Assembly (NCBI GenBank): GCA_037043015.1
Contig: CM073321.1
Coordinates: forward strand, 32,528,101 to 32,592,100
Source of the DNA: Bryum argenteum
Taxonomy: Eukaryota > Streptophyta > Bryopsida > Bryales > Bryaceae
Reading direction: 5' to 3'
Length of the DNA: 64,000 nucleotides
A model generated the notes under the pieces. The model was given only the letters and a program-made list of their open reading frames with translations, was not told the DNA's origin and searched no databases. Made by a program: the position numbers and the translations under genes. Below, one piece after another: positions 1-64,000 of the stretch (the stretch's first letter is position 1; each line of letters begins with the position of its first letter).

Positions 1-1821
1 GATATGGAACTTACCATGGTGCGGAGCCATACCGCCTCTCGGGCCGCTTCGTGGAGTGCGATGAGCTCCTCGTGGTTTCTCGAGGTGGCTGTCACCGTCT
101 GCTTCACCGATCTCCACGAGATCGGTACTCCACATTTAAGGAAGATGTAACCGGTTTGAGACTTTCCATTAGTCTTATAGGTTTTGTACCCGGCGTCCGC
201 GTATCCGGTAATGTTTAGGTGGGCTGTTTTGTTGAAGTAGAGTCCCAAGTCCTGCGTGTCGCGGAGGTACTTGAGGAGGTGTTTGACGGCACTCCAATGG
301 CGTTGGCCCGGCTTCTTGCTGTGTCTTGCAAGAACGCTTGTGGCGAGTGCGATGTCGGGTCTCGTGTGTGTTGCTAAGTAGAGAAGAGCACCGACCGCGG
401 CAAGGTACTTCGTCTTGTCGACCTCGGCCTCCTCCTCGCAAGGTCGGTAGGGGTCGTCGCCGCTCTTGCTCCGGCCAATTATGGGTGCGGACACGGAGTT
501 GGCTTCGGCCATGTTGAAACTCTGAAGGAGTTTCTTAGTGTAGGTCTCCTTGTGTAGTAAAATACTACCGTCGACGCAATGATGGAGTTGGAGACCTAAA
601 CAGAAGGTTGTATGCCCAAGCAACTTCATTTCGAAGCGGGCGACAAGTAGTTGCTCAACTTGGAGACACATCTTTGGAGATCCAACAAGGTTAATATCGT
701 CAAAGTAAACGGCGAGAATGACAAACTCACTTTGCTCACTGCGAGCAAAGATGCACGGCAAACCTTGGTTACAAGTGAAGCCCTTCTCGGTGAGGAAGCG
801 GCAAAGGTGATGATACCAAGTCGGCCCGGCTTGCTTGAGCCTGTACAATGCCTTGCGCAAGCGAAGGCCATTGTGTCTCCCGGTTTGGGGTGCTAGAGTG
901 TTGTCCAGGAAGTGAGGTGGTGGTTTGATGAAAATCTCCTCATCAAGCTCACCATAGAGATACGCGGTTACAACATCAAGTAATTTCGTGGCCAAAGACA
1001 TCTGCACGGCTAAAGCAAGGAGATAGCGGAAGGATGAATAATCCATGACCGGGGAGTAGGTTTGATCAAAGTCTACTCCCGGTCTCTGGTTGAATCCCTG
1101 GGCACCGCATCTAATTTTGTATCGTGTTATGTGCCCTTGTTCATTCCGCTTTCTCGTAAAAACCAACTTATAACCGATGGGTTTGGACTCAAGGTCCGTA
1201 TGCAAAGTGCCAAACACTTTGGGTTTGCGAACTGATTGATACTCGGCCTTAAGGGCGAGTTTCCATTGTAGCCAATCCGGCCGCTGATGCGCTTGTTTGA
1301 GGGTGGTAGGATCGTGATCAAGGGATAACAACTTAGTCATTATAACTTCGACTTCTGGTTCTATGGGCGGTTGGACTTCCGAGTCCTCATGGGATTGGGT
1401 GTAGTGGCCTAGGTATGATCCCATCACCTCAACTGGGTGTGCGGACCCCGAAGGGAGGTTCAAATTCTCGAGTTGAGATAAGTGAGATTCGGCTGGTGGC
1501 TGCAGTGCTAGCTGTGAAGTAAGTTCAGCTGGCTGAGTTTCGAGGGGATTACTGCTGGCTGCTATTTTGGCCCGTTTGGCCGTGGGTGCCTTGGGCGCTT
1601 TGGGCGTCTTGGGCTGTTTTGGAATTTTGGGAGTTCTGGGTTCATGTGGAATCTTGGGCTCCTTCGTTGGCTTCATTCTGGGTGCTGGCTTGGGCTTGCG
1701 AGAGCCTGGGATGGGGTTACAGAGTATCTTGGGCCGGAATCAAAGCCATCTGGCACCCGGATTGCGAAACTCTGGAGTTGTAGCAACTTCTGGACCTCGG
1801 TCTCAGAAATGGCAGTTCTGG
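1..1821 (-). pseudogene. Copia B: RT/RNase H end of a decayed Ty1/copia polyprotein
   Basis: Minus-strand remnant of the reverse transcriptase and RNase H part of a Copia polyprotein. It follows, block by block, the better preserved second reading frame of Copia A (2183-3700), including the segment around 1130-1290 that encodes the start of the RT domain. Frameshifts and stops break it into short pieces, so it cannot be translated whole. It runs off the left edge, so its 3' LTR is outside the window. Its reading continues to the right at 7898, because Copia A is inserted in it. Host and insert are clearly related but diverged. Confidence 0.85.
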
Positions 1822-2099
1822 TGTTAGGAGCGGCCAAGCTCCGAAGCGAGAAAACACAGAAAATGGAAGAAGAGAAGAACCCGCGAATAGCGGGAGAAGA
1901 AGCTTATATTCGGAGAAAAGTAGGTACATGGTATCAATGCAAGTGGCGGCTCGGCCGCCCTACACAGATGCGGCACGTGGCCCAGGATCTCCGCATATCA
2001 AGCTACGTCACTGTGCTAACGGCCTCAACTGGATCTTCGGGATAAGGTAAACGGTGGAGTGCGGAAGCCGTCCCGGGAGATGCGAGGACTTCCACAACA
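1822..2099 (-). repeat. 3' LTR of Copia A
   Basis: 278-bp LTR beginning TGTTAGGAGC and ending TTCCACAACA on the plus strand, so it has the usual TG...CA ends. It matches the copy at 7620-7897 throughout. Confidence 0.95.
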
Positions 2100-2108
2100 C
2101 TCCTCCTC
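2100..2108 (-). promoter_or_regulatory. Polypurine tract of Copia A
   Basis: On the minus strand the bases immediately before the 3' LTR read GAGGAGGAG. This is the expected position and composition of the plus-strand primer. Confidence 0.75.
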
Positions 2109-2182
2109 GAACGAGGGAGACTCACTAAAAACTCCTCCCCGGAAGGTCTCGGGAGGAGAAAAGAGTTTCTCCCTGTTCGCAC

Positions 2183-3700
2183 CTAATTGGAAGTCTCGAG
2201 CTCTTGGAGTGTTCTCATGCCGGCGGCATGAACGAGCTGGCGGTGTTTGTAATCAGGAAGGGCCTTGGTTAACATGTCGGAAATGTTTCGGGCCGACTCT
2301 ATCTTGTGCACCTTCACCTGGTCGCTCTCGATCAAGTCCTGCATGTAGCCAAAGAGGGTCGGGCTGATGTGTTTAACTCTGTCCGCCTTGATGAAGCCTG
2401 CGCTGACTTGGGCAACGACTGCGGCGTTGTCCTCATAAATCGGTGTTGCTCCTGGAGTCTGTTGGAACCTGCACATCTCAGAAATCGAGCTCACCATGGT
2501 GCGGAGCCACACGGCTTCGCGTGCAGCCTCATGAAGTGCTATGAGTTCTGCATGATTTGTTGAAGTGGCCGTCACGGTCTGCTTCACTGAGCGCCACGAG
2601 ATGGGAGCTCCGCACTTGATGAAGATGTAGCCAGTCTGGGACTTGCCGCTCGTCTCATCGGTCTTGTAACCTGCATCAGCATAGCCAGATATGTACGAGT
2701 CGGCGGTCTTCGTGAAGTGAAGGCCTAAGTCTTCAGTGCCGCGGAGGTACTTGAGCAGATGCTTAACCGCGTTCCAGTGGCGTTGAGCTGGTTTCTTGCT
2801 GTGCCTAGCAAGAACACTCGTCGCGAAGGCAATGTCGGGGCGCGTATGCGTGGCAAGGTACAAGATGGCACCGACCGCGGCGAGGTACTTGGTCTTATCC
2901 ACCTCGTCCTCCTCCTCCTCGCAAGGTCGGTAGGGATCGTCGCCGGTCTTGCTGTGCCCTATCATTGGTGCGGACACTGAGTTCGAGTCCGCCATGTTGA
3001 AGCTCTTGAGAAGCTTCTTCGTGTATGTCTCTTGGTGCAAGAGAATGCTGCCATCGGGGCAGTGGTGAACCTGAAGTCCTAGGCAGAACGTCGTTCGCCC
3101 GAGAAGCTTCATCTCGAAGCGGGCTACGAGGAGTTGCTCAACTGTCTGGCACAAGTCTGGTGATCCAACGAGGTTTATGTCATCGACATAAACAGCTAAA
3201 ATGACAAACTCACCCTGTGTGGCCCGGGCGAAAATGCAAGGAAGTGCCTGGTTGCAGGTGAAGCCATTTTCAGTTAGAAAACGGCGGAGGTGATGGTACC
3301 ACGCCCTCCCGGCTTGCTTAAGCCCGTACAACGCCTTGCACAAGCGAAGGCCGTTGTACTTTCCCGCAATGGGTGTTGGAGTTGTGTCCAAGAACTGCGG
3401 CGGTGGCTTGATGAATATCTCCTCATCAAGCTCGCCGTAGAGGTAGGCGGTTACGACAGCAAGGAGCTTCGTGGTGAGAGTCATCTGCACAGCTAAAGCC
3501 AGGAGGAAACGAAAAGAAGAGCAATCCATGACCGGGGAGTAAGTCTGGTCAAAGTCTACTCCCGGTCTTTGATTAAAACCTTGGGCGACACATCGTATTT
3601 TGTATCGTGTCACTTGCCCATGCTCATTGCGTTTCCTTGTGAACACTAGCTTGTAACCGATTGGCTTAGTCTTGAGATCTGTTCGTAGGGAACCGAACAC
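2183..3700 (-). CDS. Copia A reverse transcriptase-RNase H frame
   Basis: 505 codons from the first ATG, but the homologous frame extends upstream to the frameshift near 3753, so this is the 3' half of one polyprotein and not a separate gene. The RT carries the catalytic YVDD motif (YVDDINLVG) and the Copia signature KARLVAQGF-like stretch near its start (KIRCVAQGFNQRPG). The RNase H portion includes SGYADAGYKTD and a histidine/glutamate-rich active region (NHAELIALHEAAREA). It ends 84 bp before the polypurine tract. Its role is to copy the element RNA into DNA. Confidence 0.95.
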   Translation of the reverse strand: MFGSLRTDLKTKPIGYKLVFTRKRNEHGQVTRYKIRCVAQGFNQRPGVDFDQTYSPVMDCSSFRFLLALAVQMTLTTKLLAVVTAYLYGELDEEIFIKPPPQFLDTTPTPIAGKYNGLRLCKALYGLKQAGRAWYHHLRRFLTENGFTCNQALPCIFARATQGEFVILAVYVDDINLVGSPDLCQTVEQLLVARFEMKLLGRTTFCLGLQVHHCPDGSILLHQETYTKKLLKSFNMADSNSVSAPMIGHSKTGDDPYRPCEEEEDEVDKTKYLAAVGAILYLATHTRPDIAFATSVLARHSKKPAQRHWNAVKHLLKYLRGTEDLGLHFTKTADSYISGYADAGYKTDETSGKSQTGYIFIKCGAPISWRSVKQTVTATSTNHAELIALHEAAREAVWLRTMVSSISEMCRFQQTPGATPIYEDNAAVVAQVSAGFIKADRVKHISPTLFGYMQDLIESDQVKVHKIESARNISDMLTKALPDYKHRQLVHAAGMRTLQELETSN

Positions 3701-3731
3701 CTCGCGCTTGCGGAGAGAGTGGTACTCGGCC

Positions 3732-6700
3732 TCAAGCGCGAGTTTCCACTGTGGGCCAATCTAGCCGCTTCTGTGCTTGTTCAAGAGTTAGAGGATAATT
3801 ATCGAGAGATGTTAGCTGGGTTACAAATGCTTCAACTTCGAGTTCTATGGATACTTGAACTTCGGGAGTGTGCTCCACTTCCGAGTTCCGATGGGATCGA
3901 GTGTAGTGGCCTTGGTGCGATCCCATCACCTCAACTGGGTGATTGGGCCCTAACATGAGGTTCAATTCCTCAGGTTGAGAAAAATGAAGCTCTTTAGGTG
4001 GTTGGGGCGCTAGCTGTGAAGGAGGATCAGTTAGTGTTTCGAGGGAACCACTACCATTAGTGACCTTGGCTCGTTTTGCTATGGGTGCCTTAGGTACCTT
4101 GGGTATCTTAGGTTGTTTTGAAGGTTTGGGGTTACTAGGACCTGGGATGTTGATTTCCTTGACTGGTTTCATTCCGGGTGTCGGTTTGGGATTTCCGGCG
4201 CCCGGGATGGGGTTACGCAAAATTCTGGGACCGGAGTCAAATCCATCTGGCACCTTACTAGCAATACTTTGAAGCTGAAGCAATTTCTGGACTTCAGTCT
4301 CAGAAATTGCGGTTCTAGGGTCTGGGTTCATTGTGAAACTCTGAGTGGCACAAAATAGAAGGGGCTTGTTCTCTCCTTGGTTAAGAACTGAAGGAAAGAC
4401 ATGTTCTATGAAGCGGCAATTCTCAAACCGGGCCTTATAAAGGGCCCCGGTTTTGGGGTCTAGATAACGGATAATACTTGGGCTATCAAAGCCCACGTAT
4501 ACACCTTCAACTCGATGGACACTAATTGTCTTGACTTGAGGTTCGGGTGCCGGTATGAATACTTGGCACCCGAAGACACGCAAGTGTCTCACATTTGGGG
4601 TTCGCCCCGAGATTAGTTCTAAGGGGGTTTGAGAATTGATTAGTGTAGGGCGGAATCTAAGTAATGTGGCGGCATGCAAGACTGCATGTCCCCACATAGT
4701 TGAAGGAAGATTAGCATGGATTAGTAATGGTCTGGTTACTAACTTTATCTTCTTAATGTAGGCCTCAGCAAGGCCGTTCTGTGCGTGTTCGTATGGAACC
4801 GCGTATGTTAGCGCAATTCCAGACGCCGCACAATAATCCTCAAAGGAATGCGAGCGGAACTCCATGGCGTTATCCATCGTCAAGGTTTTTATGGGTTTAT
4901 CTGGGAAGTGTGCTCTAAACTTAATGAGCATGGTTAGGAGTTTGGGAAACGCCATGTTACGGGTTGTTAACAAAGACACTTCGGCGTGGCTACCAGAGGC
5001 ATCTACGAGGACCAAGAAGTATGAGAACTGACCCGATTGAGGGTTGATCGGTCCACAAATATCCCCGTGTAGGCGCTCCAGCGGTTGTGGAAGTTCGGTG
5101 GGGAGCTTCCACTTTGTTGGGTGCTTGGAGTACTTGCCTTGGATGCAGGCAACGCAATCTGGCGCCTTGTCCGCATCGCTTGTGCTCAACGGGTGACCTT
5201 CGAGAATCGGCAACATCCGGCGGAGTATGGTGGTGCCGGGGTGACCGAATCTCCGATGCCAAAGTTGCGCCTTGGGCAACGCAGTGAAGTGGCTCTCCAG
5301 CTGGGTCGAGGTTGGCACCTTCACTTGAAGTGGGTAGAGTCCCGTCGTAGTCGCTCTCACTTCTATTGTGGCGCCCGTCTTAGTATGGAGTTTTAGCACC
5401 TCCGTGCCTTCATTATCTTCCACCGAGGTGGAGATATGGATCCCATTTTTGCGCAAATCCCGGTAGCTGATCAGGCTCCGGGGTGCGTCTGGGGCATACA
5501 TGGCCCGGTCACACACGAGGGGGAATCCCCCGGGCAATTCAATCATTGCCCGGCCCTCCCGGAACTTGAAGTTCCGGCTTCCGGCGATAGTGAGTACCTT
5601 GCACTCTTGCCAGGGTCCGCGCATACATGAGGACTCGAAGAAGACTGGACTTCTCAGAATAGTGTGAGTGGATGCACTATCAAGCAGTGCAACACTCGGA
5701 TCTGACACGATATCGGGACTCACTTGTGTCATATAGTTCTCTAAGTCGACATTGCTAAAGGAGGGAGCATCGAGGGTGTGCACTTCCCTCTTTTCCTCCT
5801 TTAGTTTGCGTAATTCCTGGTACATATCGACGAAGTAAGGTGCGGTGCGACATTCCCCGGCAAAGTGCCCGTGACGCCCGCACTTATGACACGGACCGGG
5901 ACCGTGATCAGACTTCGATGACCTACTGGACTGGCCATCCCTCTCATACTGAGAGTTTGGCCTCGAGTCATGTGAGTACCTCTGGGTTGAGTCACAATCA
6001 CGGTTGTCACTCCGGTGGCCGTCCCTGCGGTTGTCACGATAATAGTTTCGATAGTGCTCACCTCGGGAGTCACGACCTCGGCCTCCTCCTCGACCGCCGT
6101 GTCCGCGCGGATTGCGCTTCGCGGCCTCCGTGCTGTGGGCCTCGCGATCAATGGTAGTCGTGGCGGCGACGCTAACTGGTACTGGCACGGAGGTAACCGT
6201 AGGCTGTGGCGTCGGTGTTGGCTCGGTACTGTGAATCTCACGGGCGGGGCGGGACTCCGCATTCTTGAGCAAGATCACCTGCTGCTTCTCAGCCATTAGT
6301 AAGTAGGACATGAGTTCGGAGTGTGTTGCGAACCTCATGTTCCTATATTGCTGTGACAGGATCGCAGTTGCCGGCGGGAACGTGGAGAGAGTCTTGTCAA
6401 TGAGCTCCGCATCAGTGACACGATCTCCACACATCCGGAGTTGCGCGGCAATTCGGTGAAGTTCGGCGTTGAATCCCTGCATGTTAGGGAAGTCCAAGAC
6501 GCGTAGGTTCATCCATTCACTACGAGCTTGTGGAAGTAGTAAGCTCGTACCGTGACGGAAGCGTTCTTGGAGTTGTTGCCAGATGTCCGCAGGGTCCTGA
6601 CACTCGATGTATTGTTGGCGAAGTGAAGGGTCAAGATGGCGTTTGATGATCATTAGCGCCTGGTATCGCCATGCCGTAGTCATCTCGGCTGCTGTGGCTC

Positions 6701-6854
6701 GATCCAGCGCACCATCTAACTCCTCCGCGCATAGGTACGTCGTGATGTCGCTGTTCCATTCGAGGAAGTTTGTGCCTTCCGGTGCAAGCGGGTCAAACAT
6801 TAGTGTTTGCGTTCGTGTCTCGCAAATGGTCGCCATGATCACTGGGTTGAGCAT
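3732..6854 (-). CDS. Copia A gag-protease-integrase frame
   Basis: 1040 codons. In order: a UBN2-type gag; a CCHC zinc knuckle (CHKCGRHGHFAGEC); an aspartic protease with LLDSASTHTIL (DSA where most Copia have DSG or DTG); and an integrase with an HHCC finger and a DDE core (HGDICGP, TMDNAMEF, NGLAEAYIK). A proline- and lysine-rich spacer follows. The reading stops at about 3732 because of one extra base in the run at 3753-3755. The Copia B copy lacks that base and reads straight into RT. The likeliest start is the second ATG (MATICETRTQ, at 6836); a first ATG lies six codons upstream. There is no sign of expression either way. Confidence 0.93.
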   Translation of the reverse strand: MLNPVIMATICETRTQTLMFDPLAPEGTNFLEWNSDITTYLCAEELDGALDRATAAEMTTAWRYQALMIIKRHLDPSLRQQYIECQDPADIWQQLQERFRHGTSLLLPQARSEWMNLRVLDFPNMQGFNAELHRIAAQLRMCGDRVTDAELIDKTLSTFPPATAILSQQYRNMRFATHSELMSYLLMAEKQQVILLKNAESRPAREIHSTEPTPTPQPTVTSVPVPVSVAATTTIDREAHSTEAAKRNPRGHGGRGGGRGRDSRGEHYRNYYRDNRRDGHRSDNRDCDSTQRYSHDSRPNSQYERDGQSSRSSKSDHGPGPCHKCGRHGHFAGECRTAPYFVDMYQELRKLKEEKREVHTLDAPSFSNVDLENYMTQVSPDIVSDPSVALLDSASTHTILRSPVFFESSCMRGPWQECKVLTIAGSRNFKFREGRAMIELPGGFPLVCDRAMYAPDAPRSLISYRDLRKNGIHISTSVEDNEGTEVLKLHTKTGATIEVRATTTGLYPLQVKVPTSTQLESHFTALPKAQLWHRRFGHPGTTILRRMLPILEGHPLSTSDADKAPDCVACIQGKYSKHPTKWKLPTELPQPLERLHGDICGPINPQSGQFSYFLVLVDASGSHAEVSLLTTRNMAFPKLLTMLIKFRAHFPDKPIKTLTMDNAMEFRSHSFEDYCAASGIALTYAVPYEHAQNGLAEAYIKKIKLVTRPLLIHANLPSTMWGHAVLHAATLLRFRPTLINSQTPLELISGRTPNVRHLRVFGCQVFIPAPEPQVKTISVHRVEGVYVGFDSPSIIRYLDPKTGALYKARFENCRFIEHVFPSVLNQGENKPLLFCATQSFTMNPDPRTAISETEVQKLLQLQSIASKVPDGFDSGPRILRNPIPGAGNPKPTPGMKPVKEINIPGPSNPKPSKQPKIPKVPKAPIAKRAKVTNGSGSLETLTDPPSQLAPQPPKELHFSQPEELNLMLGPNHPVEVMGSHQGHYTRSHRNSEVEHTPEVQVSIELEVEAFVTQLTSLDNYPLTLEQAQKRLDWPTVETRA

Positions 6855-7606
6855 GAAGATGGTGACGTTGCGGTGTGAGTTGATGGTCGCGGCACTCCAG
6901 GACTGTCGAGGCTATCAGTGAAATGCCGGTTCTGGGAGCGACAAGCTTTGGGCTGGGATGTGGAGTTTCGGTCCTGTCAAGAAAAACCAACGATGAGAAA
7001 ATCGTTTTGAAATGCCGAAGTTCAGGCCCGGATGGAGTAACGGCACTTCCGGGAGTATCGGAGTTGATCACTCGGGCCGCTGCTGTCAGCGCCGTGTCTG
7101 TGGTGTTGCGACTTGAGCTGCTACTGCGATCAGAAAATCGGTGTCTCCGTGGTGTGACGGCGTGTCAACTTGCTGCAGAGGCGGTGCAGGTTGTAGCTGC
7201 GAGGTCGGAGCAGCTCGATGACTGCCGTGGCTGGGCAGCTTGCTGGTTTCCGGTGGCGACTCGAATACAGCTAGTCGGCTCAGATTCAGCCTGGACAAAT
7301 ACTTGTCTAACCGGACATAAGCGGGTCGGTCCTCACGAGGAATTTTCGGTCAAAAGGAGCAGATTATGAACGACAAGGAAGCAGAGCGGTGAGAGGGAAG
7401 TAGATGCGGTGGCTGGAATGTGGAGCGTCGGTGCTTGCACGGTTGCAACGGCGCGATCTATTCAACGACGGCTAGACTTCCGGCTTGTGTCTACAGTACG
7501 TACTTGTCTGGATTCGCAGCATGCGGCATTGTGAAGGACATGCTGTCTCGACGAAAGGACATAATCGGTGACCAAAGATACTAGCTCGGTGAAAAAAAAT
7601 TAGTAG
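6855..7606 (-). other. Untranslated leader of Copia A
   Basis: About 750 bp between the primer-binding site and the gag start, without a convincing reading frame. Long leaders are usual in LTR elements and hold packaging signals, but I can identify no specific motif. Confidence 0.6.
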
Positions 7607-7619
7607 CGTGCTGATAACG
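7607..7619 (-). promoter_or_regulatory. Primer-binding site of Copia A (anticodon-arm type)
   Basis: On the minus strand CGTTATCAGCACG starts directly after the LTR. It does not begin with the TGG complementary to a tRNA 3' end. It is complementary to the anticodon arm of the conserved eukaryotic tRNA-Ile (CGUGCU-N-AUAACG) as I remember it, with C opposite position 34, which is inosine in that tRNA. The same core follows the LTRs of Copia B and Copia C. Confidence 0.7.
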
Positions 7620-7897
7620 TGTTAGGAGCGGCCAAGCTCCGAAGCGAGAAAACACAGAAAATGGAAGAAGAGAAGAACCCGCGAATAGCGGGAGAAGAAG
7701 CTTATATTCGGAGAAAAGTAGGTACATGGTATCAATGCAAGTGGCGGCTCGGCCGCCCTACACAGATGCGGCACGTGGCCCAGGATCTCCGCATATCAAG
7801 CTACGTCACTGTGCTAACGGCCTCAACTGGATCTTCGGGATAAGGTAAACGGTGGAGTGCGGAAGCCGTCCCGGGAGATGCGAGGACTTCCACAACA
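7620..7897 (-). repeat. 5' LTR of Copia A
   Basis: 278-bp LTR matching 1822-2099 base for base as far as I could compare. It is the promoter-bearing copy for the minus-strand element. Confidence 0.95.
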
Positions 7898-10239
7898 TCT
7901 GGGATCGGGGTTCATAGTGAAGCTTTGAGTGGCCTGGATATGAGTGGTTTGTTTTCTCCTTGGTGGAAAACCGAGGAGAAAACATGCTCTAAGAACTGAC
8001 ATTTTTAAAACCGTGCTTTGTGAAGGGCACCGGTTTTCGGGTCTAAGTATTGTATGATACTTGGACTATCAAAGCCCACGTAAACACCCTCAATTCGGTG
8101 GACACTAATGGTCTTGACTTGAGGTTCGGGTGCCGGTATGAATACCTGGCACCCGAATACGCGCAAGTGTCGAACATTTGAGGTCCTTCCTGAAATCAAC
8201 TCTAATGGCGTTTGTGAGTTGATGAGCGTTGGCCTGAACCTTAGCAACGTGGCGGCCTCTAAGACTGCATGTCCCTACATCGTGATGGGAAGGTTTGCAT
8301 GTATAAGTAAAGGTCTTGTGACTAACTGGACCTTCTTGATATATGCCTCGGCTAGTCCATTTTGCGCATGCTCGTACGGGACCGCATACGTGAGTGCAAT
8401 CCTGGACGCAGTGCAATAATCTTCGAATGAGTGGGATCTAAATTCCATGGCGTTAATCATCCTTAAAGTCTTTATTTGTTTAACGGGAAAATGGGCTCTA
8501 AACTTCATAAGCATTGCTAACAGTTTGGGAAATGCCATGTTGCGAGTTGTTAACAAGGACACCTCTGCGTGACTACCAGAAGCATCGACTAAAACTAAGA
8601 AATAAGAGAACTGACCCGATTGAGGGTTGATGGGGCCACAAATGTCGTCGTGTAGACGCTCCAGCGGTTGTGGGAGTTTGGTGGGGAGCTTCGACTTTGC
8701 TAGATGCTTCGAATACTTGCCTTGGATGCAAGCAATGCAATCTGGTGCCTTGTCAGCGTCACTGGTGCTCAACGGATGGCCCTCAAGTATCGGCAGCATT
8801 TGACGGAGGATGGTGGCGCCGGGATGGCCTAGCTTTCGGTCCCAAAGTTGCGCACAGCGCGGTGAAGTAACACTCGAGCAGTGTTGAAGGTGATGCCTTC
8901 ACTTGGATCGGGTAGAACCCTGTTCTGGTTGCACTCAGTGCGATTGGCGCGTCGGTTTGAGGTTGAAGCTTGAGCACCTCCGTCCTGTCATCATTATCTT
9001 CCATGGAAGTGGAGATATGGATCCCATTCTTTCGCAGATCCCGGTAGCTGATCAGGCTCTGGGGTGCGTCACGGGCACACATGGCCAGTTCACATACGAG
9101 GGGGAATCCCCCGGGCAATTCAATCATTGCCCGACCCTCCCGGAACATGAAGTTCCGGCTTCTGACAATGGTATGAACCTTACACTCTTGTCAGGGTCCG
9201 CGCATGCATGAAGACTCGTAGAAACTTGGACTCTTTAAAATGGTGTGGGTAGATGCACTATTGAGCAGTTCGACTCCTAGATTTGACACAATGTCTGGAC
9301 TAAGTTGTGTCATGTGATTTTTACGGTCTATGTTGGTGAAAGAGGGTGCATCGAGGGTGTGCACCTCCCTCTTCTCCTCCTTCAATTTGAGCAACTCTTG
9401 ATACATATCAACGAAGTATGGTGCGGTACGACATTCCCAGGCAAAGTGCTCGTGACGCCCGCACTTGTGACAAGGACCAGGACCATGGTCAGACTTGGAC
9501 GATCGGCTGGACTAGCCGTGTTTCTCATAACGAGAGTCTGACTGGGTGTCGTTTGAGTACCTGTGAGTCGAATTTCCATCCCGATCGCGGTGGTCATTTC
9601 GATCGCGGTAGCTGTTCCTGCGATTGTCACGATGGTAATTGCAAGAGTTCTCACCTCTGTTGTCTCGGCCGCGGCCGCCTCCTTGGTCTCGTAACCCGCG
9701 CGGATATCTTTTCGCAGCCTCCGTGCTGTGAATTTTACAATCGTAATTTGTCGTTGTAGTAGCGAACGTTGCTGCCGGCGCGGGAGTGGCTGTAGGCTGG
9801 GTTATCGGTGCTGGCTCCATATTGTGCACTTTACGGGCCGGCCGGGCTTCGGCATTTTTGAGCAAGATTACTTGTTGTTTTACGGCCATCAGCAAGTAGG
9901 ACATCAACTCCGAGTGAGTAGCAAACCTCATGTTCCCGTACTGTTGGGACAATATTGCGGTTGCCGGCGGAAATGTTTACCTGCGGTTGTCTACGGTGTT
10001 TTGACTATGACTGTGTTTTACGGAAAAGAAGTTTGGTGGACGGCAAGGAGATGTAAAGGATGCGGCGCCTGTCTATCAGTGCTGTGGAAGGCGGTTGGAC
10101 TTCTCGTAGGGCTGTAGACTCACCAACTAACTGGATCTACGGCATTGCATTAGTGTGGATCATCGCTCAGACGTGGAAAAGTTCGATCGAAAAACGAGCA
10201 AAAGCTTGGCAAAGAATTTTCGCAAAGGTGCTGATAACG
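7898..10239 (-). pseudogene. Copia B: gag, protease and integrase remnant
   Basis: Right-hand continuation of the element interrupted by Copia A. Integrase pieces lie at about 8005-8799 (GLAEAYIKK, HDDICGP), protease and the gag-protease link at 8783-9406, and the gag C-terminus with MSYLLMA and zinc-knuckle region at about 9418-9952. Many frameshifts and stops are present. At about 9978 the gag sequence jumps directly into leader-like sequence, so most of the gag N-terminus has been deleted. Orientation and order match Copia A. Confidence 0.88.
10228..10239 (-). promoter_or_regulatory. Primer-binding site of Copia B
   Basis: On the minus strand CGTTATCAGCAC directly follows the LTR end. It is the same core as in Copia A and C although the three LTRs are unalike. 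Confidence 0.65.
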
Positions 10240-10513
10240 TGTTGAGAGCTCGACAAGAGCTCGGAGAGACAGAGAATGCAAGGGAGAAGAAGAGCGCCCC
10301 AAAAGCGGGGATCGCAACTTGAGTAGAGAGAGTGGGTGGTTACAATCAAGAGGGAACGGCGGCTCGGCTGCCATGCATTCAATGCACGAGCGTACCACGA
10401 TCTCCTCTATCTACGACATTAAAGGCAGCTAACGACTCTAACGGTTTGAGTGGGGATAAGACGGAAAGTGGGTGAGTGGTCACCCGGGAGTTCCGCCGGG
10501 CGCCTTTAGAACA
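10240..10513 (-). repeat. 5' LTR of Copia B
   Basis: 274-bp block beginning TGTTGAGAGC and ending TTTAGAACA on the plus strand, with TG...CA ends and next to the primer-binding site. Its partner LTR lies left of the window, so the right boundary is inferred from the CA end and from the length of the Copia A LTR. Candidate flanking duplication: ATATG at 10514-10518. Confidence 0.75.
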
Positions 10514-11150
10514 ATATGTATATCAAATCTCATGTTCAAATTTCTTAATAATTATCAGATCATAATGTTTAAAGTAAATGTTAAGTTTTTTCTCTTATAG
10601 TTGAATGAATAACAAGTCTTTTTAAGTGCCCAAAAAACCATTGTTGGTGGAAAATTGGACTTGTGGCTCGTTACACCTTACTACCTTTTGTATATGTGAT
10701 GAAAACAAAATGTAAAGAAAAGTAAAATCTCAATTTTTGGGAAATTTTTGAAGTTCTTGGAATTAAATAGATCTTGGGAAGAAATCAACTTACACCTCAA
10801 TTCGGGCGGTTCTGGGCAAGTTTCAAATAGTGCTTTTAAAATATAACTGTTAATATCTCCTAAAGTACGAGAAATTTTAAAGCGTCAAATGACCTTCTAG
10901 AGAGGTATAAAAAATAATTCTAACATGTAAAAGAATTCTACTTTGTGCGACCTACAAATAGTAAGTTCGAGGCTCACAATATTCCAAAAGACCAAAATAT
11001 GGACATAGTCAACTTTAGAAGTTGAAACTAATTCATATACATCATAAAATCTAGCTTTTAAATAAATCTAAGGATAAAATTCTATATATATATATAAGAG
11101 AATTGGGTCCGTCGGATGGCCATCCTTCCTACCTACCAATGAACTCAACC
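10514..11150. other. AT-rich flank, no gene seen
   Basis: AT-rich DNA with no reading frame of note and no recognisable element. It is probably the older sequence into which Copia B inserted. Confidence 0.5.
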
Positions 11151-11154
11151 ACGG

Positions 11155-11564
11155 TTGTCTTACGTGACACACTTTCGGAATAATAACTTGAAGGAGTTTT
11201 CTACCACTGTACACGGAATGGCACAGTATTGTAATGAGGAAGATCAAGAGAAGGGTGTTTTAAAGGAAAAATTCCACGTTAGCCAGCCCAGTGACATATG
11301 TGTTGTTGCCTTTGATATGAAAATAGGGTCAGAAACTCTTACAATTATGGCTCCTCATTTAGTAGAGATGAGTCACTTTGTAGTAAATACCATGCCTCGA
11401 GTTACACAGGCTGCTATGGGTTTTGAGGAAATTGTAGATTGATATCATGATCTATTGAAGGATTGAGTACATGATAATGAGTATATTCTAAAACAGGAGG
11501 CCAAAATCAAAAATATGAAGAAACCAATTGAAGAGTTAGAATGGACTGGAATCAATTCAGAGCA
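11155..11564 (+). CDS. Unrecognised small reading frame with helical tail
   Basis: An open frame of 95 codons from 11155 to 11442 (MSYVTHFRNNNLKEF...) continues in the same phase past two stops to about 11564, where it is charged and probably helical (KQEAKIKNMKKPIEELEW). I do not recognise the family. The bounding sequence GGTTGTCT(A/T)A-GTGACACACTTT is nearly repeated at 11153 and 11566. It could be a degraded exon or a transposon fragment; without a homologue even its coding status is uncertain. Confidence 0.25.
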
Positions 11565-11780
11565 GGGTTGTCTAATGTGACACACTTTTCGGAATGTCTG
11601 TCTGAATTGTCTGTATTCGACATGTCTGTGTGACGCCCAATTCCACAAGAATGTTGACCATACTAGAAATTGCATACTAAAAACTTATTGACGGTTTTGC
11701 AGTTTGGCATTGAGGTAGAAGCTATTTTCACACGTGGTGAAGGGTCGCTAATAACCTCGAAAATGGAATATTGGTCACAC

Positions 11781-12064
11781 TAGGCGACCGCGGCTGGGCG
11801 AGCGCGGATAGGCCGCCGAGGGTCGTCGTGTGTGATCGACGTCCGCCTATAGCGGTTGTTAATCGCCCTAGGCAATCAACGGTTGCCTTGGGCCACCGCT
11901 GGTCGCCTTAGGCAATCGACGGTCGCCTATGGCGATTGCCGGTCGCCTATGGCGATTGCCGGTCGCCTATGGCGATTGCCGATCGCCCTGGGGGCACCGC
12001 GCCTGTAGGCGATTGATGGTCACCTTGGGCAATCGGCAGTCGCCTTGGGCCACCGCACATGTGG
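11781..12064. repeat. Minisatellite with 20-bp unit
   Basis: Three perfect tandem copies of GGTCGCCTATGGCGATTGCC at 11921-11980, flanked on both sides by degenerate copies with alternative cores such as GGTCGCCTTAGGCAATCGAC. Each unit contains the self-complementary CGCC-TAT-GGCG, so single strands could fold into serial hairpins. Confidence 0.85.
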
Positions 12065-12372
12065 CGACCAACATCATGGTTGAGTACAAAACAGTCAAGA
12101 TAGTTTATATTGGTACATACCGAACACCAATGTAATTTATAAATGCCTTTTTAAGCGAAACAGGATTAGTGCTACATAATTTTAGAGTAGAAAGTTGTCC
12201 ATGTCTACTAATATAGTATCCATATATATGATGTAACTATTACACATCCAACATTATATATTATACTTTAAAATATACTAAATTACCAAAATATTATAAA
12301 CTAATAGGAACCCAACTTACACTACTTTGTACCAACTTCCAATCCAAATAAAAAAATTCTAACAACACGTCT

Positions 12373-13712
12373 TTAGGTATCCCTCAATGTATATGTATCG
12401 TCGCTTAATATTGCGTTTGGATAGATTCTATCTAGAGACTCATCAATGCTTTGATTGCCATCCTCGACCTCATCCTCATTCTTATTACATACTTCACACT
12501 CAACCTGACTTGCCAAATTGCGCACTTCTGTGTCTGTAGTTGTTATCTTGTTCACTGTTACGAGCGACTTCAACGGTTGTGAAGCATAGTAATCTCGTTT
12601 GCGTTGAGTGGTAGATGTCGCATTGTATATGCGTTTAGATTACTGGAGGAAGTTGTACGTGCATGGACTTCTTTATGTACCCATGCTCCTTTCTGACTTC
12701 GTTACTTGTGTGCCTTCCTCAAACGCTTTTGTCCTCATGTAATACAATTGCGAGGTTCTGAAGATGGTCCAATGTCTCGCGACACTCCAATGCTCGGGTG
12801 CATGTTGGAACTGTTGCTTCTATTTTGACCTCCGTCTTCGGCAATATCATATGAGTCGTATAGGCCCTTCTAGGTTGGGTAACCCTTGGAAACAATAGTT
12901 GTAGTGGTACATCGGAGTCATCTCCGCTATGAGTTGCACTTTTTGATCGAATGGTCGAAACTCTAGGTGATCCCGCTTCCAAGCAACCTGTATTTGAAAC
13001 ATTGTCATGTTTTACTTTAATTTGGCTTATTTCAACTCCTTCCTAGATGGTCGTACACTTAATATGGCCCAGTTTACCGTCGCTATTAGATTGTGGGTTG
13101 CCTTTAAGGGAACCAATGTTCTCTTCATCAATCCGGTTTACCAGGTCTTGTTTCGCTAGGCAAGTACTCTCTTGGAGCTGTAAATTTGCCACTCCTTCTC
13201 CCTTTGTGTCTATGCCCACAACCGCAAACTGGCAAAGCCGTTGTGTGACAACCTCGTCATCATTGAATTCCAATGGGTCCATGACAGGAATAGGCATGTT
13301 TTCATGTTAAAAAACAATGTACCTTCGTTGTCGTTCCATTTCTCTAGGTCGTCGTATTCGCTACCGTCATTGAAAAGGTAGTTGTCATCCGCTTCCGGGA
13401 TATCTCCCAATACACCATCATCCCATTCAATGTCTGGTATATCCTCTTCTTGATCTGAGTCCTCTTCCTCTATATAATTTTTATACCACGTTCTCGGCGA
13501 TTGTCTATGTTTCTCGCGCTTGACTTTGGTGTTTCCATAGATGTACACAAGGGTCGATGCTTTGGAAGTAGACAACCGATTCCTCACTTTTTTGTGCACG
13601 AAAGAGTACATGCTTCAATTCCTCTCACATGATGAAGCTAAACATGTCAATGCCAAAATCCTCTTAGCAATCTTGGCAAGGCATTCCCCACGACTTGATG
13701 CTACCATTGATG
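12373..13712 (-). pseudogene. hAT transposase C-terminal remnant
   Basis: Reading the minus strand from about 13712 gives ECLAKIAKRILALTCLASS, then CERN, a stop and SMYSFVHKKVRNRLS. This is the hAT dimerisation signature, where the family has CERNWS; the tryptophan codon has become TGA. The frame continues with LVYIYGNTKVKREK and an acidic tail (EEEDSDQEEDIPDIEWDDG) to 13210, then shifts frame into 13043-13297. More acidic pieces down to 12373 may belong to the same tail. The catalytic N-terminal part is absent. It is a different copy from the hAT at 21.6/44.9 kb. Confidence 0.8.
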
Positions 13713-13719
13713 TTGTAAC

Positions 13720-14335
13720 TACTTACACTAAGCGAGATCAGGGGCCTCTGAATTGGTGTTAATGGACTCGTCCTCTTCTCATACTATATGAGTTCTTGCA
13801 CCACTTCTTCATAGACTACTCCTATTGAACCTTGTTCTCCGGAAATTTGCTTTTTGTGGTGAGTTTAGGGTTTAGAATAGTATTTAAAGAACTATGAATA
13901 AAGACCAGATGACTATAACCGGTCAATTAGCAGTTCCTTAGTGTGGCAGCCAACCCTGGTGATCTTAGTGGATTGTAGGAGTTACCAGAAATCCAGTAAT
14001 CCGGTTTCCCAAGACTGTCAGTAGTACGGTCCGGATAGGCCCCTACATCCGGAGTAGTAGCGGGTGTACTGTCAGGGTAGTCGGAATGGCGGCGCAACCG
14101 GGATTGTCCGGATTGCTGCTTTTAAATTCTGCCGCCATCAATTACTCCCACTCCGCGAGTGATTTATACACCCAGAGTGCTTTGTCACTCCCAAGCGCCC
14201 AAATTCCAACTCCCATTTTGAATTTCGAGCGTCCAGTTATTGAGCGTGAGTAAGGGTTTGCGAGAAACGACGTCCGGAGAGAGAGGAGAGTTTGGAGGGA
14301 GAACCAGAGGTTAGGAAGAAGCGCAAATACTGCCG
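13720..14335. other. Unassigned spacer
   Basis: No supported gene. TTGAGCGTGAGTAAGGGTTT at 14238 recurs with one difference at about 15605, after the accessory-ORF remnant, so the two may bound a duplicated or transposed unit. Confidence 0.4.
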
Positions 14336-14339
14336 CGCG

Positions 14340-15619
14340 ATGCCGAGAAAGCAAGCAGACTTGCCGTGGCAATTGGGGAAACCAATCCCGATCTAAACGG
14401 TGAAGCCGGATTTTCTGCGAAAGAAGAGGTATAAAGATGAGCTGCGGGAAGACCTCACCCGGATGGGCTGTGCAGGATTCCTTGATGTCCCCTGGGATTT
14501 CATCGACCAGAAGATAGTCGAGGAGTTGATCAGCAAGGAGTAGCCGGAGGAGCACCGGGATCACAAGCTGCGGGGCAAATCGGGGAGTTGGACGCTGATG
14601 CAGTGGTAGGCTACAGCACAAGAAAGGGCAATGAGGGAATAAAGAGTAGGTTCAATCGAGCACCCGACCACAAGGACGGATTCAAGGTCAACCAATGCAA
14701 GAGTACGCGGAAGCAGCGACTACTCCAGTTTCTGCTGCCCATCCTCAGTCCGGATAAACCGACCTCCTACACGATCAAGCTAATGAAGTCGACCATGTAG
14801 AGCTACAATGGGAAGAGGGTGATCAAATGGCACCAAATCATCAACGAGGTGGTGCAGTAGGAGGTGGCCAAGATTGGCAACAAGAAGGGCTGTCTGCTGA
14901 CGCCCTACTTGTATCATTTGTACACCCGGTATGGTATTCTCACTCAACCGGAAGCTGCAAGATGGGAGTGATTGCAGCCGTTGGAGGTCGCTCCTCTCCA
15001 CATCAACCTAACTTTGGAGTCCGAAGGGGAGAATTCAGATAGGGCAGTCATCGACTTGGAAGGGTCCTCGAAATACGTCAACCAAACTCTTGAGCAAGCA
15101 CCCGCGGAAGGAGGAGCGCCAAACCTAAAGCTCAAGACGAGCAAGAAGAAGGGGACAAATGAAGTTGAGCCGGTGGAGCCAGAAGGCAGAAAAGAGAAGG
15201 AGGAAATTCCGGATCCCGAGGTCATGCAGGATCCGGAGCCCATTCCGGTTACCAATCCGGAAGGAAGTGTTCAACCCCAACCGGTCTCGTGCAAAAGGCG
15301 TCCAGAAACCGGTAAGGCCATCCTGGAGGGGGCAACGGAGCCGAGGCGTCCCAAGAAACCGCAGCAGCGCGCACCACCAAAGCCAACCCAACCGGCGGTA
15401 CAAGTACAACCAGAGGTGATCACCCGGGTTGCGCCAACCCACCCTGTCGAGGTCGTCGTGCCCACGCTACCCCGACCCTACTACCAGATTCCCTGCGAGG
15501 GTATCCTACATCTGATCCCGCTCGCCATAGAGGAGGTGGAGCAGGACAATCGCCGGTTGTTCTCATCCATAGAGCAACTCGGTTGCATCTTCTGGACGCC
15601 CAATGTTGAGCGTGAGTAA
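14340..15619 (+). pseudogene. Plant-transposon-type accessory ORF, decayed copy 1
   Basis: A broken frame begins at ATG 14340 (MPRKQADLPW) and passes through YKDELREDLTRMGCAGFLD, RDHKLRGKSGSWTLMQW and LTPYLYHLYTRYGILT. It ends in a 215-codon open stretch (14972-15619) rich in Pro, Glu and Lys. The same landmarks, in the same order, occur in the minus-strand copy at 18.9-20.8 kb, and more distantly in the ORF downstream of the Gypsy integrase at 41 kb. The layout (globular N-terminus, low-complexity charged C-terminus) resembles the 'putative plant transposon protein' family. Interrupting stops are mostly TAG. The function is unknown. Confidence 0.6.
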
Positions 15620-15624
15620 AGGTT

Positions 15625-18600
15625 TATCTTGCATCTCAAACCCGTGTGTGCTTTGTTGCCTTTGTGTGATTTCCGATTTGCCTTGTGTAAGTGCGGTCTG
15701 AATCCGATTGTAGTGACAAGAAGTCCCTTGCAGATTCGATGGCTGCTGCTCTAGTACCCGGTTTGGGATTGTTAGAGTGGTTGCGGTGTAAGTAAAAGAT
15801 CCAAGTGGGAGAATTGGAGCGTTTGTTTGGGTTTACTGGTCAAAAGGTTCGCCGCTGTACTCCCAATTGGACAGAGGTACCGAGTTGGTGAGTAAAGCTG
15901 ACCTGGTAGCCAACCTCCCGGACGGGATATCCGGTAGAAGGAGTCTTCACTGGAATTAGTGTGCAAACCCGGAAACCGGTTTAGTTCTACGTGACGTTAG
16001 TCGAACTCTCGCATGTTGAACAGCGGGATACTATTCACTGCAATCTGGATTGCAAGTAATCATCGGACAAGGGAGAGGGCGAGAACCGGATAACTGCTTG
16101 AGTGACCTGCTATTCGGAAGGTAAAACCGAGGGGCAGAAGTTGTTGTAAGGGAAGAACTCCATGAGAGAGAAAGCGAGAAAGTACTAAGTATTAAACCAG
16201 TAAAACCCCGATCACCTAAATCAACCGGTAGAAAGCGACCTAATTCCACACTCTTCAAACTAACAGGAAGGACCCCTCCGAGAATTTATGGAGGTAAAAC
16301 TAAATCAATATTCGTTTCTTAACGGTATCCGTTCGGTAAGGTACTCAACCGGGAAGGGAAACCGGATCAGGAATCACCCGGATACCCTGGAGTTTTGGTT
16401 TGAGGATGACCGTTGTCAGATGCCATTTATTCACGTTGTCTTCCCTTACACGTTTATTGGTGTAATACCCGTATTTAGGTGACTCGTGTATCGTTCCAGA
16501 GATTTTGTGAAGTGACCAAGATAAAGTAGCGCTAAAACAACCAACCACCAAACATTTCTAGTCCCAACTTATGTTTTAGCCTTGCATGTCAAGGGTATCC
16601 CTTTGCAAGAGGGGATGCACAAAGACTCTTTCCCTTATGTTTACCGTGGTGGAAACTACTTCACTTAGACTCTTCCCATACAAACACACACTTAGGCACA
16701 CATTACGTCCTCACAACTAATCCGTCCTAGCCGTCCGAAGTAGCAGGTCACGCAGGCCGTCATGGTTACCCTATTACCCTTACTATAATGACAGACTCCA
16801 AGAGCTCCAAATCCGGCTAGAGGACGTCTACACGTATTCCGGTCACTTACTGTGCTTGATCCGTCCTCTGAGACTACAAAGGAACCCAAGTCTGTAGCAG
16901 TTGGAGGTCGAATTGGTATCCGGACTCGCACACTCTACTCCCACACCCTCCTAGACCGTAAAGTGTTTACCACAGTAGTTTCCCTCTCTCAGACACCTAG
17001 ACCAGCTCATGACACAAGGCACTCAAGAATACGCCCAACCCGACCTCAACTCCACAGAAACGATCTTGCAAGGAATCCGGATTCCTAACTCCCAACTCAC
17101 GACCCAGACACAGTAGATACAACTTCAAAGCACTCCACCTCAAAGGAAGACAGAGTAAGGATCACACTGAATATGCGCATAACAGGTTTGTTGATTAAGA
17201 AGTAAGGAATGTTTTAGGTGATCAAACATTCACCTATAAGTACTTCTAAGTCAACGACGTAGAAACCTAACTAGATTTCGGCACCGACCCACACAGCCTA
17301 TGTCACATCCCTTTCCAAAGGATGCCCGAACACCGTGGTGAGCCGAGAGGACCTCGGGAGTGACGCCCCGGGCTTGGCAAGAGACAAGGTGAAGTGACCA
17401 AGGGGAGTCCCGAGCAAACAGCACGCAATGGCGTCGTGCTCGGGACGAACTTGGTGGCGTGTCTTACATGGTTGGAAACCTTGTTTGAGCACGCATCCAT
17501 GGGTCCAAAGAACGCGCGATTTGGAGTTGTGAGTCATGAGATATGACTCTCCAAAGTTGGAGCGCGTTCCGGGACACTCCGGGACTCGGGAGTGTTGCCT
17601 TTCGGGACTCAAAATGTCGTCCCTCATGGATGGCGGCATGTTGCATGTCTTTGGAAAGCTCTGGACAAGAGCTTTCCAAAATGCTAAGGCTCGTGAGGAG
17701 CAAAGCAATGCTTTGGGAGATATGGCTCTCCAAAGCATCGGGACTTCGGGACTCCGGGACTGCTGCCTCCCGGGACTCCCGAATGTTCAGAGGAGCATAG
17801 CTCCCACATGGAAGCTCCGATTGGGACAAGTGAGGAGTCCATCGACATCTAATCAAAGAGTAGATGTTGAAAATGTGCTCGAACGTCCCATTTGGATAAC
17901 TGAGCTACAAGTTAGCCCGAGAAGAAGATACGGCCCGTTTTTGAGGCTAAGGCAAAAACGGGTGGTCTTCCAAAACAAAAGTGTGTTACGGAAGGCCCCT
18001 CAACACAAGAGGGGGGGGCCTACCGAAGACTCCAGAGAGTACTATGAGGAGGGGTGGTCTCTCTCCTCACTTGCACATGGTGCCTTGTGGAGCCGGGGTG
18101 GCTCCAAGGGGTGAGGCTTGGGATGGGGCCTCACTCCCGCACCTTGTGGAAAGTAGAGAGTGCTTTGGAGCATCTCTAAACATGGGGTTGGGAAGTATCC
18201 CTCTCCAAGTTAGTCCCCGTGATAAGTAGTGCCGGTTCTCGGGAGTGACCGGGAATGGCTCAAGAAGGTGAGGCATGGAAAGGAAGCCTCACTTCTACAT
18301 CTTGGGCATTGTGGGATGCTCTTGAGCATCCCGCAACATTGGGTTGGAAAGAGTCCCGCTCCAAACTAGTCCCCGGGAAAACTAGTGCCGGATTCCGGGA
18401 GGATTTCCGGCAAAGTCCCGAATGGGGTGAGAAACAAGAGTGGAAGGGGACTAGTGGGGAGTTGGACAATATGCAAGGGCGGTTAGCTCCGGGGGTGATT
18501 AGTAGCACCCTTGGGAGCTTGGACATGTGTGGAAGGCCGCCCCGTGCCACCAAGTGGCATGCCCATGTGTTTTGTGGGAGTTCCGGGTTGGCATACCCAT

Positions 18601-18840
18601 GTGTTGGTGGGAGTTCCGGGTAATGAGTACCGGATAATGAGTTATGGAGTCAAGGTGAGTTGGACACCTTGACTTAGAATGGTGCTAACATTGTGTGTGT
18701 GGGGCACATGCAAGTGTTAGCAAAGTCATGGCCGGTTGCTACCAACTAAGTGAGCCGGGATTCCTCTACCAAGTAAGGCTCACTAAGAAAAAAATGTGTT
18801 GGAGTAATTAGGGCCGCGACAGCCTACTCCGCAAAAAGCG
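15625..18840. other. Unassigned region with local duplications
   Basis: No supported gene. The segment 17540-18620 contains diverged tandem duplications. A block with TCTCCAAAG and repeated CGGGACTCCGGGACT occurs at 17543-17640 and 17722-17790. A roughly 145-bp block ending in AGTCCCCG...TAGTGCCGG occurs at 18131-18240 and 18275-18390. A 36-bp block with CCCATGTGTT...GGGAGTTCCGGGT is doubled at 18557-18622. Frames through this region are products of the repeats. This pattern would fit a non-autonomous element or an old LTR fragment, but I see no paired ends. Confidence 0.45.
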
Positions 18841-18860
18841 ATCCGCTTGCAAAAAAAAAG

Positions 18861-20849
18861 ATCCTATCTACTGATCCGACTTCCTAACCCTGGGTCGGAT
18901 TCTAACTTACGGATTCTTAATCCGTCCTCCCTCTTCTTACTTGAGCTTACCCCATGCTTTGGCCATTTCAGTGGTGAGGCTGCAATCCGACCTGTCTTGA
19001 CTCTCTTGCCCGCGTCCGTGATCATATACTCATGGTCGCTTGCATCCTCGTGCGTCTCATCACCGCTCTTCGATTCCTCTTCCTTTGAGTTTTTGATGCC
19101 GATCTCGTGAAGCTTCTGGGCGCCTGGGGATTTCTCGTACTCTTCGGTCGAAAGCTTTCTCTTCATTGAGCGGGTATTCTTGGCCGGAGAATCAGCCGGG
19201 CCGGCCACACCTTCCCCCGTCTTCACCTTACTCTTGCCCTTAGTATCAGCCGGACTCAAGGGTCCAGCATCCGTCCTCTGAACGTCGACCGGATTTGGCC
19301 TCTGGGTCGGAGTCTGTGCTGGAGTAGACGCAAAGGCCGGAGCCGATGCCATCTCTGCAATCCGCTAACGGACGGAGTCCAACACCAGCTTCACTTCAAC
19401 GGTGCTCTTCTTGATACTTGTGGAACACGTCTTTGCTGCAAGGAAGAACTTACGGAAGGTCTCCACCTTTAAGACTTTCGACTCCAGGATTTCGGCCTCG
19501 TACAGATTAGCCTTCTGAAGTACCGCGGCAGGAGTCTCGCAGATCTCTACGAGCTTCACCACTTGCTCGTGAGCGGTTATGATGGCTTGTCGGCCGATCA
19601 CGAGCTCCTCCTCCCTTTGCTTGACCGTATCTCTTAACCGCCTATTATCGAGTGTGAGTTTTGTCACCTACCTCTCCAGCTGATGAAACTGCTCCTCGGT
19701 CGGCTTGGAATCCCACTTCTACTTCACCTCGAGCAAGGTCTGCACCCCAAACTCCTTACACATCTGCGCGATTAGCCCTTGGTAAAAGAAATACGTAGCA
19801 CGAGCCTCCGTGAAGTGATACCATGCCCTCCTCATCGGATCCTGATGGTTTGCGGACGGACTGCTGCGTGGAGGAAGTCGGGGATTGTTAGGCTGCATCG
19901 GATTCTCCTAGTCGGCCGTAACCTCGTAATCGTCTGCGGCCGTAGAAGCTTGGCCGCGCTCGGTCCGAACTCCGACTGAGGCCGGCTTCTTAGGAGGGGA
20001 CGGGGACGGAAGTATTATTACCTCTGGTTCCGTTCGTGGTGGGGTTGTCTCGCGAGACTGCTCTTGCGGCGCATCCAGATGCGTTTCTTCCTCTTCGGAT
20101 CCGGCCTTGTCCTCCTTGTTTGAGTAGACGGCCTTGCTGTCTATGTCCTCCTCAGACTCAAAGACTCCGTTGTTCCGGGCCGCCAACGTCATCTCGTAGG
20201 CCGTCTCTTTGTCCTCCGTCAGAACCTCCTCCTTGTGATACAAATGGTAGAGAAAAGGGGTGATAGGGCTCGGCCGGCTCTTACCCACATTCTCCGCGAG
20301 CCGGGCAACATAGTTGCGGATCACAAGCCCCTATTCCACCTCACGCTCTCCACGTTCCGACCCCAGGACGGTGTTGGCAAGTCGGACGGTGATTCGATGC
20401 GGCTTTTCCGCGTGGATGATTGGCGCTAGGAACATGATCACCGCGCGCTCCCTCGGCTCCTTGTAGTCCTCCACTGCGTAGCCATTGTTCTTGTGCGGCT
20501 TCCCGTGGAAGGCCGTCTTCGCCCACCTGTGTTTTCGGCCGCATAACCCGACGCCATTGTTTCCGATCAGGCCGTAAACTGCCCTCCAATGATCGGCCGT
20601 CCAGGACGCCAGCTTCCCTCTAATCGTTCCTCCAAACTGGTTTGGCGCGCCGGTCTTCATTTTGCACACAATTCCCGCATCGCGTAATCCCCACGGGGTG
20701 TCCAGCATGCTGGACAGGCCCATCCGATCGAGGTCCTCCATCAACAACTTCTTCTCTTCTTCCTCGGCCGGAATAGTCGGAAGCACCAACTTGATCGAGA
20801 TCTTGTGCTCCTCCTGCACCGGAGCGGAACCAGACGCCAATCCTGCCAT
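18861..20849 (-). pseudogene. Plant-transposon-type accessory ORF, copy 2 with TAG-only interruptions
   Basis: One continuous minus-strand phase from ATG 20849 (MAGLASGSAPVQEEHK) to a stop at 18861-18863, about 660 codons, interrupted by five stops. Every one is TAG: at about 20328, 19909, 19720, 19668 and 19374. Landmarks: LMEDLDRMGLSSMLDTPW, IRGKLASWTADHW, ITPFLYHLYHKEEVLT, then a coiled coil (LTLDNRRLRDTVKQREEELV) and a basic, nuclear-type tail (NTRSMKRKLS). No frameshift is needed. The N-terminal half aligns with the copy at 14.3-15.6 kb. It may be a lone remnant of a Gypsy accessory gene. Function unknown. The TAG pattern could be CAG decay or readthrough. Confidence 0.65.
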
Positions 20850-21600
20850 TGGAAAGAATATAGACAAAAAGTAACGAGTGTCCGGGCTGAGATCGGCCAG
20901 GGGGCCGGATTGAAACGGAAGGACGGAAAGCAAGAAGGCAGACCACAAGAACGCGAGAGGTCTAGAAAGCAGGAAAGCGAGAAGGCAGGTAACGACAAGA
21001 GCGGATGGGTCGCGTTTTACATGGAGGGTTGGATTGGTATTCGGCCATCATTACCTGTCCGTCCGCCATCATGACCTCGTACGGGGCCGTCTTTGGCACT
21101 CCCCGTCATAATTGTCCTTCCACCCACTCCGGCCTTCAGCCGCCCTGTCCGGCTTCTTACAGTACGTCCTAGCCTTTTCGAGCGCAGAGTACGGTTTCTG
21201 GAACCCGTCCTTATTCAAATCTACATTCTAAGGTTAACGTATAAATGTTCAAACTTATTTGCCTTGTACGGCCTATCACATACTTAGGTCCGATTACAGA
21301 CACTATACTTATTCTTAATGCGCATTTTAAACATATTGAGCACTCAATCGAAAAAAACAGGGCCCGACAACCAAATCTGAGTGACTGAGTCACCGAATTT
21401 GCCAACTGGATTGTGGTAGGTTGTTGTAGCGTAAACCGTTAGTCCTAACCGGATTGAGTCTTGTTTCACACTTCACAGAGTCTCCAAGGAACGTTACACG
21501 GAAGGTGGACCCTTTTGTAAGGTATTAGTCGTTAAATGACTTGGTTTTGGTTCTACCTCGTTTGGTAACTAACGACAACTACCATAGGGGCACTAAGCTT
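20850..21600. other. Spacer, little recognisable
   Basis: Sequence upstream of the minus-strand accessory ORF, then AT-rich DNA leading into the hAT remnant. The part from about 21400 may be very degraded hAT C-terminus, but I could not make it read. Confidence 0.35.
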
Positions 21601-21805
21601 CCTTATGACTTGATTTGAAGCTCTTTTTGCTTCTCCATTGTTTTGAATTGCTCCAATATTTGACAAATAAGGGTTCAACAAAGCTGCTGCACAGTGGAGG
21701 TCATTGAGCATCATTTCCCATCGTTTTCAAATGCATCCTCGTATTTCGTAGCTATGTGAGGGGATAATTTGAATGGAGGTTCATGCAACGAGAACACTTG
21801 TTCAC
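21601..21805 (-). pseudogene. hAT transposase, middle part left of the Gypsy insertion
   Basis: Minus-strand reading gives PHIATKYEDAFENDGK and, one frame over, WEMMLNDLHCAAALLNPYL. The latter is the 'RW...LH.AA..LNP' block of DUF659-type hAT transposases. It is the continuation of the transposase at 44898-46000; the two were separated by the Gypsy element, whose TTCAC duplication flanks the break. Confidence 0.75.
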
Positions 21806-22571
21806 TGTTAACCGAATATTCCTCGAATATTCGTTTTGGCTATCTATATCGAGTAGATATAGATCTTGAGACAGATACCCGACCAGGTCGACACTAGTTA
21901 GGGGTTAATACCCAACTGGTCGACCAACATATGTACAGGTCGACTCGACCTAGTATTGAGTCGACCCTAGTATTAGGTCAGACCCCAGTATCAGACCGGG
22001 TCTTAAATCGTGACTATAAGAATGTCTCTTCTCCTCGGAGAAGGTGTTGTTGTTTTATGAATGCTAATTGTTATCCATTGCCAGTAACCCAAGTACTAGT
22101 CGACTGTTGATACTTGTGACTCACACTCTTGCTGTAGAGTCGACTTCGCCTTGTTTCGTGCTTCTCTTAGTGTTTGTTTTACTTCTCTTGACCAATAGCT
22201 TAAGTGCGTCCTTATGTATATAAAGACGATCAACCTGGATAGTCGATCGATTATTGAGATCTTGCTACCTTGTGAGGATCTCTTATTGAGTCGACTCCTG
22301 AGTGGACTCCTATACTATGCAGCTCAAGTCTGGAGTCATTGACTCATTTAGATAAAGTTATATAGTACTACTGTCATTGTTACACTATAGTTACTAAACT
22401 AGAGACCATCTGGTCTCCTCTTAAGATTATGAGTCGATTGAATCATTCAGATTTACACAATATCAGGATACTTACTGGATTCATACATCAAATCTTCTGG
22501 ATCTAGTTCTCCCACTATCTTCCTCTAAGTAACTCGTTAAGTGGGTCAACTTCGGAAAAACCCTTTTAACA
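21806..22571 (+). repeat. 5' LTR of Gypsy 1
   Basis: Begins TGTTAACCGAATATTCC and ends CCCTTTTAACA. It holds a good TATA box (TATATAAAG at 22217-22225) and clusters of GTCGAC/GGTCGA motifs. Confidence 0.92.
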
Positions 22572-22590
22572 TTTGGCAACCATGCTTACG
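22572..22590 (+). promoter_or_regulatory. Candidate primer-binding site of Gypsy 1
   Basis: Two bases after the LTR comes TGGCAACCATGC, which starts with the TGG expected opposite a tRNA CCA end. I did not identify the tRNA. Confidence 0.5.
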
Positions 22591-22994
22591 TTCTAACCTA
22601 GACTGTCTCTCGGTCCACACTGTATTTAGGAACGCGGTACAAACGGTGCACCGCGAAACTCCTAGCTACCGCCGCTACACCAATTCCCTGTCGCCGCAAC
22701 CTCACCACCTCGGCCAGCAACCTGCAGACTGGAGCGCCAACAAAGCAAATGCTGATAATCTTGGTCACAAAACAGTTGGACCAGCTCAACGGAAAAAGGA
22801 ACAACAAACCCTAGCCGCGCCCTATGTAACGGTCCATCTCAAACTAAAAAATGCAATCTAGATCTGAGATCCAGTCCGGATCCAGATCGGACTCTGACTC
22901 AGCGGTGGGTTTACTCAAACCTGTATTACACTGAAAATAAAGTCTTACACCCTAGTCCTTCCTTTTGTGCACCTCGAACAATTCTCTTGCAGGT

Positions 22995-24609
22995 ATGTCG
23001 CGACCTCATACTCGTGCTGTGGGCGAGCCGCACCCGATCACCATCTCTCCCAGCCAGATCCACAACCTACGGACGCAGCAAGAGTTACGCAACCTGCAGA
23101 TCGACCCAACCTCCACCCGCGTCGCGACAGACGGCAACATATTTACATCCTTAGACGTTCGCCACCAGGTATCGCCCCCTCTCTCTCCTCCTGCATCTTT
23201 ACATCACTACCTTCAGCCTCCGCAACCCCAAGTAAATACTCCGGAGCACGATCGGTTTCAGGACCTCTCGATACCTCCCGGCAAAATGGTCTACGCTGCT
23301 TCAGTAGGCCTGTCAACGGATAGCAAATCCATGCCTCTAGCGTCTCATGCCTATCCTTGTCCAAACATTATCGTTCACTCATTTGAAGAACCCCCCTCCT
23401 TCTCAAGTAGCCATAGTAGAGTTACCCAACTTATCAACTCCTCACACAAGCCCGACTCGCCGCATGATTTCGAATGCACCTAACCCATGCGCGCAGATTC
23501 CCGACCGCCAACCCCATCTTGCTCCAAGATCGAGCGCGCAAACGGTTCAGCAACCTCCCCCCGATATCCTCAACTTAAATGTGTCTCGACCACGAACACG
23601 ATCCCAGACTCCGGCACCATGACTCCGCTCCAATGCCACCGGCACCGCTCCCCCACCAAATCGTGTGCCAAATCGACTCCCTAACCCTGCTTCTGCATCG
23701 CGAGTCGCCCCCAAACCCGAACCTTCTCTGTCCCATCCAAGAGACAAATTGCCTGGATTCTACCCTCCCCCGGCTTGTCGGATTTGTGGTTACTACGGCC
23801 ATGATTCCCTCCTCTGCCCTTATCAACCACCGCCATACCGACTTCCTACTACCGCCCCGTTATACGCACCCACGTACGACACGGGACTAGCAGCCCCCTT
23901 ACCTCTCCGCCTCATCGCTTGAAAACCAATGATGATGCCCACGTATAAAGAAGGTACTTGCGCTATCACCCATGTTCATCGATTCCTCAATGCGATCACA
24001 TTGAATGGTGAAACCGAACCTGCCATCCAAATTGCACTTTCCGGTAATTCTCTTGTGGATACAGCCAATTATAACTGGTTTGCCACTCAACGCTCGACCT
24101 ACCCATATGAGACCCTCCATCAACTCCTAGACGCCTTCAAAAACCGCTACCTAGACATCGCCAACGACGACCAAGCCTACTTACGCTTTCGTGACTTGAA
24201 TCAGGAACCGAACGAATCAGTGGACGATTATTATGAAAAAATGATGAAATTGGCTAGTGAGTTATCTACCATCCTGACTGACACCTTTCTCCTCAGCAAT
24301 TTCCGTGCGGGTCTGTTGAATTACTTGCAGGTTGCTACAATTGGCCTTCCGCGGAACACATTAGCAGAGGCCAAACGCTCCACCAAGATTGCCAAAAGTG
24401 GACTCCCGAAAATCACCATACTTCAAGTCGACTCCGGGTCGACCACGCGCCGGATGATGTGCCCCTGCTGCAAAAAGTATGGCCATGGCGACAAAGACTG
24501 CTGGCTCAATCCCGACAGTGCCATCGGAAAGCAACGCGCCGCAACCACCACACCAACGGTCCCCGTCGCGGCACTCTCATCCGAATCCACAACCTTGTCA
24601 CATAATTGA
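22995..24609 (+). pseudogene. Gypsy 1 gag region with zinc knuckles
   Basis: A first frame (22995-23483, MSRPHTRAVGEPHPI) is proline-rich. A second phase (23665-24609, broken by TGA at 23920) carries one CCHC knuckle (CRICGYYGHDSLLC), then a retrotransposon gag domain (FKNRYLDIANDDQAYLRFRDL, DDYYEKMMKLASEL), then a second knuckle (CPCCKKYGHGDKDC). A further Cys/His cluster (CALCQALKHPTYHC) follows in another frame near 24650. Two or three zinc modules flanking the gag core is unusual. Frameshifts prevent a single product. Confidence 0.8.
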
Positions 24610-24875
24610 CCGCCTAGGGGCAACCAACCGCCTAAACGGATATTTCCCTGTGCGTTGTGTCAGGCTCTCAAACATCCGACTTACCATTGCCCTATTTTAT
24701 AGGACCCCAAGTTACTCCAGCTGGTTGAGAAACATGAACAGGAAAAGAAGGCCAGCAAGACCTCCGTCGTTATCACCGAACTCCCGGACCCCACTGTCGG
24801 CATCCACACAGTCGCTGCCATTACACGCAGCTAGTCCAACCCAGCTCCTTCTCGACAACCACAACACCCACCACC

Positions 24876-26672
24876 ATGGATTGGACTGAACAAGAGAAGC
24901 TACGAGACCGAATGATTGACGAAGTCCACCGACTCCAAAATCGACCACCAGTCGAACCGACGGTCCCGACCCAGTCGATTGCCAACAAACTTAACTTCAC
25001 TTGGGATGACGATGCCTTGCCACAACAACCAACGTCACCTCGCACACGCAACAGCCACTCTTCCGGCCAAAGCTTACCCGAACCGCCTCAACACTTGGTG
25101 CTTGATCAACTTCATGACTGCAAACTTCAGGTCTCACTTCTTAACCTTCTCCATCTCTCCCCGACACTAACCTCTTTTGTCAAAAATCGACTTGGTTGCA
25201 CTGCAGAGACACCCACAGTTCCACAAGACACCGCCACGATAGCCTCCGCAACCGTCATCGACAAACACATGCTGGTCATCACCGTTTTCATAGGAAAGAA
25301 CAGCGTCGATGACGTTCTCATTGATGGCGGCTCCGGCGTCAACGTTATAACGGAGGAGGAGCGTCGCCGTCTCGATTTAGCCAAATCCGCCCCTGCGCCG
25401 TTCAATTTGAAGATGGCCAATGGCACTATTGCCAAACCCCGAGGCTTAATACGTGACGTTAAGATCCACATCCATAGCATCCCGTATATTGTCACCCTCA
25501 TAGTAATCGACTGCTCAACGGTCAAATCGGATTACTGCATGCTCCTGGGACGCCCCTGGCTCCGGCACGCCAAGGTGATCCATGATTGGGGCAGCAATGA
25601 GGTTCAAATCATGGGAAACAGCACGGTGAAAACAGTCAAGATCAACCGACAACTGGGTTTTGAGGCCGTCACCTCACATGTACTCATATGCTACAATTTT
25701 GCAGATGGAATCACCGACGACGAGGACGCCACCCTCATGGCTTCCGACCCAACACCTCACCCGGTTGGCACGGTGGATTGGGATCACTTTCATACTTCCC
25801 GAGCGACTTCTACGCCAGCCCCCACAGATCGAGTCGACTCGACCGACCCGGCCCATCTCAACATCCCACATACTCCAGGAAGCATGGCAGTGGACGAAAC
25901 GCAAATCCAAGCCAAACATTCTTTCATGGATATCGCCCATTGGAATCACAATGACGAAGACCGCCTCTGCCTCCTAAATGTCGGTACTCCAGCTGACCCT
26001 AAAATTTTGAAAGTCAATGCTAATCTTTCACCGGACTTATTTACGGCCACCGAAGCTTTGTTCCGCGAATTCATCGATGTCTTTGCATTTTCCTACCGAG
26101 ACCTTAGAGGAACCCCGGAGAATGTCGCGACCCATTGCATCGACCTCAACCCCACAATCTCCCCGAGCTACCAAGCCGGCTACCGGATGAACCCGAACCA
26201 CGCGAAGCAGTCAAGGCCGACCTCGAGCGACTCCTGGCCGCAGGTTTCATCGAGCCGGTCGATCAAGCATCCTGGCTCTCCTTGATTGTTGTCGTTCCAA
26301 AGAAGAATGGAAAGCTCCGGATATGCATCGATTTTCGCCGCCTCAACACAGCTACAAAAAAAGACCCCTACCCCCTTCGTTTCACAGACGAGGTCCTTGA
26401 TACAATCATTGGATATGATGCGTATTCATTTATTGATTGTTTTTCAGGGTACCACCAAGTCCGCATCCAGAAGGAGGATCGACCCAAGACGACTTTCATC
26501 ACCAAGTGGGGCGCCTACGTGTGGGTCGTCATGCCGTTCGGATTCAAGAACGCACCCCCGACGTACCAGCGCATCGTCAACCAAATTTTCAAGGAATACC
26601 TCGACAATTTCATGAAACTCTTCTTGGACGATTTTAGCGTCTATAGCGATATCGACACCCATCTTCCCAAAC
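24876..26672 (+). pseudogene. Gypsy 1 protease and N-terminal reverse transcriptase
   Basis: The aspartic protease has VLIDGGSGVNVI and the second-half motif LLGRPWLRHAKVIHDWG, as in many plant Gypsy elements. A frameshift near 26200 leads to RT: VVVPKKNGKLRICIDFRRLN, FIDCFSGYHQVRI, VMPFGFKNAPPTYQRI and the catalytic FLDDFSVYSD. The reading is cut at 26672 by the 11.8-kb element and resumes at 38482-38491. Confidence 0.9.
26663..26672. repeat. Left target duplication of the 11.8-kb element
   Basis: CTTCCCAAAC here and CTTTCCAAAC at 38482-38491. One copy belongs to the RT codons (HLPKLRLVF in the interrupted gene), so the pair marks an insertion duplication of 9-10 bp with one later mismatch. 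Confidence 0.75.
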
Positions 26673-26685
26673 GGACGTTGCTACC

Positions 26686-26733
26686 GTGTGAGCGTTGAGC
26701 GGTGAGCGGTGAGCGGTGAGCGGTGAGCGGTAA
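26686..26733. repeat. Left terminal inverted repeat with heptad array
   Basis: GTGTGAGCGTTGAGCGG followed by further tandem GTGAGCG units up to 26733. The right end carries the same array in inverse orientation. Confidence 0.88.
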
Positions 26734-27153
26734 GATTAAGAATTTTTAGGGCTGAGTTTGTATTTTTAGTAAAAATATTTCTAAAAATAGTTTTTTAGAG
26801 AATTTTGGGAATAATTTTCGAATATTTTTGGGAATATTCGAATATTCTAGACTTATCACCGTGGATTTGGTGACCCAAACCCGTGAAAATAAAGCTTAAA
26901 TTCCCTGAATTTTGTGAGACTTGAGCTACAAAACTCAACAATAAATCACAAATTCTTAAATGTCAAGAGGTTTCTAAGGTAATATTTCTAAGTGAATAGT
27001 ACTCCGAGTTAGACAAATTGGCAAGGTTTGCTGTACATGTAGGTACTGGTATAATAATTTTTAATAAGTTTTGAAAAAATATCACATACAGTGTGGAGCA
27101 CCCAATCATAAGACTAACATGTAGCGTACGTAGATGAGGAGATATAAGGCATT
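26734..27153. other. AT-rich subterminal region of the 11.8-kb element
   Basis: No gene. It contains short inverted motifs such as TTCGAATATT and GAATATTCGAATATTC around 26815-26850. Confidence 0.4.
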
Positions 27154-29109
27154 CTAATCTGTAGCATGGTCGAGGATTCCTCCCTCCAGAATCTTCTTCA
27201 CCTCGTTGAAACTAAGAGTGGCCGCGTGGATGAAGAGGTCAGCATCCGGATCAAATTTGCAAACCAATACCGTGATGAAGTATAGGTGCTTGCACGGTCG
27301 ATATGGATCTCTCCTTCCTAACGTAGAGATTGTGTTTCTTGAACACTGGGCATGAGCAATCTGGGAATTTACTAATTGAAAGTCTATAAACTCCATCCGA
27401 ATCCGACTCCAAGTCTACGATACACCTAAAACCACGCTGCGGGATCATGGTCACCCTCAGAATTCAGGCCTGCATTGACGTGGCAGACTCAATATTCTTC
27501 ATGTGCTTTGAAGTCATAGCTGGAATGCGTTTCATGTTCTTCGATCTTCTTGACCTCGGGAACACGTCCGGCTTCTCCGGGACTGGAATATGCGACAAGT
27601 CTCTTGGTGGGGCAGCATTATTGAAAGTGCGGTTCGTAGGAAGCTGTTTTTTTTGTGGTAGTCGAAAGCCCGCATTCTCCAACGCCTCCATTTCATCACG
27701 TGTAAGGTTAGTCCCTATCTTAACAGGCCATATTGAAGGAATAGGGGGTCTATCCTGGCTTAGAGAGAATGGCTCAATCCACTTGCGACGATGACCCTTC
27801 ACACACTTGTCAATATCATCCGCACAAAAAAAGAACTGATCAATTTTTCTTGGCCCCTCTTGAGGGCGTTGCCATACTCCGGTATAAGTTGGAGCTGCGG
27901 TCGCCTTCCCCTTCTGAATAATTCCGAAGTCACATCTTTTTTTACTCTTTCGCATGATACCCCAACAAGCCTTGGCAGAATTCTCCCTCAAACGGGCAAT
28001 GTGCCACAGCCTCTCGTCTACTTTAGTCTCCTGAACAGCGGTCACACGTTCAATACTAGGTCCAGCAAAAGTGGATGGTAATGCGGGTGACTTATTAACA
28101 GAAATAGATGATCACTGAGCGGGTTAGACTTGCGTCACAGCAAGTCGGATCTCAAAATAGAATATTTTTAACTTTTTAAAAAAAAACATTGTTACTGAAA
28201 AAGATACAAAAAGCAGAATATCATATACTAAAAAAGTAAATATATTTTACAGATTTACTAGACATAACCTCAATTCCGTTAAAATGGCACTATGCCATGT
28301 GCCATTTTGTCACACCAAATTTTACATATGCGCTCACATTTAATGGTGTATTTTGTAATATCACGATTTTTTGATAATATCACTCCTTTATACACATTGT
28401 CACTCATTTTCCATAATATCACCTTGAAATTCTGTTATATCACATGGTTTTTGAACTACAGTATAGTTTTGTTGCGAGACATACTACCTAGTCTACGGAG
28501 GGAGGAAAGCATGTTGTTGGGTTTTACGACTTTGGACGCGGGAAGAGAGTAGGGGGTGGTTCTGAGACTGTGTTCAGGACTAGATGATGGGGGAGGCAGT
28601 TTCGATGATAGTCGACGGGACTGGATGGATGCTTTTCTTTCATCGTCGGATGAATCAGAAATATCAATTCGGACTTCGAGTCCGGGTTCGACCTTGACAC
28701 GAGCAAGAACTGGAACAACTGTGGAGATGGTAGAAGAACTACGAGGAGTGAGGAGAACGGTGGAGGCGTTCATGTCAGACTCTGTCAAGCCGAACAGTCG
28801 ATAGTGTCCGGGCTGTAGCTTATACATTCTACAATTACTCTCTAGGTCGACTGGTTCGACAAGGACGGAGTACTGGACAAGATTAGAGTTTGGATCCAAG
28901 ACATGTTTTTCTAACCAAAGAGAGGACTCATCAAACCCGAAACGAATTGCTAGCCAAGACGGAGTGACTTCAGCCACTCCATCTACCCCCGGAGGATTGC
29001 AGATGGGAGGACTTAACTCTTCAGACCTAATGGCAATGACATCTGCAAGAGGAGGTAAAGGAGTGGAGGATGCCATGATAGACGTAGGCGAAGAAAACAA
29101 CATCAACAA
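27154..29109 (-). pseudogene. SWIM zinc-finger protein, two-exon gene with breaks
   Basis: Exon 1 runs from ATG 29109 or 29076 (MASSTPLPPLADVI) to a donor near 28490 and is followed by an intron to about 28094. Exon 2 reads CWGIMRKSKKRCDFG, FFFCADDIDKCVKG and SIWPVKIGTNLTRDEMEALE, then after a TGA at 27464 the SWIM core DCSCPVFKKHNLY. A one-base shift later comes GRRDPYRPCKHLYFI. Together these supply the CxC...CxH zinc ligands. SWIM fingers bind nucleic acid or protein and occur in Mutator-like transposases and RING/SWIM ligases. The upstream part matches neither as far as I can see. It could be a cargo gene or a relic of the transposase. Divergent from the next gene. Confidence 0.6.
28281..28308. 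repeat. Perfect hairpin followed by ATATCAC repeats
   Basis: AAAATGGCAC, an 8-base loop, then GTGCCATTTT, inside the intron of the SWIM gene. Downstream to 28445 the motif AATATCAC or a close variant recurs about five times. Confidence 0.6.
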
Positions 29110-29626
29110 GTGCGCGGAGAAAGTGAGTCTCAGGTGCGTTTTGAATGTTCAAATACGAGAATTTGGTGTAGGGTATTTGCATAGGTATAGAATACCTATT
29201 AGACGTTATTACTTATAATAAAACAGACAGATACCGGATACTCTGAATTGTGAGCATGATGATTTGAATGCGCATTACCCATAATATTTAAATTATCTGG
29301 ACTGACAGAATGCCATTAAGTAGATACGATTAAAAATATTAGATCCGTCAAAAAAATAAGTAGGTGTAAGATGTGAAGTGACGGCGGCAGTCATTGTCAG
29401 AGATTTAGTTAGATAATAGATGCGATTAAAAGTTAACTTATTTTGGATTGTCAGACACGGTCATAGCGGGATGTTAGGGAATACGCGGTGTCTGATTAGG
29501 GTTTCTTAGCCGCATGGGGAACTTATATAATGGAGTTGAAACTCATAGTTCGACCTCTTCATTTGCAGTGGGATCACTTGGACTCGTTAGGTTGTACGTG
29601 TAATAAGTTATCTCATTGCAAGCAGT
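29110..29626. promoter_or_regulatory. Divergent promoter region between SWIM gene and charged-protein gene
   Basis: About 520 bp separate the two divergent starts. TATATAA at 29524-29530 lies about 97 bp before the plus-strand ATG and is a plausible TATA box for that gene. I see no equally clear box for the minus-strand gene. Confidence 0.45.
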
Positions 29627-32600
29627 ATGGACAAATCCGCTAGCGGTAGTGAGAGAGGAAAGGAGATAGGCCAGAGAAAGAAGAAGCGGAGGGGTGGTAC
29701 GAAGTTTACTAATTCTAATGCGCAGAGGCGGAGTGCTTTGCGGAAGCGCGATGGGAGAAGCTGTAGCGGCGATGATCGAGAGCCATAAGGGTATGACATG
29801 TTGATTGACGATGATGTGCTACCGCCATTCAGGCGGACTATCAAAATGCGATCGCTCAACCTCAACAGTGTCCCGGAGAGTGTCGGGACAGACGAAGCTA
29901 AAGACGAGGAGGAGGAAGGGCGTAGAAGGCAGTTCAGGACATCTAGCGAGACTGTATGCGTGGATGGGGATGACGATGGAGGTGTAGACTCTACAACTGA
30001 GGTAATGATGTAATCTATGTTACAAATATGTTGATATTTGTAAGTGTCAAAATATTACCGAATTCCTTTATGGATTAACATCAACATGTGTTGTCTTCAG
30101 GGTCGCAGAGAATCGGAAGAGGAAGATGATCAATCTAGAGAAGAAGCTGCAATGTTTGTGGAGAAAAGAGTCACTGATATGGCCGAGTTAGCAGAAGCCT
30201 CCACAAATCAGGAGATACAGAATGATGTAGCGGATGGATTTGAGACAAGTGCTGAAGAATTAGAGGAGGTACATGAAAAACCTTACTTCCTGGTTTATTG
30301 GAAGGATCTAGGATTGATTAAGTATACAATCAACGAGAGCCCATTCTTCGGTTCGAAGTGGTTAGAACTTTTCACATTATAGATTTCCATGATATATATA
30401 GAGGCATGACTGTTTCATGGTATAATATTATCGAGTGTGACATGATTCGCATGTGTATGTTAACACAGTCTATCAAGAGTGAGCAGGTAAATGACATGTC
30501 ATAATTTCAGAGTGGCATGAAAGAGTACATGCATATTTTAGCATTCACCTCTAGAGATTAGATATGTTTTCAGGAAACGCAAATGTAGATTACGATTTAG
30601 TAGTATTTCTGAAAGAAAGATGTAAACAACTATTAAATATATATTTGTTCAAATGACGTACATATAAATCATATTCAAAACGATTCCAGTGACTCAGTAC
30701 GGAGAAAATGAATACAATACATAGTGTTGATAAAATTATCCCGGACAAAAGCTGGTACCCGAGCTCACAAGCACCTGACCAGCTATACGAAGTCCGGTCC
30801 CAGCTACCCCCATGGCACGATGTCCGATACCCCCCCCCCCGTAAAGCTGCACGATCGGTCCTGCCGGGTACTGGCGAGGCGGGCCCGGCAAGGCCGGGTA
30901 CCGGCGAAGTTGGCCCGGCTAGACCGGGTACCAGCGAGCTGGCCCGGCGAGACCGGGTACCAGCGAGCTGGCCCGGCAAGCCGGGTACAAGCGAGGCTAG
31001 CCCGGCAAGGCCGGGTACCAGCGAGGCTGGCCCGGCGAGGTCGGGTACCAGCGAGGCTGACCCGGCGAGACCGGGTACCAGCGAGGCTGGCCCGGCAAGG
31101 CCGTGTACCAGCGAGGCTGGCCCGGCTAGGCCAGGTACAACGAGCTGGCCCGGCCGGGTACCAGCCTCCGTCCCTCAGCGACGCTGGCCCGTCCCCGACG
31201 CTGGCCAAACGCCGACCTGCCTCCTCCGCCTCCGCCGACCTGCCTCCTGCGCCGAACGCCGATTTGGGCTGCCTCTTTCGGCGCCGCCCCTTCAGTGCCC
31301 TAGGGGTCGCTGCCTCAAACCAAAGTCTCCGTCTTTAATTTCAAGATTTGATTACAACAAAAGTTCGTGCTATTTTTGAATAGGCCAAAGCAGAAACCGC
31401 CAATGCGCTCGGAAGGCAGTTAATTTTAGTAGAAGCAACAGAACGTTCTGGCAAGATGGGAGGAGTACATTTGATACTGTCAAGTTGTGGGAGGGAGTTT
31501 TTTGATGAGTTTGCACACCATTGCTGTCAAGATATTGCAGGAAGAAGAAATCATGGCGGATCCTTGTAGAGAAAGAGGTGGCAGTGGAAGGAGGCAGTGA
31601 GCACGTCGAAGAAGATTTAGAGAATGTGAGTTCCCAGTCCTCAGAATCAAGTATTTTCGACGAATTTTACAAGGAATTTTACAAGTCGCATGCTCCTGGT
31701 GAAACAATGAAAACCAGGGCGGAGTTGGAGGTGTGGTACTCCAAGAAATTCCTGGTATGTACTGAACAAAGCTTCTTGCTACATCAGATTGAATGTAAAC
31801 CCTAACTTTTGCATTCTGCACCAGATCGATTGTGCACTAAACCTTGTTCAACCCATATGACATAGAATTCGGTGGGAGAGAAAGTAAACGTCATGAACAT
31901 ACTCGAATATGTGAATTCGGTTAGTGCAGGTTGCTGACTCCTCTTCCCTTGGTGTTGTCCCTCTTTGTTGTTGCCGATGAGGGCAAAGCCTCGGTGCTGT
32001 CCTTCTTTGCTGTTGCCGATGAGGGCAAAGCCTCGGTGCTGTCCGTCTTTGCTGTTGCCGATGAGGGCTGCTTTGTGAGTATGCTCGAAGTAGAGCAGGT
32101 TGAGGGCTTGCTTTTGCGTGGATGTCTGGACAGAGGCTGCCGTTTTTGCCTTTTTTTTGCCTTTGTCATTTTTTTCTCCCTGATCTGCATTTTCTTCTTT
32201 TTGCTCGCTGGATCTTGTGGTGTATTTCGGGGAGTGCAGGTGCTGCCTTCTCTTCCCTCGCTGTCGCCCATCCCCGTTGTACCGATGAAGGCCGATGAAG
32301 GCTACTGAGAGCTTCATGGCGGGCCTAAGGCTGTTTCCATATTGCTATTCCCCAGCTTAATGTTAAAGCTTGATGGCTGGCCACAACTTTGGCGTGGTCT
32401 TCGTATTGCACTTTTTGTGGGAAGAGCCGGGAAGCACCCAGACATTCGTGGACGAAAGTCTAGAGGGGGGTGCCCGAGTTTGTCATTTTTTTCTGCCTTA
32501 TCAGCATTTTGGCTCCTCATCGCTCGCTGTTGCACATCCTCGTTGTGCCGATGAAGGCATCTGTGTTCTTCATGGCGGGCTTGAGGTTTTTCGTTACTGC

Positions 32601-33130
32601 TATTCCCCAGCATGCATACGAGAAGCTTGATGGCTGGTCACAATGGTTGCTGGTCGACGCTTTCTTGTTTTTTTTGCTTATGCTGGTTTATTTGTGAATG
32701 AATTTCTTAAAGTGTGAATGAATTTGCTTAATATTAGTTTTATAACAATGCCTGATTTTTTTTTCCGAGTGTTTGATAATTGACTTACCATTGGTTTGGT
32801 GTGATTTTGCAGGTTCCAAAAATGCGAAAAAAAATTGAAAGAGAAGAGGAATCTGATGCAGATAGTGACCTTTCCGCATTAAGAGACAATGTGTTAGCTT
32901 ACGTGGAGTCCCGTCAATTAAACATACCATTGACTTCGGTTCCGGAAACCCCACCCCCTGCCTCACCTGTCCGTCACACTTCGCGTGATGACGTTGATCG
33001 GGTTGCACGGGCGGTTAACATGCGAATCAAAAAGAATGAGGCTGAAGCTAGACTTATTGAAGAGAAAGCATTAGCTAGATTTAAACCCAGACGTTCTTCG
33101 CGACTTGCTAGAAAATTGCAGTCATCTTAA
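29627..33130 (+). CDS. Charged, probably nuclear coiled-coil protein (multi-exon, unrecognised)
   Basis: Exon 1 29627-30001 (MDKSASGSERGKEIG, then basic QRKKKRRGG; in-frame TAA at about 29786). Exon 2 30101-30268 (acidic, ESEEEDDQSREEA, AELAEASTNQEIQND). Then 31541-31754 (FDEFYKEFYKSHAPGETMKT) and 32813-33130 (VPKMRKKIEREEESDADSD to ARFKPRRSSRLARKLQSS, TAA). Exons 1-2 and 31541/32813 join in phase; exon 2 to 31541 does not, so an exon is missing or there is a frameshift. I do not recognise the family. Basic termini suggest a nuclear protein. It lies 140 bp before the ParB-methyltransferase gene on the same strand, so it may be its partner. Confidence 0.5.
30860..31165. repeat. GC-rich minisatellite in intron
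   Basis: About ten copies of a 30-32 bp unit resembling GGGTACCAGCGAGGCTGGCC-CGGCAAGGCC, in the large second intron of the charged-protein gene. A run of 13 C lies just upstream near 30828. Long frames across it are repeat translations. Confidence 0.9.
31948..32070. repeat. 42-bp tandem repeat in intron
   Basis: About 2.7 copies of a unit containing TTGCCGATGAGGGCAAAGCC and TCGGTGCTGTCC, in the intron between 31754 and 32813. A related, diverged stretch (GTGCCGATGAAGGC) occurs near 32545. Confidence 0.8.
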
Positions 33131-33269
33131 TTGTATTGTCGGATGATATGATGAGTTTATCATACACTTATTTTTAAAGCCGATGTTTTTTATTAATTTT
33201 CTCGCATTGGTTATTTGACACATTCTTATTCAGTCTTTGGTGTGTTGTATTTGGTTTCTGGATTGCTAG

Positions 33270-36200
33270 ATGACCTTAGCTCAAGTTCGTACCGATGAAG
33301 ATGACGAAACCAGCCGACAACTTCTTGCTTTTCCACCAACTCGTTTGACCGATGGAGACGAACAATTACATGATAGTGTCGCAAATGTTGAAAATATTTG
33401 CACCGGAGTCCCGGAAGAAAGTCCTTCTGAAACTCAGCGTCATCCTGAAGCCGTGCACGATCATGATCGACTCGATGCGCTTTCAGAAGATGAAGATACT
33501 CCTTTGCCTGGGAGTGTCAACGTTGGAGTCGTCCATATGCCAATGCATCTGCAAAACAAGGACCCCGACTGAAGTGCAAACGAGATGCAAATGCTCCACA
33601 AGAGTGATTCGATTGCAATCATCAACATGTTACGCTACAAACCTGTTAAGAAATCTCGTATGTTCATTCCACTCTGCCGTCTCGTTTGTTATCCGAAGGT
33701 TCGCCCGATTTCAGAACAAGACGTCAGGAAACTAGAGAATGAATTCAACAAAGGGTACCAGAAAGGCGATCGGGTGATGTACGTGTCACCCTTTGATAAA
33801 AAAGGCCGAGAAAAATTGGTTGATGCCGAAGATGCTGTCTGGACGAATCCTCTATGGAAATCAGCTAATGAAGAGTTTGAGAAGTCGCTGCAGTTGGATC
33901 CGGATCTACAACACCTCAGTGACAAGTATTTCTACGTTTACGAAGGCAACCACCGTGTGACGGCGTGGATGCGTCACATAGAGAGGTACCATAAGATGGA
34001 ACCTTCGTGGTACATCTCCGTGGATTGTATCATTCTTGATGCACGAGGACAGAGCAATCTCTTGCTCGACGCTATGAACGATATAAATTGTGAGTATTTA
34101 TTCGATTTTTTTGATTCGCTCAATTTCTATTTTGATTAAGTTCAATGTTTCTCATGTCTGATCTCGCACTGCAGGTCTACTGAACATGACCATGTCGAAG
34201 ACGGTTTGTGTGCAAAATTGCAGCGAATGAGGCAGTTTGGAAAATTGAAACTGGAGGATTTCAAGGATCTGATATCCCCAGAGAATTACAGAATATGCAA
34301 GAACGCTAAGGCAAAAAAAGATACTTGGTATCCTGTAACACTTGACGTTTTCGTAAAGTTCTTATATGCGGTAAGTTGAGTGGAACGTGTTTCAAATGTG
34401 AATGTTTGTATTTGGTTCTTTACATCTTATTAATTTTTTTAAATTTTATACAGAAAAGATTAGCGAAGGCATCTGATGACGTAGAAACAAATTACTACGC
34501 CACCGTACCGAAGGAGAATCAAACAGGACCTGGAGTATGGAGTGCCATGGACAATGCGATCAAAGCAAAGATTAAGGCCATACGTGGCAAAAACTTCGAC
34601 AAGATGGTCGCTGTGGCCAACAACAAACTTGGGAAAATATTTGCGAAGGAGGTAAAGAAAACACCCCTTTCATGTTTTATATGACTCATAATCATGTTTT
34701 ATAACCTGATTCTTACTTATGATTTTCATGTGCAGATTTATTCTCATTACAACAAGAACTTGAAACCCGATATGACAATTGATAGCTTACAAATGGTAGC
34801 CACTACCAATGTTCATTGCGATTTCAAGGGTAAGTGGCTCCAATGGTGGAACTCATCAGACGAGGTTCGACGTTCTTTTTGATTCCCAGGAGAACGTCCA
34901 ATGAAAGATAAAACTTTGATGGCATTCCTACATCGCGCTTCTCTTTGGGCACAGGTAACTTAATGTTTCGTTACGTGTTTTCAAAGTTAGACTTCATATG
35001 GTAATTTGATATTTAACATGTTTTCTTTTTTCACAGCTCGAGCATTCACTTCAAAGTGAATTGCAAAACCTGATTGACAACGAAAACCTCAACATTGAGT
35101 GGTCTAGTGTTGTCCTAAAGCCATCTGAGTATGTGGAGAAGTGGAGGTTGCTCTTATGGGACAAGGCATTCAACAACTATCTTAATCCTAATGCAAGCCC
35201 AAAGTTCAGCAAAGGCTCAGATCTTCAAAAGATTACCGGGGGCAAAGTTACAATTAAGCGGCTTTTATTCCGGTAAGTTTCTAGTTTTGTATTCAATATT
35301 AATAAAATCGGTACAACTTGTTCAATTTTCACAATGTAATTTGTTTACTTTTTTGAAGTTACTTAAAACAAGAGCTTGTTGCCAAGGGAGCATTAGCTTT
35401 GTTCTCCATTCCAATGGAGTTCGAGGACATCTCAGTCACAAATGATATCCGCAGCTTTTTCTCCTCAATTCAACAAGAGCGGTTTCCAAACTCTCAATTG
35501 TCGACCGGTGGATGGTTCCTTGAGTGCGACGACAACTACGTGCACAAGGAGGAGAAGCATCTTCTTCGGAATCTCGCTTCAAACCCAGCTGACTCTGCAC
35601 CGATGGAGATTGACGACGATGACGATGACGACCTATCTATTCTACCAGTCGCGTCTGATGCAATCTCTTCTCCTTCTTCACCTGTTGAAGTGCCCAAGTC
35701 TCGTGCAAACAGGAAGCGACGCAACGCTATTGCGGAGCCTGTTGTTGCACTTGACGAGGATTCCAAAGATATTGCTCCTCCTCCAGAAGACATTGCAGGG
35801 CGAGGAGATGCTGATTTGACTCAGGCGTCAGAGGGAGCGACAAACAATGCAATTCGACGCGGTGCAAGACTGACTCAACTTTCTACGGGTGGACTTACAA
35901 ATGTTGAGTCTCCTCCTCAATCATTGACCGTTGACCACAACTCCCAACAGTCCCCACCTCGCCTCAGCCAGCCGGTATTTGCCAAACGCCCTCTTCCGAA
36001 ACCCACTCACATTGGTAGCAGCTCGTCGTCTAGAATATTGGTGACCCTACCTATGTATCTCGAGAAGGAAAACATTGGAGATTTGGTCCATCACTCATTG
36101 AAGACAGGAAATTGGGATTCGCAAATCCTTGATATCGTTGAGCACATCAAGAAGGTATTATTTCATACATATGTCATTTATAATCTCTCTAAATACGTTT

Positions 36201-37546
36201 TGTACTTGTGAATCTATTAGCGACTATCTAATTTTTCACTTGTATCCCAGATTGGCAAAGACCATAAGTACCCGTGTTCGGCGATGGAGTATCAGCCCAA
36301 GCATCCAGGGATTGATCTCATTTTTGCAGATGCTCCCAAGAACTTGCCTGTACCGGGTGTCTCCAACAGAAATTCATCCTGGAACCAGCGAGACAAAACC
36401 TACTTTGAGAGCCTCTTCGTGTTTGCCGCGTATCATTTGACAGACGTTGGAGCCATTCTTCTGATGCATCCAAAATGTCGTAAAATCGAGCGTAGTCACG
36501 ATTCTCAGTCGCATACATATAGTTTTCGTCTGGTTCGAGACTGGTGGGGGTATAATCCCCTTCCTATGGCCTCTACCGTGCCTAAACTGAAAGGGGTACG
36601 GACCAGATTCTAGTTTCCAATTTCATATTTCATGATTATTGTCTTCTATGCTTCTATGTTAACGTATGTATACTTCTGTTTTGCAGACTCACTGCTTCCA
36701 TATCAAAGTGTATGTTCGGAAAGATTTTTTTCCGAAGTTCCAAACTCGGGAAGTGGCACACGCATACGCGGGTGTGGCAATCGTACCTGATGAGGAAGAC
36801 CACCTCTGTAACTTTGCAGACAAAGGGACATTGCGTTATCGTCCGGATGGTACGCCATGGCGAGGCTCACAAGAGAAAGACCCCTCCTTCATTCAATGTT
36901 TCGTCGATTGTCTCACGGACGATGGAGGTATAGTCTTCGACTGGAGCGCAAGTACAGGTAATGTTTCCGTAAACTCTACATTATAACTCGTTTATACATT
37001 TTGCATTTCTAACGTGGGCATCTGATTTTTTAGGTGCATCTGTGATTGCTTGCGCGCGCTCCAACCGACACCTCATTGCTATAGAGCCTGACGAAGAAAT
37101 CTTTGATGGTGTTCTAGCGGATTACAAGAATGGTCCTCCCAGTGATGAAGAAAGTGGAGAATCAATCCCTCCCGCTGATTATGACTCTGACGAACCGGTC
37201 GTGAAGAAGCCACGAAAGTTCATTGGTGCGTAATACCATCTTGTATATTATTTCTAGATTTTAAAATACATATTTACAAATCAGTAGTATTGACTTTCTT
37301 TGTACTTTTAGGATCGCAGGTCTGAAACAGCGATTGACTCGCAACGCTCATCTCTACAAGAGCCCTCCATCAAAATTCACCCTACCATCGTACGTTGAGC
37401 GTCTTGCTCAAGAGTTTGCTCAAGCTCCATCACCCATTTTGTCTGACACTCCACGTCGATGCTATAGTAATAGTGTGCTTAAGTTTATAGACTTTGAGGC
37501 TGATGAGTGTGATCAGCACTTTAATGGTACTACACCGTCTGCCTAG
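33270..37546 (+). CDS. ParB-like domain fused to amino DNA methyltransferase-like domain (11 exons)
   Basis: Exons: 33270-34089, 34175-34370, 34454-34651, 34736-34829, 34890-34954, 35037-35272, 35359-36154, 36251-36595, 36687-36957, 37034-37225, 37321-37546. All have GT-AG borders and join in phase except the first junction, which is off by one base. Exon 1 holds a ParB-like core (MYVSPFDKKGREKLV, then FYVYEGNHRVTAWMRHIERY). The middle is helical. Exon 7 is an acidic, serine-rich linker with a KRRN-type basic patch. Exons 8-10 read GIDLIFADAPKNLP, YFESLFVFAAYHLTDVGAILL, and GGIVFDWSASTGASVIACAR followed by SNRHLIAIEP. This is the motif IV-to-motif I order of N4/N6 amino methyltransferases. 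About 1,040 residues from ATG 33585. A TGA at 33570 precedes that ATG. Catalytic motifs are atypical. Activity is unproven. Confidence 0.8.
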
Positions 37547-38427
37547 TTTGGGATTTGCTTTCTGATAGGTACTGGACATGGTAGCGCCATACATTCGTAG
37601 TTTACCATGATCTATTACTTATAAACTATCTATATGTGTTTTTCAATATATATGGTTTTATATTTTTATTTATCGTGATTATTGTTTATAGCTTAACCTA
37701 CACTATGTGCTTCAAGTATTACTCTAAGTATCTCAATACAATGTAATCTGAGCCATGATTGCCTTTAATGGTGATGTCAGCCCTAATTTGATGTAACTTC
37801 TTTAACTCCAATTTCAATGCATCGGTGTATCTAAATGTTTAAGTTTAAAACTCAATGCAGACTAAAAGTTCTAGAAGTTTTTTTTCTTTTTTCCATTGGA
37901 GTGATTGAATCTTGCCAATGTTGGTAGGGGCTATAGTCCGGTATTTGTATAGCTCAGGACAGCGGCTTTAAGACGCAATGCAACGCTCAAACGAGGCCGA
38001 GGAGAATCGAACTCGGACCACTACAATGCCACGTATTGACATATATTTCTAACAAGTGTAATAGGAAATTGATGACGTCAGCCCTAATTAGTCTCCAAAT
38101 ATTAAGATCGATAAAATGAACTTATTGATTACTTAAAGGCAATCCACAAGTGGGGGTTTAGATTTTGTATATGATTTGAATTGTATTGGTTACACATGAT
38201 GATGCCAGCCCATAATTTAATTAAATTTTATTTTCACTTGCAAATGTGGATTATTTATGAAATATTGTATGACCTCAACACCATGAAAATAATTGGATTC
38301 AGGACCATATCCACGGTTTTGGGTACTTTTATGCCTATAAAAAAACAATATCAAAATTACAGACCCACCCATTCCATGGTAATAGGGCCATTAACTTTCA
38401 AATTTATTTCTTCTTACCGCTAAAACT
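37547..38427. other. Right subterminal region of the 11.8-kb element
   Basis: AT-rich, no gene. A motif like GATGACGTCAGCCCTAATT recurs three times in the same orientation: 37771-37790, 38071-38090 and 38199-38218 (the last most diverged). Such subterminal repeats often bind the mobilising enzyme. Confidence 0.5.
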
Positions 38428-38468
38428 TTACCGCTCACCGCTCAATGCTCACCGCTCAACGCTCACAC
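38428..38468. repeat. Right terminal inverted repeat with heptad array
   Basis: ACCGCTCACCGCTCAATGCTC continuing to CAACGCTCACAC. Its reverse complement matches the left end for 22 bases before the arrays differ in copy number. Confidence 0.88.
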
Positions 38469-38481
38469 CGGTGGTTTCCCC

Positions 38482-39457
38482 CTTTCCAAACTCCGCCTCG
38501 TTTTTGAACTATGCCGGCATTATGGTGTAAGCCTTAATCCAAAGAAGTGCATCTTCTACGTGCCCTCGGGCGTCATTCTGGGCTACATAGTCGGAAAACA
38601 AGGCAAATTTCCCGACCCCAAAAAAATCCAGGCCCTAGTTGACATGCCGACCCCGACCGATGTCTGCGCAATCCAAACATTCAATGGACTCGCCCAATTT
38701 AACCGTTGCTTCATTAAAAACTACGCTAGCATCATGGAACCCATCACCAGACTTACCCACAAAGGCACACCCTTTGACTGGACACCAGACTGTGAAGCCG
38801 CGTTCCAACTCATCAAGCTGCGATATCAAACAGCCTCCATTCTCATCGGATTTGACTGGAGCTTCAACTTTCACATTTACACCGACGCATCCGACATAGC
38901 AGTTGGCGCCCTGTTGGCATAAATCCCACCGGGAAAATCGACTAGCCCATTGCTTATGCTTCACGCCTCCTCAACAAAGCTGAGAAGAATTATACCACCA
39001 CCGAAAAAGAAGCCCTGGCCATGGTGTACGCGGTCAACAAGTATTGGCACTACCTCCTCGGCAATCGGTTTGTCTCCTTCGTGGATCACCTAGCCCTCCA
39101 GTACATGGTTAATAAACCACAAGTATCGGGCCGAATCGCTCGCTGGCTTCTTCTTTTGATGGAGTTTGATTTTTTAGTGGTTTATAAACGAGGAAAATCA
39201 CATGGTATCGCGGATGCCATCTCACGCAATACAGGAGCCGAACCTGCCATTGGTATTCTCGACCAGCCAATCGATCCCAGCTATTTTCGACCGAACCCGA
39301 CTACCTCGCACTTATCATCGAGTATCTGCAGACCGGTACCTTTCCTCCAACCATGCCCAAGGAAGAAAGGAAACGCCTGGCGAACAAAGCCATCCCCTAT
39401 CAACTCATCGACAATTGACTCCATCGAGTCGGACCCGACAACCGCACCCGTCGAGTC
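38482..39457 (+). pseudogene. Gypsy 1 RT C-terminus and RNase H
   Basis: Continues the RT cut at 26672: LNPKKCIFYVPSGVILGYIVG, then connection and RNase H (FHIYTDASDIAVGALLA), a stop and frameshift near 38920, and the RNase H end LLGNRFVSFVDHLALQYMV with IADAISRN. This confirms that the intervening 11.8 kb is an insertion. Confidence 0.9.
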
Positions 39458-39472
39458 CTGAACCCTAGCAAA

Positions 39473-40730
39473 TTGATATCGATTCTTCGCAAACTTCACA
39501 GGGGCAACTCCGGAGGACACTTCTCCCACGATATCACGATCCGCAAAATTTTGGACGCCTGCTATTGGTGGCCAACACTTCACAAGGACACCATCGACTA
39601 CTGCCGTTGTTGCCAAGAATGTCAGCTCATAGGCGTCCTACCATTCACCGTGTCTTCCAAACTGGTAACCTCCCTCCCAACCGAACCTTTCATGAAATGG
39701 GGCCTCGACTTCATGGGCCCCGTCAAGAAAACTCGCCATACAGACCGCCGCTATATCCTGGTGGCTACCGACTATGCCACAAAGTGAGTCGAAGCTCAAG
39801 CACTCCGCGGCAACACCGCCCAAGAGACAGCCACATTTCTGTACAAGTCAATCCTGACACGTTTTGGTTGCCCACTCCACTTGGTCAGTGACCAAGGTAG
39901 CCACTTTCTCAACTCAACAATCGAAGCACTGGTGGAACATTTCCTTCTCCGCCATACGACATCCACAACCTATTACCCGCAAGGCAACGGTCAAGCCGAA
40001 TCCACCAACAAAATTATTGTGTCGATGCTGCAGAAACTCGTCAACGACAATCGGTCCGATTGGGACGTCCAACTACCGACCGTCCTCCTGGCATACCTCA
40101 CCGCCTTCAAAGTGGCCACTGGCCACTCTCCTTTCCAGCTAGTTTACGGCATCCTTCCACTCATGCCGACCGAATACGTCCTCCCGACGTCTCGATCGAC
40201 CACTTCCAGGGATTCTGATCCAGCCCGAGTATTCACCGCCCGACTAGTCAACCTGGAGCAATTAGACGAGCTCCACCACCACGCCGCAGTACGTACTGGT
40301 CATCAACAATGGAATCGAGCTCAGTGGGCCCACCTACGGGGCAAATCTATTCAGTACAACGTGGGAGACTATGTATTGTGGCACCCCAAAGGTACGAACT
40401 TTCACGCGGGAAAACTCCGTACTCGATGGTTTGGCCCTTTTAGAATCCAGTACCTGTTGCCCAACAACACAGCCTTATTAGTGAGTCGTCACCATCTTGA
40501 TCCCGACCCTGTCATTGTTAACGTCAATAAACTCAAACCGTACAACCTCTTTGTTGGCACCCCATCGCAGACCATTCCACCTGACCCCTTCTCTAAATCT
40601 GAGCTTAAACACTTACAACTGGTTAACGAGGACGAGTCGCCCATTCCAGAGCAATCCACCATCACCATGGCTGGCCTTGAGTTTAAGACCCTTCTAGAAA
40701 CCCACCTCTCATTTTCAAACCCGCTACCCC
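39473..40730 (+). pseudogene. Gypsy 1 integrase
   Basis: The HHCC finger is visible (GGHFSHDITIRKILDACYWW, CRCCQECQ), as is the DDE core: WGLDFMGPV, MVSDQGSHFLN and GNGQAESTNK. A C-terminal domain follows (YNVGDYVLWHPKGTNF, LRTRWFGPFRI). One TGA at 39785 replaces the Trp of the conserved TKWVEA, so it is a single-stop pseudogene here. The product would join element cDNA to chromosomal DNA. Confidence 0.92.
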
Positions 40731-40935
40731 TTTGTCCGTTCATGTCTGCTAACCCTGATCCTCGCTTAAGTAGCGCCCTGTTTAAGCAAGCTTCCCCTTT
40801 TGCATTTTTACCACGCAATCGTTGCTTGCCTCCATCTCTACCGTCGCCGACCTCGCACAGCGCCGCACATGCCCTCTATGTTTTGCGTTCTCATCCGGTC
40901 CGAAGGCGTCGCTCACTTCGTCGGCGTAGCCGGAG

Positions 40936-43900
40936 TTGCCGTTATACATGGACGCTTTCAACGCTGAACCCTACCGACACCACCAGCTCGCGCGCACCAG
41001 TATCACCGCCGCCATTTCGCCCCCGATGTCCGATTTTCGTTCACACTTCCTTTGCCAGCGTCGCTTATGCGGTGCTCTCAAGATTTCTCCCCGTCTACCG
41101 ACAGCCAACCTCGATGGTGCGATGCAAATCACTACTTTGTGCCGCGATGAAGAGTCCCCTCCGCGCATTCGGACGAAGGGCGGTTACTGCAAAGTTCCAA
41201 CGCCAAAGGAGATGAAGCCCTTGTTCGAGTGGAAACAATACGCAATGGGCTACCCGGAGGAAGTCACCTTCATCGCCGCCATCGGTTTGCAAGACTTCCT
41301 CGACCTCGATTGGTACAACCCCTTGCGGGCACCACGGATGATGCTCATTGCGGAGTTCTGCAACCTCGCCGTGTCGAATACCGAGGCGATCACAGATCGC
41401 CTTCGGGGTGTTGACATCTGCATCGACCAAGCTCCTGTCTACGAGGTTCTCCGCCTCCCTTCAACTCCCAATGATTCTCGCCTCGTCCCAAACGAGTTTC
41501 CACCGGGCCGCCTGCAGGAGTACACGAACCCACCAGCGGCGACGGAGGAATACCGCCCAATCATCAGGCTCGACTACAGGCGTTCACCCACGGCCTTTGT
41601 TTAAAACGCAGGGATTCCTACATCAGCCGAGAGGGACTTGAGATTCTCTGCACAGCGGAAGCTTTAGCCGCTCTCGATCCACCAGAGCACTGGAATTGGT
41701 GCAAGTGGATGTTCGAAAACCTTTGCAAAGATATACGCCAAGTGCAGAAGTCCGACACGGCGCTGCTCCCCTCGGCTGAGGTAATCGACAAACTCCTCCA
41801 CTCTTACTTTTCTGAAGATGACGTTCCATACGCGGACTGGATCAGCATGCCGACCATCATCAAGCGCCACCAGGACGAGAACATGCGCAACCGGTACATG
41901 GGACCGGATAATATCGTGGCCCAAGCCGACTGAAGCATGGTTCCAGCACCCGACTCCACGCCACCCCCTAACCAGCCCAGCAGCTCTTCAGCAAGGCCCG
42001 GTCAAGACATGGGTCCCGCAAGCAGCAGTGCTGATGTCGACAACTCCAGTCCACTCGACTCCCCTCAGCCACATGCAGCAAGGAGAACGAGGACCCCACC
42101 CCCAACGAGTGCTACCACTACGCCCGGACCTCTTACGCACGGCAGAAAGAACAAATCGACAGACCCCGCCTCGCAACTGCCCAAGCGCCGTCTGTACAAA
42201 AACAACCTCCCGGTCGGCAAAACAAGCACTGACCCCCGATCGGTCTCAGGATCGGAGTCCGAATCACCTTGTCCCTCGTCGGCGGCCGCTACTCCGACCG
42301 AGACACCCCACGGCCCAGGCCAAGCTTCTCCCGAACGCGCGCCCTGCCCAGACGCAATGGAGATTCGCGGCGCAGCCGACCACGACCACACAGAGCAGAC
42401 CTTCGCGATTCCAACCGCCCCTCTGCCGACGTCCAACGACCAAGTAGATGGTGTTTTTCGCCAAGGGCCAAATATTCAGGTACCAACTTCACCTCGCTAC
42501 CAGCTCGCACTTCAGCAAGCACGCGCCACGTTCTCCGAGTTCAAGTGCGCAATCCTCAAGGCCAAAGAGCAGTTAGCGATGTCTAAGCTCAACTACTCCC
42601 AGGTCGAACGCAAACGAGACAACACTCGACTGGAGAATAGCCGACTTTCGAAGGATAACGCCGCTCTTCGCCAACAGGCCGCCTAGCACACCACCGAACT
42701 CTCCTCTTGGGTCACCAAGGTGGACCAGCTTTAGGCTGAGGTGTTATCTAAGCAACAGGCGACCTCACCGCACCAGGCCACCATCACTCGCCTGCAGGAT
42801 GAACTCACCACCCACGCCACCACCATCACCCACCTCCGCACCGAGAGCAAGCGTTCAACCGCCGAGTGTCACCGCCTCCAACTCATCGTCGACCAAGCGA
42901 CCACGAATTGACAATCCGGCAAGGAAAAATCAGCGAACTGCTTACCTGCAACGAAGCCCTTGAGGTATGCGCCCGTCAACTCCATCAGCTCCGCAGGACT
43001 AAGCGCGACCTCCGCGAACGCGCACGTTCACGCATCAAGCTCCTCAACCACATGTTGCGGGACACCACCAGTCGACTCGACCTCTGCAGTCGACAGGTAT
43101 TGTGAGTCCAAGACACCCGCAAAATCCTTGTTCCCACGGTTTTCGACACTAAGGAGGGATTACTGGAGTCCCCCCATCACACCCCTCCGAAGGCCGTATC
43201 GGATACTACCGACCCTGACTTCGAAGACGACAGTAGCAGTGACGACGAATGTTTTGACGACAACTCCGATTCATCTGGGCTCCATCTTCGCTCTCAGCGC
43301 CCGATAGCCTCCACACGCCGTCGTATGCGCGACGAGGAGACGACTGACAAAGAATCGGAGACCGAAGTGACACCACAACTCACCGACGTACTAGCGACCG
43401 CGATGGCGACGACACCCAGGACGATGATCAACCCGACCCCTCTGGAGCGAAAGAGGACCCCACACCATGAGAGCCGCCCTAGCCGGCGCGTGGCGACAAC
43501 TCCAGCCAGCCTCCACTTCCCAGTCCACCCCGGCCGCAGCATCCCCGGCTCCAACGTCGGCACTCGACTTGTTTCCGACTCAACAGACCCCGACGGCAAC
43601 ACCTGCCAATTCCCCTCGGTCCACGCAAGTAACCGCGGGTGTCGGCCTATCCTCGATATTGCTTGATGATGGGGCCGATGCCTTCACAACCTCTTTCCGC
43701 GTGTCTCCTGACCACGTGGCATTTCAGGCTCCTTGCACCGCGAAACCCATCGACTTTCCACCGGTTGATTTTACTAGCGATCCCGCGCCGCCACAACCAC
43801 TCCGTGTGCACAGGCCCGGTCACCCAGTCGAGGTCCTCTCCTCAGATGAATATCCAAGCCTCCGCTCCCTCCGTCCCGTTCGGACTTCCACGACATCCAT

Positions 43901-43937
43901 CGACCCTCCGGTTCTGACTACAACCCGACGACCATGA
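40936..43937 (+). pseudogene. Gypsy 1 downstream accessory ORF
   Basis: Between integrase and the 3' LTR, on the element's own strand. The first piece (40936-41604) has LQDFLDLDWYNPLRAPRMML, FCNLAVSNTEAITDRLRGVD and VYEVLRLP, which recalls the 'putative plant transposon protein' family (RG-V...LP). Later pieces carry a Ser/Pro-rich linker (41937-42300), a coiled coil (ATFSEFKCAILKAKEQLAMS, TITRLQDELTTHATTITHL) and an acidic Thr/Ser-rich tail to 43937. Several stops and frameshifts interrupt it. The layout matches the two free-standing copies at 14.3 and 18.9 kb. Role unknown. Confidence 0.6.
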
Positions 43938-44132
43938 TCACCAACTCCGGAGCCTACACGTGCTCCACCGACCACTCCCAACAGCTGGGCAAAAGTCGGG
44001 GAGCAACCCATCGCGACCGCCCCCAGGGAGATCTCTCGCCTCTCTCCTCGCCCCCCGTTCGGCGTCCCATTCTTCCATCGACAATCTTGTTGAGACGTCC
44101 ACAGGGGTCTCCGTCGTCCAGAGAGAGGGCAA

Positions 44133-44897
44133 TGTTAACCGCATATTCCTTGAATATTTGTCTTAGCTATCTATATCCAGTAGATATAGATCTTGAGACA
44201 GATACCCGGCGAGGTCGACACTAGTCAGGGATTAATACCCGACTGGTCGACCAACATATGTACAGGTCGACTCGACCTAGTATTGAGTCGACCCTAGTAT
44301 TAGGTCAGACCCCAGTATTATACTGGGTCTCAACCCGTGACTATAAGTAGTCTCTTCTCCTCGGGGAAGGTGTTGTTGTTTTATGAATGCCAATTGTTAT
44401 CCATTGCCAGTAACCCAAGTACTAGTCGACTATTGATACTTGTGACTCACTCTCTTGCTGTAGAGTCGACTTCGCCTTGTTTCGTGCTTCTCTTAGTGTT
44501 TGTTTTACTTCTCTTGACCAATAGCTTAAGTGCGTCCTTATGTATATAAAGACGATCAACCTGGATAGTCGATCGATTATTGAGATCTTGCTACCTTGTG
44601 AGGATCTCTTATTGAGTCGACTCCTGAGTGGACTCCTATACTATGCAGCTCAAGTCTGGAGTCATTGACTCATTTAGATAAAGTTATATAGTACTACTGT
44701 CATTGTTACACTATAGTTACTAAACTAGAGACCATCTGGTCTCCTCTTAAGATTATGAGTCGATTGAATCATTCAGATTCACACAATATCAGGATACTTA
44801 CTGGATTCATACATCAAATCTTCTGGATCTAGTTCTCCCACTATCTTCCTCTAAGTAACTCGTTAAGTGAGTCAACTTCGGAAAAACCCTCTTAACA
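44133..44897 (+). repeat. 3' LTR of Gypsy 1
   Basis: 765 bp, begins TGTTAACCGCATATTCC and ends CCCTCTTAACA. A purine-rich tract (AGAGAGAGGGCAA) lies directly before it at 44120-44132. Confidence 0.92.
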
Positions 44898-46000
44898 TTC
44901 ACATGGTCCGACATGATCACATATGCCCTGGTCAAGGCTGGTAATTCCTTGTCAAACTCCCGAAGAGCTAGCAGTACTGATTCAACTACTTTCACAAACT
45001 TCCTACAATTCTCTTAGAACTCATTGCTTCTAATGGTGTTCCTAACATTCTTTGCCTTTGTTTGCAGCTGGTGACTGTTTTGCGTGTTCCAAAATGTCTA
45101 GACAAACACATGAATCGTTCACCATGTTGTTTAGATGTTGTAGCTTGAACAACCGCTCTGTCAGCAACTAGTTTGTTGCAAATTGAGTGTGAGGTGGTAC
45201 CTTTAGCTGCAGCTTTTGGGAGTACTTCTTGAATAGAGCAAGTGGCCAGTTCGACCCTTTAATAAATGTGCACACTCTTAGCTTGTTCCACCAAATCTTT
45301 AACCCATGCCTTTCTCCCCTAATCTTCTAGAAGGAGGTTTAGAATATGTGCTGCACAACCTTGTCCATACAAGTGACGGTAGTCTATCTGCATCTTCTTC
45401 ACAGCCCCTAACATGGAGCTTGCAGTGCATATCTTAACAATGGTTTTGGGTCCAACTTCCTCTATGTACTTCGCCATTTCATTTGCCACAAAGGCTAAGT
45501 CCTTCTTTTTCCCTGTAGTATCCACAAATCCCAAAAAGACCTCCCACATTGGGCAAGTGAGCATCATGTTTATTAGTAGTCTACTTGTGACATCTGACCA
45601 CCCATCCGAGCATATTGTTCCTCCGTACTTCTGGATGAAAACTTTCGTTTGATCGTCAACCGACTTTTGCCCAGTTGCCTTCGTTCCGTCAAGCATCGTT
45701 GTCCTAATAGCATGATACGAGGGTGGTTGATATCCAACGATACCGGCCTTTGGTGTCGCTTGAACGACACTTATGAATGCTAGATGTTGTACGACACTGA
45801 TTGCAATGTTTGTCTGATAGAAAAATGAGGCCCATTTTGCATCCAAATTTTGCCTAGTGGCAAGATCAGAACTATCCTCCATACTCCTTTGTCCATGTTG
45901 GCGTCCGCTAGAGAGCGTAGATGGCCTTTCTCCTGTGCTGCCATATCTAGCCATGTTAGGGAATGGCATTTGAATAGACCTTAGGTTAGGGGATGACATT
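44898..46000 (-). pseudogene. hAT (DUF659-type) transposase, N-terminal and catalytic part
   Basis: The minus strand reads from about 45999 down: YQPPSYHAIRTTMLDGTK, then YGGTICSDGWSDVTSRLLIN, VGPKTIVKICTASSMLGAVK, and YGQGCAAHILNLLLED. This is the DUF659/RNase H-like core of plant hAT transposases, with the usual D in SDGW and the CAAH block. After 45319 the frame breaks, but KGSNWPLALFKKYSQKLQL and TQFATN remain readable. The Gypsy inserted at 44897/44898; the rest is at 21601-21805. In the family this enzyme excises and reinserts hAT DNA; this copy is dead. Confidence 0.88.
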
Positions 46001-46258
46001 TGTACTAACTTGATGCTAGGGGATGGAATTTGTGTAGCTTTACAGTAGGGGAATCTATGTTCTCTATAGTTTCCCTTCCCACATTTGCTATGCCTTCATT
46101 CACTCCTCTCTCGGGAACAACATTGGTATAAGAAATGTTCGTCTTTGGAACAATCCCTCTGCAATCACGGAATAACTCGAGAACCCCACGGGGTAACCTA
46201 TGACACCGAGGTAATGCGGAATTGTGAGGATATCCGAAATGAGCAAAAGCTCGCTCCT

Positions 46259-46830
46259 TGTTAACGGAATATTCGCAGTATATTTAATAGGCTATTATTA
46301 GTCTAGTCTATACCTGGCAGTTATAGACCGGTAGTCGATACCAGGTAGACGTCAGCAGGTCGAATGTCTAGTTGGCAGTTTCAAAGTTCCAGACTCAAAT
46401 TAGAACATCCGGCGTGTTACCGACTAGTCAGCCAGGTCGATTGACCTATCATGATCAACTGGATCTGACAGCCAGTCAGACCTAGCCGACTATATGTATC
46501 ACTCTCCACTACGTGAGATTTGTTGCTTGCTAATCCACTCTTTTTGCCAGTAACCTCAGAGCCTTGTCTGGACTTCTCTTCTGTTCTTTTGTGTTGTACG
46601 TTTGAATAGACTAGTTGACCTTTTTCCGCAGGGTCTTTGATCTATTTGTTAGAAGTTATTGCTTTCTCTCTCTCTAGTGTGTGGCAAAGCCTACATAAAA
46701 CTGTCGGACAACCTTCTAGTTACTCACTAGTCGGTTGAGCAAAGTTTCTACTCTCCTTGCAAGTCGTAGTTTAATAAAACCGACGTGATTGTGACTAGTA
46801 GCGGAACTAACCTATTCACGTTAGAGAATG
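46259..46830 (+). repeat. Diverged Gypsy LTR-like fragment
   Basis: Begins TGTTAACGGAATATTCG, like the Gypsy 1 LTR, and keeps the same order of GTCGA-rich segments, a TATA-like CTATATGTATC, and TTGCCAGTAACC. No internal region follows, so it may be a solo LTR. The right end and target duplication were not resolved. Confidence 0.55.
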
Positions 46831-49800
46831 TTTTTAGCAATACCCCCTTTATATTTAGCGACCATGCAAAAGTCGAGTCCAAAGTTTATGCCTATCGCGA
46901 TATGAGAACAGTGACGGATGAACCGCCTGCTTGTGAGGCAGTCTTGCGCGCAGTCCAGACGTTCCTGCGATTCAGTAACCACATCTGACTAAGTTTGTTT
47001 ACAGGCACTTGTGAACTGCCGAAACGGTTCACGCTTGTGCGAATTACTTTCGATAAGCTTTAGTTTATTTTATTTATATTCAAATTTCCTAATTGGGATA
47101 TTTAGGCTAATTCTTCCGGTTTCTAGAAAATCCATGATATTGGGAGGGGCCTTGTCCAAATGCCCCGGCGTTGGTTTAGTTTATTCTAAATTTGTAATAT
47201 TGATTGGTATTAATGTATTACGGTATGTTTTTGGGTATTTTTTATGCCTCCATAAGTATGCATAATTTAGCGCACGTACATGTAATTGCTGAAATACCTC
47301 CTATTTAATACTCAAGGAACTTATTTAAATCATGCGTATGAAATTGTCGGATGAGCAAAGATTCATCTGTTGGAGCGGATGAAACTTGTTCTCCATCCAA
47401 CTAAGTCGAATGGGTCAGAGAGAGAGTGAGTGAGAGTTAGGTTTTCATGTTTTTGGGAAGTGTGTGTGCACGGTTCAGATCTAGAATTGTTTTTGTTCAC
47501 GTTTTTAGTGTTGTTTTTTTGTGGAAGTGTGCATATGACTGTAGTGGAAGTATGCGTGTGATTGTAAGAGAAGTGTGTGGGCGAGATTTTGGAGGAGGAG
47601 AGAGCGTTGTGAGCCATCCAAATGGCTCACGTATTAGTTATTGAATATCTAGATGCAAAATACATTTGATTATAGTAGTTCGTGTAATTCTTACAGACTA
47701 AATGCAATAAAATGGAATTTATAGAATTAGGTTAGAAAGTCATTAGAATGATTATGAAAAGCATTGAGAATAACAACTTAGAGACAATTACATGATTGTA
47801 TGTTAGGAAGGATAACCAAATTATTAGAATTGAAGAATATTAGATGTTAGGTAGTATTAGAGTTAGAGGTAGAGTTCGAGAAAGCAACAAGGTAAGAAGG
47901 AATAAGAGAGAGGACAATTCCTCTCTCATGTTTCCCTCTCTCCCCTCATCTTTCCTTGGTGTCCTATTTCTTTTTCTCTCTCTCATTTTCTTTCCACTTT
48001 GTCTCTCACTTCTTGGCTAGGGTTTGCTAGTTTTTTGTCTCTCTTGTTTTTGGATGTGTGTGTGTGAGTAGAGATGCTTCTAGGGTTGTAGCTATGGAGA
48101 TTTGAAATATATGACCTAATATGAGAAGAAAATATGCAAGTAGGAGGTGTAGAGTTGTGGAATGTGGGTGTGAGTGTGGGTAGGTTAGGGTAGAAGATAA
48201 GAGAGTGGATTTCCCGACCAAGATCTGGATCTGCCAACATTGGGAAGGTGTAGCATTTGGCACGAGACGAGTTTGAGCAAGCCCTTTTCAGGAGAGGAGC
48301 GCCTTGAAGCCAGCTTTCCAACAAGCCTAAGCGCGCGGTTGTAGGAGCAGCGACGGAGGAGCTATGGCGGATCTCCCAAGAAGACTTCATCGGCTTGCGT
48401 CGGACGGCGACAAGAGGCGGCGCTGACTTGAAGAACGATTTCTATCAGTAGGAGACAAATTCTAGCAAGCCCTTTGAAGAAGAGGAGCATCTTGAAGCGA
48501 GCTTTCCAAAGAGCCTAGGATTTCTCTTCTTGGATTATGGACGGAGGAATGGTGATCGATTAAGTGAAAGCACGTCTACAGTGGAGGGCAAATTGAAGGC
48601 CGGACTTTGAGGCCGCATAACTCAAGTTGTAGGAAGAACCACGGGACGTGCTTTCGGATTCAAGTACGTCATCAAGCTAGCTTTGTGTAGACTCCTAGCT
48701 TGCCTCAAGAGGAGCAAGAAAGAGGGAGATAGGGCCATTTTAGTGGCCAAGTGTCCAGCTGAGGTTGGACCCCAATTGTACTTGTTCTTCTCCATTTGTT
48801 TTTTTTTTGTGATGTTTATTGCATTTCGGGTCTTGATGATCGTGTGATGGTGGATGCATGGTGTTTGTGAATGCTTGCTAGGATTTAGAGTCCATTGCTT
48901 GGAAGGGCTAGGTAGGTGTCTCCACTCTCAACCGGCCCAACTCTAGGGCTTTTCTTCGTACGGGTTGAATCGCTCATAAGCGTCCAGAAGGCCGATACCC
49001 CGCGGCAAAGGGAGCTCCGGTGAGGAGCTGAGAGCTCGAGGGCACTTAACATGACACCAAGGACGGCGATCAGCACGGCACAAGTATCATCGGCATCTGT
49101 AGATAAACAAGTTGGATTTTGCTGTTACAATTTTGGAGTGTTAAATTCAAACAATTTCCAATTTTTGCCGAGATTGAGTGTTCAAATGGAGGTTTTTGCA
49201 TGTGATTTGTGGGATTTTCTTGCAAGTTAGAATTGTCGAATCAGTCAAATAGGATATGCCGAGTGGGACAAGAAGCCAGAAAGTGATTGGAGAGTCAGTT
49301 TGGGGAGTGATAAGCCGAGTTGGAATGGTGAGATTCAGTATGAAGAGAGCAAGTAGTGAAAAATTCCAAGTAGGTAATTGAGTGATTAGAGCCCAGTTCT
49401 GTCAGCAAGTCCGAATGAGATCAGTACACAGATACCAAGTGGGGAAGAAATCAAGTCGGAGCTAAGTCCAGATTGAAGTCAGAAAGTAAGAAACCAATTA
49501 GTGAGTATGAAGAAGGAGTGAAAACCAATTCGGAGTGTGTGAAACGAACTAGGTATTAGTGATATGGAGGAATACCGAGTGGGAGAACGGTTAAGTAAGT
49601 GCCGATTCGGGAGCATAAAAGGTCTCCCTTCCGAGTAAGAAAGGACCGACTGTTTGAGAGTAACTCCAGGCGTGTCCCAGCCGAATTGTGTTGTGTATTT
49701 TTCTTTTGCTTGTTACGAATTGGAGTGTGTGAAGGAAAGTGAAGTTTGAAGTTGAATTGTGTATATGATGAACCATTTGAAATAGAAAGTGTTGCAAATT

Positions 49801-50690
49801 GTGTGAGAATTTGAACTATGTATGTAAATTGTAAATGAAATAAAAGCATATTTTATCCCAAGTTGTGGGTTTTGTGATGTCGTTGTAGTTCAAGTCGGGT
49901 TCAGTGTCCGATTGTGGGTCTGAGAGTTCGAAATCGGCGGTGCAAAGTCGATTTGGAAGACAGAAAATATGTTGGAGAATTGTTAGTCAATGAGGCTGTG
50001 AATGCTGAGTTGGTGAGAAACTGAGCGAAAATTGTTGCCTGTGAAGAGGAGATGAATCCGAATTTGATAGTGAGATCCAGTTAGGGATTTAAGAGTAAGT
50101 GAGATAAATTCAATTTGGGAAGAAAATCCTAGAATCTGAATAGGAGAAAAGTGAGTATAAAATTGAAGAATTTCCAATTCGTGGATTGAATGTATATCAA
50201 GAAAGTAAGACTGATTGTGACAAATTAAAAATTGGAAGAATGCAAGTTGGAGGTTGAAAAAAGCCAGAATGGACTGATATAGATTATATAGAAAATACCA
50301 AGTGAGTTGGTGTGCCGATTGGGAACGAAGTCAGTGCAGCAGACAATTCGGAATGAGATTAAGAAAAGTGATTATATAAAAGACCGAATTGGAGTTGAGA
50401 CCGAAAGACGTAAAAGCTGATTGAAGATGGAACCTGAGTTGGTGATCTTGCTGAGTGGAAGAAAAAGAGAAAAGAAATAAAGCTTGAGGATTGAGGAATA
50501 CCTACTGGGAGAATTATCATACCTTCAATAATAATGACCATGAGATATAATCTAATTAGTAATTAGGCAACTTGGGAATTAAGCTAATATCTATTGAATA
50601 TGCTAGAAAGAAAATTACCTTGCATTGGGATTTATTTGCAATGACCTACTTGGATTTAACTTAGAAGTATCCCTATTTAAACATCACCTC
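46831..50690. other. Unassigned non-coding region
   Basis: No supported gene. It contains TCTC-rich tracts (47920-48050). A direct repeat of about 55 bp (GCAAGCCCTTT...GAGGAGC then CTTGAAGC-AGCTTTCC) occurs at 48275-48330 and 48458-48515. Between 49150 and 50500 there is AG-rich prose with many GAGT/GAATTGG words. Nothing matches a gene or element I know. Confidence 0.4.
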
Positions 50691-51137
50691 CTTGGAACGA
50701 ACTTTACTAATAATTTTCATTCTTGAAAAGGAACCGAAAATAAATACCACAGCATCGACGATGAGCAACACGAAGAGGTTGGCAAGTCCGCACTGCCGGC
50801 AAAGCCGGTAGATCGGCAGGACGCAGGACCAACGCCGAGGGTCGACACGAGAAGGACGACGACAAAGGCAGATCCGAAGGAGGACGGCGATCCGGCTCCG
50901 ACGCCGGCCTGCATCTCCGCGACAGCCCCGCAACAGGGCATCACAACGTCCGGAGCACGTGGTCGGCAGCCGCATCGACAGAGCGGCAATCAGCGGAGCA
51001 GCACGTAATCGGCCAGGGACGGCGAGCGAGTGAGCGGCAATCAACAGCCAGCTTAGCAGTCGAAGGCCAACACCGGCGTTCACAGCACCGGATTGTAGGA
51101 GCCAGACCCAGCACGAGGTCGGATTTAGCACCGAGGA
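50691..51137. other. GC-rich spacer before the Gypsy fragment
   Basis: GC-rich, with words such as GGCGATCCGGC and CGGCAATCA repeated. It opens frames on the minus strand without recognisable content. The Gypsy homology starts abruptly at about 51138. Confidence 0.35.
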
Positions 51138-52445
51138 TGCCAACCAATGAGGTGCAAATTATGGGCAGCGGGATTGTGAAGACCGTCAAAATCAATCGAG
51201 AGCTGGGTTACGAGACGGTCACACGACATGCCCTAGTATGTTATAACTTCGTAGAAAGAATAACAGACAAGGAAGAGGCCATACCTCTGGAAACCGACCT
51301 CGACCTACATCTGCTGGGTACTATCGGCTCAAACCTGCTCGTGACCAACCAACCGGCGTACAAACCAGGGGAAGCACTGGTCGACTCTCGTAGTCAATTA
51401 CAGGTCGACCCCCGAGAACGAGCATCTGGTCTGTGCTTTACAGGTTGTCATACTCACCAGGCAAGGGTGCCGAAGGTTGACTCTACGATCGACACCAATG
51501 AGGCGCTTACCGCACTTGAGATGACCCGACCTCCACATGCCGACATTCCACATACGCCTAGGTCGATGCCGATTGTCGAGACACCCATCCAGCAGAAACT
51601 CCTGTACATGGACATAGTCAACTTGAACCACAATGAGGAGGACCGACTCGACGTGGTCAATGTCGGTACGCCTACGGACTTGAAACTGTTAAAGCTGAAC
51701 GCCAACTTGAGCCCAACACTCAAACATGGGGCAATATCCCTGTTCACAAAGTACATTGACGTGTTTGTCTTTTCCTATAAGGACTTACGCGGTATTCTAG
51801 AGCACATTGCGACTCGTCGGATTGGCCTCCACCCGACCATAACGCCGAGTCACCAAGCCAAGTATAGTATGAACTCCAACTACTCCTAGGCAGTCAAGAA
51901 CAACCTGAAGCGACTATTGACTGCCGGGTTCATCGAATTAGTCGACCACGCAACGTGGCTGTCACCTATTGTCGTCATCCCCAAGAAGAACCACAAACTG
52001 CACATCTGTATCGACTTCCGTCGACTCAATGCTCCCACCAAGAAAGACCCGTACCCGTTACCCTTCACGGACAAGGTACTCAACACAATCATCGGGTATG
52101 AGGCATACTCATTCCTGGACTGTTTTTCTAACTATCATGAGGTACGAATTCATTCTGACCAGTCGAACGAATGCACCCCTGACATATCAGCGCATAGTCA
52201 ACAAGATCTTCAAAGAATACCGGGGCGACTTCATGAAGCTGTTTTTGGACAATTTCAGTTTCTACAACAACATGATGACCCACCTAGCAAAGCTGCGTCT
52301 GGTGTTCAAAAAATGTTGGGAGTACGGAGAAAGTCTAAACCCCAAAAAATGTATTTTCTTTGTACCGACAGGTGTCATCCTAGGGTACATTGTCGGTTTA
52401 GAAGGCAAGTTCTCGGATCCTAAAAAGATCCAGGGACTAGTCGAC
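51138..52445 (+). pseudogene. Gypsy 2 fragment: protease tail and reverse transcriptase
   Basis: Starts at NEVQIMGSGIVKTVKINREL (compare Gypsy 1 at 25590) and runs through IDVFVFSYKDLRG, a TAG at about 51889, HICIDFRRLNAPTKKDPYPL and FLDCFSNYHEVRI. Some 25 codons covering the VMPFGFK region are then deleted, and NAPLTYQRIVNKIFKEY follows in another frame. The catalytic motif reads FLDNF, so one of the two aspartates is lost. It ends at 52445, where Copia C is inserted. Confidence 0.85.
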
Positions 52446-52685
52446 TGTTAGGAAAGGCGATCCAGAGAATCTCCCAAACTCCTGGGTTACTGGAACCAGC
52501 TGTTAGACAATTAGACTTAGTGGGTGCGGTTGGTACAACACTTATGGCTCCAGCCTTAAGTAGTGGCGGTAGGGCTGGCCGCATACTACTACCGCATTTA
52601 TTGTAAGCACTCCACTATATAAACACCCGAAAGGCTCCATTTGCCTCTCTCTCTTTTCCTTGATCATTTTGGCTCTAGCCTAACA
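52446..52685 (+). repeat. 5' LTR of Copia C
   Basis: Begins TGTTAGGAAAGG and ends CTAGCCTAACA. TATA box TATATAAA at 52616-52623, about 60 bp before the LTR end. Confidence 0.8.
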
Positions 52686-52699
52686 CGTTATCAGCACGA
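52686..52699 (+). promoter_or_regulatory. Primer-binding site of Copia C
   Basis: CGTTATCAGCACGA directly after the LTR, the same anticodon-arm type core as in Copia A and B. Confidence 0.7.
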
Positions 52700-53189
52700 T
52701 TCTCTCTCCGAGCTCCTGATTTTTTTTTTTTTCTCGACTCTCTTGTTTCCCAATCATCTCTTCGCATTTTTCTGTCACTATTCTCACGTTGCATGCTTTG
52801 TGAGGACACTAACTGAGAGACTGTTTGTTTGAGCGAATCACATGTAGAACCAGTTCAAAACCGTGAACTGCCACACCACTGCAGGACCTTAGTCTTAGAG
52901 CCCTTTTGCCGAAAACTTCAGAATAGAGCATGAGCACATAGACAAGTATTTTTCTCTACTTTTCTCACCTCATGCAAACTCCTTTGCTCCGACCTGCACC
53001 CCAACACGTATTGTAGACATTCGTGTAGCTAACACCCCGATCCATAGCACAGGCATCCAACAAACCTATAAAGTCCCACCAACACAAGCCAGCACCATCG
53101 TTGAATGTGTGGAGGTTTCAGTAACCTTTAGCAGGTGATGACCGCGGGCACCACAATAACAACGATCCGCAAGACACGAGTCCAGAGCT

Positions 53190-54350
53190 TACTTTTTGAT
53201 GCACTGGCAATAGACGGGAGCAATTTCTTTGAATAGACCAGCGACGTTAGGACTTACCTCAGTGCCGAAGACCTTGACGGCGCATTGTTCCAAGCGACAG
53301 CAGAAGAATAATCACACTCATGGGGACAACAGGCGTTAATCATTCGCCGGAGGCACCTCAATGTATCTTTGTGCCAACGGTACATGCAAGTGACAGACGG
53401 TGCTCAACTCTGGGGCCTGATCCAGGCTCAATTCAAACACCAGATGGAGATGCTGCTCACGCAAGCGCAAAACAACTGGACAAATCTCCGTATGATGGAC
53501 TTTGCGTCAATGCAGGACTTTAACTCTGGACTACATCGTATTTCAGCCCAAGTGCGCATATGCGGCGAGCACATCACCGACGCCGCTCTCATAGCAAAGA
53601 CCCTCTCTACCTTCCCTCCTACAACTGTGATTCTTGCACAACAATTTAGGGACATGAAGTTTGCCACACACTCGGAACTAATGTCATATCTTTTAATGTC
53701 TGAGAAGCAGTAGATTTTATCGATGAAAAATGCAAAGGCACGTCCGGCACGAGAGGTCCATGCAACCGGCGTTCCCACCAGCTCCGCTTCCACCAAAGCG
53801 CCAGCCTCCCCGCCCAAGGCCAAAACCAACACACGAGTTGAAGTCAACAGTATCGAAGCTGCCAAACGCAACCCTCGAGGAGGAGCAGGCAAGGGCCGTG
53901 GCCGGGATGGACGATACTCACAATAGCGAGATGATTACTACCGGAGGGACAACCAACGCAGCGATCGACGGGATGATAGGCGCATCAATCGGTACGACTC
54001 CTGAGATGACAATCGACGTGATAATCGGAGGGACGACCGGAGGAGTGATCGTCGTGACGACCGAGATGATGACAGGCGAGGCAGCTCTCGAAACCAGGAC
54101 GCTTCATGATCTTTAGGTCAGAACTCCAACTCTAACTCAAACGAACAAACTAAGGGTGTGTGCCACAAGTGCGGGCATGTCGGCCATCACGCCCGCGAGT
54201 GCCGCACCCCCGCATACTAGGTAGAAATGTATAAGGATTTTCAGAAATTGAAGGAGGAGAAGAGGGAAGTGCACACCCTCAATGCACTCTCCTTCTCTGA
54301 AGTTGACCTAGAGAATTATACAGTCCACAAGTCAAGTCTAGACATAATGT
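53190..54350 (+). pseudogene. Copia C gag
   Basis: Reads as a gag of the Copia A type: NNWTNLRMMDFASMQDFNSG, AALIAKTLSTFPPTTVILAQ, THSELMSYLLMSEKQ. Then come a basic Arg/Asp-rich stretch, a CCHC knuckle (CHKCGHVGHHAREC) and FQKLKEEKREVHTL. At least seven in-frame stops are present, four of them TAG, so the copy is dead. The protease and everything beyond are missing. Confidence 0.85.
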
Positions 54351-56925
54351 ACTGTCAGATAGAATGGGAGATGGAGCTCGAACAAACTCCTGTGCAAGAC
54401 GCTTGGCATAGGAAGATAGGGTGATGTTGATGGAGGGCTATTGTAGAGATAAGCGTTGCGAGTCAATTGCTCTTTCAGATCTGCGATGCTAAAAGTACAA
54501 AGAAAGTCAGTACAAAATATTTGTAAGTGCAGAATCCAAAATTGAGGAAGAGCATAGATGAGGATATTACACACCAATGAACTTTCGTGGCTTCCTCACT
54601 TGCGGTTCATCAGAGTCATAATCTGGGGGTGGGGCTGATTTTCCACTTTCTTCATCACGAAGAGGACCATCCTTGTAATCCGCTAGTACAACATCAAAGA
54701 TCTCTTTGTCACGTTCCATAGCGATTAGGTGTCGATTTGAGCGCGCGCAAGCAATTACAGATGCACCTAAAGATTCAGAAACCCGCGTTAGCAATGCAAA
54801 ATGCATAAACGAATCCTAAAGTAGATGTTACGGAAACATTACTTGTACATGCGCTCCAGTCGAAGACGATACCTCCGACGTCCGTGAAACAATCCACGAA
54901 ACATCGAATGAAGGAGGGGTCCTTTTCTTGTGAGCCTCGCCATGGCGTACCGTTCGGACGATAACGCAATGTCTCTTCGTCCGCAAAGTTATAGACATTC
55001 TCTTTCTCGTCAGACATGATTGCTACACCCACGTACGCGTGTGCCACTTGCCGAGATTTGAACTTCGAAACAAACTCCTTACGAACATAGACCTTGATGT
55101 TGAAGTTGTGAGTCTGCGCAACACAATTAGAGAAATATTAACATACAAGCAGATAGGGCATTAATAATGAATTGTGAAATTGGCAACTACAAATTGCCCC
55201 GTACCTCTTTCTGGTGTGGTAGCGTAGAGGCCATAGGCAAGGGATTATATCCCCAATAGTCTCGAACAACACGAAAATTATATGTTGCAGACTCAGAATC
55301 ATGAGTACGCTCGATTCTACAATCCTTGGGATGCATCACAAGAATTGCTCCAACGTCTGTCAAATGATATGCGGCAAAGAAGAAGATGTTCTCAAAGTAC
55401 TTCTACCAGGCTGGTTCCAGGATGGAATCTCCGTAGGAGACACATCAGGTACAGACAAGTTCTATGGAGCGTTTGCAAAAATGAGATCAATCCCAAGATG
55501 CTTGAGATTATATTCGATCGCCATACACGTGTACTTCCGGTCTTTTGCAATATGAGATATAAGTGAATAATTAGATATTGGATAATAGTTTGACAAGTAG
55601 AAAACGTGAGTAGGGAGATTATAAATGACAAGTGTACGAAATAGTACCTTGTTGATGTGCTGGACAATATCAAGAATTTGCAAATATCATTTTCCAGTCG
55701 TCAACGATTGATGAATCAGATTTCCAGTGTTCCCCTTCTTGAGATACATAGGCAAAGTGAGTGATATTTTTGACGACGAGCTGCTACCAATGTGTTTGGG
55801 CTTTGGAATAGGGCGTTTGACAAATTTTGGCTGACTCAGGCGACGAGGGGACTGCGGAGAGTTGTAGTCGACTGTGAAGGATTGAGGAGGGGATCCAACA
55901 TTTGTAAGTCCACCTGCAGAAAGTTGAGTCAATCTTGCACCGCGTGAATGCGTCTAGCTGCATTAACTGTCGCTCCATCTGAAGCCTGAGTCATTTTAGG
56001 TTCCTCCACATCTGCAATATCTTGTTGGAGAGGAGCCATTTCCTCGGATTTTTGTTCAAGGTCTGGAGCAGCGTTTCGTCGCTTCTTGTTTGCTCGAGGT
56101 TTGGGCAGTGGAGCTGGTGAAGGAGGTGGAGATCGTGGGACAGGTGCGCCTAGTAAAACCAATAAGTTGTCATCATCGTTGTTGTCAATCTCCATAGGTG
56201 TACTGTCAGCTGCGTTTGAACGAGGGTTTTGAAGTAGATGTTTCTCCTCCTTGTGCACGTAGTTGTCGTCGTACTCAAGAAATCAACTTTTGGTCGTCGA
56301 TTGGAAGGTAGTAAATCGCTTCTGTTGAGCTGCGGAGAAGATGCTAGAGGGATCATTTGCAACTGAAACGTCCTTGAACTCTACTGGGAGGGACCATGAA
56401 GCTAAAGCTCCTTTGGCAACAAGCTCTTGTTTCAAGTATCTACACAAAAGCGAAGATATTAGAATGTGAAAATTGAATGCTTTATTAAAATATAATGAAT
56501 ACTGAATAGCGGATTGAATGCTTACCGGAATAACAATTGCCTAATAGTAACTTTGCCACCACCAATCTTCTAAATATCTGAGCATTTTTTGAACTTTGGA
56601 CTTGCATTAGGAGAAAGGTAGTTGCCGAGAGCTTTCTCCCATAAGAGCAACCTTCACTTCTCTACATGCGTCGATGGCTTCAGTACAACACTAGACCACT
56701 CAATGTTGAGATTGTCGTTCTCAACCAGTTTCTGCATTTCACTCTCAAGTGAATGCTCTAGCTGAAAATAAAGAGAAATTGTTAGAAATTGAAATACGAC
56801 AACAAGAGAAATATTGTAAACACTTCACAAAAATCCAAGATACCTCTGCTCAAAGAGAAGCGCAATGGAGAAATGCAACCAAAGTTTTATCTTTCATTGG
56901 ACGCTCTTCTGGGAAATGAAAAGAT
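54350..56925 (-). pseudogene. Second, truncated copy of the ParB-methyltransferase gene
   Basis: Minus-strand homologue of the last seven exons of the gene at 33.3-37.5 kb, with the introns in the same places. Exon 10: GASVIACARSNRHLIAMERD (54576-54766). Exon 9: VGGIVFDWSACT (about 54850-55112). Exon 8: HLGIDLIFANAP, then TAG (about 55204-55547). Exon 7 with the linker (55653-56440), exon 6 (56523-56763) and exon 5 (about 56840-56905). The ParB part is absent. There are also frameshifts. The 3' end is cut inside the last exon at the Copia C junction. Kept introns mean it spread as DNA. Confidence 0.85.
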
Positions 56926-57700
56926 CGTTGTCAATATAGTGGACTTAACCATCATCATCCGTCGGAATGACGAGTACCACGCTAGTACCTAATAATACTA
57001 TAGACCAGTAATGGAAGCTCTTTATTTAGTATTAATTGAAGTTAACTCTTGTCTCTTATTTTCTCGTTTATTTTTAAATTATCATTTTTTAAACTCAAAT
57101 GTGTTTGTTAGTGGTTTTCCATTTCAAATACAAGTAGTACTAATTTTAAACATTGTATTTGGACCTTATAAGCGTATTAAGCCCTTGCAAATTATTGCTT
57201 AAGGTTTAGGATTTACAAAATCTTAGTTAAGGACTCTAATCCAAATTGGGAATGAACTTTAGCATACAAAACTTAGTATTCATATGTAAACAATACTACA
57301 TTGTAAGCTAGAATACGATACCTGGTATACTATTCTTTGCAATGAACTAAGCACGTGGAATAATTAGATAAGAACTTAAACTTAAACTTGGAACATTAGA
57401 CTTGGATTTCTGAACTTTGTACACGAACATCCTAAAAAAATTAAGAAACTCACTATCTAAGTTAAGTATACTGAAATTTTTGTACATGCACAATTTTAAC
57501 CATAGCAAATTAAGACAAAATTGATGATTATTCAAATACAATTCAAAATTCAATTTTTGAATATACAAATTCAATTTTTGAATACAATCTTAGAATACAT
57601 TAATTTAATTTTAGAATACAACTTTAAAATGTACAAACTAGAATATACGAATTCAACATATTCAAATTCAATTTAGAATATAAGAATTTGGGGTTTAGGC
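56926..57700. other. AT-rich unassigned region
   Basis: No gene. From 57540 to 57680 the words AATTCAATTTTTGAATA and TTTAGAATACAA recur, giving short local hairpins. Confidence 0.4.
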
Positions 57701-57705
57701 TACAA

Positions 57706-57795
57706 GCTTTTCATGCCTATGACCATGTGCATGGGCATGGTCACGTACATGTCCATGCCCATGCATATGGTTATGGGCATGCCCATGAGGGTAAT
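57706..57795. repeat. CATG-rich simple repeat
   Basis: Repeated CATGGGCATGG / CCATGCCCATG words, largely self-complementary. One strand reads as a His/Gly-rich peptide, which I regard as incidental. Confidence 0.7.
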
Positions 57796-58238
57796 GATGA
57801 GGTGGGTCATGATGACCCCCCTCCGCTGTCATTCCCTCCCCCATTTGTCGTTGTTTGTTCTTCGTCTCCTCCTGTCGCGCCCCGAGTCTGCGTTGTCTGT
57901 ACTCGCTCCCGCATCCAAGTCCGCGCCTCCTGCGCTCGCTCTCGCCTCTGTGGTTCCTGTTGCTTTTGCGCTCCCTCCCACATCTGAGCCGCCCCGAGTC
58001 TGCGCTATTTGTCTCCTGATCCTCTTCGTGTTCTGGTTTGTCTCGTGATCCTCTTCGTGTTCGCTTTCTTAGCTTCGCCCGCTCCCGCTGTGTTCTGCGC
58101 CGCTCCTGTTCGTGTTCTGGCCGCTTGTCGAAGTCCCAGCTCCCGCATTTGCGTTCTTATTTGTTGTCCGAGCTCCAGCATTCGCGCTTCTGTTTGCGTT
58201 CCTCTTCGACGTCCCAGCTCCCGCATTCGTATTCGGCG

Positions 58239-58400
58239 TGTTTAGGTTTGTGTTTGCTTTGCTTTGTGTGTTTTAGGTTTGTGTTTGCTTTGCTTTGTGT
58301 GTTTTAGGTTTGTGTTTGCTTTGCTTTGTGTGTTTTAGGTTTGTGTTTGCTTTGCTTTGTGTGTTTTAGGTTTGTGTTTGCTTTGCTTTGCGTGTTTTGG
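58239..58400. repeat. 31-bp minisatellite
   Basis: About five near-perfect tandem copies of a unit built from GTTTTAGGTTTGTGTTTGC and TTTGCTTTGTGT. It contains TTTAGG words but is not a telomere repeat. Just upstream (57985-58240) are GC-rich direct repeats such as GATCCTCTTCGTGTTC. Confidence 0.92.
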
Positions 58401-58951
58401 GTGTGTGCAGTTCTCAGCGCATTTCAAGGTTTTAGTTTGAGAATTGTGCGTCACTGCATGCGAGTCTATTTTACTTTTTTCTTGTCTTTGTCTTCTTTGT
58501 TGTTTTGAAGTTCTTGGGTAGTAAAGATCGGAGTCTTCACTGAGCTAGTCTGTAAGTTCAAATGAGGTTTGATAGTGTCATTGATGATTTGTTGCATTTT
58601 TCTGAATTGAATTGCTAGACGTGTGTAGATAGCGTTTGACGAATCTAGTAGCTGCAAATTTGTACGAGGGTTTGAGATGATTCAGTCGAATTTGCTTTTG
58701 TTGTCTCAGGTTATTGCTTTTGAGGCGTTGCAAGTCCTCTTATGCATTGGACTCAGCATTATATTCAGTTTGACTTTGCAATAGCGCATTAGGCCTTCAC
58801 TCAGCAATCTTTCTGGTTGGATTGAAGTTCTGATTCGAATTGATATAAATTGCTGTTGAATGCTAAAATCTACGGTGTATGTAGATATAAGCTTCGATTC
58901 ACATGATTCCCTTTATTCCCATGCACGATACTTCATCACTAACTACCAATG

Positions 58952-59491
58952 TTATGTCCGGCGCGGACATAATGTTTGAGCAGAACCGAGTATTTGTCTA
59001 ATAAACGAAGGAATTATCCCCGGCCCGGGGATAATATTGTCATTTTGCCATGCTATAACAAAGAAAAAACAACAAATTATCCCCGGGCCGGGAATAATTT
59101 CTTAAAAAAACAGTAAATATAGTACTAGAAAGCAACAATTATCCCCCGCCTGGGCATAATTCTTACGCGTAGCCAAGTATTTGTCTAATATACGTAGGAA
59201 TTATCCCTGGCCCGGGGATAATATTGTCATTTTGCCATGCTATAAGAAAAAAGACAACAAATTATCTCCGGGTCGGGGATAATTCCATAAAAAATAGTAA
59301 GTATAGTACTAGAAAGCAACAATTATCTCCGGTCCGGGCATAATTCTTGCGCATAGCCGAGTATATGTCTAACGTACGAAGGAATTATCCACGGCCCGGG
59401 GATAATATTGTAGTTTTGCCATGCCATAACAAAATAATGAGTAAATATAGTACTAGATTGAGAGTCTCAATTATCCCCACACCAAAGATAA
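58952..59491. repeat. Array of ATTATCCCCGG/CCGGGGATAAT palindromes in a 187-bp tandem repeat
   Basis: Perfect palindrome at 59013-59035 (11-base arms, one central base). Near-perfect ones follow at 59075-59098, 59138-59160, 59199-59222, 59260-59284, 59321-59344 and 59383-59406, and a degraded one at 59468-59491. The surrounding sequence repeats with a period of about 187 bp, three palindromes per unit. A variant palindrome (TTATGTCCG, GCG, CGGACATAA) opens the array at 58952-58972. The array ends about 50 bp before the ATG of the next gene. Confidence 0.92.
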
Positions 59492-60968
59492 TTCCTAGAT
59501 TTCATATTCTAACTGTGACATTTACAATTGCAGACGGAACAATGGCTCTCAGCGCCACAAATCCCATCGCCATGTCCTTGGAGAAGGTCCAACACCCATT
59601 CGGGTTTGACCCATTCCTGCGCAATAACGATGACGAAAGCCTTGATCACTGGCTCATCAAAGATGTGGTGGTCAGCTGGACACTTAAAATCGTCAAGAAC
59701 CATGTCCTTGTCATGACTAAGATGGGCTACACGGACCCTTTCTTTCCCTTACACCATTATGTAAGGTTAACAGCATTCGAGGCACATAGGCAGAAGTACA
59801 TGTTGCTCAGGTGCGTCCTTCTACAGCAGGACGAGGATAGGGAACCTAACCACTTTGGAATTGTGGTAGAGGTGGCAGTAGACTGCGGAGCACAGTTCGA
59901 CCCGCACGGCTTTCTTGAGGAAGTGCGCAAGACTCGGCATGGCTTTCTCAAGTTCTGGGAGGACAACATCAAGAGCTGGGAGAACATTAACCAAGAAGAT
60001 ACAATTTGTAAGCTTGCGACAATGTTGTGCAGACTCTCACAGACGCATGAAGGATCAAGCAGTAAAGTGGCGAAGAAGAAGAAGGCACCCGCCGCCTCTG
60101 CACTTGTCCTGCATTCTGAAGCATCAGCTCCGCTATCAAGTGGTGCTTTGCCGGCTCCTCCGCGAGTGCTTGCTAAGAGGCTAATGAATGATGCAATTGT
60201 AGCAGGCAGAGCCGCCCCCAAAAAGAAGAGACAGCGTACCGCTCCCCCTGCAACCGCAAGTCAAGGATCGGCCTTAACTTCTCCTGTCGAAGTGCCCGCC
60301 CGACAGAAGAAGGATACATCCAAACCGTCGGCTGAAGTGGCAGACTATGTGAGCTTTGCTTCTGAGCAGACAGTCTTCAACGCCAGCTTCAAAGACTCAT
60401 TCCTATTCAAGAAAGAACAGAAGCAAGTGCCCATTTAGCAGCTTGAGAGGGGAAAGCACACGTGGGTAGTGCGAAGTCTTGAAAGGGACATCGTATCGAA
60501 CAACAAGCAATACCTCTTAAAGATGGGACATATCAACCGGAGGCAGACAATTATCATCACCCCCCTTGACGCCAATGGAAATTTGCTCCTTAGGCGGCCG
60601 ACAACATGGAAGTCAATTAAGGATGGTAGATTTGCCATCATTGATGGCCAGCACTCCGTGGAAGCCTCGAGGGAGCTTCAGAAACGAGCCCGTGACCGTG
60701 GACAGGAAGAAAGAACTTCTATCGTGGTATGCATACATTCTTTACGAGACCGACCCGAAGCGCCTCACAGCGATTTCGGCATTCCACAACACCACGAACC
60801 CACTTAAGCACGCCCAGCGGACGTGGGGCAACCAGATAAAACTTGGGAGGTCTATTTGGATCGACTGTGGCCGTCCGTCCGCAAGCGTGAACGAGAACGC
60901 GACTCGGAATAATGACTCGGTCTACAATCCCATCAATTTCAAGGTGAGATAATAGACATTTCCCATAG

Positions 60969-60990
60969 ATTATCCCCGGGCCGTGGATAA
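60969..60990. repeat. Intronic palindrome 1
   Basis: ATTATCCCCGG-GCCGTGGATAA, a near-perfect copy of the array palindrome, 25 bases inside the first intron. Confidence 0.8.
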
Positions 60991-61061
60991 CCCACTGTCT
61001 GTTTCAATATTGGCCTCACTGCCTTCGATTTAGTCTTTTTATTACGAGGACGACTGGAACT

Positions 61062-61084
61062 GTTATTCCCGACCCGGGGATAAC
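61062..61084. repeat. Intronic palindrome 2
   Basis: GTTATTCCCGA then CCCGGGGATAAC, in the same intron. Confidence 0.75.
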
Positions 61085-62397
61085 TATGCTCAAGTGCTTA
61101 GAAATGAGCAACAACAAACTCCCTGTAGCCTTAGTACTTACACTCTTCGCATCTAACATTTTTTTCAATGTTCTCTCAGAAATTTACGAATCTGCTCAAC
61201 ATCCGGTTTCGCAACATCAATCCCAACAAGGCAGGAAAGACCATTCTGACTACATCGGACCTCAAACACAAGATCCAGATCATCACATTTCCAGACAACA
61301 TGTATGATAAGTTCGAGGAGTTCGTCCATGTTGAAACCGCCGATGGAGCGATGAAGTATTCAAGGTTGTCCTTCCACAAAACGAAATACTTTCATCGCTT
61401 GAGCCACGCGTGTGGTGATTGGATAATTCGTCTGAAGTTCAAGGCAATTGTTTACCAAGAGTTGAAGGCGGTCAGATCACCTCTTCCATTCTTCCTTCCC
61501 AACGGGGAGCAGTATGCTCAGAGAAATGGAAGAAATGGAAGTCGACAAAGCGCTTCTTGACGGCGTCGTGGAACATGCTCATCAGCCACGTCAAGGCTAA
61601 ATTCTACTCGACCCGACTGCAGAATCAGAGGAAGTGGAAGACGGTCGGGGAGATGAAGCTCATGTTTCCCAACATCAAGGACTTCTTCAAGAACTTCGTG
61701 CGCGAGAAGACCAAGCATTGGGAGTCCAGCAAGGGATTCGATCTTCGAACCTTCGGCTCGAAGGCCATCACTCTCACTCGCCAACGGTTGACAGAGGCGC
61801 CTGCAGGAACAGTTTTGCTGGGGCTGTTTGATTTGCGAGACACTGCCTTCTCCCTGTGCACGGACTCCAATTCTGCGAAGGAGTTCTTCAAAGCCTTGGT
61901 AGCAAAGTTCGCGGTGATATCAAGTCCAGCTTACACAGACCCTACTGTATGGGTCTTGATTGTGAACGGCGCCACTGCGAAGAAGATGGATAAGCTGAAG
62001 GCGATGATTCAGCTCAGCCACCCCAACTACACAATGAGCACGTCCAAGTACGTGGTGTCAAAAGCTGAGAAAATCTTCAACGCTCCAGCCCTAGAGAAAG
62101 CTGCAAACGACGTGTTTATCGTCTTCTTGTTCAAGAAGACACCAGAAGGGCAAGCCTTCATCGGCACCAACCCGTCGGAGTTCAAAGCCCCACTTGTACC
62201 GTATTACATTGATAGTGGGCATTACAACGAATCCAAGTGGTGTGCTAAGTACTCGGAGGTGCGGATGGAGTTTTACATTGAACTCATCTGATCAAGAAAG
62301 ATCAATCAACTCTCGGGATCTTCTCCGGCTCCAAATTTATGGTCGCCTCCTTGGGAAGCTCAACATCTACGCTCCTCTCATGGACTGAAATAGTCCC

Positions 62398-62420
62398 ATT
62401 ATCCCTGCCCCGAGGATAAA
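62398..62420. repeat. Intronic palindrome 3
   Basis: ATTATCCCTG then CCCCGAGGATAAA, in the second intron; a weaker relative (GTTATCTCGGGCCAGGAATT) follows near 62555. Confidence 0.65.
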
Positions 62421-63979
62421 TAGCTCCCGCGCTTTTATAACTTTAGATGTGAACTAGTGTAGATATTCGGCCATGTCATCTGGTTAGATTTTCTGGTTCA
62501 AATCTATTCGTGTTGTTGAAAATCTTGCTTATCTCCCGATGTCAAGTTCTATAAGTTATCTCGGGCCAGGAATTTCTTTATCCAGTCCAACGTCACTGAC
62601 CGTTACTTCTCTTCTCATGCAGATCCCGAAACATGCCTTTTATGGCTTATTTGACAAGCACTACTACAGGGGTTACCTGCTCTCTGCGGGAAAAAGGGCC
62701 AGGTTTGACTATAGGGACTACATCCACCATGACTGTCCCTACGACACCAAGAAGAACTCATTGTCTGACGAAATAGCTGACCTCAGCCTTGTAACGAGGG
62801 CTTTATTCAAGGGAAGCCAACCATCATCTCCTGCAGCTGAGCCGTTGTCTGACCTGAAAGCTGAGGGTACGCAGTCGCCTCAAACTCAGACTCCAGATAT
62901 TTCTTCAGACTCCTTGGAGGAGAAGAATAGCAATGACTCTTCCAGCGACTCTGATGGTGACGATTCCAACGACTCAGACTATCATTCGATTGATCAGGAG
63001 ACACGAGATTCCTCGGTCATGCAATCTCCGCATGCATCGCTCACAGCACCATCAGCAAAAGCAACGCCCACAGCACCATCAGCGGAGGCAATGGAGACAT
63101 TTCCTCCTAGGTCCACTCTGATCAGTGACGAGGACCAGGCGCAAGGGCCTAGTATATAGAATCGATGCCCTCGTAATGAGCCTATGCCAGTGATCCCGTC
63201 GAGGCTCGTCGCGACGACAACAGTGTCTATTCAATCATTTGCGGATGTTGTCGTTGGATCTTTGGACAATTCCGAGGCGCTTGTTGATTCGCAGAGGCCA
63301 TTGAAACATCGGCTCGATGTTGCAGCTGAGACCACAACTCCGAGTCAACCATTGGATGGGGCCTCATCTACTATTGCACCTGCAGTGGACACAACCCCTC
63401 AGAGTAAAGTCTTAAACAGAGGGAGAAAACCACTCTATGTAATTGTGGCGCCCACCCACATATATATCGATCTGAGTGACGACGATGGCAGAGATTCCAC
63501 ACAGGAATTCTATGTCGTCGACGTCCCAGCTCCCGAAGGCAAAACCATCCAGTTGCTGTCGTCCACACCTTCGAGCTCCCAATGTCGAAACCCGCCTGTT
63601 GACGTTACCGAGCTGTTAGCTCTTGATGCTGACATGCCGGTAAACAACGAGAAGGTTGTTGTGGTTTGCAACCCCTCTACTAACCCGATGGCGAAAGCAG
63701 CAAGAGTTGCGCCTCCTCCAGGTGCTCCGGGTGTGAAGGTTGAAGAACACTACGGGGAGTATAGGAAGAAGCTAGCTGAGGAGGCCAGACTGGCAAAAGA
63801 GAAAGCCAAAAAGGAAGCAGAAGACGCAAATAAGCTTGCCGAACGTAACGCCATGATCAAGTGGATAAGGACCGGTTTCGGACGCGAGCCGATGCCAGCC
63901 CACATTGCTGCGATTGTTGCGTGCGAGGAGACGATTCTTCCTGCGACCTCGGACGCCGTGAGTTTCGAGCCTGCTGCTA

Positions 63980-64000
63980 ATTATCCCCAGGCCGGGGATA
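63980..64000. repeat. Intronic palindrome 4, cut by the window edge
   Basis: ATTATCCCCAGGCCGGGGATA, beginning 22 bases after the GTGAGT donor at 63958. Confidence 0.75.

Follow-up and report, generated by a model that had tools for sequence, protein, structure and literature searches.

A gene at positions 33,270 to 37,546 of a 64,000-nucleotide stretch of the Bryum argenteum genome (contig CM073321.1, positions 32,528,101 to 32,592,100; the whole stretch is termed the window) raises the question of why a protein resembling a ParB-methyltransferase fusion should be encoded within a plant transposon, and whether it still methylates DNA. A sequence-only reading had placed the gene in a plant-type genome, and this was borne out by a single contig carrying rbcL, tRNA-Arg(ccg) and an accD-like frame, which we take to be accD, in that order. 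Scans of viral contigs yielded no relative of the ParB part or of the methylase alignment, and those of prokaryote genome contigs no relative of the methylase alignment; both scans reach close relatives only, and within that reach they lend no support to a viral or recent bacterial origin. Across the viral, phage and prokaryote collections that were searched, no close sequence relative turned up, and an Rfam search of the window gave no matches.

Alignment of the gene with 29 other genomic copies and a second copy in the window yielded ten exons (Table 1). The spliced frame with GT-AG introns that had been proposed for this interval was upheld, but not its count of 11 exons nor the joining of its frames. 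The stretch from 34,830 to 34,889 is not an intron, GT being absent there in most copies, and reads through as exon. In the window copy the frame is broken by two nonsense codons, the TGA in exon 1 (TGG in the four relatives compared) and a TGA at codon 455 within the falsely inferred intron, and by the loss of a base at the donor of intron 1; exon 7 contains small compensating deletions. Judged from its sequence, the window copy is decayed and is predicted to yield no intact protein. In copy L004 the ParB/methylase gene is open over 1167 aa. Pairwise differences among 30 copies (codons 111-1168) amounted to 0.073, 0.058 and 0.201 at codon positions 1, 2 and 3 and to 0.250 in introns, from which it follows that the frame is coding. 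Values of dN/dS in the window's family (15 pairs, 6 copies, including L011 and L018, which both have frame faults near the end) were 0.06 for the ParB-like part, 0.08 for the middle, 0.27 for the linker, 0.13 for the methylase-like part and 0.14 for the tail, indicating that purifying selection acts on the gene in this family. Both analyses were mapped on the window's columns, with bases inserted in other copies skipped; the codon mapping was later repeated with native bases.

Table 1. Features of the window, with the basis of each assignment
Feature	Position	Strand	Basis or remark
Host Gypsy-type LTR element, RT split by transposon	21803..44899	+	RT recognised by eye
Left target-site duplication CTTCCCAAAC	26663..26672	+	
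DNA transposon, 11,809 bp deletion derivative with the gene	26673..38481	+	ends are those of six other copies
Left terminus and 3' part of transposase-like gene (SWIM-like C-terminus)	26673..28092	-	
5' part of transposase-like gene	28456..29148	-	conserved in copies C and D
Gene B, small acidic/basic accessory gene	29627..33130	+	read by eye; aligned in copies B, C, D
Copy-variable tandem arrays (30-bp, 42-bp, about 250-bp units), gene B non-coding parts	30863..32643	+	TRF
Exon 1 (ParB-like domain, GNHR at 33945-33956)	33270..34089	+	TGA 33570-33572; donor short by one base
Exon 2	34175..34370	+	alignment of copies
Exon 3	34454..34651	+	alignment of copies
Exon 4 (holds false intron 34830-34889 and in-frame TGA)	34736..34954	+	alignment of copies
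Exon 5	35037..35272	+	alignment of copies
Exon 6 (linker, low complexity)	35359..36154	+	alignment of copies
Exon 7 (motif IV: DAPK in window copy, DAPE in 21/31 rows)	36251..36595	+	
Exon 8 (motif I, first half)	36687..36957	+	
Exon 9 (motif I, second half)	37034..37225	+	
Exon 10 and stop	37320..37546	+	alignment of copies
Right target-site duplication CTTTCCAAAC (9 of 10)	38482..38491	+	
Second ParB/methylase gene copy, heavily degraded, 78.6% identical to first	54353..56928	-	

The C-terminal half had been read as an amino methyltransferase in which a motif IV-like element precedes a motif I-like element, and both the order and the C-terminal position of these elements were as described. 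Comparison with PF01555 gave a divided result: the window sequence reached a best E of 3.3e-4 and its family scored 16-21 bits, under the cut-off of 26.7, whereas sister family 2 of the same genome lay over it (31.9 bits, E 1.7e-7). A profile of three families matched 79 phage methylase rows with Prob 97.7 and E 2.5e-12 over 187 columns, which identifies the C-terminus as an N6/N4-methylase homologue; shuffled controls of a single-family query against these rows gave Prob values of at most 1.4 (n=5). The phage set comprised 77 of 80 fetched loci (frame > 180 aa) and two phage proteins, 71 rows being distinct, and represents the relatives of one phage methylase plus one more rather than the whole superfamily. 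In PDB profile searches the best hits were unrelated, a methylase (DpnA, E 0.31) appearing below threshold behind dynein light chain at 0.13. Among phage records the window methylase found weak matches (best listed E 0.06), and family 2 a best listed E of 9e-8.

The N-terminal half had been assigned to ParB from a GNHR motif. In the ParB/Srx superfamily the corresponding [D/E]GNHR box stands between a strand and a helix. This motif is present and invariant across three families (42-43% identical to the first row), and all six window-family members examined matched PHROG 1033, 'ParB-like partition protein', within E <= 1 (best 0.0028; 0.0047 in a separate search), but profile searches of this part against Pfam (PF02195) and PDB found no ParB. 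The PHROG 1033 match was absent for families 2 and 3, and the ParB-like part of one member matched an unrelated Pfam family at a comparable E of 0.0082. Among 30 records from viruses and phages, two matched the same profile, and scanning with one of these two led to two loci; phage records searched with the ParB part gave no match in one search and three records at E 9 in another. An AlphaFold model of the ParB-like exon alone was poor (mean pLDDT 37) and is the sole source of secondary structure around GNHR. The ParB assignment thus combines one weak profile match with a motif, and the ParB half of the fusion appears moderately supported; we consider a ParB-like fold of the N-terminus probable. 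The weakness of the single-sequence hits, and the unrelated Pfam families that match the ParB-like part at similar E, could also mean that a fast-evolving plant protein has come to resemble both a methylase and ParB by chance. With the profile-profile match spanning three families, the low scores of the shuffled controls and family 2 over the Pfam cut-off, this is scarcely credible as an account of the whole protein; for the methylase half it is refuted by the profile evidence, and for the ParB half it is unlikely.

The gene had rightly been placed inside a mobile element. Similarity between the window element and copy B ends at 26673 and 38481, the termini reading GGACGTTGCTACCGTGTGAGCG... 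on the left and ...CGCTCACACCGGTGGTTTCCCC on the right, with inverted TGAGCGG/CCGCTCA heptamer arrays, and a 10-bp target duplication matching at nine of ten positions bounds the element. Seven copies share these termini and six of them have 10-bp target duplications, three of which are exact (copies D, F and H); among the seven copies examined with both ends, the duplication was absent from copy B. Of an eighth copy the left end only was found. With defined termini and a target-site duplication the element has the attributes of a DNA transposon, and it lies within a Gypsy-type element whose LTRs (21803-22573 and 44130-44899) are 96.5% identical. The window copy has lost the central (DDE-like) part of a transposase-like gene: 26673..28092 and full-length copy C agree at 92.6% identity, the corresponding ORF in copy C forming the C-terminal portion of that gene, and in L043 the same start as at 28456..29148 runs on into an 803-aa frame. 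Five copies of 14-15.6 kb each carry a divergent transposase-like gene and a ParB/methylase gene. As read from the aligned sequences, a full element opens at the left with a divergent transposase-like gene, which is followed by gene B (recognised in the window and in copies B, C and D) and finally by the ParB/methylase gene. The exons of gene B, placed by eye, lie at about 29627-30001 (this first one found also in L043), 30101-30268 and 32813-33130, with a further part that ends at 31754. The transposase-like gene had no relevant match in Pfam apart from a sub-threshold SWIM; zinc-finger and DDE-like features were recognised in it by eye. Target duplications of Mutator-like elements (MULEs) span 8-11 bp (PMC6446971), a range that includes the 10 bp found here, and the vehicle is apparently Mutator-like.

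The genome contains at least 40 copies of the window-type gene, the window copy included (40 of 3119 candidates scored), and related ParB-type genes of several divergent families occupy at least 149 places, counted from 193 listed matches (150 of 1594 candidates scored) with one second piece of a split gene omitted; a further listing scored 150 of 1097 candidates, and all copy counts are lower bounds. A listed transposase copy lay 4.6-11.7 kb upstream in 11 of the 40 gene copies and was divergent in every case, where 0.58 would be expected within 25 kb under even spacing and 1.1 allowing for C1 clustering. The 149 places gave 15 divergent, one convergent and one same-strand transposase pair, against an expectation of 0.65 divergent pairs, or 0.93 with C1 clustering. 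Such a gene could have been captured or domesticated from the host and bring the transposon no benefit, like a Pack-MULE passenger; gene capture is known in plant transposons (PMC12477816), and the frame of the window copy is disrupted. This reading is very improbable, given that purifying selection acts across dispersed copies and that the gene keeps a fixed position relative to the transposase. It is close to certain that the gene, with its methylase fold, is an accessory gene of a land-plant DNA transposon family, seen here in a decayed copy.

The claim that a eukaryotic version within a mobile element was undescribed fails, because ParB-methylase accessory genes of algal transposons are already in print: a Sola1 transposon of Ectocarpus encodes a 1104-aa protein with ParB-like and N4/N6-methylase domains (PMC12477816), and earlier green- and red-algal cases are cited in the same paper (its refs. 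50, 51). The protein of Ectocarpus Sola1-1_Ec32 and those of green and red algal transposons resemble the present one in having about 1100 aa and both domains, and in being encoded within a large DNA transposon whose transposase is read from the other strand. The defining combination of the algal class, ParB-like domain and N4/N6 methylase in one protein of a DNA transposon, is thus present, the ParB half being the less certain. The element differs from Ectocarpus Sola1 in its land plant host and its 10-bp target duplications and may not be a Sola1 element, and the protein differs from its algal counterparts, known by description only, in a motif IV of the form D-x-P-[D/E]. These accessory genes, known from algal transposons, are thereby shown to extend to a land plant and, apparently, a Mutator-like vehicle; that host, that vehicle and the at least 149 ParB-type places in one genome are new here. 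The domain combination also occurs in prokaryotic ParB-methylase fusions, of which Bce_0392 is named in PMC5512222. Phage N6/N4 DNA methylases (PHROG 67, 498, 3008) share the methylase fold and motif order but, unlike the window family, are encoded in single reading frames and retain D-x-P-[Y/F] and the first glycine of motif I.

An aromatic residue occupies position 4 of motif IV in all 77 aligned phage rows (two more are gapped) and in none of the 31 window-family copies, which have E in 28, K in two and a stop in one. At 20 other loci of the genome, hand-picked from 143 matches and not independent families because several are near-identical, the residue is acidic in 18 and aromatic in none. 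The AdoMet loop of motif I has the form FxGxG; its first glycine is present in 79 of 79 phage rows and replaced by S (29), N (1) or C (1) in the window family. The family therefore lacks both the catalytic aromatic of D-x-P-[Y/F] and the motif I first glycine expected of N6_N4_Mtase, and since both are replaced in all 31 copies an active DNA methyltransferase is doubtful. The widespread change to D-x-P-[D/E] is a new feature, and in the window's family it is subject to purifying selection, but it does not prove inactivity, and some members may still methylate, since sister family 2 keeps D-T-P-F (two loci read). Alternatively, the protein might be a DNA methylase (N6-adenine or N4-cytosine) that is active in spite of the altered motif and thereby marks the DNA of its own transposon. 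The conserved fold and motif order, a motif IV in which D and P are mostly kept, strong purifying selection and the D-T-P-F of the sister family are consistent with this, as is the interpretation of the Ectocarpus protein by its authors as a 4mC/6mA enzyme (PMC12477816). Set against the substitutions in every window-family row, and the acid at most of the other sampled loci, such activity is unlikely, though not negligible; were it real, 4mC or 6mA in plants might have its source in this family.

We favour instead a factor by which the transposon recognises its DNA or counters silencing, with a methylase fold that is non-canonical and may not methylate; this explanation, taken whole, we regard as evenly poised between right and wrong. 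The ParB-like N-terminal domain would bind repeated motifs within its own element, the best candidate targets being the copy-variable tandem arrays of gene B or the terminal heptamer arrays. A methylase fold would persist in the C-terminal domain, which, its catalytic motif having passed from D-x-P-[Y/F] to D-x-P-[D/E], is proposed either to have ceased methylating or to act on a different target. The benefit of the protein to its own element would lie in keeping host silencing out or in organising the ends for transposition, perhaps in a manner comparable to the VANC proteins of Arabidopsis VANDAL transposons. This mode of action is put forward tentatively, at a little under an even chance. 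A further proposal is that the ParB-like domain is a nicking nuclease and that the protein contributes to how the element transposes or replicates and not to silencing. ParB/Srx domains of other mobile elements, including that of a Bacillus cereus ParB-methylase, are reported as nicking DNA (PMC5512222), but longer elements have a separate transposase-like gene, and we consider this rather improbable.

For the recognition or anti-silencing factor that we favour, VANC of the Mutator-like VANDAL elements offers the nearest parallel (PMC5735166). There too an accessory gene lies beside the transposase of a multi-gene element, and non-coding parts of the element contain copy-variable tandem arrays, as described for the VANC target regions of VANDAL21; VANC, however, is described with DUF1985/DUF287 and its DNA binding and demethylation are demonstrated, whereas the present protein is known from sequence alone. 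Should it counter silencing, it would constitute a second anti-silencing system beside VANC, derived from a prokaryote-type protein. It is conceivable, though somewhat short of evenly balanced, that the very large superfamily with its conserved acid forms a new class, either a non-methylating DNA recognition or anti-silencing factor or a methylase of new substrate, evolving with the copy-variable arrays.

The tandem arrays of gene B are a candidate binding region. They vary among the five copies examined (TRF and comparison, the counts being raw, without a shuffled control). GGTACC occurs 8, 11, 10, 4 and 5 times in the gene-B stretch of five copies, twice elsewhere in the window element and seven times in the window outside it; since its frequency follows the repeat units, it counts as no more than a candidate site. 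The unit of the arrays itself differs between copies, and the arrays may be neutral.

The ParB/methylase gene lies within a DNA transposon, as the sequence-only reading had placed it: the termini of the insert are common to other copies in the genome, and a 10-bp target duplication, matching at 9/10 positions in the window copy, flanks it. Among the seven copies with both ends, the duplication is exact in D, F and H, 9/10 in the window copy, C and G, and lacking in B; for an eighth copy the left end alone was found. Element lengths computed from coordinates are 15.6 kb for C, 15.0 kb for D, 14.5 kb for H, 14.3 kb for F, 14.1 kb for G, 11.8 kb for the window copy and 11.5 kb for B. By eye, the flanks of copy B (L031/L032) look like inverted relatives of each other, like those left by palindrome insertion or rearrangement. 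Because the transposon interrupts the RT of a Gypsy-type LTR element, the two nested insertions can, from their arrangement, be ordered in time.

Full-length elements carry a transposase-like gene, the small accessory gene B and the ParB/methylase gene, in that order. A listed transposase copy is present upstream in each of C, D, F, G and H; in C and D, where the gene was read, it is on the left side and the minus strand. The alignment of gene B covers copies B, C and D. A listed transposase copy was found within 25 kb upstream of 11 of the 40 listed gene copies, divergent in all 11, against an expectation of 0.58 for even spacing or 1.1 allowing for clustering on C1, the contig of the window. 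At 149 listed ParB-type places, transposase within 15 kb was divergent at 15 (expected 0.65, or 0.93 with C1 clustering), convergent at one and on the same strand at one. The transposase domain occurs at no fewer than 150 places across the genome. In the window copy the middle part of the transposase-like gene is gone, and a longer intact frame of 803 aa with a second exon of 487 aa is present at locus L043. Given the 10-bp duplication, a sub-threshold SWIM finger match in the transposase and what we take to be DDE and zinc-finger features of the transposase-like protein, the transposon is probably Mutator-like. Target duplications of MULEs measure 8-11 bp (PMC6446971).

Exon-by-exon searching of the genome that holds the window, 258.8 Mb in 25 contigs with the window at C1:32528101-32592100, listed at least 40 copies of the gene, the window copy included (40 of 3119 candidates scored). 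C1 carries 28 of the 40 listed copies and 64 of the 149 listed ParB-type places in 44.1 Mb, 17% of the genome; it may be a chromosome that is rich in repeats or sex-linked. The spliced gene had been read as 11 exons with frames that join. A joined frame with GT-AG introns is present; the exon number is not upheld. Nine introns are supported in most rows of a 31-row alignment (29 fetched copies and the two copies in the window), and the tenth was rejected. In most copies the tenth stretch lacks a GT and continues the reading frame as exon sequence, so the true model has ten exons. The window copy is itself damaged, with in-frame TGA at codon 101, where the four relatives shown have TGG, and at codon 455, a base missing from the intron-1 donor and small, mutually compensating deletions in exon 7. 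Read with native bases, L004 is open over all ten exons (1167 aa) and L007, L009 and L025 over exons 2-10; the remaining rows read in this way each show one or more early stops, an end that is shifted, or the absence of a GTGAGT donor.

Coordinates of features (nt; window unless another sequence is named)
Feature	Sequence	Position	Remark
Gypsy-type element	window	21803-44899	split within RT by transposon
LTRs of this element	window	21803-22573; 44130-44899	96.5% identical
ParB/methylase gene	window	33270-37546	+ strand
Rejected tenth intron	window	34830-34889	
Direct repeat, outside element	window	1-1819; 2481-4316	73%
Direct repeat, outside element	window	4314-6383; 7898-9976	77%
Identical 279-bp piece	window	1821-2099; 7619-7897	
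Tandem array	window	58241-58407	31-bp, 5.4 copies, 97% match
Tandem array	window	58952-59434	184-bp, 2.6 copies
Sister family, L135 and L136	genome	C4:20498341; C7:9878472	
Sister family, third locus	genome	C4:20514640-20517653	
rbcL	L142	952-2466	
tRNA-Arg(ccg)	L142	2688-2761	
accD-like frame	L142	2915-3889	

Between 30 copies (codons 111-1168), codon positions 1, 2 and 3 differ by 0.073, 0.058 and 0.201, and introns across 30 copies by 0.250. Values of dN/dS (15 pairs, 6 copies) were 0.06 for the ParB-like part, 0.08 for the middle, 0.27 for the linker, 0.13 for the methylase-like part and 0.14 for the tail. These patterns indicate that the window's family is under purifying selection, though many individual copies are broken. 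Along the gene, dS declines from 0.71 for the ParB-like part to 0.24-0.28 at the 3' end, a hint of gene conversion or recombination among copies.

At the level of sequence profiles, the C-terminal part is homologous to methylases, which bears out that half of the proposed fusion. The window family alone is below the PF01555 cut-off, at E 0.011 with the whole protein and 3.3e-4 with a piece of 60 aa, and is matched by PHROG methylases at E 4.2e-5 and weaker. When this one family was aligned by hhalign with 79 phage methylase rows, the match reached Prob 90.8 and E 1.2e-6 over 53 columns at 34% identity; none of five column-shuffled controls exceeded Prob 1.4. Searching the genome with PF01555 yielded two further families, whose exons were joined by eye. 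Family 2, at 31.9 bits and E 1.7e-7, exceeds the Pfam cut-off and is matched by PHROG 67 from motif IV through motif I (E 1.8e-10). Methylase-part identity is 29% between families 1 (the window's) and 2 and 38% between 1 and 3. As one profile the three families matched the phage rows with Prob 97.7 and E 2.5e-12 over 187 columns, the shuffled controls applying to the single-family query only.

The catalytic motifs are altered. In the phage rows, which are relatives of one Cellulophaga phage methylase together with a single Staphylococcus phage protein, motif IV position 4 is Y or F in 77/77 aligned, two further rows having gaps, and the first-glycine position of motif I holds G in 79/79. The corresponding residues in the window family are E (28/31), K (2/31) or a stop (1/31), and S (29/31), N (1/31) or C (1/31). 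Translations of twenty other loci, picked from 143 matches and some near-identical, have an acid at motif IV position 4 in 18, Q in one, V in one and an aromatic in none. The change is thus conserved in most of the loci read and is not the decay of one copy. Family 2, alone among the families read, keeps DTPF. In this three-locus sister family both loci that were read have DTPF, a motif IV of canonical type, and score above the Pfam cut-off for methylases: a candidate for an active N4/N6 DNA methylase in a plant.

The N-terminal part is likely, on sequence grounds, to be ParB-like, as had been proposed. PHROG 1033 ('ParB-like partition protein') matches it in 6/6 members within E ≤ 1, at best 0.0028, and G-N-H-R is invariant over the three families. 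PF02195 gave no match to this part, PDB profile searches with it returned no ParB chain, and PHROG 1033 did not match families 2 and 3. The ParB-like part of one member matches an unrelated Pfam family (E 0.0082), and the AlphaFold model from a single sequence was poor.

A eukaryotic version within a mobile element had been thought undescribed; that claim falls, as PMC12477816 describes a 1104-aa protein, ParB-like and with an N4/N6-methylase part, in Sola1-1_Ec32, an Ectocarpus element of 21.5 kb. For transposons of green and red algae it refers to Iyer et al. 2011 and Petroll et al. 2025. The window gene is one more form of this known kind. For land plants no such gene was found reported in the literature, judged mainly by titles and opening abstracts.

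The non-coding stretches of gene B are packed with tandem arrays whose unit and number vary among the five copies examined. The pattern is similar in Arabidopsis VANDAL21, for which PMC5735166 describes VANC proteins that bind short motifs and remove methylation, the bound motifs multiplying as tandem repeats within the introns of VANB and VANC and also upstream of VANA. By analogy, the protein might bind DNA and act against silencing: the ParB-like domain would recognise DNA of its own element, and the methylase-derived domain would no longer methylate, or would take another substrate. Active self-methylation of the element, as proposed for the Ectocarpus protein, is a rival to this anti-silencing role. 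Alternatively, the ParB-like domain could be a nicking nuclease, an activity reported for other ParB domains (PMC5512222).

The plant-type nature of the genome is supported by contig C12, where at locus L142 rbcL, tRNA-Arg(ccg) and a frame that we take to be accD follow one another, as would suit a bryophyte. Against PDB chains the rbcL protein matched 9chz best (1073 bits), with 1gk8, presumably algal, at 1019 bits.
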